Of a DNA stretch of 64,000 nucleotides, positions 1 to 64,000 are shown in pieces. The DNA is from Patiria pectinifera (lineage: Eukaryota; Echinodermata; Asteroidea; Valvatida; Asterinidae), in contig CM057130.1 in assembly GCA_029964075.1 (NCBI GenBank), positions 3,844,001-3,908,000 of the forward strand, read 5' to 3'. A program made the position numbers and the translations under genes. The notes below the pieces were generated by a model. That model did not search any database and had not been told where the DNA came from. It saw only the letters and a program-made list of their open reading frames with translations. Position 1 is the stretch's first letter. Each line of letters opens with the position of its first letter.

Positions 1-50
1 CAACTGTAAAATATCATTTTTATATGTATACCAGCAGTTAATTAAATGTA

Positions 51-1042
51 CTTGTCATACCTCTGTCTTTATACTGTATTTTCATTGGCCCAGGACAATC
101 ACCTGACCGGGCGATAAATATGCATGGCACACTCCCGTTGTATATCACATTGTGATATCACATGCATGTAGACTAGTCCCCGCCCCACAGTCCAAATCAT
201 TATGCGCGGACCGCTTTTAAACCAGACTATACTTGTACTCACTGGTACCCCGCAGTACTTTCACGTTCCACAATATAATGTATAGCAGTGAGGGAGCAGT
301 GCATTTGCAGACGATATTTACTTTAATTTGGCGGCCAGCGACGAGCGGCATTAAGATTATGTTTATGTTTTGACTGACTCTAGTAACGGTGTCTAGGCCT
401 TCAGAACTTCGGAAATGCAGAGCTGACACAGTTAGTTTTATCGTATGTATACGATCCTCATCAGCCTCAACATGTCAGCTGAGCCCGGAGGCACAGATTC
501 TCCGCCCCAAAAAAGGTTTTTGAGCCGCTCCAACCAACAAATAAAAGATTTAGCTTTTGAACAAGACTCATCGAACACCAAACGTTGTACCGACTACGCA
601 GTCCGCGTTGTATGAGAATTCTGCGAAGAAACGGGCAGGGACACTCATTTTGAGACACTTCCTGTGAAAGAACTGGACAGTCTTCTTGAAGACTTTTTTG
701 GAAATGTTAACAAGAAGAATGGGACATCATACCACTTGTAAAACCTTTACCCCAAATTTCCCTGAACTTAAGCTTGTTTTAATGCCCCTACATCTATATA
801 TGTTGAAAGAAAATTTTTCAAAGATTCCTTCAGTTTGCCACCCTTAATTTCCCTTAGAAAAACAAGTAAAACACATCATCAAGACAGAGGTATGACAAAA
901 CAGTTGTTGACTGATGTGATGTGGAATATGACGTTTTGAACACCTTCGGGGACGCATAGCACCCTTGGCTTGGCCTCGGGCGCTATGCGTCCCTCGGGTG
1001 TTCAAAACGTCATATCCCACATCACATCAGTCAACAACCGTT
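51..1042 (+). mobile_element. MITE-like composite with fold-back end, copy 1
   Basis: Inverted ends GTCATACCTCTGTCTT (54-69) and AAGACAGAGGTATGAC (about 883-898) are followed by a large palindrome (901-1040, arms starting GTTGTTGACTGATGTGATGT). Flanks 42-48 and 1041-1047 both read TTAAATG and may be a target duplication. The same family is at 7550-8040 and, inverted, at 12723-13245. No protein is recognisable inside. Confidence 0.7.
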
Positions 1043-1047
1043 AAATG

Positions 1048-2109
1048 TTACACAGAACAACTTGAACAATGATATTCGGCAAGGATATAATATAACTGCA
1101 GAACTGTCCAACTGTTCAACTGTTGTCTGTACTGTTGCTGTTGAATTGTTCACTGCGTCTAGTGTAGCGGTAGTGGTCTCCCGGTCATCATGTACTGTTT
1201 AATGTTTACAAGATTTCCGGCGTTTTGATGTACATGTTTGATGTTCACCAGTTCCGTTATTGCGGTTGTCCGTTGTACATCTTTCTTGTTTGCACTTGCG
1301 TGGTGCCGTGGTCTCTCCACTTCGTGTTTTCGGTTGAAAGGGACGAAACTCTCGGTCTCTCCACTCGGCTCGTACGCGGCTTTGCCGGCTCAGACTCGCG
1401 AGTTCAGCTCCGAAATTGGTGCCAGAAGTTTATCAGATAGGTGTTGTGGCGGTCGGCTGTCCGTCTGGATTCCAGTCAATTTTCATATATGACTGTGTAG
1501 AACAGCGGTGTGGGCCAGTCTATCAATGTTGCATCTTGGCCTATGTCACATCACTGGAGAGGCGGTCTGGGATCCTTCCTCTACTGCAGGAACTCAAAGT
1601 TCACATGCTGGGATCAGACTCAGAGCACGTCATTCGATGGTCTTGTCAGCTTACCAGCTTTTCACCAGCATATCAGTGCGCCGCACTTCCAATCCCAAAC
1701 TCTGTGGCACGGGATGGGTGTACTCGTGTAGTACTATGGCACGCGTCATGTACGGTGCACTGCACAGCGTGTATGGCTGTATGTGCCGTTTACGTGCGTG
1801 GCTAGGCTTGGCGCTCGGCTGGCGAGTGTCAGCTGAAGTTCACATAGTGAAAGTTACGAGGAGTGCTCCGGCGGGGCTGTTCATCTTTGCCAAAGCAGTC
1901 TAGCAGGGTCTATGTTTGAACCGAGGCCACCATGTAATATTTTGGGTGTGTAAATAAGCACACAAGTTATAAAGACAATCAGAATAGTTCAGCCAATTTA
2001 TTCATGTGTATCTTCGTGTCAGTCTTCCATGACGAGAGTGTTAAAACAATGTACTTGTTTACATATCATTAGTGGGTATTGATGCGCATAGTAAAATAGT
2101 CCAATATCA
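1048..2109. other. Unrecognised, moderately GC-rich stretch
   Basis: Several overlapping short frames are open but none shows a domain, a codon pattern like the FN3 exons, or flanking splice signals that fit the FN3 phases. I see no supported gene. Confidence 0.4.
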
Positions 2110-3155
2110 TTACATGGTCCTGTAGTTATTTTGCATGATCCTACAGAATCTGTTTGGTTACTAATCTGTTTAAGTGTTTAAAGGTAATATACAACATTTG
2201 GATGGATGGATTTCGGGGTTAGTATTTTATAGCAAATATTGCTACACTGACCTGTTTAAAGTTTTCTGGTACTTGTTGCCTGGTTCCCTGACCCTACTTC
2301 AGACAAAATGAAGCAATTTATAGACATAGTTTTATTCTCTTTAGTCGTAAATGGTGTGTTTCTACATTAGAAACACCTAGGCAAACACTGATCAGAACCC
2401 TTTTCCGGCTGGATAAAAGCTTGAACATTGACCTGTGGCAGGGAAAATCACTGCGTCACACGGTAATACAGTGTGTGGTGTGTGCGTTCAAAGCACACGA
2501 TGATATGCAACGGTACCACCATACACCGCGCCGCCCGATAGCACATAGCCGGCCGGTTACGGGTAGCCACATGAACGATGCAGTGGATAAAATCCAACAT
2601 TTTGTGCAATTTTCAGAGGTTTAAGATTTAGTTGTACAAATTTGCAATGCTTTAAAGATCACAATAATTACCTTGAAGATGGCGAAGAGACCATAGGCCT
2701 AAGTGATACATTTCACTGGCAGTTGTTGGAAGAAAAAGACAATGATGCCAGATTTTTCCCACATGTGTTAGTAGAGTTAGTTCTTGAATCATGGACATGA
2801 TTGAATGGTACGGTGTCATGAATGGTGCCATTGTCTTTCCAACTTTTTTACCGACTTTCTCAAGTAAGAAGTGAACTTCTTTGTTGATGAGTTCGTTACT
2901 CTAACCGTAATTCAAGCTCTTTAATTTTTACGGAAACACTGAACATTTTTCTCGTCGTAAAATTTATAGTAGGCGGTGTCCGGAAATTGGGCATGAAATA
3001 TATTGCACATTATGTGAGTACATGTACATGTGTAACTGCAGCGCGGCCCAGATTTTGGACACACATTTTTTTCCCATCTATTAATTGTCCGATTTTTTTT
3101 CGCATATGCCAGCTTCATCTCTGCTGTTAATTTGGTACTTTTTTGCCTTTTTCAG

Positions 3156-3259
3156 TCCCCAATCCACCGGTGAATCCAAACACTCCCTCGGGTTCTGCCA
3201 TGCCTGTCTCTCTCTCCGTACGCTGGACCCGACCTAATGGTGATGTCACTGGATATAGG
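3156..3259 (+). CDS. FN3 domain 1 (type B), first half exon
   Basis: Acceptor ttcag at 3151-3155 and donor gtaag at 3260. The exon enters in phase 1 and leaves in phase 0 after 'GYR'. It encodes strands A-C of an FN3 domain, with the core 'VRWTRPNGDVTGYR'. It is 104 nt long and differs from 37045-37148 at only 3 positions. This is the first exon of the gene visible here; the upstream exon it joins is outside the window. Confidence 0.85.
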
Positions 3260-3489
3260 GTAAGCCCTCAATGTTGATTGTCATGGTAACCCTCCATAGC
3301 AACAAGAAATAAATCAGGGTCAGGTTTCTTTTAGTGTTTCCCCTTAGGAAGTCTCACTTTGTATGCGTTTTGTAATGTGTAGGAAATGCAAATTGTGTTA
3401 TATTTATACACAAGAGGCATTAGGTATCATGCTCAATAATATTGGCTGTGAGTTACCCTCCTCAGTCCAGCAAAATCCATCAAAACCTT

Positions 3490-4055
3490 AAAGTGGATTT
3501 TTATCGATTTACAGGTAGAGTTTATCATTTGTGCAATTTTGTTTTTGTTTGAAGCAACATAAGTGCTCAAAATCTAAAGAAGGGTGCTTTACAACTAGCC
3601 CGATGAAGTTTTCGCTCAGTGAATGCTGTATATTCTGAGAAAAAATATTCTAGGATCTCAATTTCAATTCAAAAGTTGCCGAGTCATGTTTTTAATTGTG
3701 CCCGAAATCGGCGTCCGGGACACGTACTCGCTCAGCCAATTGCAGCTGCGCGATGGCGCACACTGAACCGACAAATAATAGCAAGCGTTTTGTGTGCGGC
3801 GTGTCTACGCTAGCTTGCATCCATTCACGGCTTGCCCGAATTAAAAACGATCTACTAAATGGAAAACTCCAAATGTGCATCTCTAGACACATCTTTGGAA
3901 ATGACTTCCTTTTATTTTTGTTATTCAAATGACAGTATAAATGCACAGGGAGTTTAGTGCCATAACTATCTTTAATCTAAGTATGCTTTTCAACAATAAT
4001 AAGTCAGTTACATTTTGGAAAGCTGCGAATGATACACTCTAACTTTAAAGGAAGA
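3490..4055 (+). mobile_element. AAAGGTAGAGTA-type MITE family (four copies)
   Basis: About 450-560 bp elements whose ends resemble GGTAGAGTATATCATTT and its complement AATGATATACTCTACC. Copies: here (diverged ends), 26571-27062, 29686-30157, and 39755-40130 joined to 43426-43595, which is interrupted by an hAT-like element. Shared interior: 'ttttgaagaaaacaataaaa', 'caacttttgaattgaaattg'. Confidence 0.65.
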
Positions 4056-4124
4056 GGCTTAATGAATTGACACAACATTATCAAAACAGAAATTCTATTT
4101 CTATTTTTTTTTATCATCCATCAG

Positions 4125-4299
4125 GTCTCCTACTTTGCCGAGGGCACCTTAAAGCTTACATCTGATATCATCAGCCAGACGAACTTTGACCTGACCCAGT
4201 TGTTTTCCAACACGGCCTACACCATTGAGGTCGTCACAGTGAGTGGGGTCGGCAACTCTGAGCGTGTCAGCGAACCAGCCTCTTACACCCAGTCAACAT
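4125..4299 (+). CDS. FN3 domain 1 (type B), second half exon
   Basis: Acceptor atcag ends at 4124 and donor gtaag starts at 4300. It is entered in phase 0 ('VSYFAEG') and left in phase 1. It encodes strands C'-G with 'AYTIEVVTVSG' and the type B ending 'YTQST'. The sequence differs from 43680-43854 at 7 of 175 positions, making the pair recent paralogues. The minisatellite begins about 25 nt after the donor. Confidence 0.87.
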
Positions 4300-4325
4300 G
4301 TAAGGAGAAGTGACAGTATAAAGAG

Positions 4326-5963
4326 TCGTAAAACAAAATCCTGTCACAATTCAATCACAAGTCATCCTGTCACAATTCAATTACAAGTCATCCTGTCACA
4401 ATTCAATATCACAAGTCATCCTGTCACAATTCAATCAAAAGACATCCTGTCACAATTCAATCACAAGTCATCCTGTCACAATTCAATATCACAAGTCATC
4501 CTGTCACAATTCAATCACAAGTCATCCTGTCACAATTCAATATCACAAGTCATCCTGTCACAATTCAATCACAAGTCATCCTGTCACAATTCAATATCAC
4601 AAGTCATCCTGTCACAATTCAATCACAAGTCATCCTGTCACAATTCAATATCACAAGTCATCCTGTCACAATTCAATCACAAGTCATTCTGTCACAATTC
4701 AATATCACAAGTTATCCTGTCACAATTCAATCACAAGTCATCCTGTCACAATTCAACATCACAAGTCATCCTGTCGCAATTCAATCACAAGTCATCCTGT
4801 CACAATTCAATATCACAAGTCATCCTGTCACAATTCAATCACAAGTCATCCTGTCACAATTCAATATCACAAGTCATCCTGTCACAATTCAATATCACAA
4901 GTCATCCTGTCACAATTCAATCACAAGTCATCCTGTCACAATTCAATCACAAGTCATCCTGTCACAATTCAATCACAAGTCCTCCTGTCACAATTCAATC
5001 ACAAGTCATCCTGTCACAATTCAATCACAAGTCATCCTGTCACAATTCAATATCACAAGTCATCCTGTCACAATTCAATCACAAGTCATTCTGTCACAAT
5101 TCAATATCACAAGTCATCCTGTCACAATTCAATCACAAGACATCCTGTCACAATTCAATCACAAGTCATCCTGTCACAATTCAATCACAAGTCATTCTGT
5201 CACAATTCAATATCACAAGTCATCCTGTCACAATTCAATCACAAGTCATCCTGTCACAATTCAATCACAAGTCATCCTGTCACAATTCAATCACAAGTCA
5301 TCCTGTCACAATTCAATTACAAGTCATCCTGTCACAATTCAATATCACAAGTCATCCTTTCACAATTCAATCACAAGTCATCCTGTCACAATTCAATATC
5401 ACAAGTCATCCTGTCACAATTCAATCACAAGTCATCCTGTCACAATTCAATATCACAAGTCATCCTTTCACAATTCAATCACAAGTCATCCTGTCACAAT
5501 TCAATATCACAAGTCATCCTTTCACAATTCAATCACAAGTCATCCTGTCACAATTCAATCACAAGTCATCCTGTCACAATTCAATATCACAGGTCATCCT
5601 GTCACAATTCAATCACAAGTCATCCTGTCACAATTCAATATCACAAGTCATCCTGTCACAATTCAATCACAAGTCATCCTGTCACAATTCAATCACAAGT
5701 CATCCTGTCACAATTCAATATCACAAGTCATCCTGTCACAATTCAATCACAAGTCATCCTGTCACAATTCAATATCACAAGTCATCCTGTCACAATTCAA
5801 TCACAAGTCATTCTGTCACAATTCAATATCACAAGTCATCCTGTCACAATTCAATCACAAGTCATCCTGTCACAATTCAATATCACAAGTCATCCTGTCA
5901 CAATTCAATCACAAGTCATCCTGTCACAATTCAATCACAAGTCATCCTGTCACAATTCAATCA
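4326..5963 (+). repeat. Minisatellite of alternating 26- and 28-bp units (about 60 copies)
   Basis: The unit is ATTCAATCACAAGTCATCCT + GTCACA (26 bp), with a variant carrying AATATCAC (28 bp). Copies are nearly identical, with point variants (CATTCT, CCTTTC, GACATC). The + strand lacks stops, so a long ORF runs through it, but it lies in an intron and is out of frame with exon 4125-4299. Confidence 0.95.
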
Positions 5964-6580
5964 CATTCCCATTGGTCGAGAGCCCATCATGTGGCTGGTC
6001 TTAAACAGATGATAAAAACATAGCTAGCAGGGCTTTAACATTTTTTCCAGTGTCAGATGAAATTTGGACTCCTATGAAATCCAATGCCTTTTTCCGTTTT
6101 ATTGGTTGAACGTTCACAATCCTCACGTAGGCATGCGCATTGCTACTAGTAAGTCGGTATTTCATAGTCCTTAATTCACAATGCACTCAACGCAGCTGCA
6201 TCTCTGTGTCATCGTGCAGTACTTCCGAGCTGGACACTCCATTATATAGCTAAGGGGTGTTTCGAAAAGCAGAAAGTAAAATTGTTGAACAAAATTGTTG
6301 GAAATTTGTAATTTTTTACTTGTTTTGACTTTTGGACTGAAAAGTTTGGATTTTTTTGAACACAAAAATATTTATGAATGGGAATAAATATGTGCTTGGT
6401 CGGTATCAAACACTATGTTTAAGACTGGTTGGAGTCTGGAATGCTGATAATTTGGCTCGGGTAAGTATCAGCATTCCAGATTCCAACCAGTCTTAAACAT
6501 AGTGTTTAACACCTCCCAAGCCTACATTTATTCCCTTATTTAAAACTAACCATGTGATGGGCTCTCGACCAATAGGAATG
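5964..6580 (+). mobile_element. TIR element with internal fold-back, copy 1
   Basis: Termini CATTCCCATTGGTCGAGAGC and its near complement ending AATAGGAATG form inverted repeats of about 33 bp. A second palindrome (6408-6507, AAACACTATGTTTAAGACTG arms) lies inside. It abuts the minisatellite directly. Confidence 0.75.
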
Positions 6581-6636
6581 TCTAAACTGTCTATTTGTGA
6601 ATGAAAATTAAACAATTATTGTTGTTGTCATTTCAG

Positions 6637-6755
6637 CAACTGTACCGTCTGGTCAACTGTTGGTGCGTAGATTAACCTCAACATCTGTGAGTGTAGTCTG
6701 GGCCCCTGTCGGCGCATCGGAATACACAGGCTCAATCACAGGCTTTGACACTCAG
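6637..6755 (+). CDS. FN3 domain 2 (type A), first half exon
   Basis: Acceptor tttcag ends at 6636 and donor gtaaga starts at 6756. The exon is 119 nt, phase 1 in and phase 0 out. It reads 'TVPSGQLLVRRLTSTSVSVV' followed by W-A-P, the conserved Trp of strand B/C. It has no ATG-initiated ORF of useful length; I found it by splice signals and by continuity with the next exon. Confidence 0.8.
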
Positions 6756-7549
6756 GTAAGAGTCAGGGTACATTTTCCTTGATGCCTTCTTTCCTTCGAA
6801 ATCCTTTTAAAAAGAGACATTTGCGACGCGTCAAATCTACCAATTTAAAGGGAACATGGAGTAGGTGCACTTTATATCAGTGTAAAGTTTAAGAAACAAA
6901 AATTGACTTGAGGGGGATTTGCACCTGCGACCTCCACAATGCCTACCAGAGGTTGCAGGTTAAATATGGCGGCGCGGAGGTCGGAGGTTCAATTTGCGCT
7001 CTAGTCAATTTTTTTGTCTGTAGTTCAACCTTATGTGAATATTTGTCAACATTTGACATATAATCATCGGGCAGTGAATCGATTAGGTGATATTAGCTTA
7101 ATAAGGCAGAATTTTATACCATTTATAGTATTTTTCTTGACTCAAAAATCGCATTATGCAATTCAAAGTGTATTTGTTCTTGTTCAGAGAGCGTTTCTAA
7201 AATGATAGCTCTTGCCTCTTTAATACTGAAGTTTAGTTAGAGTTTCTGCTTTTGTTACACTTCTGATCTTCATATTTCCTTGTTTTTCACTTCTCGGACA
7301 TATTGCACAAAGTCTTGTGTGGTTTGGAGATTTTTCTTTCTAAATTCCCAGTTGCATGCATGGATATCCCATTTTTGAACTGTTAAATATCAAGTATGGA
7401 CTTTGTTCAGGAACAGTTTATGGATCTTTGCCGCCTAAAACACAAAAGGTGTAGTGCATAGGACACACTGTGCACACGCACTGGTTTGATGTATTTTCAT
7501 TTAAACGTGTAAAAACCTGTTGTGCAGGCTCATAACACAAAGTAGCATT

Positions 7550-8040
7550 GTTATACCTCTGTCTTGAATACTGTGTTTTCATTGGGCCAAAACGATCATG
7601 TGTTAAATTTATAAAAAGTCATGGCACACTCCCTGTGGGATATATAAAAAGTCATGCACACTCCCTGTGGGATATATAAAAAGTCATGGCACACTGCCTG
7701 TGGGATATATAAAAAGTCATGGCACACACCCTGTGGGATATATAAAAAGTCATGGCACACTCCCTGTGGGATATCACGTACGGTAGGGTACGTACGGTAT
7801 GAAACTCTTGTATCATTGGTACCCGAGCTATTTTCACCATGTTTTCACACGTGTGGGAGCAGTGAACTAGCAGCTGTTTTGAGCACGCCACATGCATGTG
7901 AGTTGACGTTCATTTGTCATGATTATTGTGTTTACTGCTGTTTGTTTTCGTGATTCTTACATCAAAATCCAAAGAATCCAAGACAGAGGTATAACTAAAC
8001 TATTGTTGACTGCTTTGATGTGGGATATGATGTTTTGAAC
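7550..8040 (+). mobile_element. MITE-like composite, copy 2 (diverged)
   Basis: Ends GTTATACCTCTGTCTT and AAGACAGAGGTATAAC, then half of the palindrome arm (TTGTTGACTGCTTTGATGTG). Positions 7611-7774 hold five tandem ~33-bp units (CATGGCACACTCCCTGTGGG), a local expansion not present in the other copies. Confidence 0.7.
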
Positions 8041-8166
8041 TGTGTTTTTTGCACAATTTTCCCCCTTTTCTATGGCCCAAGAATTGGGTTTAAACCACTA
8101 CAGGGTCACAAGGCGACAGAATCCACACTGACTCCAAACTTACTTTCCTGTCCCTGTATTTGCTAG

Positions 8167-8293
8167 ATATTTGGACGCGGCAGTGAGGAACCAACCCAGT
8201 TTGAGTTTACAGAGCTCCAGCCGTCTGAGACATATGAAATTACTATAGTCGCAATTAGCCCATTCACATCGTTCACCAGACATATCCGCACAA
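8167..8293 (+). CDS. FN3 domain 2 (type A), second half exon
   Basis: Acceptor tgctag ends at 8166 and donor gtaaga starts at 8294. The exon is 127 nt, phase 0 in and phase 1 out. It encodes 'FEFTELQPSETYEITIVAIS' and ends 'RHIRT', a type A ending. The split point within the domain is several residues later than in domains 1 and 17. Confidence 0.8.
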
Positions 8294-8643
8294 GTAAGAG
8301 TTTAGTTTACCATGGACAAATTGATTGGTCACTTGGCCCCTTCAGTATATTATTGTTTGCCAGAATTAATCTGTTGTGTTTTACTGTGACCACAATTGTA
8401 TCATTATTTACTGATTTTTATGTCCAGAGCGATGAGGCAAATGTTTTGACTTTCTATTATTATTACTGTTATTTTAATTATAATTTAATTTCATTGCTTG
8501 TCTTGTTCTTGAATGTCATGATGAGTGTGGTTCGTTCCGACTTAGGAGTCGGAAATTGAAATTTTGGTCTTTGGAAAAACTTTAGATGACAATATTATTT
8601 GTCCTAATATATCACCATATTTGTTTTTTTGGCAACGTTCCAG

Positions 8644-8940
8644 ATCCCGACTCGCCCGGTGTCATCACTGCCAGTGACGTCACCCCGACCTCATTCACCG
8701 TCCAATGGCAGCCGGCTGACACCCCCCTCGACGGATACACTGTCAATATCTTCGGTCCAGGCAACCCGACATTTCAGCAGGACGTCGGTCCCAACACCAC
8801 CTCCATCGACTTCTCGCTGCTGATGCCCCTGGCAGAGTACCGGGTCTCGGTCAGGTCCAGGCTAGACTCTGTCAACAGCAGAGTCAGTTCCTTCCCACCT
8901 CAGTATGGGGACACGGCCTCTGAAAAGATCATCCAAACAG
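8644..8940 (+). CDS. FN3 domain 3 (type B), whole-domain exon
   Basis: Acceptor tccag ends at 8643 and donor gtacaa starts at 8941; 297 nt, phase 1-1. It reads 'PDSPGVITASDVTPTSFTVQ' then W, 'DGYTVNIFGPG', and 'LMPLAEYRVSVRSR'. 'NTTS' is a possible N-glycosylation site. The FG/G region is longer than usual and ends 'EKIIQT'. Confidence 0.88.
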
Positions 8941-9239
8941 GTACAAAGTCATCCTTAAATTAAACAGGCCATTTTCGAAAGGAAAAAATGGGAGTGTCAT
9001 GAGATTTTAAAGGCAAGGGGAGAACAAAAAGAAAAACAAGGCAAGCTTCATTTTTCAAGGTTTATAATTAAGAGGTTCCCTAAAAAGGGCAAAAAGATCT
9101 TCATCACAAATACATTGGGGGGTATTGTGAAAAGTGATGTAGCTTTTTTTTTTAAAGGTTTCTGTTCTGTTGTAAATACATTTACTTGAAAATACAGAGA
9201 TGTGTCAGTCTGGTCCATCACAAATTGAATCACACTTCA

Positions 9240-9870
9240 TTCGCCCATCAATCACAAGTAAAATCACATATAATCAATGACAAAATGATAGTTCATTTGA
9301 TTAGTATAGGACTTGGAACTGGTATGTGATTTTTTTGTGATGACCTGTGATCGACTTGTGCACAAGCGGTAAGTGGTAATGACTTGCGATGTCTGGTGAT
9401 TGAGTTGCAATTTACTTGTGATTGACTTCTGACTATACCCATAATTGACCGTGATGACCTGTGATGACCTGCAAATGACTTGTGATGACCTCTGATTGAC
9501 ATGATGACCTGCAAATGACTTGTGATGACCTGCGAGTGATTGGTGATGACATGTAATGACATGTGATTAACTAGTGATGACCTGTGATTGACTTGTAATG
9601 CCCTTCGCATGACTTGTAATGCCCTTCGAATGACTTGTGATGACCTGCGCATGATTTGTGATGACCTCTGATTGACTTGTGATGACTTGCAAATGACTGG
9701 TGATGACCTCAGATTGACCTGTGATGAGCAGTGAATGACTTGTGATGACCTGCGAATGACTTGTTATGACCTCTGAATGACTTGTGATGACCTCAGATTG
9801 ACTTGTGATGACCTGCGAATGACTTGTGATGACCTGCGAATGACTTGACTGTGATTCACTTGTGATGTCT
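9240..9870 (-). repeat. Degenerate minisatellite of TGATGACCTGCGAATGACTT type
   Basis: Irregular 17-20 bp units (TGTGATGACC, TGCGAATGACT, CTGATTGACT). Read on the minus strand they resemble CAAGTCATcctgTCACaa of the other arrays, so this looks like an older, inverted member of the same repeat family. It lies in the intron between domains 3 and 4. Confidence 0.8.
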
Positions 9871-9967
9871 TGACTGCAAACTACAACCCTCGGCTGTCAT
9901 AAAATATTTACCAGTATTTACCCTAAATTTCTGTAACAAAATGATATTTAATCTGTCCTCCATATAG

Positions 9968-10234
9968 CTGACATCAACTTGGACGAGATCTTTGTCAGCA
10001 GCTACACCACCAGCGAGATCACCGTCGTCTGGCGTGAGAACCTGGCCGCCGGCTCCATCTACCAGGTCTACGTCTATCCGACCAGCTCCGGCCGGGGTGC
10101 CCTACAAGTACAGAGCGTTGATGCCAACAGAGTGTTTGCGACCAGAAACTTCCCGGTCTTGACCCCCGGAGAGTTGTACACCATCGAGGTAGTGGTCACT
10201 CCCACGCTGACTCTGTCTATAAACCAACGCACCC
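9968..10234 (+). CDS. FN3 domain 4 (type A), whole-domain exon
   Basis: Acceptor tatag ends at 9967 and donor gtaagt starts at 10235; 267 nt, phase 1-1. Core 'TTSEITVVWREN' and 'LTPGELYTIEVVVTP', ending 'INQRT'. It lies just after the TGATGACC-type minisatellite of the preceding intron. Confidence 0.88.
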
Positions 10235-10585
10235 GTAAGTCAGCTCGAAACTCAATTTGTTTTATTTAATACAAGAAAACTCAAAATTTTCTCGGATTTT
10301 TCCACGTTTCAGTTTTCACAACATTTTGTATAATATGAAATGAAACAAACTCTCTGCATGAAGGCTACATGGTGCTTTGTCACTTCTTGCGACAGCTCCA
10401 GTGGGGGAGACCACTGTGTGTTCACAACGCCTTACATTCATAAAGAACCCTCATGTTAAGTAGGTTTTGATAAATTAGAGGATATCTGCTTGCACAACTT
10501 TTTCTTGTTTTGGGGCTCCCTGTAGTGCCCTCGATGAGCAATGCATACACTGCATAAACACATTCCCACAATGCCCCACCCTCAG

Positions 10586-10867
10586 GTGCCGCCCAGCCGG
10601 GCATCCCGTTCAGGTTAGCAACCACCTCGACTACTCTCACCGTCGGCTGGCAGCCGTCCAGCGGGGTGGTGGATTTCTACCTCCTGGACTACCTGCCGCA
10701 GGACGGTAGCTCCACTAACCCGGTCACCGTTGCGGCCGGCCAGACGCCCAGATTTACCCTGCGAAAGCTTCTGCCTGGATCAGTCTACACTGTGTCAATC
10801 AGGGCTGTGGTCGGGGAAGCGTTAAATAGAACCACCAGCGTGCCCAGGTCAAGCTCCCTGACCACAG
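10586..10867 (+). CDS. FN3 domain 5 (type B), whole-domain exon
   Basis: Acceptor ctcag ends at 10585 and donor gtaatg starts at 10868; 282 nt, phase 1-1. It reads 'STTLTVGWQPSSGVVDFYLL', then 'LLPGSVYTVSIRAVVG', ending 'SSSLTT'. 'NRTT' is a possible N-glycosylation site. The exon is GC-rich compared with its introns, as are most exons here. Confidence 0.88.
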
Positions 10868-12020
10868 GTAATGTGGCTTTTTTATTAAATGCATTACTCC
10901 CTACTACCCGAAAGTGCACTGGCTGTTAACATGCCTTACACCGCCCCCAATAGGGGTGTGCATTTACGGGTGTAGTACAGGAACGGGGTACCCTACTAAA
11001 AAATAAATACGGAAAATAAATACGGGTGCCCGGGTAACTGTTAAAGAAACCCAAGCCATAAATTCAAATCTGGGATGTTGCTGTTCAGATTGTTCCAAAG
11101 GTTCGCACAATAATACTGACACATCGGTGCAGCAATACACCTAGATAGAGTGTTTACAGTGAGCTTTTTAGCTATGTGGTGAAAACTGCAACTTTTGCAA
11201 GCATCATAAAACGTGAAATTGGTTTTGGTTTTTCCATGTATCCTGTTTTTTTTTTCATTTTGAAAATGTTCCCACTGACTTTCGAAACCTTTCTGTTTCA
11301 TTGACTGAGAAGTTAATAAGTAATTTGCAAAGTTGGTTAAGGGTACCCAATTCCATAATCTGGAACCGGCTCCTGACATTAACTGTCGGGTACTCGGGTA
11401 CTCGGTTCCAATGCACAGTGTAATGTTCACTTTGTACGTCTATAGTTTCATGTCTTTCAAACTCAAACGCCGCTATCAGTTCTTTAGTTTACTCACAGTT
11501 TCACTTGTTTCACGCGTTCAGACCCCGATCGGCATCAATAATTCCTCAAGTCAACAGTTATCACAGTTCCACACGAGATTCATCAGATTGATGGAAACTA
11601 ACATTTAATCAACACAAGAGATCTTCAAGTAAAGAACTACAAATCTCATCTCCATTATCGTTGGATTCTTTCAAGTCTTAGCGATAGCGTAAACGTTAGG
11701 TAAAAGACGGTTTCAGACGTGCATCTTGTACTACTCCAATTTTCAGCTAGCACATGTACAAAATCGCCCCATAATCCTTTGCGAAAGCACGCTTCGTATG
11801 CAAATCACTTCTTCGGGTCAAAGGTGCAGAGCATTAAAGGTCACATGCAAATCGCTCAGTGTAAACAAAGAAAGGTCAAAATTAGCATATAAGACTGCTA
11901 AGAAAACTTGGAAACTACACACAGCCCTAGCCCCCAAACCGACCCAAGATCTTATAGCTTCATGGCTTCATCAAGAAGTCAATACAGTGTAATACAACGC
12001 ATTTACAAGTGTTAACGGGT
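10868..12020. other. Intron between domains 5 and 6, unannotated part
   Basis: Contains a loose inverted pair ('ggtacccaattccataatct' region near 11340 and 'ggggtaccctact' near 10985) and nothing recognised as coding. Confidence 0.35.
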
Positions 12021-12290
12021 CAATATGGAGCACCTGGTCCAGTGGTTGCAGTGTCCAACTCATGCAGGTTCAAACCCTGACTGGGACCATGGTGCTTGTG
12101 TTCTAGGGCAAGACACTTTACCACAATCGCCTCTCTCCACCCAGGAGTATAAATGGGTACCTGTGAAGGTAGAATCCAGATTGCTCTGATCTCGAGCTGC
12201 TGCCGAAAGAAATGGTCTCATAGCCTGATGAACAGGGGTAATAATTGTGAAGCGCTTTGAGACCTTTGGTATAGAAATATTCACATCAGT
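12021..12290 (+). mobile_element. tRNA-derived SINE
   Basis: A tRNA-like head with box A-like CTGGTCCAGTGG and box B GGTTCAAACCC is followed by a conserved body ('gggaccatggtgcttgtgtt', 'aggagtataaatgggtacct', 'gcgctttgagacc'). Relatives in the window: 36722-37012, 44640-44860, 49655-49945 and 55314-55720. Confidence 0.75.
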
Positions 12291-12722
12291 TGTTATTTCA
12301 TTATTCTTAGTTCAGTTTTGATTAAGCTTCCATAACATTCATTTCCATCCAAAGCAAAATAAAAACCAAAAAAGCACACTGCTGCGATCATGACAACCTG
12401 GAGCTTGATTGGGCATGACATTAGAAATTCGCACTGAAAATACTTGAAACACTGAAAATAAAGCGAAACACTGCCAATTTTAGTGGAACAAACGGCCCAA
12501 GAGTCAATGTGTTATTGTACAATTTTACTATGTATTTTTGGTCACATTACATTTTGTTTGTGAGTGTTGGTTGTATGGTTTGAAGCTTATCATGTAAATA
12601 TTTGAATTAAAAGTTTTTCTTTAAAACAGTTAGGACTTTAAAATTGAGTTTTGAATTATGGGGTGTGAAACATAGATAACTTCATAACGAAAACGATATT
12701 CAAATAATTGAGTTTGCCACTT

Positions 12723-13245
12723 AACAGTTGTTGACTGATGTGATGTGGGATATGACGTTTTGAACACCCGAGGGACGCATAGCGCCCGAGGCGAAGCCGA
12801 GGGTGCTATGCGTCCCCGAGGGTGTTCAAAACGTCATATCCCACATCACATCAGTCAACAACTGTTTTGTCATACCTCTGTCTTGATGATGTGTTTTACT
12901 TGTTTTTCTAAGGGGAATTAAGGGTGGCAAACTGAACATAATCGTAATGCCGCTCGTCGCTGGCCGCCAAATTAAAGTAAGTATCGTCTGCAAATGCCTG
13001 CTCCCTCACTGCTATACATTATATTGTGGAACGTGAAAGTAATGCGGGGTACCAGTGAGTACAAGTATATAGTCTGGTTTAAACGCGGTCCGCGCATAAT
13101 GGTTTGGACTGTGGGGCGGGGACTAGTCTACATGCATGTGATATCACAATGTGATATACAACGGGAGTGTGCCATGCATAATTATCGCCCGGTCAGGTGA
13201 TCGTCCTGGGCCAATGAAAATACAGTATAAAGACAGGGGTATGAC
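12723..13245 (-). mobile_element. MITE-like composite, copy 3 (inverted)
   Basis: The palindrome (12723-12866) comes first, then GTCATACCTCTGTCTT, an interior that is the reverse complement of about 90-360, and AAGACAGGGGTATGAC at 13230-13245. It lies in the intron between domains 5 and 6. Confidence 0.75.
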
Positions 13246-13429
13246 AAATATTTTTATTTTATCAAGTTTTGTAACTGTTCCAGTTTTGTGACTTTTTCCA
13301 TATTCATATCCAGGGTCTCCAGAGAGAGTACAGTTCATTAAAAACTGACGGGGTTACCCCAGTTAGAATAATAGGAAATGAATCAGTTGATAAATCGTTG
13401 AAATCTTGCATTTGAAACCAATGTTACAG

Positions 13430-13678
13430 CTGTCGCTGCTCCAGTCGAGGTCATCTTCCGTGAGGTCACGACGACCTCCATTGAGTTCACCTGGGGAGAG
13501 GTGACCGGCAACACTCAGAACTACGTCTATCAAATCGTGCCTTCCGCCGGTGCCAACGTGGGCGTGGTGGGTCCCAACGCTGTACGCATCGGCAGCTTTA
13601 CTGGTCTAAGGCCGGGAAGTCTCTACAACGTCACTGTCATGGCTGGCAGTCTGTCAAATCCGGGCAGCGTCCGGACCT
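13430..13678 (+). CDS. FN3 domain 6 (type A), whole-domain exon
   Basis: Acceptor ttacag ends at 13429 and donor gtaagt starts at 13679; 249 nt, phase 1-1. Core 'VTTTSIEFTWGEV', 'LRPGSLYNVTVMAGS', ending 'GSVRT'. 'NVT' is a possible N-glycosylation site. Confidence 0.88.
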
Positions 13679-14482
13679 GTAAGTCTTTCACCAAGGATTT
13701 AGTCCATTTTATGACTTTTTGTCAAATCATGCTCTTCTAGGAATAAGATTAGTTTGATTTTCAATGGTGTATCATGGGGAAGGGTAACTGAGGTGGCTGA
13801 GGGCCCCCAGCCTTAGTGACACTACTCCCCTCCCTCCCCACCCCTCCCTTGGCCATCCCCCTCCCCTATGCCACAGCTAGCACCCCCGGCCTAGTGTCAC
13901 CTGATGTCAAAAAGTGGCCAGCCGTGTCCTCCACCACACGTTTTTTGTGTGTGAATCTCCCCACACTTTTAGATATTTTTGGCAGAGATTTTTTTTAAAA
14001 TTGTATTTCTCCCTTTGCAACTTAGCTGAAGTATCTCCCCATAATCCCTTCCCCTATACCACAAAAGCACCCTCCCAAGTAATGTCACCTAGTATCAGAT
14101 CGTGTCCAGTCCTGTCCGTAAAGGCCAATCCGGACATGCTGTCTATTCTATAACGAAGGCCCCCTTCAATGGCGAAAGCATTGTGCTAGCTATTGTTCAG
14201 ATAGTCTGTCACGGGCAGTTGCCTTGTGCAATGGCGTGTACAATGGTTTTCTCCATTGGCGGGGGCCTCGTGAGTGCACAGTGATCACATGCCTGAATTC
14301 AACTATTGAATAAGTGCCCAAAAAAGTTGTCCCCTGATTCCCCCTATATTTTAAAACCTCCCCCGCTATAAGGGCCGTTTCACTCGAGACAGTCTACTGA
14401 CAACTTGTTCCACACAATCTCAAAGATTGTTCTGAGGTATTTTCCATAAACTGCTGGAAAAAATGGACTTTATTCAACAATA

Positions 14483-14880
14483 TTGGGTTATGCCCTTCAC
14501 TGACTCATTTGAAAAAAATAAAAACTATATACTCAGTGTTGTCCGGAGTGAAGAAATCACTCGGGTGGGACTCCAACCCACGACCTCCTGCTTACTAGTG
14601 CAGACGTCTTACCACTCGACCACCGAGCTTGCCGGGGTCGGCTGGTTGGTTGGAATCTGATATAGCAGCAGGTACCACAACCAAACTATTCATGAGATGG
14701 AATTTGCTTCGGTGTGATATAAATTCAATTTTCGGTTTTTGCCCTTCATCGACACATTTTTCTTATAAACACTGTATACTCGGTGTTGTTCCGAGTGATT
14801 TGTTTTCTCACAATCACTTGGAACAACACTGAGTATACAGTGTTTATAAAAGAAAATGTGTCAGTGAAGGACAAAACCCA
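14483..14880 (-). mobile_element. Fold-back element carrying a tRNA-like segment
   Basis: Ends TGGGTTATGCCCTTCACTGA and TCAGTGAAGGACAAAACCCA are inverted. A second palindrome around ACTCGGTGTTGTTCCGAGTG lies at about 14770-14845. On the minus strand 14561-14632 looks tRNA-like (GGTCGAGTGGTAAGACG as box A, GGTTGGAGTCC as box B). A related tRNA-like piece is at 63497-63550. Confidence 0.65.
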
Positions 14881-15078
14881 ATTTTGAATTTACATCACCC
14901 CGACGCAAATTCCATCTTATGTTCTTTCCGAGGGTTCCTTCGACTTGCAGCGCATTTGGTTGCCTCCAAGTTGCCTGCGGAAATTAACTTGTATGTCTTG
15001 ATCCTCAGAAATGTCTGGAAGACAGTGTTACCCAATATTTTCAGCATTACTTTTATTAATTTTTATTTATTTTTGTAG

Positions 15079-15363
15079 TGCCAGCCCCACCAGCAGGCGT
15101 CTTTAGATTTGGTGAGACGACAACCTCCATCGCATTCACGTGGAACGAGCCAGCAGTAGACTCGGAGTTTGACTCCTACAAGATCACATACAACATCGGC
15201 GACGGCCCCGTCCTGAACGAAATCTACGTCACCAGGGAGGTGGACAGCTTTACCCTAGAAAATCTGCTCCCGGCCGTTGAGTACAATATTGAAGTATTCG
15301 CAAGCTCCGGAACTGGCCTGTTGAGAACAATCAGCGTACCGGCCACCCTTACTACTAGCACCA
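15079..15363 (+). CDS. FN3 domain 7 (type B), whole-domain exon
   Basis: Acceptor ttgtag ends at 15078 and donor gtaagt starts at 15364; 285 nt, phase 1-1. Core 'TTTSIAFTWNEPAVDSEFDS' and 'LLPAVEYNIEVFASSGTG', with the type B ending 'TLTTST'. Confidence 0.9.
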
Positions 15364-15451
15364 GTAAGTGCAAGGGCTTGATCTTTAGCATACTCCAGTT
15401 ATACTTGTTTTAATTTTTTAGTAATTCACTATTCATAAACACCTAAGACAG

Positions 15452-16105
15452 TTTACCCATTCCAATTGGTTGAGAGCCCATCACGTTGGAAGTTTTGATA
15501 AAAAAAGGACTGGTTTTAAACACTTTTTTTCTGGTGTCACATGAAATTTAGACTCCAATGAAATCTGGTCTCTTTTACCATTCTATTGCTTGAACCCTCA
15601 CACGTGACCTGTGCGGGAAATCCTTTCAAGGAGTTTGCACAGTATTCTACAGTCGCTGTCCTAATTATCTTCATTAAGGCATCCGCAATACTAACCAATG
15701 AGTCCGTATTTCATAGGGTTCTTAATTCACATTACACCCGCACTGCTGTGTTCTGCGCCACATTGCGCAATCTTCATATAAGTGGATTTTTAGTGCTACT
15801 CGCATGCGAGGCACATGCCATAAACATAGCTGTAGGAGTGTTTCACAAATTAAACTCGTTGAACAAAATCATTGGACATTTGTCATTCTTGACTTGTTTT
15901 GACCTTTTGACTGAAAGGTATTTATGAATGGGAATAAATCTGTGCTTGGCCGGTATTAAACAAGTACGTTTAAATCCGGCTAGGAGCCTGGTTACCGATA
16001 AGGGCCATCACTTTCGGCTCCGGCCATTATCTGTGTCCATGTTCCTAGCCGGTGAACTTGTTTAAAACAGGCCAAGCACACATTTATTCCCGTTCATAAT
16101 TTTCT
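15452..16105 (+). mobile_element. TIR element, copy 2 of the same family
   Basis: Starts with CATTCCAATTGGTTGAGAGC and shares 'tttatgaatgggaataaat' and 'tgcttgg' with copy 1. It has its own palindrome (about 15945-16090, 'gtgcttggccggt' against 'aggccaagcac'). The right terminus differs from copy 1. A fragment of the family is also at 44893-44948, inverted. Confidence 0.65.
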
Positions 16106-16763
16106 TTTTTTAAATCAAATCATTTCAAAAATTTCAGCTGTTTCTAAAATGCTCATTTTCCACGAGAGATACACACGATGGAACTTGAACGATTTCTGAA
16201 ACTTTTTTCAATTTCAAGCATCGTGAACAGCAATTGGCAACTTACGTTTTAATTCTTTAACCAGTTGAACCTCCATTACACACAACAATTAAGTAGGACA
16301 CAGATCACCTTGTTCAGTTTTAGTGCTGCATAGGTATGCAGAGGGCCATTATATTAAGTTAGGATCCAAAGTGTGACATTTTTTTCTGTCCCCGTCACCT
16401 GGGACGTAATTTGCCACACAAGTATCATGGAGAATGACTTTAAACTTTATTTTTTAAAATTTGTTAGGAAGGTAGTTCTCAATTCATAATCACTCTTGGA
16501 GGACGACTGCACGAAGGAGTGCATCAAAATTATAAAAAAAATAGATTTCAGATGCAACAGAAACAGGAAAAAAGTAGACACCAAATTTGTATAAATTCTA
16601 TTAGAGTGGAAAATGAGCATTTCAGAAACAGAAAATCAGTGACCCTAAAAATTGGCGGGAGCTGGATTTGAAGCAGTTACTGCTGGAACATCGTACAAAC
16701 GCTCTATTAAACTGGGGACTTTTAATAATCAGTTTCTCTGCGTCTACACTTTCTTCTGAACAG

Positions 16764-17018
16764 CTGCCCCAGATCCAGGAGTCATCGTGATCCTGTCAGT
16801 CGACACGACCTCCATCAGGGCCTCCTGGGGCGCGGCCGACAGTGTCCCTGGTTTCACCAGCTACGCAGTCAGCATCGACGAACCCAGTGCAGTCATGGCC
16901 ATAGATCCCAATCAGCGATTGGCTACTTTCTCGAACCTTGTTCCTGGGGAGCTATACAACATCAGCTTAGTCGTGCTGACCAACACCGGCATTATGACTT
17001 CGATGCTGCAGAGGACAA
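16764..17018 (+). CDS. FN3 domain 8 (type A), whole-domain exon
   Basis: Acceptor gaacag ends at 16763 and donor gtatgc starts at 17019; 255 nt, phase 1-1. Core 'DTTSIRASWGAADSVPGFTS', 'FSNLVPGELYNISLVVL', ending 'LQRT'. 'NIS' is a possible N-glycosylation site. Confidence 0.88.
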
Positions 17019-17224
17019 GTATGCAGAAAGGAAAATAGATTTGAGATTATGGAGATGTATTACATAAACCCTTGAACGTGTGAAGTAAATTTTTTTGCTA
17101 GATTGAGGTTTAAGTAAGACATCTCTGTTTTGTAGGTCTCAGAGGGAACCAGCTGACATTGTAAGTCTTCCTTGTCATGGACTAACTCACTAACTGTCAC
17201 GTGTGAATTGGACTGGTTGCCTAT

Positions 17225-17570
17225 TGCAGTGACTGACAGTCATGCACACAGCAGCCGGTTTCGCAAAACATTACGCAATGGCGCACGCAACTCCGCTTGC
17301 ACCACAATTTAATGCGTAAGCTGCGCAACATTTCATGCCGTGCAACATTTCACTTTATATGACCCAGTTCCCGAAAGTCTCATAGTGCGTAAGTCTGCGA
17401 CTCGCGCAATAAATTATGGCGTAACTTGCGCATTCATTTTAGGTGGTGTAAGTTGTGGCGTAGCAACTGAAAATGACATATTTTACCACCAAATCGTGAT
17501 CATCGTGGAGCATGTTATTGCACAGCTTATGGATACAAGACACTCACGGCTTCTTCTCAAGTGATCAGTT
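17225..17570 (+). repeat. Dispersed repeat shared with 27480-27720
   Basis: 'aaattatggcgtaacttgcg', 'cattttaggtggtgtaagtt' and 'catattttaccaccaaatcg' recur at 27576-27660 with few changes. Many GCGCAAN/TTGCGC motifs suggest an imperfect fold-back. It is in the intron between domains 8 and 9; no coding sense. Confidence 0.55.
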
Positions 17571-17862
17571 TGTAGATTTATTCAAAAAGTAAAAGTGTTT
17601 ATTATTTGTGTAAAAGATTCTGCACGAATTTATCCTACCAAAATTTTGTGCATATTTTTTTTTTCACTCTTATCTCAAAAGGGCGCCTTTGGCTTTATGT
17701 CAAGTGTGCATAGTTTTGATTACACCAAGCGTGACCTTTTTATATCAGATCAAAGAGTATATTAGGTCAAGTAATAGTGCAAGAAACTATTAAAACAAAT
17801 GTCAAAAAACGTAAAAATTCAGAATTGTTTTTCACGATGGCTCGTTTCTTGACCTTTTTCAG

Positions 17863-18144
17863 TTCCCAACGCACCAGCCTTTGTCTTCCCTCAATCCTCT
17901 GACGCCGTGTCGGTAACACTCGTGTGGAACGCTGGTAGCGGTGTTTTCAGTGGCTACCAAGTATCTTACAAGGAGGTCGGATCCCTGCTATCCAACCCAG
18001 CTGGTTCCACCCCTAAGACGGTCACACAGCTGAGGGTGACCGGTCTCCTGCCCGCCACCCCCTATGAGTTCTATGTGGTGATGGTGTCGGGAACCGATGC
18101 CTTGCAAGAGATCAGCGCACCAGCTAATGTCAGTGCATCAACAG
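17863..18144 (+). CDS. FN3 domain 9 (type B), whole-domain exon
   Basis: Acceptor tttcag ends at 17862 and donor gtttgt starts at 18145; 282 nt, phase 1-1. Core 'AVSVTLVWNAGSGVFSGYQV', 'LLPATPYEFYVVMVSG', with type B ending 'NVSAST', whose NVS is also a possible glycosylation site. Confidence 0.88.
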
Positions 18145-18462
18145 GTTTGTGAAAAAAAGTGGTTTCTAATTCTTGAACAAATGGTTATTCTATTTATGGT
18201 CAAAGAATAATAAAAAAAATAGTTCTAGCAAATGTTTCAGAATTATTCTTTCAATGACTGAATTTCTTTATTGACTGAATTTCTTTATTGTTTATTCAAT
18301 AATGTCTGAGAGGTTTTGAGAAAGAAAAACACCCAAGCTTTACTCACAATCTCAAGTGCCGAAACTCAGAAAAATATTAAAGTTAACATTTTCTAATGCA
18401 AAATGCCTCCAAATGTCAAGTTTCCTTTCATTGAATTGCAAAGACTTCATTCAATCTTTTAG

Positions 18463-18723
18463 TGACTGTGGATGTGGGAACCATCTTGGTCCGATCCCAG
18501 ACCTCCAACAGTGTCTCCTTGGTATGGGGTGGGATCCCCGGCATGGCACCAGACTATCAGCTGAACCTGTTCCAGACCAGCACCGGAGCCCTGATCAACT
18601 CCCTCCAGAATCTAGAGATCGCTTCGGCCGAGTTTGGCTCCTTAGTACCGGCCACGGAATACCGGGTAGAGCTGACCTATACGGGCGCTTCCCAACCAGT
18701 ACACGTCCGTCATATTCGAACAA
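18463..18723 (+). CDS. FN3 domain 10 (type A), whole-domain exon
   Basis: Acceptor ttttag ends at 18462 and donor gtaggt starts at 18724; 261 nt, phase 1-1. Core 'SVSLVWGGIPGMAPDYQLNL', 'LVPATEYRVELTYTG', ending 'RHIRT' exactly as domain 2 does. The preceding intron is only 318 nt, the shortest in the gene. Confidence 0.87.
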
Positions 18724-19422
18724 GTAGGTCCCTCTCTTTAACAAATTATTTGTTGGTACCTTTAACCAGTTCGCGTCGGAGGCTGTGATAACACGCACTG
18801 GCTGTTTTTGTACACAGGCACGGCTGACGGATTAAGACGTCAAGATTGCATCGACTTGCCTCCGGGTCTAAACATGCTAATCCCTTGCGCCTTTCGCACA
18901 CACACACAAAGTCCGTCCGTCTTTGTGTTGTAACGTGTACATGGGTGGCTTTACGATTGAGGGGGACACACAAAGGGAGAACAAAAGATCCTTTCAGTCC
19001 TTGAGCGTTGGGTCTTTTGTTGAAAATGGTCCTCGATCGTAAAGTTATGTGCTAAGTCTACGGGAGAGTGTGATATATTTTTAAATGGACAAAGCGTTGT
19101 CCTCAGGCGTATGTAGAAATTCAGTTCTGTGTGTGTCTGTACATGTGTTCCATTTTGGTTAATAGTTTAACTGTTCAGTGCTGTCAAATAAAAAGTCAGA
19201 CTTCAATCTCGACCAAACTTGGTGACAATGATATTTTGGTAGTGGGACTTCAGATGACTTGATACATTTGAGGTCAAAGCTCATCTAGGGGCAAATGAGG
19301 TCATTGTTGATATTGGTAAGGTCAGCTGAAAAGTGTGCTTCCAAATTTACTGTATAAATACTGCCAGCATGCCCGGGGGATCGCACAAGTTTAACTCGCC
19401 TTTTTAAAAAAAAAATATTTAG
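18724..19422. other. Intron between domains 10 and 11
   Basis: Holds a small inverted pair (CTTTACGATTGAGG at 18950 and CCTCGATCGTAAAG at about 19030). Otherwise featureless. Confidence 0.4.
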
Positions 19423-19719
19423 ACCCAGCCAACCCCTCCGGCATCAACTCTATCGCCGTGACCACCACCTCCATTGAAGTCTCCTGGATAGCGCCTGTGG
19501 GCGATTTCAGCTACTACGAGATCTTCATCACTAACGAACAAGGAGAGGAATCGCTGGCCGGTCGCGTCAATCGCGACGAGGACAAGCGTTATCGCTTCGA
19601 GATGCTGAACCCCGACTCGGACTACGAGATCGAAGTGGTCGCTGTTCTCCAGTCCAGCGCTGACCCGATGTTTGACCAACAGCGGAACGATGACAGAGTC
19701 TCTCGATCTTTCCACACCG
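19423..19719 (+). CDS. FN3 domain 11 (type B), whole-domain exon
   Basis: Acceptor tttag ends at 19422 and donor gttagt starts at 19720; 297 nt, phase 1-1. Core 'VTTTSIEVSWIAPVGDFSYY', 'LNPDSDYEIEVVAVL'. The FG loop is long and charged ('DQQRNDDRVSR') and the exon ends 'SFHT', so it is a variant of type B, like domain 3. Confidence 0.88.
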
Positions 19720-20113
19720 GTTAGTAGTCAGTTTTGTGTCGCCTAAACAAAGATTTGGGGGACACTTTTGCAAACATTTATTAGAAAGGCTGATTAAGCA
19801 CACACAAAATTGCCAGGCATAGAATATAATTGCCGAGGAAAAACTCTTAACTGCTTATTTGTTCTCGGCTCATAACTGCTATTAAGCACCAAGTTTGCTT
19901 TGAAATAATTTCTGCTTAATAGCTTCACGAAACTTGGCCCATTTTAGGGCGGCAGAGACTGGGTCTTTAACTCTTTGCATACAACAAACCAGCATAAATT
20001 TCTTAAAAGCTGGTACGTCTATTGAAAATCACAGTGCATTGTTTGCATTTCATCTAAATACTGCTATTAATTTGTCCTCAAATGCGTCAATAATGTCATT
20101 TTTTGAACTCCAG

Positions 20114-20404
20114 ATCAAGTACCCAGCGGCCAAATCATCGTCCAGAATGTCAGCACCACCGCTATGACCATCCTCTGGGCCGAGATTCCAAATGACAGTG
20201 TAAGCGGCTACTTCGTCTTCGTCTGGCCGGCCAACGAAACTCGGCCGATGTTTACCAACATCTTCATTCCACGAGGCGCTACGCAGTCCACTGCCTCGTA
20301 CTCTGCCCTTAATCTGGTACCCGGCAGGTTGTATGATATCCGCATTGAGATCATACCAGGCAGTATTGTCGACCCGAGTATTCTGACCGGACAGCAACGC
20401 ACTC
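20114..20404 (+). CDS. FN3 domain 12 (type A), whole-domain exon
   Basis: Acceptor tccag ends at 20113 and donor gtgagt starts at 20405; 291 nt, phase 1-1. Core 'STTAMTILWAEIPNDSVSGY', 'LVPGRLYDIRIEIIPGS', ending 'GQQRT'. The 4.1-kb intron that follows holds a 145-bp tandem-repeat element. Confidence 0.88.
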
Positions 20405-20756
20405 GTGAGTTTGCCTCGTACATAATCAGTGTTGTAATTCAGTCAATCTCACGTCAATCCTAAAGTCAAATCACAAGTCAGTTTAAAAGTAACAGGGGAT
20501 GTACAGTGACCACAGAATGCCTTTGTAAGAGGTAAATTAGAAAGCTTGTCACGTCACTTGAGACTGGATGACTTGTGATTGACCTGTTGTCAAATGTGAC
20601 TCTATTACAACTGCCCAAAAAATTAACTTCCTTAAAGAAAGAAAATCTGTTCACGTTCCGCTCAGTCCCGCACAGGCTTACTACGTCCGAGTTTCCTTCA
20701 ACCAAGTGCCAGGTGGAGACTTTCAAAAGCGATATAAAACACATACGTGAGGGTTT

Positions 20757-22124
20757 TTTTATGCCCCGCGGCGAAGCCGAAGGGGCATACTGTTTCCGCC
20801 TTGTCCTTCCGTGGGTGGGTGTGTGTGTGTGTGGGTGTGTTAGTGGGTGCGTGGGTGCGTGGGTGGGTGTGTGTGTGTGTGTGTGCGTGCGTGTGTGTGT
20901 GTGTGTGTCCGGACAAATCTTGTCAGCGCGATAACTTGAGAAATTCTTAACATATGAACTTCAAATTTGGTTTGTGGATTGTTCTTGGTAATCCTAGGAA
21001 GCCTTTTGCATTTGGGGCCAAAAGGCCAAAGGTCAAGTTCACAGTGGCTAAAACAATAAAAATCTTGTCAGCGCCATAACTTGAGAAATACTTAACATAT
21101 GAACTTAAAATTTGGTTTGTGGATTGTTCTTGGTAATCCTAAGAAGCCTTTCGCATTTGGGGCCAAAAGGCCAAGGTCAAGTTCACAGTGGCTAAAACAA
21201 TAGAAATCTTGTCAGCGCGATAACTTGAGAAATACTAAACATGTGAACTTCAAATTTGGTTTGTGGATTGTTCTTGGCAATCCTAAGAAGCCTTTTGCAT
21301 TTGGGGCCAAAAGGCAAAAGGTCAAGTTCACAGTGGCTAAAACAATAGAAATCTTGTCAGCGCGATAACTTGAGAAATACTATACATGTGAACTTCAAAT
21401 TTGGTTTGTGGATTGTTCTTGGCAATCCTAAGAAGCCTTTTGCATTTGGGGCCAAAAGGCAAAAGGTCAAGTTCACAGTGGCTAAAACAATAGAAATCTT
21501 GTCAGCGCGATAACTTGAGAAATACTTTACAACTTCAAATTTGGTTTGTGGATTGTTCTTAGCAATCCTAAGAAGCCTATTGCATTTGGGGCCAAAAGGT
21601 CAAGGGTCAAGTTCACAGTGGCTAAAACAATAGAAATCTTGTCAGCGCGATAACTTGAGAAATACTATACATGTGAACTTCAAATTTGGTTTGTGGATTG
21701 TTCTTGGCAATCCTAAGAAGCCTTTTGCATTTGGGGCCAAAAGGCAAAAGGTCAAGTTCACAGTGGCTAAAACAATAGAAATCTTGTCAGCGCGATAACT
21801 TGAGAAATACTTTACAACTTCAAATTTGGTTTGTGGATTGTTCTTGGTAATCCTAAGAAGCCTATTGAATTTGGGGCCAAAAGGTCAAGGGTCAAGTTCA
21901 CAGTGGCTTAAACAATAGAAATCTTGTATTTATTCTGAGATTATAGGGATTAGGGATTAATTCATATAAAACCTACAGAAGACACTAATGCTGTCAGTGA
22001 ACGTTCCATGTGACCAAGGTACATACATGTAAGTTGATGTTAAAAGAGTGGTGTTATGTCATGGGAACAGTCACGGTTGCGGGGCATTTGTGTTTGTAAA
22101 CACACCTGACTTGTTTATAATTGA
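20757..22124 (+). mobile_element. ATGCCCCGCGGCGAAGCC element with 145-bp tandem units, copy 1
   Basis: Starts with a hairpin (ATGCCCCGCGGCGAAGCCGA then AGGGGCAT) and a GT-rich microsatellite (20813-20910). About six or seven units of 145 bp (ATCTTGTCAGCGCGATAACT, CAAATTTGGTTTGTGGATTG) follow. The 3' module contains GTCACGGTTGCGGGGCATTT and ends CACACCTGACTTGTTT. The same layout is at 31306-34200, and a solo 3' end at 42359-42440. Superfamily not recognised. Confidence 0.75.
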
Positions 22125-23744
22125 GGTCACATGGTATGATGACCTACATCATACTTGAAGATTACTTGTGACTGCCAGCATGAAACCAGTCACTTGGGTC
22201 ATGTTTGGAAAAGCCATTGATATAAACTTTCCAATGGTGTATAAAATATGGGAATCAGACAAAATCTGACAGCGTTATAGGTATTTTTCAATTCCCATAT
22301 TTTAGGTCTCAGGAACTTGAAAATAGAATCAAGGAATTTATTGTTCAAGTTTCCCAAATGAGTTCCTTATGAAATTTATCATTTTTCAATACCCATTTTT
22401 AGGAAACTTACAAATTCACTTAATTTGGAAGTGAAGTATATTAATTATTATATTATTTTGATATATTATATCTTCTAATGCCTAAATCTGAATAAAGGCA
22501 ACAGTTTTTGCTCAACTATACATTATAGTAGGCCGTGGGCCAAAGCCTGTAACGTGCAGTTTCGTCTTACGTTTTTGTGGCAACTTAATTTCTCGGTTAT
22601 AAGTAGTTTGGAACATTTGAATTGATATTTGACAGTGTGCACATCACATCGTTTGCACAAATTAGAAATAAAGGGGACTGTTTCCCCAATGTAACTGTAC
22701 CACATGATAACGATCGCAATGCATAGCTGCCATTGCATACTAGCCTCGCCTCCATGGGCGTGTGTGCATTCCTCCATCAACCCCTGGCCGTGGGGAATAT
22801 GTAAGCGGTGACGCTGACTGGCTAAAACAGAGTGTGCTGTGCGGATACTTCGAAGTCTGCGCGCATTTTTTGCTCATGCATTATCTCCTACACGTCAAGT
22901 AACATACAATTTTTTTTCAAGACTGCACGAAGCCTTTTCGATTTGGATTCCGGAAGCCCATTTTTATGCCCCCAAAACATGTATTCTGGGTAAAGAAATG
23001 GAGAAAAAATAGTATGTCACTTATTTACTTGTAACTGAATGACTTGTGATTTACTTGTGATTGATTTGTGTCGTAAAGGGATGACAGAGGTACATAAATT
23101 TAATATAAATCCTTATAACACCACGTCAAAATCTCATCATGCTCATGTTTGAAAGGATCGATTCTACAAGAAAAATTCAAGTACCGTGTCAAGCGTTAAA
23201 TAATGAAATATATTATCCATCATGGGCGTCACGAGGGCCCCCCCCCCAAAAAAAAAATTGTTTGTCCCCCTCTAGAAAAAATCCTGGCGACGCCCATGGT
23301 ATTCATGCCGACTTCCTATGTATCTGGTGTGTCAAATTTGAAAGCATTTGAACTTAAAACATAGAAGTTATGGCAAAAATACTTTTTTTTATCAAAAATG
23401 GGAAAATAATGAAGAAAAAATGTCGTCATAACTTTAATGTGCAATTGGGGCCAATGTGAACAGCCAGATTCAGATTCAGCACTATTGAATCAGTAAAGTT
23501 GACCTTATTGCAAGCTGACACCAAAAAGTTAAGACGAACCTCAACTTTTAGATCTGATACACATTTTGGCCCATGGCCTATAGGCTGTATTTCAAAATAT
23601 GGCCATGTGACTTTCAACTGGTTTGTGCTGAAGAGTCTAAAAAATATTTAAAAAAAATTCTAAGGACTTAATATTTGTGGGAAATTACAAACTTTAACAA
23701 AAATTTTACAAACAATTTTTTTTTATCTGATTGAAATTTTTGTA
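22125..23744. other. Intron between domains 12 and 13, unannotated part
   Basis: A/T-rich. It includes isolated 'gaatgacttgtgatttactt' (about 23037), a stray unit of the minisatellite family, and C/A homopolymers near 23240. No exon seen. Confidence 0.4.
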
Positions 23745-24025
23745 GTGGGGGCAAGGGCGGATCCAGGGGGCAAAGGGGGCCATGACCCCCCCCCCCAAAA
23801 AAACCCTGAAACCAATTATTTTTTTATGTGATTTTAATGTGATATGCAATAAAGGCAGGTAATGAGTACACCACCATCTTTTCCTAAAAAAAAATAGGTT
23901 AAAGTGGTCAGAAATTTCCTAAGATTGCACCACAGAGCATCTAGAATCTAAAAAAAATTTGTTGACCCACTTTTTGCAGGACCAAATTTTTTTTTGGCCT
24001 CCCCCCAAAATTGTGTGTGCGGGGT
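23745..24025 (-). mobile_element. GGGCGGATCCAG MITE family, copy 1
   Basis: GGGCGGATCCAGGGGG start, C/G homopolymer blocks, and an interior that is the reverse complement of copies at 30846-31185 and 38597-38916 ('gagtacaccaccatctttt', 'gcaccacagagcatctagaa'). Confidence 0.65.
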
Positions 24026-24490
24026 GGGGGGGGGGGAATGTTATCGTTACATAAAATAATCTCTTTTAATAATCTTGTCTCTGTTTATTAAGTTTTTGGA
24101 TTTTATTATTTTTGGGGGGCTCGGATGGAAATCTTTTAATGTGAAGGATATTGTTACAGAAAAAAATACAGTTCCAGTTTTAGACAGTTTTATCTCTGGT
24201 GAAGGGGGCTGGAGTTGCATGTTGGCCCATTGCTAGTCTCGGCTAGAAATTTAGATTTGTAAAATTGAAATGCTGAATAATCAATTAGTGAAATACAATA
24301 ACAAGAGTCTGAACTACATGCACCTCTAACAACCTCTCAATTTCCCAGCAAACTTGTTAAAAGTGAAAAAAATTATCATGGTATTTTTGGAAAGGGAAAC
24401 GTCGGGGTAAAAGAAGTCAGGGAATTTGGTTAGCTGGGAACCTTTCAGTATGAGCACCACATTATCGTTGATAAATGCCTTGTGTTTTAG

Positions 24491-24769
24491 GTTCTGAGCC
24501 AGTGCGGAATCTCCAAACCTTGTCCAGAGATGTGAGCTCAATAACGTTTGGTTGGAACCCTCCCGTGAACCAAAATTTTGAGTACTACGAGGTCGACTAT
24601 TATCCTGCCGACGGACAACAGCCAGCAACGTTCCAGGTTGCAAAGGGGGTCACCACGGCAACCGTAGAGGGTCTGACGCCCGACACTGTCTACAAGTTTA
24701 CCGTGACCACGGTGTCGACCAATTTATACAGTTTGCCCAGTGCACCGGAGGACTTGTGTGAACGAACAA
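24491..24769 (+). CDS. FN3 domain 13 (type B), whole-domain exon
   Basis: Acceptor ttttag ends at 24490 and donor gtgggt starts at 24770; 279 nt, phase 1-1. Core 'RDVSSITFGWNPPVNQNFEY', 'LTPDTVYKFTVTTVS'. It ends 'CERT', so its tail resembles type A while its body (WNPP, PDTVY) is type B. Confidence 0.87.
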
Positions 24770-24890
24770 GTGGGTTGATTGTCATCTAGATCAACGTCAT
24801 CTGAAATAAATAACCTTCAATTTTAAAAAATGAGTTCTCATTGATTCGTGTAACACAAAATCTCAGATTTTCTCCCATCAGAGTAAGAAT

Positions 24891-25269
24891 CAGGCGCGGT
24901 TCTGCAGGGGGGAGGGGGGGGGGCTAGGGGGGCTGTAGCCCCCCAAAATTTTGTCTAGCCCCCCCCCCAAATAAATTCCGTAAAATAAAAAAATTGCATT
25001 AGCAAAAAGAAAATTGCATTAGCAAAAAGAATGATTGTGATGTACATGCGAACGGTCTCCCCCTAAAGAAGAAATAGCTGTGACAAGGGTGCATTAGTTA
25101 ATATATTGTGAATGATTTTAGGATTTTATTGGCGCTCCCCATTGAAAATATGGCATGAGCCCCCCCCCCCCCAAAAATAACTGGTCAACATTTCAGCACG
25201 CCTCCCTGAAAAAAATTCTTGATCAACGGTGCTAGCCCCCCAAAAATATTGGTTCTAGAACCACGCCTG
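24891..25269 (+). mobile_element. hAT-like MITE with perfect 8-bp target duplication
   Basis: The inverted ends CAGGCGCGGTTCT and AGAACCACGCCTG are flanked on both sides by GTAAGAAT (24883-24890, 25270-25277). Eight-base duplications and CAG-type ends are features of hAT transposons. The interior is C/G homopolymer blocks with no ORF. Confidence 0.82.
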
Positions 25270-26022
25270 GTAAGAATAGGTCTCAATGACCGTCAATGAC
25301 TGTAAGAGAACTGCAGATGTGTATTTTACTCGGTCAAGCATGCATTGCGCAGTGTTAAAAAAATTCAAACACATGCTCTTGTCAGTCGAAATGTGCTCGA
25401 AATATGCGCATTATGCAAGTTGACGCTCAAAATGCAGATGCACGTGGCTGGTCTGTAGGAAATGACGTCATTTGAGAGAAACCTATACAGTCTCGGTAAT
25501 GTTATTAAAATCCCAAGGCCACATGTTTAATGGCCGAAATCAGCTGGCCTTATCCAACAGAAATAGGCATAGAACATTTCCAAGGGAAAAAAATGAAGTA
25601 AAAAAAATCTTGTTAAAGGGTTACCTTGTCCTCAAATTTCCCATCTCTGGTATGTTCACAGTGGGACAAACAAAAAGACAAAATCTTTTTCCTGAAAAAC
25701 GGCCCTTTTTCTTGGTATTTCATATATGATCACATTAATGGCATCACCAAAAACGACCCCCTCAATTAGAAACTTCAATTGTAAACCTATTAAACTGTCC
25801 TATTGCGATAAAATAAAAACAAGAAATTGAAAAGAGAAGATATCACTTTTAAAAAATCTGTAACTGTTATACTTTATATATTCATCGCCGGCTCAGTTCC
25901 ATCAGCTTTCATAAGAGCACTTCTCACTATTTCACCATTAACAAAATTAACATTCCGAAGGCACCCTTGATGTTTTTGTCATTTAAAAAACCTCTTTCTT
26001 TTAAAATTTTATTTACATCCAG

Positions 26023-26280
26023 CCACCTCCCCTGGTGTCCTGGTCGTCAAGGAAGTAAACACGACCGAGATCCGAGTCACCTGGGGGCTCTTGTCTGGCG
26101 TGGTGCTGCCCTACCTCCTTCGTATTGACACTGAGCCAGTGTTCGACAAGATCGCCAACAATGACGACCCTTTCTACACCTTCACTGGCCTGACCCCCGG
26201 GCGGAAATACACCATACTACTCATCTACTTCTTCGAGGGTGCTAGCCAGGGTCAGCAGACTAGCATTGCCCAGAGAACAT
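26023..26280 (+). CDS. FN3 domain 14 (type A), whole-domain exon
   Basis: Acceptor tccag ends at 26022 and donor gtaaga starts at 26281; 258 nt, phase 1-1. Core 'VNTTEIRVTWGLLSGVVLPY', 'FTGLTPGRKYTILLIYFFEG', ending 'IAQRT'. Confidence 0.88.
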
Positions 26281-26570
26281 GTAAGATATGACTTCACTTA
26301 TAAATATTCATTTTACCATTCTAATCGTCGAGAGCCTGCCATTTAATCACTATGCGCTGCATTCCCCATAGAGATGGCCTGGATTGGTTTATAATGTAAA
26401 ATGGACAAACAACAAAATTTGAAGTTTGTCAACTCTGGCTCAGACCATCCATCATCAGTCGACTAGGCCCTTCCCAGTTTTACGGCACATGTTTGTAACT
26501 GTTCTATCACACTGTTACCACTTTATTAAACCACGAGGAATAAAGTTAATGGCATTGGTCAAAAGTTACT

Positions 26571-27062
26571 TAAAGGTAGAGTAGACCATTTACATCTATC
26601 AAAAAATAACCGACCAAATTATTATTCAACAGCTGACTTATTCCTTCTGGTATTCTGTCATTTTGAAGAAAACAGTAAAAGAAGATCCTTCCCAAAAATG
26701 CGTCAAAAGACACATTTTTGGAAATTTCCATTGGTAGTTGGTTTGTAATTGGGCAAATCCATGAATGGGTGCCAGGGCATTGAAAGGACGCACATGCGCA
26801 CAAGGTTGCTTTTTTTTAGCAAAAATCGTTGGTTTGGTGTGTGACATCACCTAATGAATGTCCCAAATGCTGATTTCGTGACTCAGCAACATTTGAATTG
26901 AAATTGAGATCCGGAATATTTGTGTTTTCTGAAAATATACAGCTCCACAGAACTAATGCTTCATCAGGTCAGTTGTTTAACACCCATCTTTAGATTTGGA
27001 GCACTTTTGTTGCTTCAAAGGAAAAAAAAATGCACCAATGACAAACAGCCTACTCTACCTAT
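26571..27062 (+). mobile_element. AAAGGTAGAGTA-type MITE
   Basis: Begins AAAGGTAGAGTAGACCATTT and ends CCTACTCTACCT. The interior matches the other three family members. It lies in the intron between domains 14 and 15. Confidence 0.7.
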
Positions 27063-27184
27063 TACTCTCGCCCAATAGGAAAGAATGAGACAAAATCACA
27101 AGTTGAAGTTAAATCACGATCTTTGTTTTCAATTTATTTATAAATACTCCTCCCTTCTGATGTTTGTGTACTATTGTCACACAG

Positions 27185-27287
27185 TACCCGAAGCAGTCCC
27201 CTCGGTCTCAGTTGACAGTACAACAGCTCTGACAGCAGACATTGTTTGGGATGGTTTCCAGAACGATCCTATCTTTGATAGATACAG
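27185..27287 (+). CDS. FN3 domain 15 (type B), first half exon
   Basis: Acceptor acacag ends at 27184 and donor gtaaag starts at 27288; 103 nt, phase 1 in and phase 2 out. Core 'DSTTALTADIVWDGFQNDPI' up to 'DRY' plus two bases of an Arg codon. The split falls at the same place as in domains 1 and 17, shifted by one nucleotide. Confidence 0.83.
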
Positions 27288-27479
27288 GTAAAGCCCTAAT
27301 TTACACATTTAAGTGTGCGACTTGACAATGTAAAAATGAAATTGTTCTATGCACAAGTGTTCCCTCCGTAGTAAAAATACCAAGCATCAATGTGAATGTA
27401 GGGCTGGAGTATGCAGTGATTCTTCACATGTTGACAGATTCCGATAAATCCACCGTAAGGCCAGTTCATACCTGAATGT

Positions 27480-28060
27480 GAATGTGAGGTGCAGCAGCCG
27501 ATTTCATGAGACTTTATGCAATGGCATAACTCCCTATGCGCCATAAATTTCCTAAGTCCACGACTTGCGCCACAAATTATGGCGTAACTTGCACAATCAT
27601 TTTAGGTAGCGTAAGTTGTAGCGTAGTGACTCCAAATGAACTATTTTACCAGCAAATCGTAATCGTTGTGGAGCTTGCCATTGCATAACTTATCAAGGTC
27701 GAAACAAGACACTCATAGCTGTGTGTTTGAGGTAAATGAAGTGCGATTTGACTTGTGACAGAATTTTTGGAGTTGCCGCACTATTTCGAATAAAAGTCGG
27801 GCAAAACTGTCTTTAAACTTCAATTCAAGATTCAATGACTGTTTTGTGACCAAGCAAAATCATACACAAACAAGTATCGAAAAGGCTGTTATTGTCCTCA
27901 TCCAAGATGTTAAGATATACTTTAAAACATTGCGCAGCTACGCCACGTTTCGTGACATCGTTACGTTTATTGCGCTGCTGCACAACCAATTTGTTTGCGC
28001 AAGTCCTACGCATGGCGTGAGCAAAGCACTGTTTCATGAAATCATCTGCAGGGATGTAGG
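27480..28060 (+). repeat. Dispersed repeat shared with 17225-17570, with inverted end
   Basis: Same core as the copy at 17225. 'gccgatttcatgagactttatg' near the start and 'gcactgtttcatgaaatcat' near the end are in inverted relation, so this is probably a TIR element. It lies in the split intron of domain 15. Confidence 0.5.
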
Positions 28061-28400
28061 TCTTTCTGCAATTGTCTGTTTTCAGGCTTATTTCAAATTT
28101 TGAATAACATGTTGGCGGCATTCATGTGTGAATATGCTTTTCCTTCAAACCTCACATTTCAGGCAAAATTTCACAGTCCACTTTGGGCAAATATGACGCC
28201 ACAAAACATTGACTGCAAAAGTTGCAGATTTGAAACGTGTTCAATTTTACGTTCGAGTGAGCATTCAGGCAGAGGATGAATGGGCCCACGGAGTCAGTTT
28301 TATACAAAGATTTTTTTAATGGAAGGCTGAAAATGAAGGCCGTGTCCAACAACGGGTTTGCAAACCTTCTACACCAGCTTGTCGGCTTGTTCCCATATAA

Positions 28401-28437
28401 GACATACAGCAGTCCAACAACTGCTATCGCAGAAACA
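28401..28437 (+). pseudogene. Decayed copy of the end of the domain 15 exon
   Basis: 37 nt ('gacatacagcagtccaacaa' onward) match the last coding bases of 28698-28882 at 34 positions, keeping 'TYSSPTTAIAET'. The donor GT is gone (the copy continues TATAAT) and nothing upstream matches the domain, so it is a short dead duplicate inside the domain 15 intron. Confidence 0.65.
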
Positions 28438-28697
28438 TATAATATATTTCTAGACAAGAGATTGGGACTTGGCCTGTAAGTAAAGTACAATGAAAAGTGG
28501 TGTAGAGGACAAAAAAATAAAAGGAAAAGAAGAATTTCACCAATGTAGATGGAAAAAAGATCATATTAAACTTGAAGAGTTTTTAACACCTCAGACCTCT
28601 GGAATTGCAATCGGCTGGTTCTAGGTTCAGATCCACACCGTTTGTTCACTCATTGCTCATTATCTTCCCCCTCCCCCTGTACACACACACACACCAG

Positions 28698-28882
28698 GAT
28701 ATCATACACTTCTGCGGGAGGCCCTGAAGTCATATCAGGGTTTGTAGGGAAGGACCAACCGCGTCAGTTTACCGTGAGAAGACTCGAACCGCAGACCACT
28801 TACACCTTCGCTGTGGTGACCGTGAGTGGACCCGAGGGCGAGGAGACGTACAGCAGTCCGACAACCGCTATCGCAGAAACAG
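28698..28882 (+). CDS. FN3 domain 15 (type B), second half exon
   Basis: Acceptor accag ends at 28697 and donor gtatca starts at 28883; 185 nt, phase 2 in and phase 1 out. It restores AG|G (Arg) and continues 'ISYTSAGGPE', 'LEPQTTYTFAVVTVSGPEG', ending 'TAIAET'. The last 37 nt of coding sequence have a decayed copy upstream at 28401-28437. Confidence 0.85.
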
Positions 28883-28914
28883 GTATCAGGCAGGAAAAAC
28901 AATAATAATCAGGG

Positions 28915-29125
28915 TCGTAAACCCCGATATATTCCCTCCCCTCCCCCCTCCCCACAGTTTTAACCAGGGTGGGGGGGGGGATGGGCTACTGAATCATCCC
29001 CCCACTTTTTCTTTATGAGAAAAAAAAAAAAAACTGCGGATTTTGAGGTATTTTTTTAACATCCCAACAACCAAAATATGTATTCAACGGCACTGAAAAG
29101 TGGAGAAATAAAGTACCAAAGCTTT
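28915..29125 (-). mobile_element. CAGGGGCGTAAATC-type MITE, copies here and at 49485-49670
   Basis: 28915-29125 and 49485-49670 are the same sequence in opposite orientation: 'ccccacttttt', 'gcggattttgaggta', 'ttattgggatgtta', 'tactttgtttctccactttt'. One end reads CAGGGGCGTAAATC. It lies near the domain 15 exon here and in the domain 20-21 intron there. Confidence 0.6.
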
Positions 29126-29685
29126 TACGATATGCCATTTTGATGTAAGCGCGAGTATACATCTATATCCTGAAGATAACCATAACCATAAAGTAACTGT
29201 CAGTGTTTCTTAATCAGCGTCTTGCGTTTTAACCTCTTCTGAATGTAACTTATGTGACATGAAATAGCCGTTAACGTATGCACCCTGTAACCTGTGAGCC
29301 ACTACTGAGCTTTCCCTGTACAAAAACAGATGCAAATTCTACCCGTGTGTAATACTGGGCAATGTCTCTTCCTAACCAGTTTTGTTTAAAACCCTTAACA
29401 CCAGACATATCATTAGCACTATCACTGACCATAATAGCTTGCAATGTGAGCCCTAATGATCAATGCTATACAAGGACTCTGCTTCAGGCTATAAAAGACC
29501 TTTTGTTACTTGCCAATGAAGTTAAAATTAAGGAGCTTCAATGCACGTCACAAAGAAAAAGAACTCTCCTTTTTTTGCCGAAACTATTATCCTTTCAGTG
29601 CCAAACAGATGGGCACACAAGAAGAAGAACCTGAGGTACATGTATGTCAGCAATTGGTGGTCTTGTAATCAGGAAATCTTATTTA

Positions 29686-30157
29686 AAGGTGCCCCGTGGT
29701 AGAGTATATCATTTGCAGCTATTCAAAAAGTAACGGACAAAATTATTGTTGAAAAGCTTAATTGGGTCATTGATAGTAATGGCACTAAACTCCCTGTGAA
29801 ATTATTCCTTCTTGCATGCTGCCATTTTGAAGAAAACAATAAAAGCAGGTAATTTCCAAAGATGCCTCTAAAGAATAAGATGCATCATAATTCGTGGGTT
29901 CATTGCGTGACATCGCGTAGACCAGTCGGCTGAATGAGAACGTGTCCCAGGCACTGATTTTGGGCACAGTTCAAAACATGACTTGGCAACTTTTGAATTG
30001 AAATTGAAATCCTAGAATATTGTTTTCCTTGAATATTCAGCATCCACTGAGCTAAACCTTCATTAGGATAGTTGTTAACCCTTCTTACGATTTTGAGCAT
30101 TGTTGTTCATTGCTTCAAATGAATACACAAATGACAAATGATATACTCTACCTTTAA
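29686..30157 (+). mobile_element. AAAGGTAGAGTA-type MITE
   Basis: Begins AAAGGTGCCCCGTGGTAGAG and ends GATATACTCTACCTTT. It lies in the intron between domains 15 and 16. Confidence 0.7.
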
Positions 30158-30263
30158 CCATTCAGCACCGGTACTACATTGTATCACATTGTGTTAGCCG
30201 AGGTGGACTCCCTTTCCTCCCTATGTTACTGAAGGAGTCCAGGGTATGAAGTGCTCAAAACCG

Positions 30264-30842
30264 GGCGAAAAAATGTATGACCAATATTTTCAATATTTTT
30301 ACCTTTCCAATTTTTACGTCTTACTATTCTATGTGTCCTTATCTATTTAATCCGGGAGGTTCAGGAATTCCATATGCGATGCTGACCAAAGTTCATCAGG
30401 AAAATAAACGTTAAACTTGTACATTTTTGTAGACTCTTTTCATCAGTTTCTCACACGTACCGAGTCTAGTCGTACATGGCGTACGGCTGTGCAGCGTGAA
30501 TGCGCAGTGCGCACGCGCGATTTGCTTAGTAATCGCCCTCAAACGCATGCGCACTAACTTGTAGGCGCGTTCGTCTATCTAATGACCGGGCGTGTTTTCG
30601 CGACAGTGACCAAAAACATGTTTTGGCTTTGGTCATTGGTTGAGCGTTTTCGTGACTTCGGTTGGCTGGAGTGAGGTCACTGTTCCAACCAAAACTAAAC
30701 CATGGAGGGCTCTAGCATCACATATGGAATTCCTGAACCCCCTGGACCAATAGATCAATAGACACATAGAGTATGTAGGCATGAAATAAGCTTCCATAAC
30801 GAGGTAAAACGTAACAAAAATCTGGTCCAATTTTTTTTTGGG
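30264..30842 (+). mobile_element. Inverted-repeat element in the intron before domain 16
   Basis: Arms around 30325-30400 and 30700-30780 pair: CTATGTGTC, GGTTCAGGAATTCCATATG and GATGCT recur as complements. The centre is GC-richer with GCGCACGCGCG motifs. No ORF; superfamily not recognised. Confidence 0.6.
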
Positions 30843-30845
30843 GGG

Positions 30846-31185
30846 GGGCAAGGGCGGATCCAGAACACAATTTTTGGGGGGGGCCAAAAAAAATTTTGGT
30901 CCCCCCAAAAAAGTGGGTGAAAAAAATTACGGCGTGGGGTTCGGGGCCCGCTTAAGGGCCCCGAAATTTTTTTGGATTCTAGATGCTCTGTGGTGCGATC
31001 TGAGGCAATTTCTGACCACTTTAACCAATGTTTTTTTGAGGAAAAGATGGTGGTGTACTCATTGCCTGCCTTTATTGCGATGTCACATAAAAATTTTTTA
31101 AAATGGTTTCGTTTGGGGGGGGGGAGGCCATGGCCCCCTTTTGCCCCCCCCCCCTGGTACCCCCTGGGGGGGGGGGGGGGGGGTT
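30846..31185 (+). mobile_element. GGGCGGATCCAG MITE family, copy 2
   Basis: AAGGGCGGATCCAGAACACA start, interior 'gatgctctgtggtgcgatct', 'aaagatggtggtgtactcat', and G/C runs at the right end. Confidence 0.65.
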
Positions 31186-31305
31186 TACGTAGATAATTCT
31201 CATCCTGGACGTCAGTCGTAATGCAATGAAAACTTCATCCATCCTGGGCTATCTTTCAGTGCCTGCGAAATTTGAAAAGTTTAACCCTAAAGTGCCCAAC
31301 TTCGA

Positions 31306-34200
31306 GCGTTTTTATGCCCCGCGGCGAAGCCGAAGGGGCATACTGTTTCCGCCTTGTCCTTCCGTGGGTGGGTGGGTGTGTGGGTGTGTGGGTGTGTGTG
31401 TGTGTGGGGGGGTGGGTGTGTGGGTGTGTGTGTCCGGATAAATCTTGTCAGCGCGATAACTTGAGAAATACTTAACATATGAACTTCAAATTTGGTTTGT
31501 GGATTGTTCTTGGTAATCCTAAGAAGCCTTTTGCATTTGGGGCCAAAAGGCCAAAGGTCAAGTTCACAGTGGCTAAAACAATAGAAATCTTGTCAGCGCG
31601 ATAACTTGAGAAATACTTAACATATGATCTTCAAATTTGGTTTGTGGATTGTTCTTGGTAATCCTAAGAAGCCTTTTGCATTTGGAGCCAAAAGGCCAAA
31701 GGTCAAGTTCACAGTGGCTAAAACAATAGAAATCTTGTCAGCGCGATAACTTGAGAAATACTTAACATATGATCTTCAAATTTGGTTTGTGGATTGTTCT
31801 TGGTAATCCTATGAAGCCTTTTGCATTTGGGGCCAAAAGGCCAAAGGTCAAGTTCACAGTGGCTAAAACAATAGAAATCTTGTCAGCGCGATAACTTGAG
31901 AAATACTTAACATATGATCTTCAAATTTGGTTTGTGGATTGTTCTTGGTAATCCTAAGAAGCCTTTTGCATTTGGGGCCAAAAGGCCAAAGGTCAAGTTC
32001 ACAGTGGCTAAAACAATAGAAATCTTGTCAGCGCGATAACTTGAGAAATACTTAACATATGAACTTCAAATTTGGTTTGTGGATTGTTCTTGGTAATCCT
32101 AAGAAGCCTTTTGCATTTGGGGCCAAAAGGCCAAAGGTCAAGCCCAGGTCGAAATAAAATAGAGAAAAAACATATTTATTTCCTATTGAAAATACATTTT
32201 TTTAAAATCTATTTTTTTCCATTGTATTTCGACACCCCAAAAAATACCGAAAAAATAGAATAGTGAAAAAATATCTTTTTAAAAAATACAGGTAAAATAG
32301 AGGTAAAATAGGTTGCTATTTTAAAAAAAATAGCATGCTATTTAAAAAAAATTATGCTATTTTTAAAGAATACAAAATGGCGTCTGTCCAAACAACTGTT
32401 ATAATACGTGGACATACATGTTAATAGTACACATGTCCTTGTGGACAATAGGCATCTTTAGCAGTCCTCAAACATACGGTACATGAAGTGAGCAAGCAAT
32501 ATGACTGCATAAGAATGGAATAATTGAGAAATAATACATGTATGTCTATTACCATGAACAGTTATAATGCTGTGACAACACAGCGTCCAAACAATTAACA
32601 TACACATACATCATGCACCATCAAGTTATTAAAACAGTTTGGTTCAACATGCTACGGTTGTGCGTGCTTTTTCAGCAAAATACAGCTTGAAATGGTACAA
32701 GAATGTTACTCATAATTGTCCTGGAAAATCTACTAACCATGTGGTGCACTTGTCACTCCATTACAGTGATTTGGATGCATTTTAACCCCAGATATACTTG
32801 CCCCCATTGCACACATCTCTACTGCAGCTGTGCTTCACAAACGACTCTCAGAATGCAACTGACAAAATTCAAACTTGCCACACACACACAGGATGTTTAT
32901 CTGGTATGCAAATTAAGTGCTTGGCCTTCAGATTGTGTTGTACTGAGCATATGTCTACAAAATAGCCAAAAAATAGTCCATGGTTCTCATAAACATGTGT
33001 ATTTAGTGTCCAGAAAATAGACGAAAAATAGACTGTGAACCACACAAAAATGTCTAAGTCTCCAAAAATAGTCATAAAATAGCGTGCAGTTTTAAAAATA
33101 GAAATAAAATAGAGTGGTAACATGTACTCATTTTGACGCAATAGATATAAAATATATTTTGTTCCTATTTTCTAGGAGAAAATAGCTTAAAAATGTATTT
33201 TCAATAGGAAAAACATAGGATTTTGCCAGAGATTTTCTATGAGGGAGTTCACAGTGGCTAAAACAATAGAAATCTTGTCAGCGCGATAACTTGAGAAATA
33301 CTTAACATATGATCTTCAAATTTGGTTTGTGGATTGTTCTTGGTAATCCTAAGAAGCCTTTTGCATTTGGGGCCAAAAGGCCAAAGGTCAAGTTCACAGT
33401 GGCTAAAACAATAGAAATCTTGTCAGCGTGATAACTTGAGAAATACTTAACATATGATCTTCAAATTTGGTTTGTGGATTGTTCTTGGTAATCCTAAGAA
33501 GCCTTTTGCATTTGGGGCCAAAAGGCCAAAGGTCAAGTTCACAGTGGCTAAAACAATAGAAATCTTGTCAGCGCGATAACTTGAGAAATACTTAACATAT
33601 GAACTTCAAATTTGGTTTGTGGATTGTTCTTGGTAATCCTAAGAAGCCTTTTGCATTTGGGGCCGAAAGGCCAAAGGTCAAGTTCACAGTGGCTAAAACA
33701 ATAGAAATCTTGTCAGCGCGATAACTTGAGAAATACTTAACATATGAACTTCAAATTTGGTTTGTGGATTGTTCTTGGTAATCCTAAGAAGCCTTTTGCA
33801 TTTGGGGCCAAAAGGCCAAAGGTCAAGTTCACAGTGGCTTAAACAATAGAAATCTTGTCAGTGCGATAACTTGAGAAATACTTTACATGTGAACTTCAAA
33901 TTTGGTTTGGGGATTGTTTTTGGCAATCCTAAGAAGCCTTTTGCATTTGGGGCCAAAAGGTCAAGGGTCAATTTCACAGTGGCTAAAACAATAGAAATCA
34001 TGTATTTATTCTGAGATTATAGGGATTAGGGATTAATTCATATAAAACCTACAGAAGACACTAATGCTGTCAATGAATGTTCCATGTGACCAAGGTACAT
34101 GTACATGTAAGTTGATGTTAAAAGAGTGGTGTTATGTCATGGGAACAGTCACGGTTGCGGGGCATTTGTGTTTGTAAACACACCTGACTTGTTTTTTAAT
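31306..34200 (+). mobile_element. ATGCCCCGCGGCGAAGCC element with 145-bp tandem units, copy 2
   Basis: Same start hairpin, GT microsatellite (31365-31432), about ten 145-bp units and the same 3' module as copy 1. The array is interrupted at 32143-33247 by an A/T-rich insertion. Adjacent units are more alike here than in copy 1. It lies in the 6.3-kb intron before domain 16. Confidence 0.78.
32143..33247 (+). mobile_element. A/T-rich insertion nested in the 145-bp array
   Basis: The array breaks after GGTCAAG and resumes at TTCACAGTGG. The insert is dominated by AAAATAG motifs and has inverted ends (CCTATTGAAAATACATTTTT at about 32190, AAAAATGTATTTTCAATAGG at about 33189). No ORF of note. Confidence 0.6.
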
Positions 34201-35224
34201 TGTTCAAAATTCTGTAAAAAAAAAAAGGAAGTACGCTTTACTCACTAAATTTGTTGTTGTTGCTCTCTGGTATATCCTTGGTACATTAGAAAGTCAATAG
34301 TAGTCATGTACACAGTGCTACACCCTGAAACACTGTCCTGCACAGAGGGGAATTCCGCACTTTTTGCAGAAAATACAAGTGTCAGTGCTGCACTCTCTCG
34401 CAAGAACTTAAATGAAACAAATAAATACAGGTCGTACCTATTAAATAAAAATTATATTATTAGAAAAAGCGAAAGCGCCCCCTTGTGATATGATGCTTAC
34501 TCTACCTCGTACATGTAGGATGCACTGAACCAATTCAAGCCCCATTGAAAATAGTGTAAAATCAACAAAGTTCAGGGCCAAATAACATGCAAGCCGACAT
34601 CACTGGGGTTTCTCAAACAAAAATTGAATTATTGTCTTGTACTTCATCTTTTCATTTCTTTTCAATTTTGGGTAGACTAGCCGATTACATTTTTAAATAT
34701 TCACACCAAAACAAAATCACCTCCCGAAAAGTGATAATTCCCAAGCCTGCATGTAGCTGTTTTACAAGTGGCATCCTTCCACTTTCTCAGGCAAATAGGA
34801 CCCATTTTTCAACCGTAATTTTATCAAGCCTGCCCTCAGATGGAAGCCCAAAAACCAGGGAGTTGATCCTCGGCTACATTTACACAATTCCACCGTTTTT
34901 TTAAGCCAAACGGTCTCTATTTTCAAAAGAAACTGTGGGGTCACTTTTTATGCTAATCAGCTCGCGTAGAAATTCTCACTTGAAAAATAGTTCACTGCAC
35001 CCTGTACATGGTTTGGCGATTTTAAGTACAAACATTACCTCGTACATGTACAAGGTTGGCACTTCAAACTAAAAAATATACCTCGTACATGTATGACTTT
35101 GGCACTGAAAGAGTTAAAAGTGCTGAGGAATCCCTAAACCAGAGAGTGTATGGGGAGAAAAAACAAGCAGGGCAGTCTAGGTCTCGGCACACAGACTAAT
35201 AAATTAATGTGAATTTATCAACAG
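34200..35224. other. Intron before domain 16, unannotated part
   Basis: Several CTCGTACATGTA motifs (34506, 35040, 35082). No coding sequence or complete repeat element recognised. Confidence 0.4.
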
Positions 35225-35467
35225 GTCAACAGCTCGCTATCCAAGATACAACCACCACCACCATCACGGTCTTCTGGGACGACGCGTCCAGCCTCGTCGG
35301 CTTCACACAATACACTGTCAGCATCACGCCTAACGAAGGAATTCCTTCCATCAACTTGGAAAATAGATTGGTTGTCTTCTCTGGTCTGACACCGGGGAGA
35401 GAGTACACCATCCGTGTAGTGGCAGTCGGGGTGCCAGACGTGTCTGGGGAAGTCACAGATCGAACTT
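35225..35467 (+). CDS. FN3 domain 16 (type A), whole-domain exon
   Basis: Acceptor caacag ends at 35224 and donor gtaagt starts at 35468; 243 nt, phase 1-1. Core 'TTTTITVFWDDASSLVGFTQ', 'FSGLTPGREYTIRVVAVG', ending 'VTDRT'. The preceding intron is 6.3 kb and carries the largest tandem-repeat element. Confidence 0.89.
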
Positions 35468-35546
35468 GTAAGTCACAGAATTAATTGATTTGATTTTATA
35501 GAAGTCCCAGTCCTATAGTTATTTTGCATGATCCTACAGAGGCAGT

Positions 35547-35899
35547 GGCACAATTGCACTCCGCAGTGGCACAATTGCAGAATACCCCGCCACTCAATCT
35601 AAGCCGGCGACGAGGTCACGGCTGATTGACCTCAATAAACCTTCTCAGCGCTACTTGTATGTACTCTGCGTCATGCTCCACTGCACTCCACTCCGTAACC
35701 GCGTAGCCGCCAACAGGGTAGTTGGTTTGGACTTATAATTTTTTCAGCAACTCCCATTCCTTTTGTGTTGCTTCGTTCTCAAAAAATGGACCCCCACTCA
35801 GTATCCGGTAGCTGGTGTTTCTTTTCCAGGGATTCCAACCTCGTAGCCAGTGATTTTAGGGGTGTATTTCCGAGTGGCGGGGTATTCTGCAATTACTCC
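35547..35899 (+). mobile_element. hAT-like MITE in right duplication copy only
   Basis: The inverted repeat AATTGCAGAATACCCCGCCA at about 35572 pairs with GAGTGGCGGGGTATTCTGCA near 35872-35891. GAGGCAGT flanks both sides (35539-35546, 35900-35907). The left duplication copy at about 2146-2165 reads through without it. Confidence 0.75.
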
Positions 35900-36721
35900 G
35901 AGGCAGTTTGGTTTACCAGTCTGTTTAAGTGTTTAGGTAATATACAACATTTGCTTTTGCAAATTGCATTTCAGAAGTGGATGGATGTCAGCTAGTATTT
36001 TATAGCAAATATCCCTACACTGAGCTGTTTAAAGTTTCGTGCTCATGCTGGAAAAACCAAGAATGTTCTTGCTGCCATGCTTTTCTTGATGTATGGTTCT
36101 ATGGCGTTTAACTTCAGACGAAATTATTTGAAATTTTTCTTGAAAGTGACAGTACACTTAATACAATGATTTCACAGGATGCTTGAGACTATTATTCACT
36201 TACAGTCAAGTAAGGTATTTCATAATGATTTGGTAGTTTTGTTTTGAGATGTTTGCAACTGTTGTATATTACCTTTAAGGTTGCTTTTCTAATAGCATGA
36301 TATGTTTTTTATTTGATTTTGTGATGTTTCTTTTTAAATTGATTTAATAATATCAAATTGAAGTCAAATTTCAAGCAAGTTTTATGATAATGCAAATGAA
36401 GCCTGTGTCACGCGTGAATCCAGTTTATGATGATCATGTGACAAGAAACTTACAAACTATGTTCTGTCATTCATTAGCACTTTTTAAAAAAAATGTTGGA
36501 GTATCGACTTCTAAGTTTTCCTTTTTCAAATTGGAAAATTGTAAAAGTGATGTATAATATGTAGTGATTACAAATATTTTATGATAAAATCATGTAGTTG
36601 ATGACAACAATAGGTAGTTGTTGATGCAAAAAAAAATACCTATAATTTTGGATGCAGATTTTGGTCCGAGCTCTTTTGGTTTTTTTGGTATGTTGTACAT
36701 TTTACCATCATCGGAATTTCT

Positions 36722-37012
36722 CAAACTGATCTGTGGTCCAATGGTTACAGTGTTTAATTCATGTGCCATGGTACGTGGGTTCGAACCCTGACAGGGACCA
36801 TGGTGCTTGCGTTCTTAGCCAAGACAATTGACTACAAATGCCTCTCTCCACCTAGGAGTATAAATGGGTACCTATGAAGGTAGAGACCAGAATGCGTTGA
36901 TCTTGAGCTGCTGTAGGAAACTGGTCTCATGGCCTGATGAACTGTGGTAATAATTGCGAAGCTCTTTGATAGTTTTGCTGTAACGCGCTATATATTTACC
37001 ACATGATTATTG
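36722..37012 (+). mobile_element. tRNA-derived SINE
   Basis: Box B GGTTCGAACCC at about 36779, then the same body as the SINE at 12021. It sits just upstream of the domain 17 exon; I see no equivalent upstream of domain 1. Confidence 0.75.
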
Positions 37013-37044
37013 TTATCTGTTTATTTGTTGTTTTTTCTTTTCAG

Positions 37045-37148
37045 TCCCCAATCCACCTGTGAATCCACACACTCCCTTGGGTTCTGCCATGCCTGTCTCT
37101 CTCTCCGTACGCTGGACCCGACCTAATGGTGATGTCACTGGATATAGG
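37045..37148 (+). CDS. FN3 domain 17 (type B), first half exon; paralogue of domain 1
   Basis: Acceptor tttcag ends at 37044 and donor gtaagc starts at 37149; 104 nt, phase 1 in and phase 0 out. It encodes 'VRWTRPNGDVTGYR'. It differs from 3156-3259 at three positions, one of which changes an amino acid (N to H). Confidence 0.86.
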
Positions 37149-37196
37149 GTAAGCCCTCAGTGTTGGTTGTCAATGTCAGGTTTGTTTTTGTTATCA

Positions 37197-38448
37197 ATCT
37201 TCATTGAAGTTTACCCATTGGTCAAGGCAACAGTGTTTTCACGAAGTGACAAAAACCTCAATATCAAGCAAAAAGATCATTCCGAGATAATCGCCTTTGA
37301 AGTTAACCATTTTTTTCAAAAAACCTTTTCGACTAGTTTTAGTTACCTTTTCGACTAGTTTTTAGTTATGGATTTAAAAAATTCTTGCATTGTCAAGTAA
37401 CGTATGCTTTGTTCTTTGCTAATTCAAAGTTGTTTTTTAGAAGTCTCTCTTAATTAAACTGTAATTCATTAATAAAGATCAATAAAAGTTTTGTTCACTT
37501 CGTGAAAACAGCAAAACACAGAGGCCTCACTATTTTGTCCCATTAAGTTGTACACACTCTTTGTCACTTCGTGAAAACATAAAACGTTCTAAGAAATTGT
37601 TACTTTTGCGCGTCTGACGTCACTGAAGTACACACACGTCTGTTCTTTATCAACATTGTTCAAGGCGTGCGCGTCCAATCCCGTCCAATCCCAACCTAAC
37701 GTGTGTAGAGAAATGCATTATTCCTCTGGCCCTGCTAACGAGGTAAGTTTGTGTCACTTCGTGAAAACAGAAAAACACAGATTTTAAGCATTTTGTCAAA
37801 TTTTTGTTTACGATAATTACAAAAGTAAACAATATTTTGCTTTGAAAGTCAGCCAAATTCTTCCTTTTGTCAAATGCAATAAATTTGCCGGCAAACATTG
37901 CGAAGGTACTGCCAAAAACTGCCCAGCTTCTTTCTCAATGTAGTGCCCGAAACTTGCCCAAGCATTCAGAAAGATCATGGATTCATCAGTGAAAAAAATG
38001 CAATGTAATACAAAGTAGTACATGTGCTAATCAATTACATTTTTGGACCAAAAAAGGAAAAGTGACCGAAGCAGGATTCCAGGCCGTTACCTGCAATACT
38101 TGCTGGTGATCTATTTGTTGTGCCTACCATCTATGTCTCAGTGGTCTCCCTATTGAAAATATATTTTGGGGGGGGGGGGTGGCGTAGGCATCAGTTAAAA
38201 AACCATGAATAAAGATATGCCATGTGGACAAGGATCATGCCCTAAATGTTGCAAAACAGCAGCAGATTACTCAGAGGAAACAGCAGATTACTCAGAGAGC
38301 ATACAGCTGTTCTGAATTTCTAATAATCGAAAAAGCCAGTAGAGGAAACTATTTATTGAACTCATTTGGTTGAACAAAGAAAATTAACAGAGGCAGTGTG
38401 CCTAGCCTCAGGAATACATTTTTATCTAGGCAGACATGAAACAACTAG
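37197..38448 (+). repeat. Insertion with TTCACGAAGTGA motifs
   Basis: Relative to the left copy, about 1.25 kb is extra here. GTTTTCACGAAGTGAC at about 37236 and GTCACTTCGTGAAAAC at about 37494, 37563 and 37752 are inverted and repeated. No coding sense is seen. Confidence 0.55.
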
Positions 38449-38477
38449 TGTTTCCCTTCAGAAGTCTTACTTCCCAT

Positions 38478-39613
38478 CAGTGTTGGAGCAAAGGCTTTGA
38501 CCCTCAAGGCCAAGGCCAAGGCCAAGGTCCTGTTTTATGAAATGCAGACCACTGATATAGAACTAATTATAGTCACATGAGTGACACATCATCACGTAAG
38601 GGCGGATCCAGAACACAATTTGGGGGGGGGGGCAAAGAAATTTCGGCCCCCCCCCAAAAAAAGTGGGTCAAAAAATTACGCCTTGGGCTTCAGGGCCCGC
38701 TTAAGGGCCCTGAAAAAAATTTGGATTCGAGATGCTCTGTGGTGCGATTTGAGGCAATTTCTGACCATTTTAACCGTTGTTTTTTGAGGAAAAGATGGTG
38801 GTGTACTCATTGCCTGCCTTTATCCCGACGTCACTTAAAAAGAAATGGTTTCGGTGGGTTTTTTTTGGGGGGGGGGGAGGGCATGGCCCCTTTTGGCCCC
38901 CCTGGATCCGCCCTTATGATCACGAATTGCTAGTTACGAAGAACAACATTTATTTAATTGCAATCAACATGCTCGCATAGGCCTACACCATTTTATGACT
39001 GCACTGTATATATTAAAGTATAAGTTCAGGTTTTCAATATGGTTTAACTAAACAAATTAATGATTTACTTCTATATTGACACTCAATTCTCCCAAGTGTA
39101 ACAAAAGGGGGATCCAAGAAACTGTAAACCCTTGGCTGGGCCAACATGGTCAGAAATATCAGCATTATCTAAAACAGATACATGCAAATCTTTAGCACTT
39201 ATCAGGGAGACATATACAACCAATCAGATTTATTCAATAGTTATATGCAATTAAAGTGATCATCTCATTAGCCCCACAAGTGTACGGAATATTTTTGCAG
39301 CAAATCTACTACAATGGTAACAAAATGTGATGCCACAAAAGTGGAAGTGTGCCCAACACACAAATCTATAGGGTGCTTCCCTCCTCCATGGTAATACGAT
39401 AAAAATGGTAACAGCAAAATTTTGAACAGAAAAATGCAAAAATCTATGGGCCTTGAAGAGCCTTGACTCAAAATTGCAAGGCCCTGAACCCTCAAGGCCA
39501 AGGCCAAGGCCAAGGCTTTTGCCCTCAAGCCTCGAGGCCAAGGCCAAGGCCCTAAAATCCAGCCTTAAGGCAGCCTTAAGGCCAAGGCCCAGCATCAAGG
39601 CACTACATCACTG
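38478..39613 (+). mobile_element. hAT-like element with CAAGGC arrays at both ends
   Basis: Ends CAGTGTTGGAGC and ...GTAGTGAT... (complement of TACATCACTG). Flanks CTTCCCAT (38470-38477) and CTTCCTAT (39614-39621) agree at 7 of 8. Subterminal (CAAGGC)n runs occur at both ends, and a complete MITE (38597-38916) is nested within. The left duplication copy has no insertion at this point. Confidence 0.72.
38597..38916 (+). mobile_element. GGGCGGATCCAG MITE, copy 3, with complete ends
   Basis: Ends TAAGGGCGGATCCAG and CTGGATCCGCCCTTA are perfect inverted repeats. Flanks TCATCACG (38589-38596) and TGATCACG (38917-38924) match at 7 of 8 bases, consistent with an 8-bp hAT-type target duplication. 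It is nested inside the element 38478-39613. Confidence 0.75.
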
Positions 39614-40135
39614 CTTCCTATGCATTTTGTAATGAGTAGGAAATGCAAGTTGTGTGCTATTTCAACACAAGGGGCATTAGGAATCATGTACAATAATATT
39701 GGCTGTGTTTTACCCTCCTCAGTCCAGCAAAATCTATCAAAACATTAAAGTGGATTTCACGTAGAGTATATCATTTGTCCTTTGTGCAAATTGTTTTCGT
39801 TTGAAGCAACACAAGTGCTTAAAATCTAAAGAAGGGTGCTTTACAGCTAAAACCTGATGTAGTTTTAGCTCAGTGAATGTTGTATATTCCGAGAAAACAA
39901 TATTCTAGGATTTCGATTTTAATTCAAAAGCTGCCGAGTCACGTTTTCAATTGCGCCAGAAATCGGCATCTGGGACACGTTTTCGTTTAGCCGATTGCAG
40001 CTGCACGATGCTGCACACTGAACCAGCAAATAATTGCAAACGTGTGCCTCATTTCAACGCTAGCACAAACCCATTCACGGCTTCACTGAATTAAAAACAA
40101 ACTACTAATGGAACATTCCAATAATGTGTCTTTAG

Positions 40136-43100
40136 CAATGTTGTAGTTGAGACCAGATAGTCTGAGACCGAGTCCGAGACCGAGACCTGAAGTTGCGAGA
40201 CCGAGACCAACCCCTTCAAGGAGGACCGAGACCGAGACCGAAATGGTCCGAAACCGAAACCAAGACCGAGACCGCGGATAATAAGTAACAATAATCTAAA
40301 TAAAAAACAAGACACTAATTACAGCTGAACAGTCTGTCCTTGAGATGATGATGTTGTTGGGGATGTGAAGGAAGTGATTGAAAGCTAGGAATCACTTGTA
40401 CCTGCTTAATTGTGTCATGCAAGTGCTCTTCATGTTTGCTTCATTATCATACCATAAATTACAACATGGCAACAGAATGTGTTATTGTCACAATCAATTA
40501 CAAAAATTGGAAACAACCTAATTTAAAGAAGAGCAAAACCTAATTTAATGAACTCCATATATTGTTGCCACTTTTTTTTTAAATACACGGTGAGTCAAAA
40601 AAAGCGGAACCCAAACCCCAAAAAATTATTTTTCATATTTGAAAAAATACATAGCACTAAAAATTATAATGACTGGAAAGCCAATTTCACAAGCTACTTT
40701 CAGATGAAAAAATTACTGAAATTGCTCAATCTGTTCGAAGAATATCACCATTTAAACACAATGACCCTAAAACCTATCTCGTCCAAAAATGCGATTTCAA
40801 GAATTGTCGTCACAGTTGTCTTCAAGCATCACCAGCAATAAAACCTCAGTTTAAAAGTTAACAATATTTAATAAATTCCTTTTGAAGGCCCGTCTATTAA
40901 AAAGGTGGATTTTATCAATCATATTGTTTGCCTAACCAGGGTTAATAAAGACATTATACAAATGTTGAATGCTTCGAGTTGTGTAATACAACTATTATCC
41001 TGAGGTGATCCATGGACATTCTATTTTCCCGAGGCGAAGCCGAGGGAAAATAGAATGCTCCATGGATCACCGAGGGAGGCTAGTTTTACTTCACCAAGAG
41101 ATAAAGCATTCAATATTTGTTTTATAACACTTCGCCCACAGATTCTGCTTGGTTTTAATATTTTAAATTATTTAAATCTGAACACAGTTGAAATAAACTT
41201 AAATTGCAATACAAAATTGGTGGAAAATGTATTTCTCTCTTCCAGACTATCCCTTTTGCGAAATGTTTGAAACCAACTCTGTGGCGCGCTCTCTTTGGAA
41301 CAAAACGCGCTACGCGCAACGCGCACACCAGCATGCATTTGCACACAAGTACCGCGCTGTGGAAATAGTACTTTGGTTGCTAATGGTATTGTACTTTTGG
41401 CCGTGCACAGAAAGATAGCAAAAAAATAGAAAGTATCATGTGACTCGCTCTCGGCCAATCAAGACACAGAATCTGCGGGTGAGGTGTTATAATATGTAGT
41501 AGTACTGTTCTTGACAGTTTATGAAATAAGTATTCTGTTTCATTTTCTTTGTTGTTCCAAACAGTCAAAACACCCAATAAATTGCTGTTTTTGGACGAGA
41601 CTAGCCTTGACCAAGGCTATCAGCTTGTTGCCATACGAGCTTGTTCCCGCGCCGCACACCGTGCGCGCCACGACACAATCACAAGTTGTACTATACCGTT
41701 AGCCCCAACGAACCTTGCGTGTGATTTGTGTGCATGTACTTACGCCCCACACACCCTTCCGCGAACAGCCGTACAGTAAGTCGAGGCGGAAGATAGCCTT
41801 GACGCAACTGTGTATGCTGAATATGATAATTAGTACGCGCTATGGTAAACAGTCTTCTCTCATTGGATAACGGCTGACAAAAAATGAATATTTATTAAAT
41901 TGCATAATACGACCAAAGGTTTATAAACCAGTCGGCCTGTGCTAACAATAATTATTGTAAAACACCCCCTTAAAATCTTAAATAATAGTAGAATAATATT
42001 TATAAAGTTACACATAGTTTGGGTCGAAAATGAAATGAAAAGGATGAAAAATTAGACCTTCAAAACACGGCAAACGGTACAAACCGATGTCACCGTGCAC
42101 AGAGGCTACGTTGGGGCCGTCCACTGTAGGCACTGGTCCGGCGGGCGCCATGCAGTGAGACACGCTGCGCTTTCACATTCAGCAGCCAAAAAAAGCGCTC
42201 ACACTATTAAGTATTTCTACCGCTGACTTTTGGGGGGTATTACTTCTAAGCTGTCAAGGGGATATGGGAAAAAATTATCTCTCCTTCAGCAAACTTATTC
42301 CGTAAGACTGATTTTAACTTGTATGAACAACTTATAAGTTATATGTCGTATGTACGACATGTAAGTTGATGTTAAAAGAGTGGTGTTATGTCATGGGAAC
42401 AGTCACGGTTGCGGGGCATTTGTGTTTGCACACCTGACTTGTTTTCACCTAAAAGTAGCTTATGAAATTGGCTGTCCAGTCATTATTATTTTTGGTGCTA
42501 CATATTTTTTCTTTAAATATGGAATATATTTTTGGGGGTTTGGGTTCCGCTTTTTTTGACTCACCCTGTATTAGTTAACTACTTTAAAGTGTAAATCTGA
42601 TGAAGAAACTCTAACTTTAGAGTATGACAATTTTTACTAATTTTTTGCAATGTTGAAACATGACAAAAGTAAAAAGTTAAAGGTGGATGTTTTATCAAGC
42701 CACCCTTTGGTTTCAGCTATGACTACTACAGGATATTTAAATACAACTTTAATTCTACATTGGGCCTCCTTGTAAACCTGATTTCAAACAAATTTGGAGC
42801 CCAAAAATATTGATTTATTATTGAAATTTCAGTCAAGGAATATAGACTTGTACATGTACACCCAAAAGTTGAGAGGTGGTAGCCAAATATGGATTCTTCT
42901 GACTGGGATTTTGCTTTTTGAGGAATAATGGGGTACTTCAAATGAGCAGCCAGACAATCGAGTCTCATCATACACTCTCATGGCAACAGTGAGTGGTAAC
43001 TGGTAAGAGTGTGTGAATTCATTGCTGGAAAATAAGGTAGAAAAATGTACTCTTTCTCCAAAATACTATCTCAAATTAAAGAGAAGATTGGGGTCAAAAA

Positions 43101-43417
43101 CGTCACTAATTTGGAACATCTCATTTATTTTAAAAATAAAAAAATGCTTACGTTAACGCCAACAGGGGTGGGCTAATAAACTATAAAATGGTTGGCCCTT
43201 ATTGCATGAATTGGTACATAAATACTTTGCTTTATGTGCGCGACTCAAATTTCGCCATTTTGGCTGGTCTCGACGACGCGAGACCAGTCAAAATATCGAG
43301 ACCAAAGGGAACCTAGACCAAGACCACACTGGCTCCAAAACCAAGACCCAGACTGAGACCAGCAAAAAGTGGTCTCGAGACCGAGCAGACCGAGACCGGT
43401 CTCGACCTAGAACACTG
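40136..43417 (+). mobile_element. hAT-like element with GAGACC arrays at both ends, 3.3 kb
   Basis: Ends CAATGTTGTAGTTGAGACC and (complement of right) CAGTGTTCTAGGTCGAGACC. A perfect 8-bp GTCTTTAG flanks both sides (40128-40135, 43418-43425). Subterminal GACCGAGACC runs occur inside both ends. The paralogous intron at about 3876-3886 shows the uninterrupted site. No transposase frame survives; the middle is a mariner-like insertion plus other debris. Confidence 0.82.
40586..42568 (+). mobile_element. TA-flanked TIR element nested in the hAT-like element
   Basis: Ends CACGGTGAGTCAAAAAAAGC and GCTTTTTTTGACTCACCCTG, with TA on both sides; the inverted arms extend about 130 bp ('aagccaatttcacaagctac' against 'tagcttatgaaattggct'). 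TA duplication suggests Tc1/mariner. Inside are another TIR pair (about 41128 and 41468), a palindrome (41020-41078) and the solo 3' end of the 145-bp element (42359-42440). Confidence 0.72.
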
Positions 43418-43679
43418 GTCTTTAGACACATCTTTAGAAATGACTTCCTTTTATTTTTTCCTTCAAAACGACAGCATAATTTCACAGGGAGTTAGGTGTC
43501 ATTACTGTTTTTAAACCTACTTGAGTATGCTTTTCAACAATGATTTTGACAGTTACTTTTTGGAAAGCTGAAAATGATATATTCTACCTTTATAGAAAGA
43601 GGTTTGATAATGAAATGACACAAACTTGTCAAAATAGAATCGTTCTATTTCTATTTTTTTTTTTGGTATGATCCATCAG

Positions 43680-43854
43680 GTCTCCTACTTTGCCGAGGGC
43701 AACTTGAAGCTCACATCAGAAATCATCAGCCAGACGAACTTTGACCTGACCCAGTTGTTTCCCAACACGGCCTACACCATTGAGGTCGTCACAGTGAGTG
43801 GGGTCGGCAACTCTGAGCGTGTCAGCGAACCGGCCTCTTACACCCAGTCAACAT
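43680..43854 (+). CDS. FN3 domain 17 (type B), second half exon; paralogue of domain 1
   Basis: Acceptor atcag ends at 43679 and donor gtaagc starts at 43855; 175 nt, phase 0 in and phase 1 out. It reads 'VSYFAEGNLKLTSEIISQTN' and ends 'YTQST'. It differs from 4125-4299 at 7 nt (T to N, D to E and S to P in protein). The intron between the two halves is 6.5 kb, against 0.87 kb in the domain 1 copy, because of insertions. Confidence 0.87.
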
Positions 43855-43919
43855 GTAAGCTTCTAGTGACAGTATAAATCGCAAAACAAGCCATCACAAG
43901 ACGTCATAAATCATTCACA

Positions 43920-44365
43920 ATTCAATCACTAGTCATCCTGTTGCAATTCAATCACAACTCCTCCTGCGGAATTCCATCACAAGTCATCCTGTCACAATTC
44001 AATATCACAAGTCATCCTGTCACAATTCAGGCACAAGTTATCCTGTCACAATTCAATATAACAAGTCATCCTGTCACAATTCAATCACAAGTCATCCTGT
44101 CACAATTCAATCACAAGTCATCCTGCGGAATTCAATCACAAGTCATCCTGTCACAATTCAATTGCAAGTCATCCTGTCACAATTCAATCACAAGTCATCT
44201 TGTCACAATTCAATCACAAGACATCCTGTCACAATTCAATTGCAAGACATCCTGTCACAATTCAATCACAAAACATCCTGTCACAATTCCATCACAAGTC
44301 ATCCTGTCACAATTCAATCACAAGTCATCCTGTCACAATTCAATCACAAATCATCCTGTCACAGA
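43920..44365 (+). repeat. Minisatellite, second array of the same family
   Basis: About 17 units of the same 26/28-bp repeat, less uniform than the first array (variants 'CTGCGGAATTC', 'AATTGCAAG'). It sits in the equivalent intron position after domain 17. Confidence 0.92.
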
Positions 44366-44639
44366 ATGCCTCCTAAATAAATGTAGTATTTTTGTTTTCA
44401 TAAGACTCCATTGGCGTTTGAGTGGGATTTTGTGAAACAAACTAGAATTAGTATTTGGACAAATTCGGCTTGTAGGTACAGTTTTTGGACAAATTTGGCT
44501 TGTAGGTCACCTGGACAAATTTGGCTTGTAGGTCACCTTGAATTTAAAAAAAGTGGCTTTTTCAAGACAATCGCGTGGGTGTGCACTGTAATGTGAATTC
44601 CCTCTTGCACACTTGCAAATTATCCTGGAAAAAACTTCT

Positions 44640-44860
44640 TCTGGAATACCATGGGGAGCATAGTGCTTGTGTTCTTAGGCAAGACACTTTACTACAATTG
44701 CCTCTCTCTGATGGGTACCTGTGAGGGTAGAGACCAGATTGTGCTGATCTTGAGCTGCTGCAGCAAGATGAACTCATAGCTTCGATGAGCAGGGATAATA
44801 TTAATAAGCACTTTAAGAATGTTGGTAAAAAGTGTTGTGTAAGCACCCCATTGTTATCAT
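44640..44860 (+). mobile_element. SINE, 5'-truncated
   Basis: Body only ('gcttgtgttcttaggcaaga', 'gatgggtacctgtgagggta', 'gatcttgagctgctgcagc'); the tRNA-like head is missing. Confidence 0.65.
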
Positions 44861-45230
44861 AATAAGGGAGTAAATGTGTCAAGTACATAATTATTCCCAT
44901 TCATAAAATTTCCAACGATTTTTTTCAACAATTTTACTTCATGCTTAGCAGATTTATGTGATGGGTGTACATGTAAGGGTACATGGGGAGATTTAGACAC
45001 ATTTTTAGACATCAATATTTTGAAAGTAAAACAAATATTAAAAAAATCTGATTTAAATTAAAAAAAAAATCTAATTTGAGGAGTTCCCCTAGTTAACTAG
45101 TAGTAATACAGCATGTGTCAATAAAAATGTAGCAGTCAATCCTTATATTAAAGATATTGGCACTCTCTTTTTGCAAAACGTATCTATACATGTCCAGTCT
45201 GAAGGTATAGTCAATATTATTACATAGTAA

Positions 45231-46213
45231 ATATAGGTTTTCCCGGACATAAATTCAATTTGGCGCAGATTTTGAGAACGACGTACATCCTGGTTTCATT
45301 TTCGCAAGAACTAGCATTCGATTTCATTTTGCGTCAATCAAATGAATGAATATGTGCACGACGTTTCATTTAAGGGATTACAAATACGTGATTAGGCTTA
45401 CGGTTTGACGTATGCGTTGCCGATTATTACGAATGTGCAATCCAATTCGCAGAAAATCGATTGTCTATTGTGACACAGGCTGAATTGAACATTCTTTTTC
45501 ATTTGTTACAATTTAAATTCGCATTTGCTGCATTCAGTTTAAATAAATTATACAGGCCTATACAAATCATGATACAACTTTGATTCATTAATTAATTATT
45601 CATTAATTAATCAATGTATGCCTTATAGATCATTAATGTGTTTGTTCTTATATACGCAAAGACCTATGTGAAATGTAGGCAAATGAAGGGTGAAAATTAT
45701 ATATGATATGACCAATATGAAATCACTCAAAATAATCTTGTAGCCATACTATTGAGACGGTAAAGGGACACATCACGTGTCATGCTACATGGGATCTGCA
45801 TGGGGACTTTTTGAATATTCAAAAATTCAAACATTCAATCAACCATTCCTCAACTGTTACTTTAACACATAAATGATTTCCAATGCTTGACCAGGCAGAC
45901 GTTAAATAACACTGCGAGGGAAATCGGCTGCACAATTAGCGAAAAAGATTGATGATCAATTAAAAGGAAAACAGGATTGCGGATGTGCCTTCGATTTCGG
46001 GCTAAAATGAAATGTCAATACACTAAATGCAGTGCACATTCGGGAAGTCGTACGCTGAATTTTTACGACTGAATGCACTTTCAAGGAAAAAGAATTATCA
46101 TTTGTTAAATAGAAACAGAGATTTGGAACGTTCATTCTATTTCGCACGAAAACGAATGCTTCTTTTACAAATTCGTGTACACATTGTCCGAAATTGTCCG
46201 GGAAAACCTATAT
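45231..46213 (+). mobile_element. TIR element with perfect 19-bp ends
   Basis: ATATAGGTTTTCCCGGACA at 45231-45249 is the exact complement of 46195-46213. Sub-terminal stretches also pair loosely (GCATTCGATTTCATTTTGCG near 45313). Interior is A/T-rich; no transposase seen. It sits in the intron before domain 18. Confidence 0.72.
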
Positions 46214-46224
46214 TATAACATGGA

Positions 46225-46330
46225 GCATTCGATTTGCCCTTGGCTTCACCTCGGGAAAAGTAGATTGCTTCATGGATCACCTCGAGAGGGTAGTTTTACT
46301 ACACCTCTCAAAGCAGTCAATATTTGTATA
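46225..46330 (+). repeat. Fragment of fold-back also present at 41000-41120
   Basis: 'catggatcacc', 'gtagttttact' and 'aatatttgt' match 41057-41120 closely. Only half of the palindrome is kept here. Confidence 0.5.
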
Positions 46331-46707
46331 CTCTGCACAGGAGTCTTTATCCCATCTCATTTGAACACCCCAGTCCCCAGTCCAGAGATGCAGCTATTTA
46401 AATGAAAGGACTTGAATTCCAAGTTGGGCCACTTTTCAGACTATCTGGTGCCTAATGAAAGACATTCACAAACCAAGAAGGTGGTGTAAACAATAAGAAA
46501 GTGGCCCAAGTGGGTAAAGAAACAATCTATCGTCTCATAGTAAACTGTTTACCCCCAAAAACATTTAGTTTCCTCCCCAAAAATGTTGTTTGATTGCTTG
46601 GTTGTTGTTTTGTTTAGACATGTTGTTTATCTTTACCGAGGGATAACATGTAAGTAAATGAAAGAGTTATGGGCACTTGTCACCACATTTTTGTTTCCAT
46701 CTTGCAG

Positions 46708-46959
46708 CTTCCTTGGGTGTAGAGATTCGTCGGTCCACATTCCTGGGTTTGACGTGGGAGAGCGTGGGCAGCGATATCCAGCAATATCAGCTGGAGTACA
46801 GTCCTAACGAGGGATCTCCACTGTCTCCCATCACGGAGGTCACCAACCGGCAGATATATATTGGGGCGTTGACTCCCGGCACAGAGTATACCTTTGACTT
46901 GTACGCCTCTGCCAACGGGATCCGAGGGGATCTGATCATCTCCCAAGTTGTGCAGACAT
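46708..46959 (+). CDS. FN3 domain 18 (type A) with RGD in FG loop
   Basis: Acceptor ttgcag ends at 46707 and donor gtgagt starts at 46960; 252 nt, phase 1-1. It reads 'VEIRRSTFLGLTWESVGSD', then 'LTPGTEYTFDLYASANGIRG' followed by D-L-I, ending 'VVQT'. The RGD sits between strands F and G, the position of the integrin-binding RGD of fibronectin FN3-10 and tenascin FN3-3. Binding is inference. The exon is tandemly duplicated as domain 20. Confidence 0.88.
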
Positions 46960-46994
46960 GTGAGTAGCTGTTTACCTATAGACTCTGTGCACGA

Positions 46995-47008
46995 CCAGTA
47001 GGTGGCGC
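46995..47008 (+). promoter_or_regulatory. CTCF-like motif, copy 1
   Basis: CCAGTAGGTGGCGC fits every position of the CTCF core consensus CCASYAGRKGGCRS. It lies 36 nt inside the intron after the RGD exon of domain 18. CTCF is present in most bilaterians. Occupancy here is unproven, and a 14-base motif can occur by chance. Confidence 0.35.
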
Positions 47009-47588
47009 ATTTTTACTCTTGAGCCCCATGTGAGAGGCATCACCATGTGCATTCAAATGCATTCAAATGTCCCTCCCAGTGGTCCCCCAACTCTCCCTTT
47101 GTAACCGTTGAGGGGGTATTTGTGCATAGAGTCAATAGACTTACCGGACGACCAAAATTAGAAGCTTTAACCCACAGATGGTATGCACCCATTGCTCAGG
47201 GAAACAGTACAGTAGTCATTCTGCTCCTTTTGTTTGTGAATACTCCACTCCTCATGAGTAATTTCATTCATTTAATCCACATTTATTTCCAGAATAAAAT
47301 TACTTTTGTAAAACATGTGACATGTAATAGATCAATACAAAATAATAAAAAGGAAATCAATAGAAGAGAACAAAAAACAAGATCGATATGTAAGAGTTGC
47401 TTTGCTTTATCAAATGGCAGTAATAGAGGCATGTTCGGAAGCCAGATTTTTAAAATGTTATGTAAAGAATGTCAGCACGTTCAAAGCTAACTTGAAACTG
47501 AGCAAAAAAAAGAAAGGCCCATTTTCTGCAAATCAAACAGTTTCTCAACCACATCTTTTTTCTTCTAATCTATCCAAATACAATCCAG

Positions 47589-47864
47589 CGCCTGCACATG
47601 TTGGCATATTTGACATCACCACGACGGAGACCACCATAGACATCTCATGGCAAAAACCTGTGGGTCAAGTCGACTCTTACGTTATCTCCTACACCCCTGG
47701 AGGTACCGAGGAGGTCACTGTCACCAATACTCGGTACACAATCATGAACCTTCAGCCAGGCACAACCTACCAGATCACTGTCAGAAGCAAGCGAGGTGCC
47801 TTCTACAATTACGATCTGGACACCAACGTCCAAACAGTGACAACATTTCCTCAGCTCAATGCAG
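47589..47864 (+). CDS. FN3 domain 19 (type B), whole-domain exon
   Basis: Acceptor tccag ends at 47588 and donor gtatta starts at 47865; 276 nt, phase 1-1. Core 'ITTTETTIDISWQKPVGQVD', 'LQPGTTYQITVRSKRG', ending 'FPQLNA'. If the donor is not used, the frame stops three codons later ('GIM' then TAA), giving a protein without the membrane-anchor tail. No AATAAA lies close behind, so splicing to domain 20 is the preferred reading. Confidence 0.84.
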
Positions 47865-49153
47865 GTATTATGTAAAGCAGAATTATAGAGTAAAAAAGAT
47901 TAGAACATATATTTTGAACAACGGAATGTATTTTTGAAGATCGAATAATTTAAATCTAATGCATTTTAAAACATAATGTATTTTGAAACATCGAACGTGT
48001 ATTTTTACAACCCGAATGCATTTTCTAAAACCGAATGAAACTTTACAAACCGAACATCTTTACAATTTGAATGTTTTTTCCAAAACCGAATGAAATTGTT
48101 CAAACCTAACATGTCTTTACAACTTGAATGCATTTTCTAAAACCGAAAGAAATTTTACAAACCGAATATCTTTACGATAATCAAATTGCATTTTGTTCGA
48201 CATAAAATATCCGCCAGTTTCGCATTTGGCACGTGTGCGTATTCAACATCTGAAAAAGCATTCCATCTTTTTGACTGTGGTCGACTCCCTTTGGCTTCGC
48301 GTACTTGAAGACAGCTGAAGTACACATGACTCGTCTCCGCTCTTCAAGAACAGCAATGAAACATTGCTCCCATAGAAAAGTAAACGATGCAGTGGTGTAT
48401 CCCGCCGCCGTGGCATTAAATTTGCATCGCGCATGCAGCAGTAAGAAATGTCAGACTTTTAAAGAAAATGTCCTTATTCATAGAAAGTTTCAGAAAAAGT
48501 AGCATTTGAAGAAACGTTGAAGGAAATCCATAATTTGAAGGAAATTCAAAGAAACATCAAAAATATCAAAAGTTTAAAAGAACATAATTTAAAAGCCCCC
48601 CCAAAAAAGCCATTTTGGGGGCCTGTATACTAAGAACACAGGGGTCAAGACTAAGGATTGAGGGCCGCTTCCATGGCCATGGACAGCCAATACGAATGAG
48701 CTGAAGCTCCACAATCTGCATACAAATATATGAAAGCCAGGGCGAATTTTGAGTGTATAAGGAGGCTTTGAAGAGTCCATCTTTGAGAAACTGATAAACT
48801 GAATCTGTTAATTTCTGTTTTTTCTATTTATATCGTAATGTCTTATTTCAAGGTCACAAAAACCTCTAAAAAACAAAAAACAATGCTCTACCACATTGTA
48901 GCTGCGTCCTTCACAATTCAGCTTTTCAGCTGCAAGTAAGAATGATTAGCCCCGCCCCAAATAATTATAACAACTGTTTTAGAATGTGTTCCGAAACCGC
49001 CAAAACTGAAACAAAACAGTCCAAGTAAAAGGATAACAAGTTTCAGGGGTCTCCCAGTTGTAGGTAGTAATATAAGGAAAGAAATCATGTAAGTAGGCTC
49101 TAAGTGACAGAGTTATGGGCACTTGTCACCACATTTTTGTGTCCATCTTGCAG
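47865..49153. other. Intron between domains 19 and 20
   Basis: A run of short degenerate units 'aaaccgaatg', 'catttt', 'ctttacaa' at about 47900-48190 looks like a decayed tandem repeat. The last 80 nt are the duplicated approach to the RGD exon. Confidence 0.45.
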
Positions 49154-49405
49154 CTTCCTTGGATGTAGAGATTCGCCGGGCCACATTCCTGGGTTTGACG
49201 TGGGAGAGAGTGGGCAACGATAGTCAGCAATATCAGTTGGAGTACAGTCCTAACGTCGGACAACCCCCATCTCCCATTACAGAGATCTCCAACCGGCAGG
49301 TTTTTGTTGGGACTTTGACTCAGGGCACAGAGTATACCTTTGACTTGTACGCCTCTGCCAACGGGATCCGAGGGGATCTGATCACTTCCCAAGTTGTGCA
49401 GACAT
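49154..49405 (+). CDS. FN3 domain 20 (type A) with RGD in FG loop
   Basis: Acceptor ttgcag ends at 49153 and donor gtgagt starts at 49406; 252 nt, phase 1-1. Near-duplicate of domain 18. About 15 residues differ elsewhere in the domain, but the 17 residues from 'YTF' through the RGD to 'DLI' are identical, hinting at constraint on the loop. Confidence 0.88.
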
Positions 49406-49440
49406 GTGAGTAGCTGTTTACCTATAGACTCTGTGCGCAA

Positions 49441-49454
49441 CCAGTAGGTGGCGC
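49441..49454 (+). promoter_or_regulatory. CTCF-like motif, copy 2
   Basis: An identical CCAGTAGGTGGCGC at the same position after the domain 20 exon. It was carried along by the tandem duplication, in the same orientation, and is unchanged while flanking intron sequence has drifted. Confidence 0.35.
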
Positions 49455-49484
49455 ATTTTAACCATTTCTAGAGCCCCAATGTGA

Positions 49485-49670
49485 AAGCTTTTGTACTTTG
49501 TTTCTCCACTTTTCAATGTTATTGAATACATTTTAGTTATTGGGATGTTAGAAAAATACCTCAAAATCCGCATTTTGTTTTTCCCATCATGAAAAAGTGG
49601 GGGAGGGGGATGATTCAATAGCCCATCCCCCCCTCCCTACCCAGCCCCTGGGATTTACGCCCCTGGCCAC
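49485..49670 (+). mobile_element. CAGGGGCGTAAATC-type MITE, copy 2
   Basis: Inverted partner of 28915-29125, ending GGGATTTACGCCCCTGG at about 49650-49666, directly against the SINE at 49655-49945. It was inserted after the tandem duplication, since the equivalent intron after domain 18 lacks it. Confidence 0.6.
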
Positions 49671-49945
49671 GGTGCATGTGCCCTTGGGCAAGGCACTTTG
49701 TCACTCATTGCTTCTCCCCACCAAGTAGTAAATTGGGTACCTGTGAGTGCAGAGATGGGTTGATTTAGCTGCTTTTAATTTGTGCCGAAATGGCAGCATC
49801 AAGCTGTATGCTCCCCAGGGAGCTGAGATGGTATTTGGAATGTTTCATGGGCCCAATGAGCAGGGGTAATAATGATGTAGCGCCTTGAGCACCAGTCCTG
49901 GTGGATATGTGCGCTTTATAAATCACTATTATTATTGTTATTATT
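49655..49945 (+). mobile_element. SINE, partial, with ATT tail
   Basis: Contains 'ttgggcaaggcactttgtca', 'aaattgggtacctgtgagtg', 'gtagcgccttgagcacc', then an (ATT)n tail. It lies in the intron between domains 20 and 21. Confidence 0.65.
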
Positions 49946-50633
49946 ATTATTTACGAGAGGATTTTGAAATAACATGTGCACCACAAATTAAGAATGCAAA
50001 CACACGTGACGTACGTGCGCCTCTGGTGCCTTCTTGGTAATTGCAATCACTTGAGAAATCTATGACGTTTGATAATTTTCAATAACAATGATTCGAGTTT
50101 GTAACATGAATTCCCGAGGGCTTTTTTCCCTGTAAATATCAACAGTATGTTTGACATGAACTTGCCACTCATTGTAAACGGCGAACTGCCAGATTTTCAT
50201 ACCAAGTACATGTAAAACAACAAAGCAGCTTATAGTTATTAGCAGATAGCCCTAATTCTTTGAAAGTGATGAAAATATTTGTAATTTAAAACGGTAATTG
50301 GACCTGTAATTAGTGGTATAAAATGCATCTTGGATATAAAACCACTTCAGAAACAAATTTCGTTGTTGATGTGTTCGTTCATTTTATACATTTATATCAT
50401 AAAGTTAAGTACATGTACACCTTGAAAACAAGTGCTATATGTTACATTTCTTGCCAGCTAGATTTTTAAGCCGTCATGTTTTAGCATGTTAGCACATTCG
50501 AAACTGAGGATAGCATTTAGTAATGTATGTACACTGAGCAAGAAAAAAAGAAAGGCCTGTTTTCTGCACACCAAATGTTTCTCAAGCACTCCAACATCAT
50601 CATCTTTTTTCTTCAATCGCAAATACAATCCAG

Positions 50634-50992
50634 TGCCTGCACATGTTGGCGTATTTGATATCACCACGACGGAGACCACCATAGACATCTCATGGCAAAA
50701 ACCTGGGGGTCAAGTCGACTCTTACGTCATCTCCTACACCCCTGGAGGTACCGAGGACGTCACTGTCACCGATACTCAGTACACCCTCATGAACCTTCAG
50801 CCCGGCACAACCTACCAGATCACTGTCAGAAGCAAGCGAGGTGCCTTCTTCAACTACCGTTCGGACACCGAGGTCCAAACAGCGACAACAATGGCCCAGT
50901 CTAACGCCGGTAAACCAATGGTTTCTAACATGTCATTTGGGTTGTTCATGGGGATTCTGTTGGGCATGGGAATAATGTTTCTGGTTTGGTAA
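50634..50992 (+). CDS. FN3 domain 21 (type B) plus C-terminal GPI-like tail; terminal exon
   Basis: Acceptor tccag ends at 50633; the exon runs to TAA at 50990-50992. The FN3 part is a near-copy of domain 19 ('TTTETTIDISWQKPGGQVDS', 'LQPGTTYQITVRSKRG'). Then follow small residues 'AQSNAGKPMVSNMS' and a hydrophobic end 'FGLFMGILLGMGIMFLVW' with no cytoplasmic tail. Small residues, a short spacer and a terminal hydrophobic stretch are the layout of a GPI-attachment signal; a single-pass membrane end with no tail is the alternative. The point where domain 19 splices (G|GTATT) is G|GTAAA here and is apparently read through. Confidence 0.85.
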
Positions 50993-51040
50993 TTTCTTCA
51001 TAAGGGACAAGTCCTTGCTATTGGAGACACAAAACCATAA

Positions 51041-51046
51041 AATAAA
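51041..51046 (+). terminator. Polyadenylation signal AATAAA of the FN3 gene
   Basis: AATAAA lies 49 nt after the TAA stop of the terminal exon, in an A/T-rich 3' UTR. It is the first canonical signal after the stop and supports 50634-50992 being the last exon. Confidence 0.6.
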
Positions 51047-52201
51047 AATTTCCATTTATTCAAGTTTGATTTGCTGAAGTGACACACTATTTGAACTTTT
51101 GAGAACTGAACTTCATAATAATCATCCCGTGTGTACGCTATTATGTGAGTTATACCAGATTAAAGTTAGCAGTAACTGCTCCACTTACTTTTTGAATGCA
51201 CAAGTAAAGTTTTGCGGAATACATGATCATTCAATTATCAATTATATTTACCCAGACTTTGATTGTGAAATGAGTTATTATACCAGATTACTGCAATGTC
51301 TGTCACAAAAAGTGAGTTTTGGTGGTGGTTGTAAATACCAACATTCTTATTAAGCAAATATATCAAAATGTTGAGCTCTAGGGAGTATGGTGCACTTATG
51401 TGACATTGGTTGTTGTTTACTAGTTACATCTAAGTGATTTAGCCAGCCATGAAATACTGTAAAGTTGTATTATGTCAGTCACGTTTAATTAAGTCATGGC
51501 CTCTTAGCGTAATGTAATATCAGTCACATTATCGCATACAGTCGGCAGTATACAAGTATATCAAGTCCATATTTGCATACATGTAGTAAATTTAACCACA
51601 ACTCAGTGTCTGAGCAGTATGTCCATCCTTTTCAAAAAAGTAATTTTTTCCCCTTTATCAAACTTTCAAATTGTATATTTTGTTTTAACAAATGGGACTA
51701 TGTTTTTCTGTTTCGAGCATCCCAACCCTCTGAGAAATAGGTCCAGCCCATGTAGACTGTTTTCAGGTTGCTACATTGTCAATCATGACTGGGGGGTGGT
51801 AACCAGTCTATCCTGCATGCCGTGATTAATATCAAAATGTTTGAAGTCATTATTCCAAAATTCCATGTCTTATTCTCTAGAGTGATTTTCTTTTGTATGG
51901 CGACTATAGCGAGAAACAAATAGCAATTTCAAACAAAAGATATTTTTAGGAGTAAAAATATTAATTTAGGTTATTGTTTTCCAGTTGAAAATTCCTCCTC
52001 TGCAGTCAGATTTTGTAAAATATCTTGAATTCACAAGAAAAGATAAAAACCTTATACCTAAAAATCTACAGAATTGCTTAGTAAACAAGAAAGTTGATGA
52101 ATTTCAAATTCGGAGTCACAATTTCATCATTAATTATGTTCAACCTTAACCGCAAGTGAGTGAACAAAATATGAATTATGCCGTTAAATATTTTATATAT
52201 A
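51047..52201. other. 3' flank of the FN3 gene
   Basis: A/T-rich sequence after the polyadenylation signal. No repeat or gene recognised. Confidence 0.45.
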
Positions 52202-52862
52202 CAGGGTGACCACCAAAAAATGCAACCCTAAAGCATTTGCCTTAAAAAAACACAGGGATAGGTGGATGTTTATGTTTTGGGTATCAGATTAAAGCTGAGA
52301 GTTTTTCTTTTAAATGCTGAAACAATCGTCAAAATAGCACTTTGGTTGCTGAGAAAGCGCAATTATGTAAAAGCAGTTATTTTTCATCCTGTACACAAAC
52401 AGTTACCACAGTAAGGGATTTTCACTGTACCTATTTGTGCATGTCCTAATCTTACAAACCACACGGCACATAATTATGACAAGAGTACAAATGAATTTGA
52501 TGTAAACACCTTCTATTTTCCCATCTGAACAGGTATCTCATCCTTTTTAGTCCTTTTTAAAACCTTTTCAGCATCATAAATATGTCAAAATATTACAGAC
52601 ATTGCACAAATGAAGGATAATTGCACAGTAGGCTTACACTAAAATGTTTCACTGTTTGAAGTACTTGTGTACAGGATGAAAAATGACTACTTTTGCATAA
52701 TTGGCATTTTCTCAGCAACCCAAAGTGCTATGTTCATGATTGTTTCAGTATTTGAAAGAAAAAAAATGTCAGCTTTAATCTGATACCCAAAACATATAAA
52801 TCCACCGATCCCTTTTTTTTTAAGGCAAAAGTTTTAGGTTTGCGATTTTTGGGGTCACACTG
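52202..52862 (+). mobile_element. Mariner-like MITE with long inverted arms
   Basis: Ends CAGGGTGACCACC and GGGTCACACTG flanked by TA on each side. Arms of about 200 bp pair ('gggtatcagattaaagctga' against 'tcagctttaatctgataccc'; 'ttatttttcatcctgtacac' against 'gtgtacaggatgaaaaatg'). No transposase. Confidence 0.8.
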
Positions 52863-55313
52863 TATATACATGTATACACCAAATAGAAAATGCCAATTAC
52901 AGCAGCACAGTGGCATGCGTGAGGAACAGAAAAATTGGCACACAAATTATTGTATGAAGTAGTCAATGGGATTGTGGGGACCATTTGCCTTTTAGGTACT
53001 GCATGTATCTTTGATACTCTCAGTATAAGTTCAAAACCACTTGAAGCCGTTTTTATCTTACCCTTTTAAGGGGGAACCATGACATTAAAAAGTGGGGGGG
53101 GGGGGCATAGTGCCAAAACATTTGGACAGTTGACCAAAGTGCTACACCATGAGAACAAAAATCAAGACATTTGCCTCTTTTGGGTAGGGTCACATTTTTA
53201 AAAAAGTTGGGGGTGGGGGAGGGGAGCGGCGTAAACAAAAAATCTAGCTGTAACATGAAATGTCGATGCGGTTTGTTTACATGTCAAAACAAAACTTGTT
53301 CTTCCCTTTTGGGTTTCACAATTTTTTTTCTCCTTATATGGGTGCTTCTGGTAAATATACAAAAGACCATTAAACCAACATTATCAAACCCAATCTAATC
53401 TAACTGATGAAGACATTAAATTAACAGAGAAAAGTTGTCATTGTTCTTATGAAAGTTTAGCTGTCATTGAGTTTTGGTGTCAAATTACCATTCCAAGAGG
53501 AGGAGGAGGAAAATAGTTGTTTCACAGGAAAGGTTAAATCGATGTCTTTTTTGTGTCAGAAATTGGCGATATAAATGTTTATACTGCTACGCATCACCTG
53601 TAGCAATCTCAAATTGCTACATCAAATGTTCACATTTTTCAGGGGGTTGGCCCCCCCCCCCCCTCTTCAATTTTTTTTTATGTAGGCCTCAAACAAATTT
53701 AGTCGGCCGTCAAGAATCCTAATTCTGTGCTGGATTTGCTTCGAAGGATAAACGTCCAAGCTCTGTTTTCTAACCCTCCAAGCTCTGTTTTCTAATTGTA
53801 GTGATATAAATTGAATTTAAGGGCAATTTGTTTATTCTGATAGTATTGTACTTCCTGTACAAAAAAAAAAGCGAAATTCAATTTGTAATTTTGGCGTTTT
53901 GCTCTTAAAGGCCGCTTAGATTGCTTAAGCTAACTTCGGAAAGAAATTGACAAGAGTTTGGATAAATGGTGTAAGTTTCTTTTTTAATTTCTTATCACCC
54001 CCCCCCCATATGAAATGTGTCCCTGCCCCCAAAAGAGAAAATTCGTACAATTCTAACTATTTTCAAGTTGTTCATCTACTGCAAAAAGTCTTGATATCTT
54101 ACGCTCCTTTCGGGGTTACTTCACCAACTTTTCCGCCCCGCCCACAAAAAGGTAATCGAAAATCGGTATTCAATAATTGAATAAAATAAATGCTTCGTAA
54201 ACATCCCTTTTGTGGTAGAAAAAATTGTTTCATTTGTTATATGTGATGTGTATTAAAATACGTTAGTCTGATATACGCAGATATTACTATTAAATTTAAC
54301 GCATAAACATATAAACACCCTTCTGCTTTGGTGGTACAAAAAAATGTTGCATTAATTATATGTTAGTCCAATATACCCAGTTATTATTATTGCAGACAAT
54401 CTTTAGTTTGTTAAATTCCTATACGTCACCGGCTCATGTTAATGTTTAAAAGGTTTTAATGATGGACCAAGGACAAACAAGTACGTAGATTAGATTTTTA
54501 AGGTGAATGTTAATATGTCATTAAACCCTACAGTTTTGAAACTGAACACAATCATATTATTGTTTATTTTGGGGGCAACACAGTATTTTATGTGTAACGT
54601 CAGTCATGGTTCTGTCGGTCGCGGAGTCTTATTTACACGTTTTCTTAATTAATTAAAATTTTATGTTAACGTTGCACATGTATACACTGATCTACTGGCT
54701 CTGATGAATAATGGAATTGTTTTAATTGTGCCGTGAAAACTGATTGGGTTTATATTGTTAAGGCAAGTGAGATAAGCTTCATTCCGAGTCAAGATTTAGC
54801 AGCACTGACTTCAACCATTTTCCCCACCCTTCCTCCCTTTTGTTTAATGTAAAAACAATTCCCCCACAAATGTTTTAATAGTTTTGGCTCTTTCATTTAA
54901 CTTTCTAACGTTGTACTCAGTGTTTATGAGGATTCTCTTTTTTTTTATAGTTGGAATATAAACTCTATTGTATGTGGTTTGGCCCGGTAGAATTTCATAA
55001 TTAAATTTGGTCCAACCTATTTAGTAGCCTTTAATAAATGGTTCTTCATTAATGCACCAACGCAGCTTGATTTTGTCTCCTTATGTTTGCGTGGTTCATA
55101 AAATTAGTATTTACTATTTACTATTCACGAACTTATACCCTTTTAGCTGAGAAGGAGGACTGGGTAGATTGAATGTGTTTAGGTCGGCAGTGTGCTGATT
55201 CCTGATGGTGATTCCCAGAACGTGTTGTTGTGAAGCACGAAGAGCCTGACGAGACACGCACACCGTCGAGGTCATCCACTGCATTCTGATAAATCTAAAA
55301 ACCATACCGTATG
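52863..55313. other. Intergenic, A/T-rich
   Basis: Low-complexity G and C runs at 53090-53230, 53650 and 53998. No coding frame with recognisable content and no complete element. Confidence 0.45.
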
Positions 55314-55720
55314 TGCTGTGGTCCCATGGTGAAGGTATTCGACTCGTGTACCGCGGCACATGGGTTCGAATCCTGGCGGGGAACATGTTTGTGCTCTTGA
55401 GCTAGGCACTTTACCATTATTGCTTCGCCCTTCGGATGGGACGTAAAGCCGTATGTCCCATGTGTTGTGTAATGCACGTTAAAAGAACCCAGTAACACTT
55501 GCCGCTTAGAGAAGGGGTTTGCCCCGGTGTTTCTGGCAGTGGCTGCAATATGCGCCGCAGCACCTTGTAAACCCCTTTAACGTGTCTCATAATTATTTCT
55601 TATAAACTTCATATACCTGTCTTTAAAATACAATGTAGACATAATTACCAGCGCCTTGAGTACTTAACTGTTAGTAGATACGTGCGCTATATAAGACTCC
55701 GGTATTATTATTATCTCCGG
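55314..55720 (+). mobile_element. SINE with CGCTATATAA/ATT tail
   Basis: tRNA-like head (GTGGTCCCATGGTGAAGG and box B GGTTCGAATCC), a long body, and a 3' end 'gcgccttgagtactta', 'gtgcgctatataagactcc' with an ATT-repeat tail, typical of tRNA-derived invertebrate SINEs. Confidence 0.75.
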
Positions 55721-56549
55721 CCGTCTTGACCATGTTTGCCGCTGGATTTAGATTTGCCTGGACGAGAGAGTGAGGTTGACGATCTACGCAAATCTCCCTC
55801 TCTTTCATTCGTATTACAGCGCAAGTCACGGCTTTGTAACACCATCATACCCGCCTCCATGGTTAAACCAAGAGGATTTGATACTAATGACGACGACACA
55901 GGCGGCCATAAGGCCATTATGGTGGCTATCCATTGGAAAGAAGCTTCACTCTCTTTATAGATTAATTTACCGGCTTGATCCATGATTTTGAGTCGTCACT
56001 ACGAATCAGCTCAATTGGTAACTACCTGCGAGCGAGCACGTGCTTGTGTTTTGCACAGCTAAACTCAGTGTCAACCGCGCCTCGCGCAGCAGCTCGTGCC
56101 GACATGATAGGCCTACAATATCTTGCCATATGGGTTGCAGCCTGAGAACCGGATCTGAGTTTCTGGGGGTTTTGAGCAGTACGTGGTGTTTATTATTTAC
56201 ATGCTCCATTTTTCTTCTTCCCTCTTCCCTTCCCCTTCTTTCTCCATTCTTCATTTTCTATTTTTGCTGACGGCATCATGATTTTGCCGACAAAACTTAC
56301 TAATGGGGGTGGGGTGGGGGTTGACACCCCCACAACCCCTTCCCCCTGTAGTGTGAACCGTGCAACCACCATACCTGGGATGGAATCATGGGACACCACG
56401 GTAGGGCCCCCTATAGGGAAATGCAATAGCAACGGACTTCTGCTGCTCAAGACATGCGCTACACGGTGACGACCTCGTCATCGTTTTGCCTTCGTACTCA
56501 CTTTATAAGACGTCGTGAATTCATCCTAGAGCGCTCAAAACACTGACAT
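55721..56549. other. Intergenic between SINE and LINE remnant
   Basis: Overlapping short frames only. It may hold unrecognisable 5' LINE sequence, but I cannot support that. Confidence 0.35.
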
Positions 56550-58085
56550 ATGCTCGACTACATGTATGCACCACCAGGAAGGATAGGAAAGGCGTACGGT
56601 GACCACAAGTTCATGTATGGTGCAGACTACTCGGCAGACCACAGGCTGATTGTGTCCAAGTTCAACCTCCGCATCTTGCCCAATAGACGTCAGAGATGTG
56701 GACAAGCTGGACCACTTACAGTTAGGTCAGGTGAGAATGACGATGAAATCAAAACACGTACTGCAGCTCGTCCAAAAACACATCGTCTAGTATATCTAAG
56801 AAAATATAGCCTATCACCTGCAGCGTGCGTAAAACAGTCCAAACGATTGAAGACGTCTGGCTCATCAGTAGCTAAGCAGCAGCAGGAACGAGCGTCATGT
56901 TACAAGCGAAAGCTTTTTTTATGCTCTTAAAGCTGTTTACGGTCCTCAGTCTTCTGTAACCTCTCCCCTTCTCAGCGCAGAGGGAGTCTGACAAGGCCAA
57001 GATCTTGGATCGATGGGCTGAGCACTTCGAGTCAACGCCGCGTTCGTCAATCAACGATGGAGACACAACACGCATGCCTCTTGAACGGCCGAAAGATATG
57101 GAGGGCCAGTGACACTCCACCAACTGTGAAGAAATTATGCAATCGGCCCCAGGGTCGAATGCAGTCCCTGCCGAGGTGTACAAAGTAGACGGAATAACGC
57201 TGCAACATAACAGTAGCGGACAGAACTATTAAGCAATCCAGAGTAGTTCCACAGCAGTCTCAGATGTAGTCCACAAGCGTAAGGGCAATCGCCAGTCTTT
57301 TGACAACCACAGAGGAATCTCCTCCTTGTCAATTGCCGGCAAGATAGGCCTACTGTCTTGGGTCTTGCTCAATCGTTTGATTTTACATCTGGAGATCTTC
57401 TCCCTGAGATTGAGCCAGTGTGGCTTTCGAGCTGGCCGCGTTGAGGGACAGGCGACATTACTTTTCGCTGCAAGAGAGTTCATTCAAGCCGCCGCCGTCA
57501 CGGTTCGCCAGTTTCATGATGGCCTGTATTGGGCTCGTCAGTCGTCAGAAGCCTTCCCAGTCAAAACGGCGTCAAGCAAGGCTTACTGTTCAACCTCAGA
57601 AGGCTGTGGGCCGGGTACTAACGGTAAAGCAGACCGTCATCAGAGACTTCTTTTTGCCGATGATTATTAAGGTCGGGGCCCACAAGCAGCTGACTTCAGC
57701 TTCACTACCTAGGTAGAACCCTGTCAAGGACAGTCAACATCGATAATGGGGTAACAAAAGATGTCCAACGCCAGTTCTCAGTACTACTGCAGCCTCCAAG
57801 TTGGTAAACTACCGGTACCGTGTGAAGGCCATAGGACCACAGAGAAAGTTACAACTCTCTATCCGTTGTGGCTGTGAAATGTTGACTTTGCATATACAGC
57901 AGATATGGCAAACAACTTAACAGATTAAGGGCCAACATCCCAAGCATTTACATGTTGCTGCAGACTAGCTCAGGACAGAATTAGACAGGACACACCGTCC
58001 CGCCCCAAGATCGCACTTTACTGCCCGAGTGCCGATGAGACTCACAACTGGATCGCCAAGCTCATCCAGCAGACAGACACAGAAT
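56550..58085 (+). pseudogene. Decayed RTE-type LINE (endonuclease end and reverse transcriptase)
   Basis: Fragments in shifting frames resemble RTE-clade polyproteins: 'ADYSADHRLIVSKFNLRI' (end of the endonuclease), 'SDKAKILDRWAEHFES', 'PGSNAVPAEVYKVDG', 'DNHRGISSLSIAGKIG', 'VLLNRLILHLE' and 'SQCGFRAGR' of the reverse transcriptase, then 'LSRTVNIDNGVT'. Stops and frameshifts interrupt it, and the catalytic region after 'SQCGFRAGR' is truncated, so it is inactive. The 5' end is not clear. Confidence 0.75.
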
Positions 58086-58592
58086 CCTGATGGAACCTAC
58101 ACATTGAGAATTCACTCAGAGAAAACAAAACGAATATGTTGAAGAGCACGGGTTGGGCAGCTTTATCCCAATTTTGTTTTACAAATGGTCTCACGCGAAT
58201 TTAGAAAAGTTCGATTAAAACAAGTTTTAATTCAATTTTGTTAGTTATTCGTTATCGTGCAGACATTCTGCATGGCGCCCTCTATTGACCAAGTTACATT
58301 CAGCAAATACATTGCATGCAGATCAAGATCAGGAAGCCCCGTTTTGAACGCAGATTTTCGATTTCCTTAACTCGCACTGTCGCAGCAAACGTGGCGGGAA
58401 GTGGATGGCTGAATGCGAGAAATCAGCAATTAGAACTAGGTACTAACATCATGAGTAGACATTTGGGAAAGAATGTGTCGATACATCATGTACATGTAAT
58501 CCAGACACCACCAGACCACTGCACTTCACTTCAGCGGTTGTCAATGTCATTCATGTCATCATTGTTGTGTCATGTGTATCTACATGTATTCT

Positions 58593-58940
58593 TACGGAAG
58601 CGTATTTAGGACATGACCGAAAATATTTTTTAGGCCCACTACTTCGCCCGGGCGGATTACTAATTCGCCAGGGCAGATTACTAATTCTCCCGGCCGGGCA
58701 GACTACTAATTCTTTCGGGCGAATTAGTAATCCGTCCGGGCGAAATAGTAATTCGCCCGTGTGAATAAGTAATCCGCCCGGGCGAAATAAATCCGCCCGG
58801 GCGACATAGTAATTCACCCGGGCGCAATAATAATTTGCCCGGGCAAATAAGTAATCTGCCCGGGCGAAATAGTAATCCGCCCGGGCAAAATAGAGGGCCG
58901 AAATTTTTTTTTTTGGTCATGTCCTAAATACGCTTCCGTA
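58593..58940 (+). mobile_element. MITE with internal GCCCGGGC tandem array
   Basis: Ends TACGGAAGCGTATTTAGGAC and GTCCTAAATACGCTTCCGTA are perfect inverted repeats (26 bp with ATGACC). Between them about a dozen 20-24 bp units of the form CGCCCGGGCGAAATAGTAAT run from 58645 to 58890. No ORF is credible. Confidence 0.8.
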
Positions 58941-59059
58941 GTATCTTGCTTGTTGTATTGTACAAATGTAATTTGTCCTAATTGTATATCTTGCAATGCA
59001 AGATACAATTAGTACAACATTTACAACATGCAAGTTGCATGTTGTAAATTAGGCCTAAT

Positions 59060-59806
59060 CTACTCCTAGAACTATGAGGCTCCACGTAGTGGAGCCTCAT
59101 AGAGTTAGAACCCCGCAAAATTGTTGTCAGCACAAAACACTAATTAAGTACAAAAACATCCATCCCAACCAAGTTTTTTCCCACAGAACTGCTGCACAGT
59201 TTGCCCCTAAACTCCGTACAATACTTCATGACATACTCACGTTATGTGCACCGAACAAACATTGGTGGATTCTGTTGGTTTTTCGGCAAAAATGATGAAA
59301 AATATGCCCTTTCCGCACTGTGCCAACCTGACACTTGAAACGTGCACGCGCGCAGAATGATCGCAGTCATTTTCGGTTCGATATCTCGGAGCGCACCGCG
59401 GGGGGTATGGTGTAGGAGCGGAACGATAGTATGCGCATGGGTACAAGTGCAAGTACATACCCCCCGCGGCGCGCTCCGAGCGATCGAACCCGAACATTGC
59501 GATCATTCTGCGCGCGTGCACGTTTCAAGTGTCAGGTTGGCTCAGTGCTGAAAGGGCATATTTTTTATCATTTTTGCAGAAAAACCGACAGAATCCACCG
59601 ATGTTTGTTAGGTGCACATAACGTGAGTATGTCATGAGGTATTGTACGGAGTTTAGGGGCAAACTGTGCAGCGGTTCTGTGGGAAAAAGCTTGGTTGGGA
59701 TGGACGTTTTTGTACTTAATTAGTGTTTTGTGCTGACAACAATTTTGCGGGGTTCTAACTCTATGAGGCTCCACTACGTGGAGCCTCATAGTTCTAGGAG
59801 TAGACC
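59060..59806. mobile_element. Giant near-perfect fold-back with 31-bp palindromes at both ends
   Basis: Arms of about 360 bp (from TCTACTCCTAGAAC to about 59425, and about 59445 to GTTCTAGGAGTAGA) are inverted copies with few mismatches. Each outer end holds a palindrome, CTATGAGGCTCCAC + 3 nt + its complement, at 59072-59102 and 59761-59791. The centre is GC-rich (CCGCGGGG). No coding sense. Confidence 0.85.
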
Positions 59807-59929
59807 TAATCATAGATGGAGCAAGGAACAGAGGTCGAGTTGAACTTGAATTTGAAACCTAGGGCTTATGACAAGTCTTGGTCAAATAAATCTGATCTTA
59901 ACTTAAAAAGGGCTACAAAAGACTTAGGC

Positions 59930-60870
59930 CTATCTCTACTGAGTGGAGCGTTGAACTGTCTACACTCACAGTACCCTCCGTACAAACGCTCCGCCGCACC
60001 AATTCGGCAGAGTCTTTGGTGACATGTACACAACATGCATTTCGTGCATACCCTCGCGAGGGCAAAAGGCCCCAAAAAAACTGGTAAAGAGAATACAAAT
60101 GAGAAAGACAGTAACCCTGGATATACTTCTAGAATTGGAGGGCTTCTCTTCATCAGCCTTCTAGCATGGTGATTTTTCAAGGGTCAGCACTCTATGGCTT
60201 TTGGAAATGCCCTTTGATAGACGAAATAGGCTTTGTCTGAAATTCCACTTTCTGAAACACAAATCTACCAAAAAAATTGAGCTGGTTGATCTATAACTCT
60301 GAAATATTTAAGAACGATTGACATTTGGATCATGGTAGCTCTACTGAGTGGAGCGTTGAACTACGGTACCCTCCGTACAAGCGCTCCACGGATTTGGCAT
60401 ACTTTGGTGACAGGTACACGGTCGTCATGACGGTATGCATTTTGTGCATGCCCTCGCGAGGACAAAAGGCCCCCAAAAAACTGATAAAGAGAATACAAAT
60501 GAGAAATACAGCAACCTTGGATAGATCCACACATTCATGACATTCCATAAGACCCCTTACATTGTTCCAAACAACCGGTATTTTTGAAAAAAGAACAAAA
60601 TAGTCTGAACTAATTACCGCTCACAATTAAATATGTCTGCCGAGTTGTACAGTTCATTTCACTGACATGTCTGATGCCTAATTCATCGCGCGCGTGTGTG
60701 ACATCACTATTGAAGAAAAACAAGTCGCGCTTAATCAATGACTGTTTCATGTAGGCCTACTGATATGTGTCCCACGCCAAAAACCCACACTGTCACACGG
60801 CGCGGGGCACATATGACTACATGAAACAGTCGTAAAAACTCAACGCTCCACTCAGTAGAGCTAGGATCAT
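59930..60870 (+). repeat. Direct repeats with GAGTGGAGCGTTGAACT ends
   Basis: 59934-60120 and 60338-60530 are direct copies ('ctactgagtggagcgttgaa', 'ccctccgtacaa', 'gagaatacaaatgagaaa'). An inverted 'caacgctccactcagtagag' closes the block at about 60841-60860. Between lies a palindrome (60737-60836, GACTGTTTCATGTAG arms). Confidence 0.6.
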
Positions 60871-61747
60871 GGGTTGAATTTTTTGGGTGAAAAATGTGAG
60901 TTTTTACTCACCAGCCTGGCGTTGCCGATCTGACGAATACAGCGGTCATGTTTATGTGTGTTTACATACGTTGCGTGTGCGCTGATCTTCGTGTGACCTC
61001 AGCAGGTCAACTCAACATTCGGCTCGACCGTTTGGGATGGAGGGGAGATTGTATGCTTTGCATCGCGAAACAGTTCATGTACATCATGATGTATGTCATT
61101 TTGGCGCGCTGAATACGCTGCGCTGTGTCATTACAAGTTGTCAGTTTTGGTGGACTGTTTACTAATGGATCTTTATTATTTCCGTAAATAAGGGCCACAC
61201 TTGGAGCATGTACCCGAAAAAGTAGACATTATGAACGTTGTGTCAATAACAACCTCACGCGTAATTGTGATAGAAAACCTTTCAACGTGTTTTCTATTCC
61301 CTTCCCATTATATTAAGTACTTACACGTTAAGAATACAGTGAATATTCTATTCAACGAATCAATCGGCATGCCCAATAAATGCCTCCTTTTGGAGAGACA
61401 ATTATGGAGGCTGATATTATGTTACCATTTAGCAAATCCAGACACACACAAAAACAAACCATTCAGTTTAAAAAAAAAAAAAAAGGTCTGGGAACCAGAT
61501 CAGGAGATTTTAGAAGCTCCTAGATGTCCGTGGCAACCTACATGTACAACCTTAATTTATTTCAGACAACTGTGTCATGGTTAACTGAAAAGTTTCATGG
61601 TACATGTGTATGTCGCTAGGCAAAGTTGAACCTGCAAAAGTATGTGAAAATAAACAGCCTTTCATTTTTGCTATTCTCTTTCATTTAAGTCTCCAGGTTC
61701 TCAGCTGTGATTGAATCAACCTGTGTGCACTTATCGGGATGTGAGTG
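60871..61747. other. Upstream flank of the zinc-finger gene
   Basis: Contains GC-richer sequence at 60900-61150, then A/T-rich sequence with a poly-A run near 61470. Any 5' untranslated exon or promoter would lie here, but no TATA box or clear splice pair could be assigned. Confidence 0.35.
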
Positions 61748-63292
61748 ATGACATCAGCATCAACAGTCATGAATATGGAAATGCATACCCCCACTGGAAT
61801 GAGCAGTGCCACGCCCATTGCCGTCTCGGCTGATGGTTTGTCAGGAACTAGCGATGGACACATGCTTGTGTTCCCAGACGATTACACAAACAGCAACATT
61901 ATTCCCACCCCCAACGGAATCCCCATGACCAGCCCGCATGACTTGCTGGGAACCATTGGATTACCGGCATTGAGCCAGGCTGATATCACCCAGGGCACCA
62001 GTGTACTCTCAGGCAGCGCTGAGCAAAGCGGTCACTTTGTCCAGAAGTCGACCGCTTCCGTTGGAGTCCAAGTCAACTTATGTTGCTGTGCCCATCGGGG
62101 CTGTAATCCCGAAGACATTATCTCAGTACCCCAAGTTGATAAAACCGATATTCTTAACAACGATGTTCACTTTCAAGAAAATCCTGAGCATAGGCTTTCA
62201 AATGATGGTGAGGCTAATGCAGGAAAAACAGACCAAGACAAAGACCTGCTCGCTATCGCAACCCCAAAACTGTTGCTCAAACACAGCTATAAAGATATGA
62301 AGAGGAAAGACAAGAGGCGCCTGAAGGCAGACAAGCCTTCTGCATGCAGGAAGCCCAAACAGCAAAAGGTTCTGACTCGTAGGAGCACCAAATCAACCCT
62401 AGAGCGTCGCTACCTCTGCGAAGGATGCGGGATAAGATTTGTCCACAAGGCAACGTACGATCGTCATCTACAAGAGCTTCGGGGCAAGGCAGCCGAGAAC
62501 AAATGCTCACACTGCAGTGCCACGTTCACCTACTTGTGCAAACTGAAGCAGCATATCGCGGCTAAGCATCCTGACCTGATATCTGCTCCAGCCAGAGAGC
62601 GGCCCGTCATCTGCCACATCTGCGGCATCCAATTACAAACGAGCATCAGTATGACCAAACACATGCGTATCCACGATGGTGACAAGCCGTTTCTGTGCAA
62701 GTACTGCCCCAAGGCTTTCAGATGGCACACGGGGCTCGAGTATCACGAGCGAATCCACACTGGCGAACGGCCGTTCAAGTGTCCGAATTGTCCCAAGGCG
62801 TTCACGAACCCGTCGGATATGGCCCGGCACCAGACTGTCCACACGGGCAAGAAACCTCATCTGTGTCACCAGTGCGGGAAGGGATTCACTCAAAGTGGAA
62901 CGCTCAATGCTCACATCAAAAGCAAACACAGTCAGCTGACTAATTCTCTCAATCCCAGTCTGGCATCAAACCTAAGCATTATGAATACACCCTGCACTGA
63001 GCCTATCACGATGCCTACTAATCTGAAACAGCCCGACATACATGTATGCCATTTCTGTGGGAAGAACTTTCCCCAGGATCACATGCTGGACGCCCATATC
63101 CGGAAATCGCACCAACAGCCGCTCCCGAACATGACACTGGAGGCCGGTTTGCGCTGCGGGACCCTGGAAGAAATGAAGCTACAATTGGCGACATGTAGCG
63201 CTTTGAACCAAAACCAGGTTTTCAATATGTCATCATGCGTACCCACAGAAAGAGAAATTGCTGAGGTGGTTGTCAACATGCTTGCACAATGA
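61748..63292 (+). CDS. C2H2 zinc-finger protein, 514 aa, single uninterrupted ORF
   Basis: An in-frame TGA at 61742 precedes the first ATG at 61748, and TGA at 63290-63292 ends the frame. Residues 1-180 are Ser/Thr/Pro-rich and acidic in places, with a Cys-rich motif 'CCCAHRGC' near residue 112. A Lys/Arg-rich stretch at about 184-213 ('MKRKDKRRLK', 'TRRSTK') looks like a nuclear localisation signal. Fingers follow: one degenerate (about 224-242, the second zinc His missing), then six C2H2 fingers at about 252-274, 289-309, 317-337, 345-365, 373-394 and 434-455. TGERP/TGKKP-type linkers join fingers 3 to 6; a 40-residue gap precedes the last. Tandem C2H2 fingers with these linkers typically bind DNA, so a nuclear regulator is likely. 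No KRAB, BTB or SCAN domain is visible. I do not recognise a specific orthologue. 5' untranslated exons may lie upstream. Confidence 0.88.
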   Translation: MTSASTVMNMEMHTPTGMSSATPIAVSADGLSGTSDGHMLVFPDDYTNSNIIPTPNGIPMTSPHDLLGTIGLPALSQADITQGTSVLSGSAEQSGHFVQKSTASVGVQVNLCCCAHRGCNPEDIISVPQVDKTDILNNDVHFQENPEHRLSNDGEANAGKTDQDKDLLAIATPKLLLKHSYKDMKRKDKRRLKADKPSACRKPKQQKVLTRRSTKSTLERRYLCEGCGIRFVHKATYDRHLQELRGKAAENKCSHCSATFTYLCKLKQHIAAKHPDLISAPARERPVICHICGIQLQTSISMTKHMRIHDGDKPFLCKYCPKAFRWHTGLEYHERIHTGERPFKCPNCPKAFTNPSDMARHQTVHTGKKPHLCHQCGKGFTQSGTLNAHIKSKHSQLTNSLNPSLASNLSIMNTPCTEPITMPTNLKQPDIHVCHFCGKNFPQDHMLDAHIRKSHQQPLPNMTLEAGLRCGTLEEMKLQLATCSALNQNQVFNMSSCVPTEREIAEVVVNMLAQ

Positions 63293-64000
63293 GCCACGAA
63301 ATTGGACTCTTTTTACATGTACATGTAGCAGACGTTTGTGCTTCTCGAGGGTGTATCAGAAAAATGGGAATTTTACTGTTCGTTTTGGTGGGTTTTTTTT
63401 TTAAAGAAAGTGAGCATAATTTTATATAATTTTATAAGCACTGTATAGCTGCTACTGTCTGAGTTTGTGAAAAAAACACCAAGCTTGTTTCATGGTTAAG
63501 ACATCTGCAGTAGTAAGGAGGAGGTCACGGGCTGGAGTCCCACCCAAGTTAGCTTGTGATTTTTTCATACGTGCACATGTACAAGTTTTTTTACTGCACT
63601 AGACTGTACTGTGGTTGTAAAACCACAGCATCAGCAAAAGGTAGTACTCAGTGTTTTTAGTTACAATGAAAACAAGCTATTTACAGTAGGCATGTGTTGC
63701 ATTGTGAGAAAATCATCTTTTTCCAAATTGTTTTCAGAGTAAACACTGTATTACAATCGGCATGAGCTGCGTTGCCGTACAACTTGTTAGAACATTCTGA
63801 ATATGGAAACATTCAGATATGGAATATGGAAAAATTCCAAACTTTCTGAATACGGGAGAAACATGTACTGCCTCTTTGAAACATTTCAGCAAGGTGTTTG
63901 GGTGATTTCATTTAAAATCAGACGTTTATGTACATTTTTGTTCAGCCGTGATGAAGGTGCCATGAACACCAAAAGCTCAACAGCCATATCGCACATGCAC
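63293..64000. other. 3' flank of the zinc-finger gene
   Basis: No AATAAA is seen within the remaining 700 nt. Apart from the tRNA-like fragment at 63497-63550 the sequence is unremarkable. Confidence 0.4.
63497..63550 (+). repeat. tRNA-like SINE fragment
   Basis: TGGTTAAGACATCTGC, then GGGCTGGAGTCCCACCC, matches the tRNA-like segment in the fold-back at 14483-14880. The cloverleaf is imperfect, so it is a repeat fragment rather than a tRNA gene. Confidence 0.5.

Follow-up and report, generated by a model that had tools for sequence, protein, structure and literature searches.

Organization of the locus

The stretch of Patiria pectinifera DNA analysed here (64,000 nucleotides; contig CM057130.1, positions 3,844,001 to 3,908,000), referred to as the window, carries on its plus strand a gene coding for a long array of FN3 domains and, further downstream, a C2H2 zinc-finger open reading frame. 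Seven-digit coordinates are those of the contig and all others those of the window. Once spliced, the exons of the 21 FN3 domains in the window form one frame of 1925 codons in which the sole stop is the last codon. Because these domains join into a single open frame, the numbers 18 and 20 of 21, assigned by the original prediction to the two domains bearing an RGD, are right for the window. On the contig, 40 FN3 segments lie on the plus strand between 3781399 and 3894989. The features of the window are as follows.

3156..43854, plus strand: 21 exons coding for FN3 domains 1-17 (window part of the gene)
46708..46959, plus strand: exon 18, FN3 domain with RGD; AG/GT borders, phase 1-1; Pfam fn3 E 3.3e-9; AlphaFold2 mean pLDDT 88.4
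46923..46931, plus strand: codons of the RGD in domain 18 (residues 72-74; modelled where strand G begins)
47589..47864, plus strand: exon 19, partner ('B') type FN3 domain; its 3' end and donor, GCTCAATGC(A)GGTA, are common to the zinc-finger antisense strand
49154..49405, plus strand: exon 20, second FN3 domain with RGD; AG/GT borders, phase 1-1
49369..49377, plus strand: RGD codons of domain 20
50634..50992, plus strand: exon 21, last FN3 domain ('B' type), tail and stop codon, treated as the terminal exon
50903..50992, plus strand: GPI-signal-like tail NAGKPMVSNMSFGLFMGILLGMGIMFLVW-stop; 50903-50993 matches antisense zinc-finger coding DNA
51041..51046, plus strand: AATAAA, poly(A)-signal-like hexamer starting 49 nt past the stop
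61745..63292, plus strand: C2H2 zinc-finger open reading frame, 515 aa, stop to stop
61881..61971, minus strand: antisense of the zinc-finger coding region matching the tail

After domain 12 the gene continues with domains 13-17, which are a second set of a group also placed ahead of domain 1, and then with an RGD domain, a B domain, an RGD domain and a B domain before it ends. Domains 18 and 20 score 37.3 and 28.2 bits against Pfam fn3 (cut-off 25).

Several repeats accompany the array. Domains 1 and 17 (3156-4299 and 37045-43854) are recent duplicates, with dS of 0.08 and dN of 0.03, and the introns after them contain related tandem-repeat arrays (4338-5965 and 43915-44363), the first of which is open in three frames. 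A minisatellite of about 145 nt lies at 20915-21927, 31440-32142 and 33246-34003, in two introns (after domain 12 and before domain 16). A large self-complementary inverted repeat (59059-59804) separates the FN3 gene from the zinc-finger gene.

An inverted paralogue with a phosphatase domain

In the surrounding contig the RGD exon also occurs in each of two arms inverted relative to one another, at 3.78-3.84 Mb (plus strand) and 3.72-3.76 Mb (minus strand). Between them the arms share 93.2% identity over 25.2 kb, in 17 aligned pieces that each exceed 500 bp, and the 194 kb stretch spanning them contains no N. The right arm continues into the window in the order of the left gene, up to domain 12. 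This left paralogue lies head-to-head with the window gene on the opposite strand; it repeats the FN3 exons of the window gene in unchanged order and adds a TM-like exon and a tyrosine phosphatase domain at its end. Past the match to domain 12 it goes on for 71 further FN3 segments, to 3590739, and counts 102 above threshold in all, these being stop-free segments and not domains. Its TM-like exon lies at 3584927 (FDVMWFIYPLVAVIIIIILVLIIFCCVWRGW). PF00102 is matched in two frames (E 7.8e-27 and 6.1e-17), with the motifs VVVHCR and AGVGRSGTF on two exons and the P-loop HCR/AGVGRSG intact across the exon border. Read down to 3578001, the left paralogue thus combines the FN3 array, TM-like exon and PF00102 of an R3 receptor tyrosine phosphatase. 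Its phosphatase region (3578001-3584000, minus strand) reads WGD instead of WPD, with the P-loop intact.

The window gene resembles such a receptor in its extracellular FN3 array (21 domains in the window). Neither a TM helix nor a phosphatase was found after it: the three plus frames of 50990-61746, that is the 10.7 kb downstream of exon 21, gave no Pfam match at E 0.01, and no Pfam domain was found on the minus strand of 51500-61401. Between the arms, a search with strict settings for a signal peptide exon found none in 3757000-3775000 (minus strand) or 3765000-3781700 (plus strand).

Duplication and conservation of the RGD exons

The original prediction held that two tandemly duplicated FN3 domains share an RGD sequence near the membrane-proximal end of a predicted surface protein, and that the identity of 17 residues around it suggests selection for an integrin-binding loop. 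The descriptive part of this was borne out. Domains 18 and 20 each contain GTEYTFDLYASANGIRGDLI, the identical run is in fact 20 residues long, 67 of 83 residues agree overall, and the RGD is doubled close to the C-terminus of what is probably a surface protein, in the eighteenth and twentieth of 21 domains.

At the nucleotide level, the alignment of the two exons with their flanks covers 361 sites and shows 36 mismatches: 28/170 in the 5' part of the exon, 2/82 in its 3' part, and 3/53 and 3/56 in the flanking introns. The two longest stretches of unbroken identity, 46878-46938 (61 nt) and 46941-46990 (50 nt), lie on either side of a single codon with two mismatches, and the latter passes the splice donor to extend 31 nt into the intron. 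A run of 61 nt is mildly unusual (P = 0.03 for random placement of 36 mismatches in 361 sites).

Two further copies of the RGD exon lie about 106 and 134 kb ahead of exon 18, in the inverted arms, and the RGD is kept in 4/4 copies found (3584001-3918000, covered less carefully below 3624001). Among these four copies the variable sites amount to 4/53 in the upstream intron, 39/170 in the 5' part of the exon, 1/60 in the RGD block, 3/22 in the remainder of the exon and 4/50 in the downstream intron. The block shows less variation than the 5' part of the exon does (1/60 versus 39/170, p = 4e-5), without being clearly less variable than the intron flanks (1/60 versus 8/103, p = 0.16). The 5' part itself (46708-46877) is more variable than the intron flanks (39/170 versus 8/103, p = 0.0015), for which relaxed evolution, diversifying evolution or conversion may be suggested.

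The identity between copies is insufficient to argue for protein selection, because the identity extends to the synonymous sites of the block and to most of the neighbouring intron sequence. The block carries no silent differences, and after one differing codon the identity resumes and runs into the intron. The dN/dS comparison that the prediction had proposed gave about 0.48 for exon 18 versus exon 20 as a whole, and within the block of 20 codons (60 nt) there were 0 differences over 15 synonymous sites. Values were about 0.67 for exon 19 versus 21 and, over the whole exon, about 0.42 to 0.84 for the other five pairs of RGD exons. Positive selection on the part coding for strands A-E was considered and is not claimed: whole-exon dN/dS is about 0.42-0.84, and the value above 1 in the 5' part of the left-right pair of RGD exons rests on few changes. 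A shared DNA history or gene conversion would account for the block about as well as protein selection, which stays possible because of the retention of the RGD in all copies found.

The motif itself is not far beyond chance. When residues were shuffled among the F-G segments of the 20 domains that remain once domain 20 is left out as a copy, the chance of an RGD in at least one of them was P = 0.053. Across all FN3 segments found in both paralogous arrays (11,264 aa), five RGDs are seen versus 1.6 expected, and four of these belong to copies of a single exon. The doubling of the RGD reflects a single duplication and so provides no independent evidence.

Structural position of the RGD

AlphaFold2 models of domains 18 and 20 reached mean pLDDT values of 88.4 and 88.9; they were built from shallow alignments (17 and 9 rows) of a single gene, without a positive control. 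In both, strand F spans residues 59-68, the turn is N69-G70 and strand G spans 71-82, with mean pLDDT over residues 71-80 of 92 and 93. Since the RGD is residues 72-74, it falls at the start of strand G. The FN3 fold is upheld by Pfam fn3, by the models and, for domain 18, by Foldseek, which aligned its model to FN3 entries with TM of ~0.87, up to about 0.88. The exposed F-G loop expected of an RGD-loop FN3 domain is not seen in the two models (shallow alignments); instead, a two-residue Asn-Gly turn joins the strands and the RGD lies within strand G. The prediction of two duplicated FN3 domains with an RGD in the F-G hairpin region is supported, and the loop position is not. Burial of the RGD in a strand had been named as an outcome that would speak against the prediction; both models do place it in a strand, and strand alternation suggests that R72 and D74 probably face outward and G73 inward.

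The likeness to known integrin-binding domains was revised as well. Fibronectin 7-10 is the closest solved sequence, and FN3-10 aligns across the RGD region, with the RGD of the window domains two residues later and not at the fibronectin place. An RGD at the place of tenascin FN3-3, which the prediction had assigned to the window domains, sits in another domain and in the paralogous gene: the B-type FN3 domain of the left gene (3755622-3755879, minus strand) reads KRGDFF. Aligned with tenascin FN3-3, it has the RGD in register, no gap in strand F and 34% identity over 77 columns. Elsewhere the B copies read KRGAFF (exon 21 and the right-arm copy) or KRGAFY (exon 19). If there is integrin binding at this locus, the left B domain would be the better candidate. 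The RGD of domains 18 and 20 may best be regarded as inherited: it stands where strand G begins, was duplicated along with its exon, and may or may not contact integrins.

A GPI-like tail matching antisense zinc-finger DNA

Exon 21 continues past its FN3 domain into the tail, laid out as NAG-KPMVSN-MSFGLFMGILLGMGIMFLVW-stop with a mean Kyte-Doolittle value of 2.06. GPI-attachment signals take the form of a hydrophobic stretch without residues after it, and the small-residue site, the short spacer and the hydrophobic stretch running to the stop of a GPI-anchored protein can all be recognized here (judged by eye). The shape of the tail therefore makes it GPI-signal-like.

Comparison of the tail (50903-50993) with the antisense strand of the zinc-finger region (61881-61971) revealed 74 of 91 nt identical, ungapped, in the same frame and with the same stop. 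This match scored 97, whereas none of 800 randomised tails, half of them shuffled (400) and half Markov-generated (400), scored above 41. A search of the genome (613.5 Mb) with exon 21 found at least five places, of which only the zinc-finger site has the tail in common. A dispersed repeat is not supported as the nature of the tail, the sole other genome match found being the zinc-finger gene (counts are lower bounds). Judged by this alignment, the relation between the tail and the antisense zinc-finger DNA is one of shared ancestry.

The B exons of the right arm and of the left gene end ACAACAG|GTGAGT and GCAACAA|GTGAGT, at the very point from which exons 19 and 21 diverge. In exon 21 the zinc-finger match begins 12 nt beyond the position of the paralogous exons' splice donor. 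The end of exon 19, GCTCAATGC(A)GGTA, agrees with the zinc-finger antisense strand at 13 of 14 positions (score 23, reached by 0 of 2000 shuffles, the best of which scored 22), and past these first 14 nt the intron after exon 19 shows no residual tail, as 77 of 300 shuffles attained its best score. The 17 differences between tail and zinc finger, of which 5 and 6 are synonymous in the two frames, leave the direction of transfer undecided by themselves. The direction rests on the paralogous exons, with the zinc-finger gene as the likely donor. The same substitutions show little codon constraint and hence do not demonstrate that the tail has been selected as a signal. A donor-like site in the tail, GCCG|GTAAAC, scores 5.3, versus 4.3 for the donor of exon 19, which makes splicing to an unseen exon possible.

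Origin of the window gene

On the sequence comparisons above, we consider it probable that the FN3 gene, whose 3' part lies in the window, is an inverted and truncated paralogue of a giant R3-like receptor tyrosine phosphatase with an FN3 array, and that it carries a captured GPI-like tail and is devoid of catalysis. More tentatively, since we hold it possible and a little short of probable, the inverted duplicate would have lost the splice donor of its last FN3 exon and captured at this B exon about 91 bp of antisense zinc-finger DNA, acquiring with it an attachment site, a GPI signal and a stop, and a phosphatase receptor would thereby have become a GPI-tethered, catalytically silent, RGD-bearing surface protein. 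The simplest order of events would begin with the capture; the RGD-B pair would next have been duplicated, and the first B copy would finally have been spliced anew at GCAG|GT. The product would be a membrane-tethered or shed ectodomain that does not signal by dephosphorylation and that may share, or compete for, the extracellular ligands of the phosphatase receptor; we infer a decoy or tethered role, in which the RGD would be a passenger or a minor contact.

Other explanations were weighed against the same evidence. An integrin-binding loop under selection, doubled near the membrane for avidity, would be in keeping with the RGD in all four copies found, with the contrast between the near-invariant block and the variable A-E part (1/60 and 39/170, p = 4e-5), with the probable outward orientation of R and D, and with fibronectin 7-10 as the closest solved sequence, FN3-10 being aligned over the region. 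We nevertheless find it unlikely, as the intron flanks are nearly as invariant as the block (8/103 versus 1/60, p = 0.16), the block is free of silent differences between exons 18 and 20, both models put the RGD in strand G, and one RGD somewhere is expected by chance in arrays of this size.

An assembly artefact, in which two haplotypes were joined and the 'paralogue' is an allele of one gene, appears very improbable: the right gene ends differently (domains 13-21 and the tail), the left gene, beyond its match to domain 12, carries its 71 further FN3 segments, TM-like exon and phosphatase, and no N interrupts the 194 kb stretch, even if marine invertebrates can be highly heterozygous and the arms are 93.2% identical over 25.2 kb. 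Somewhat less unlikely, though still doubtful, is that the tail serves as an ordinary transmembrane helix at the C-terminus, or that it is read-through without use, with splicing normally continuing at GCCG|GTAAAC. The score of that donor-like site and the presence of a donor at the same place in exon 19 speak for it; the lack of a further Pfam-domain exon in the 10.7 kb downstream, the AATAAA 49 nt after the stop and the lack of cytoplasmic residues past the hydrophobic stretch speak against it.

Reading the gene as a truncated phosphatase paralogue with a captured anchor replaces the 'integrin loop' by statements that can be tested, namely that the RGD is inherited and lies in a strand, that the gene is a phosphatase-less cousin, and that its anchor may come from an antisense coding exon. 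If true, the last point would be a traceable case of a surface protein acquiring its anchor at once, with the unmodified paralogous exons adjoining as the 'before' state.

Comparison with known systems

Among the matches listed in a literature search, none described this locus or an antisense-derived GPI signal. R3-type phosphatases (PTPRB/PTPRQ/PTPRJ/PTPRO/PTPRH) are like the paralogue in having an extracellular FN3 array followed by a TM-like exon and a phosphatase, and unlike the window gene, in which neither is seen up to the zinc-finger gene and which ends in a GPI-like tail; the 102 FN3 segments of the left gene also set it apart from these phosphatases. One study describes FN3 receptor phosphatases from deuterostomes, among them two sea urchin R3 sequences with altered WPD loops, WVD and WTD, to which the WGD of the left gene may be compared (PMC5336234).

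Fibronectin FN3-10 shares with domain 18 the FN3 fold and an RGD after strand F, but in domain 18 the RGD comes two residues later, after a tight N-G turn, and is modelled in strand G. The tenascins, which in lancelets comprise FN3 arrays with several RGD domains, resemble the locus in their long FN3 arrays with recurring RGD-bearing domains (PMC11401434). Vertebrate TNC FN3-3 has its RGD at the same place as the left gene's B domain, whereas the B domains of the window have RGA in place of RGD. Other tenascin features were not found: the three plus frames of 50990-61746 held no fibrinogen-related domain after the FN3 array (0 Pfam families), and no EGF domain appeared in 1-3302, in two introns or in two of the three plus frames of one further stretch (0 families).

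Recent de novo C-termini arising through loss of a stop codon are known (PMC4494051). The tail is comparable to these in that a long-existing gene acquires a C-terminus from DNA previously not coding for it; it differs in that here a splice donor was seemingly lost, and in that the acquired piece matches a neighbouring coding exon in antisense.
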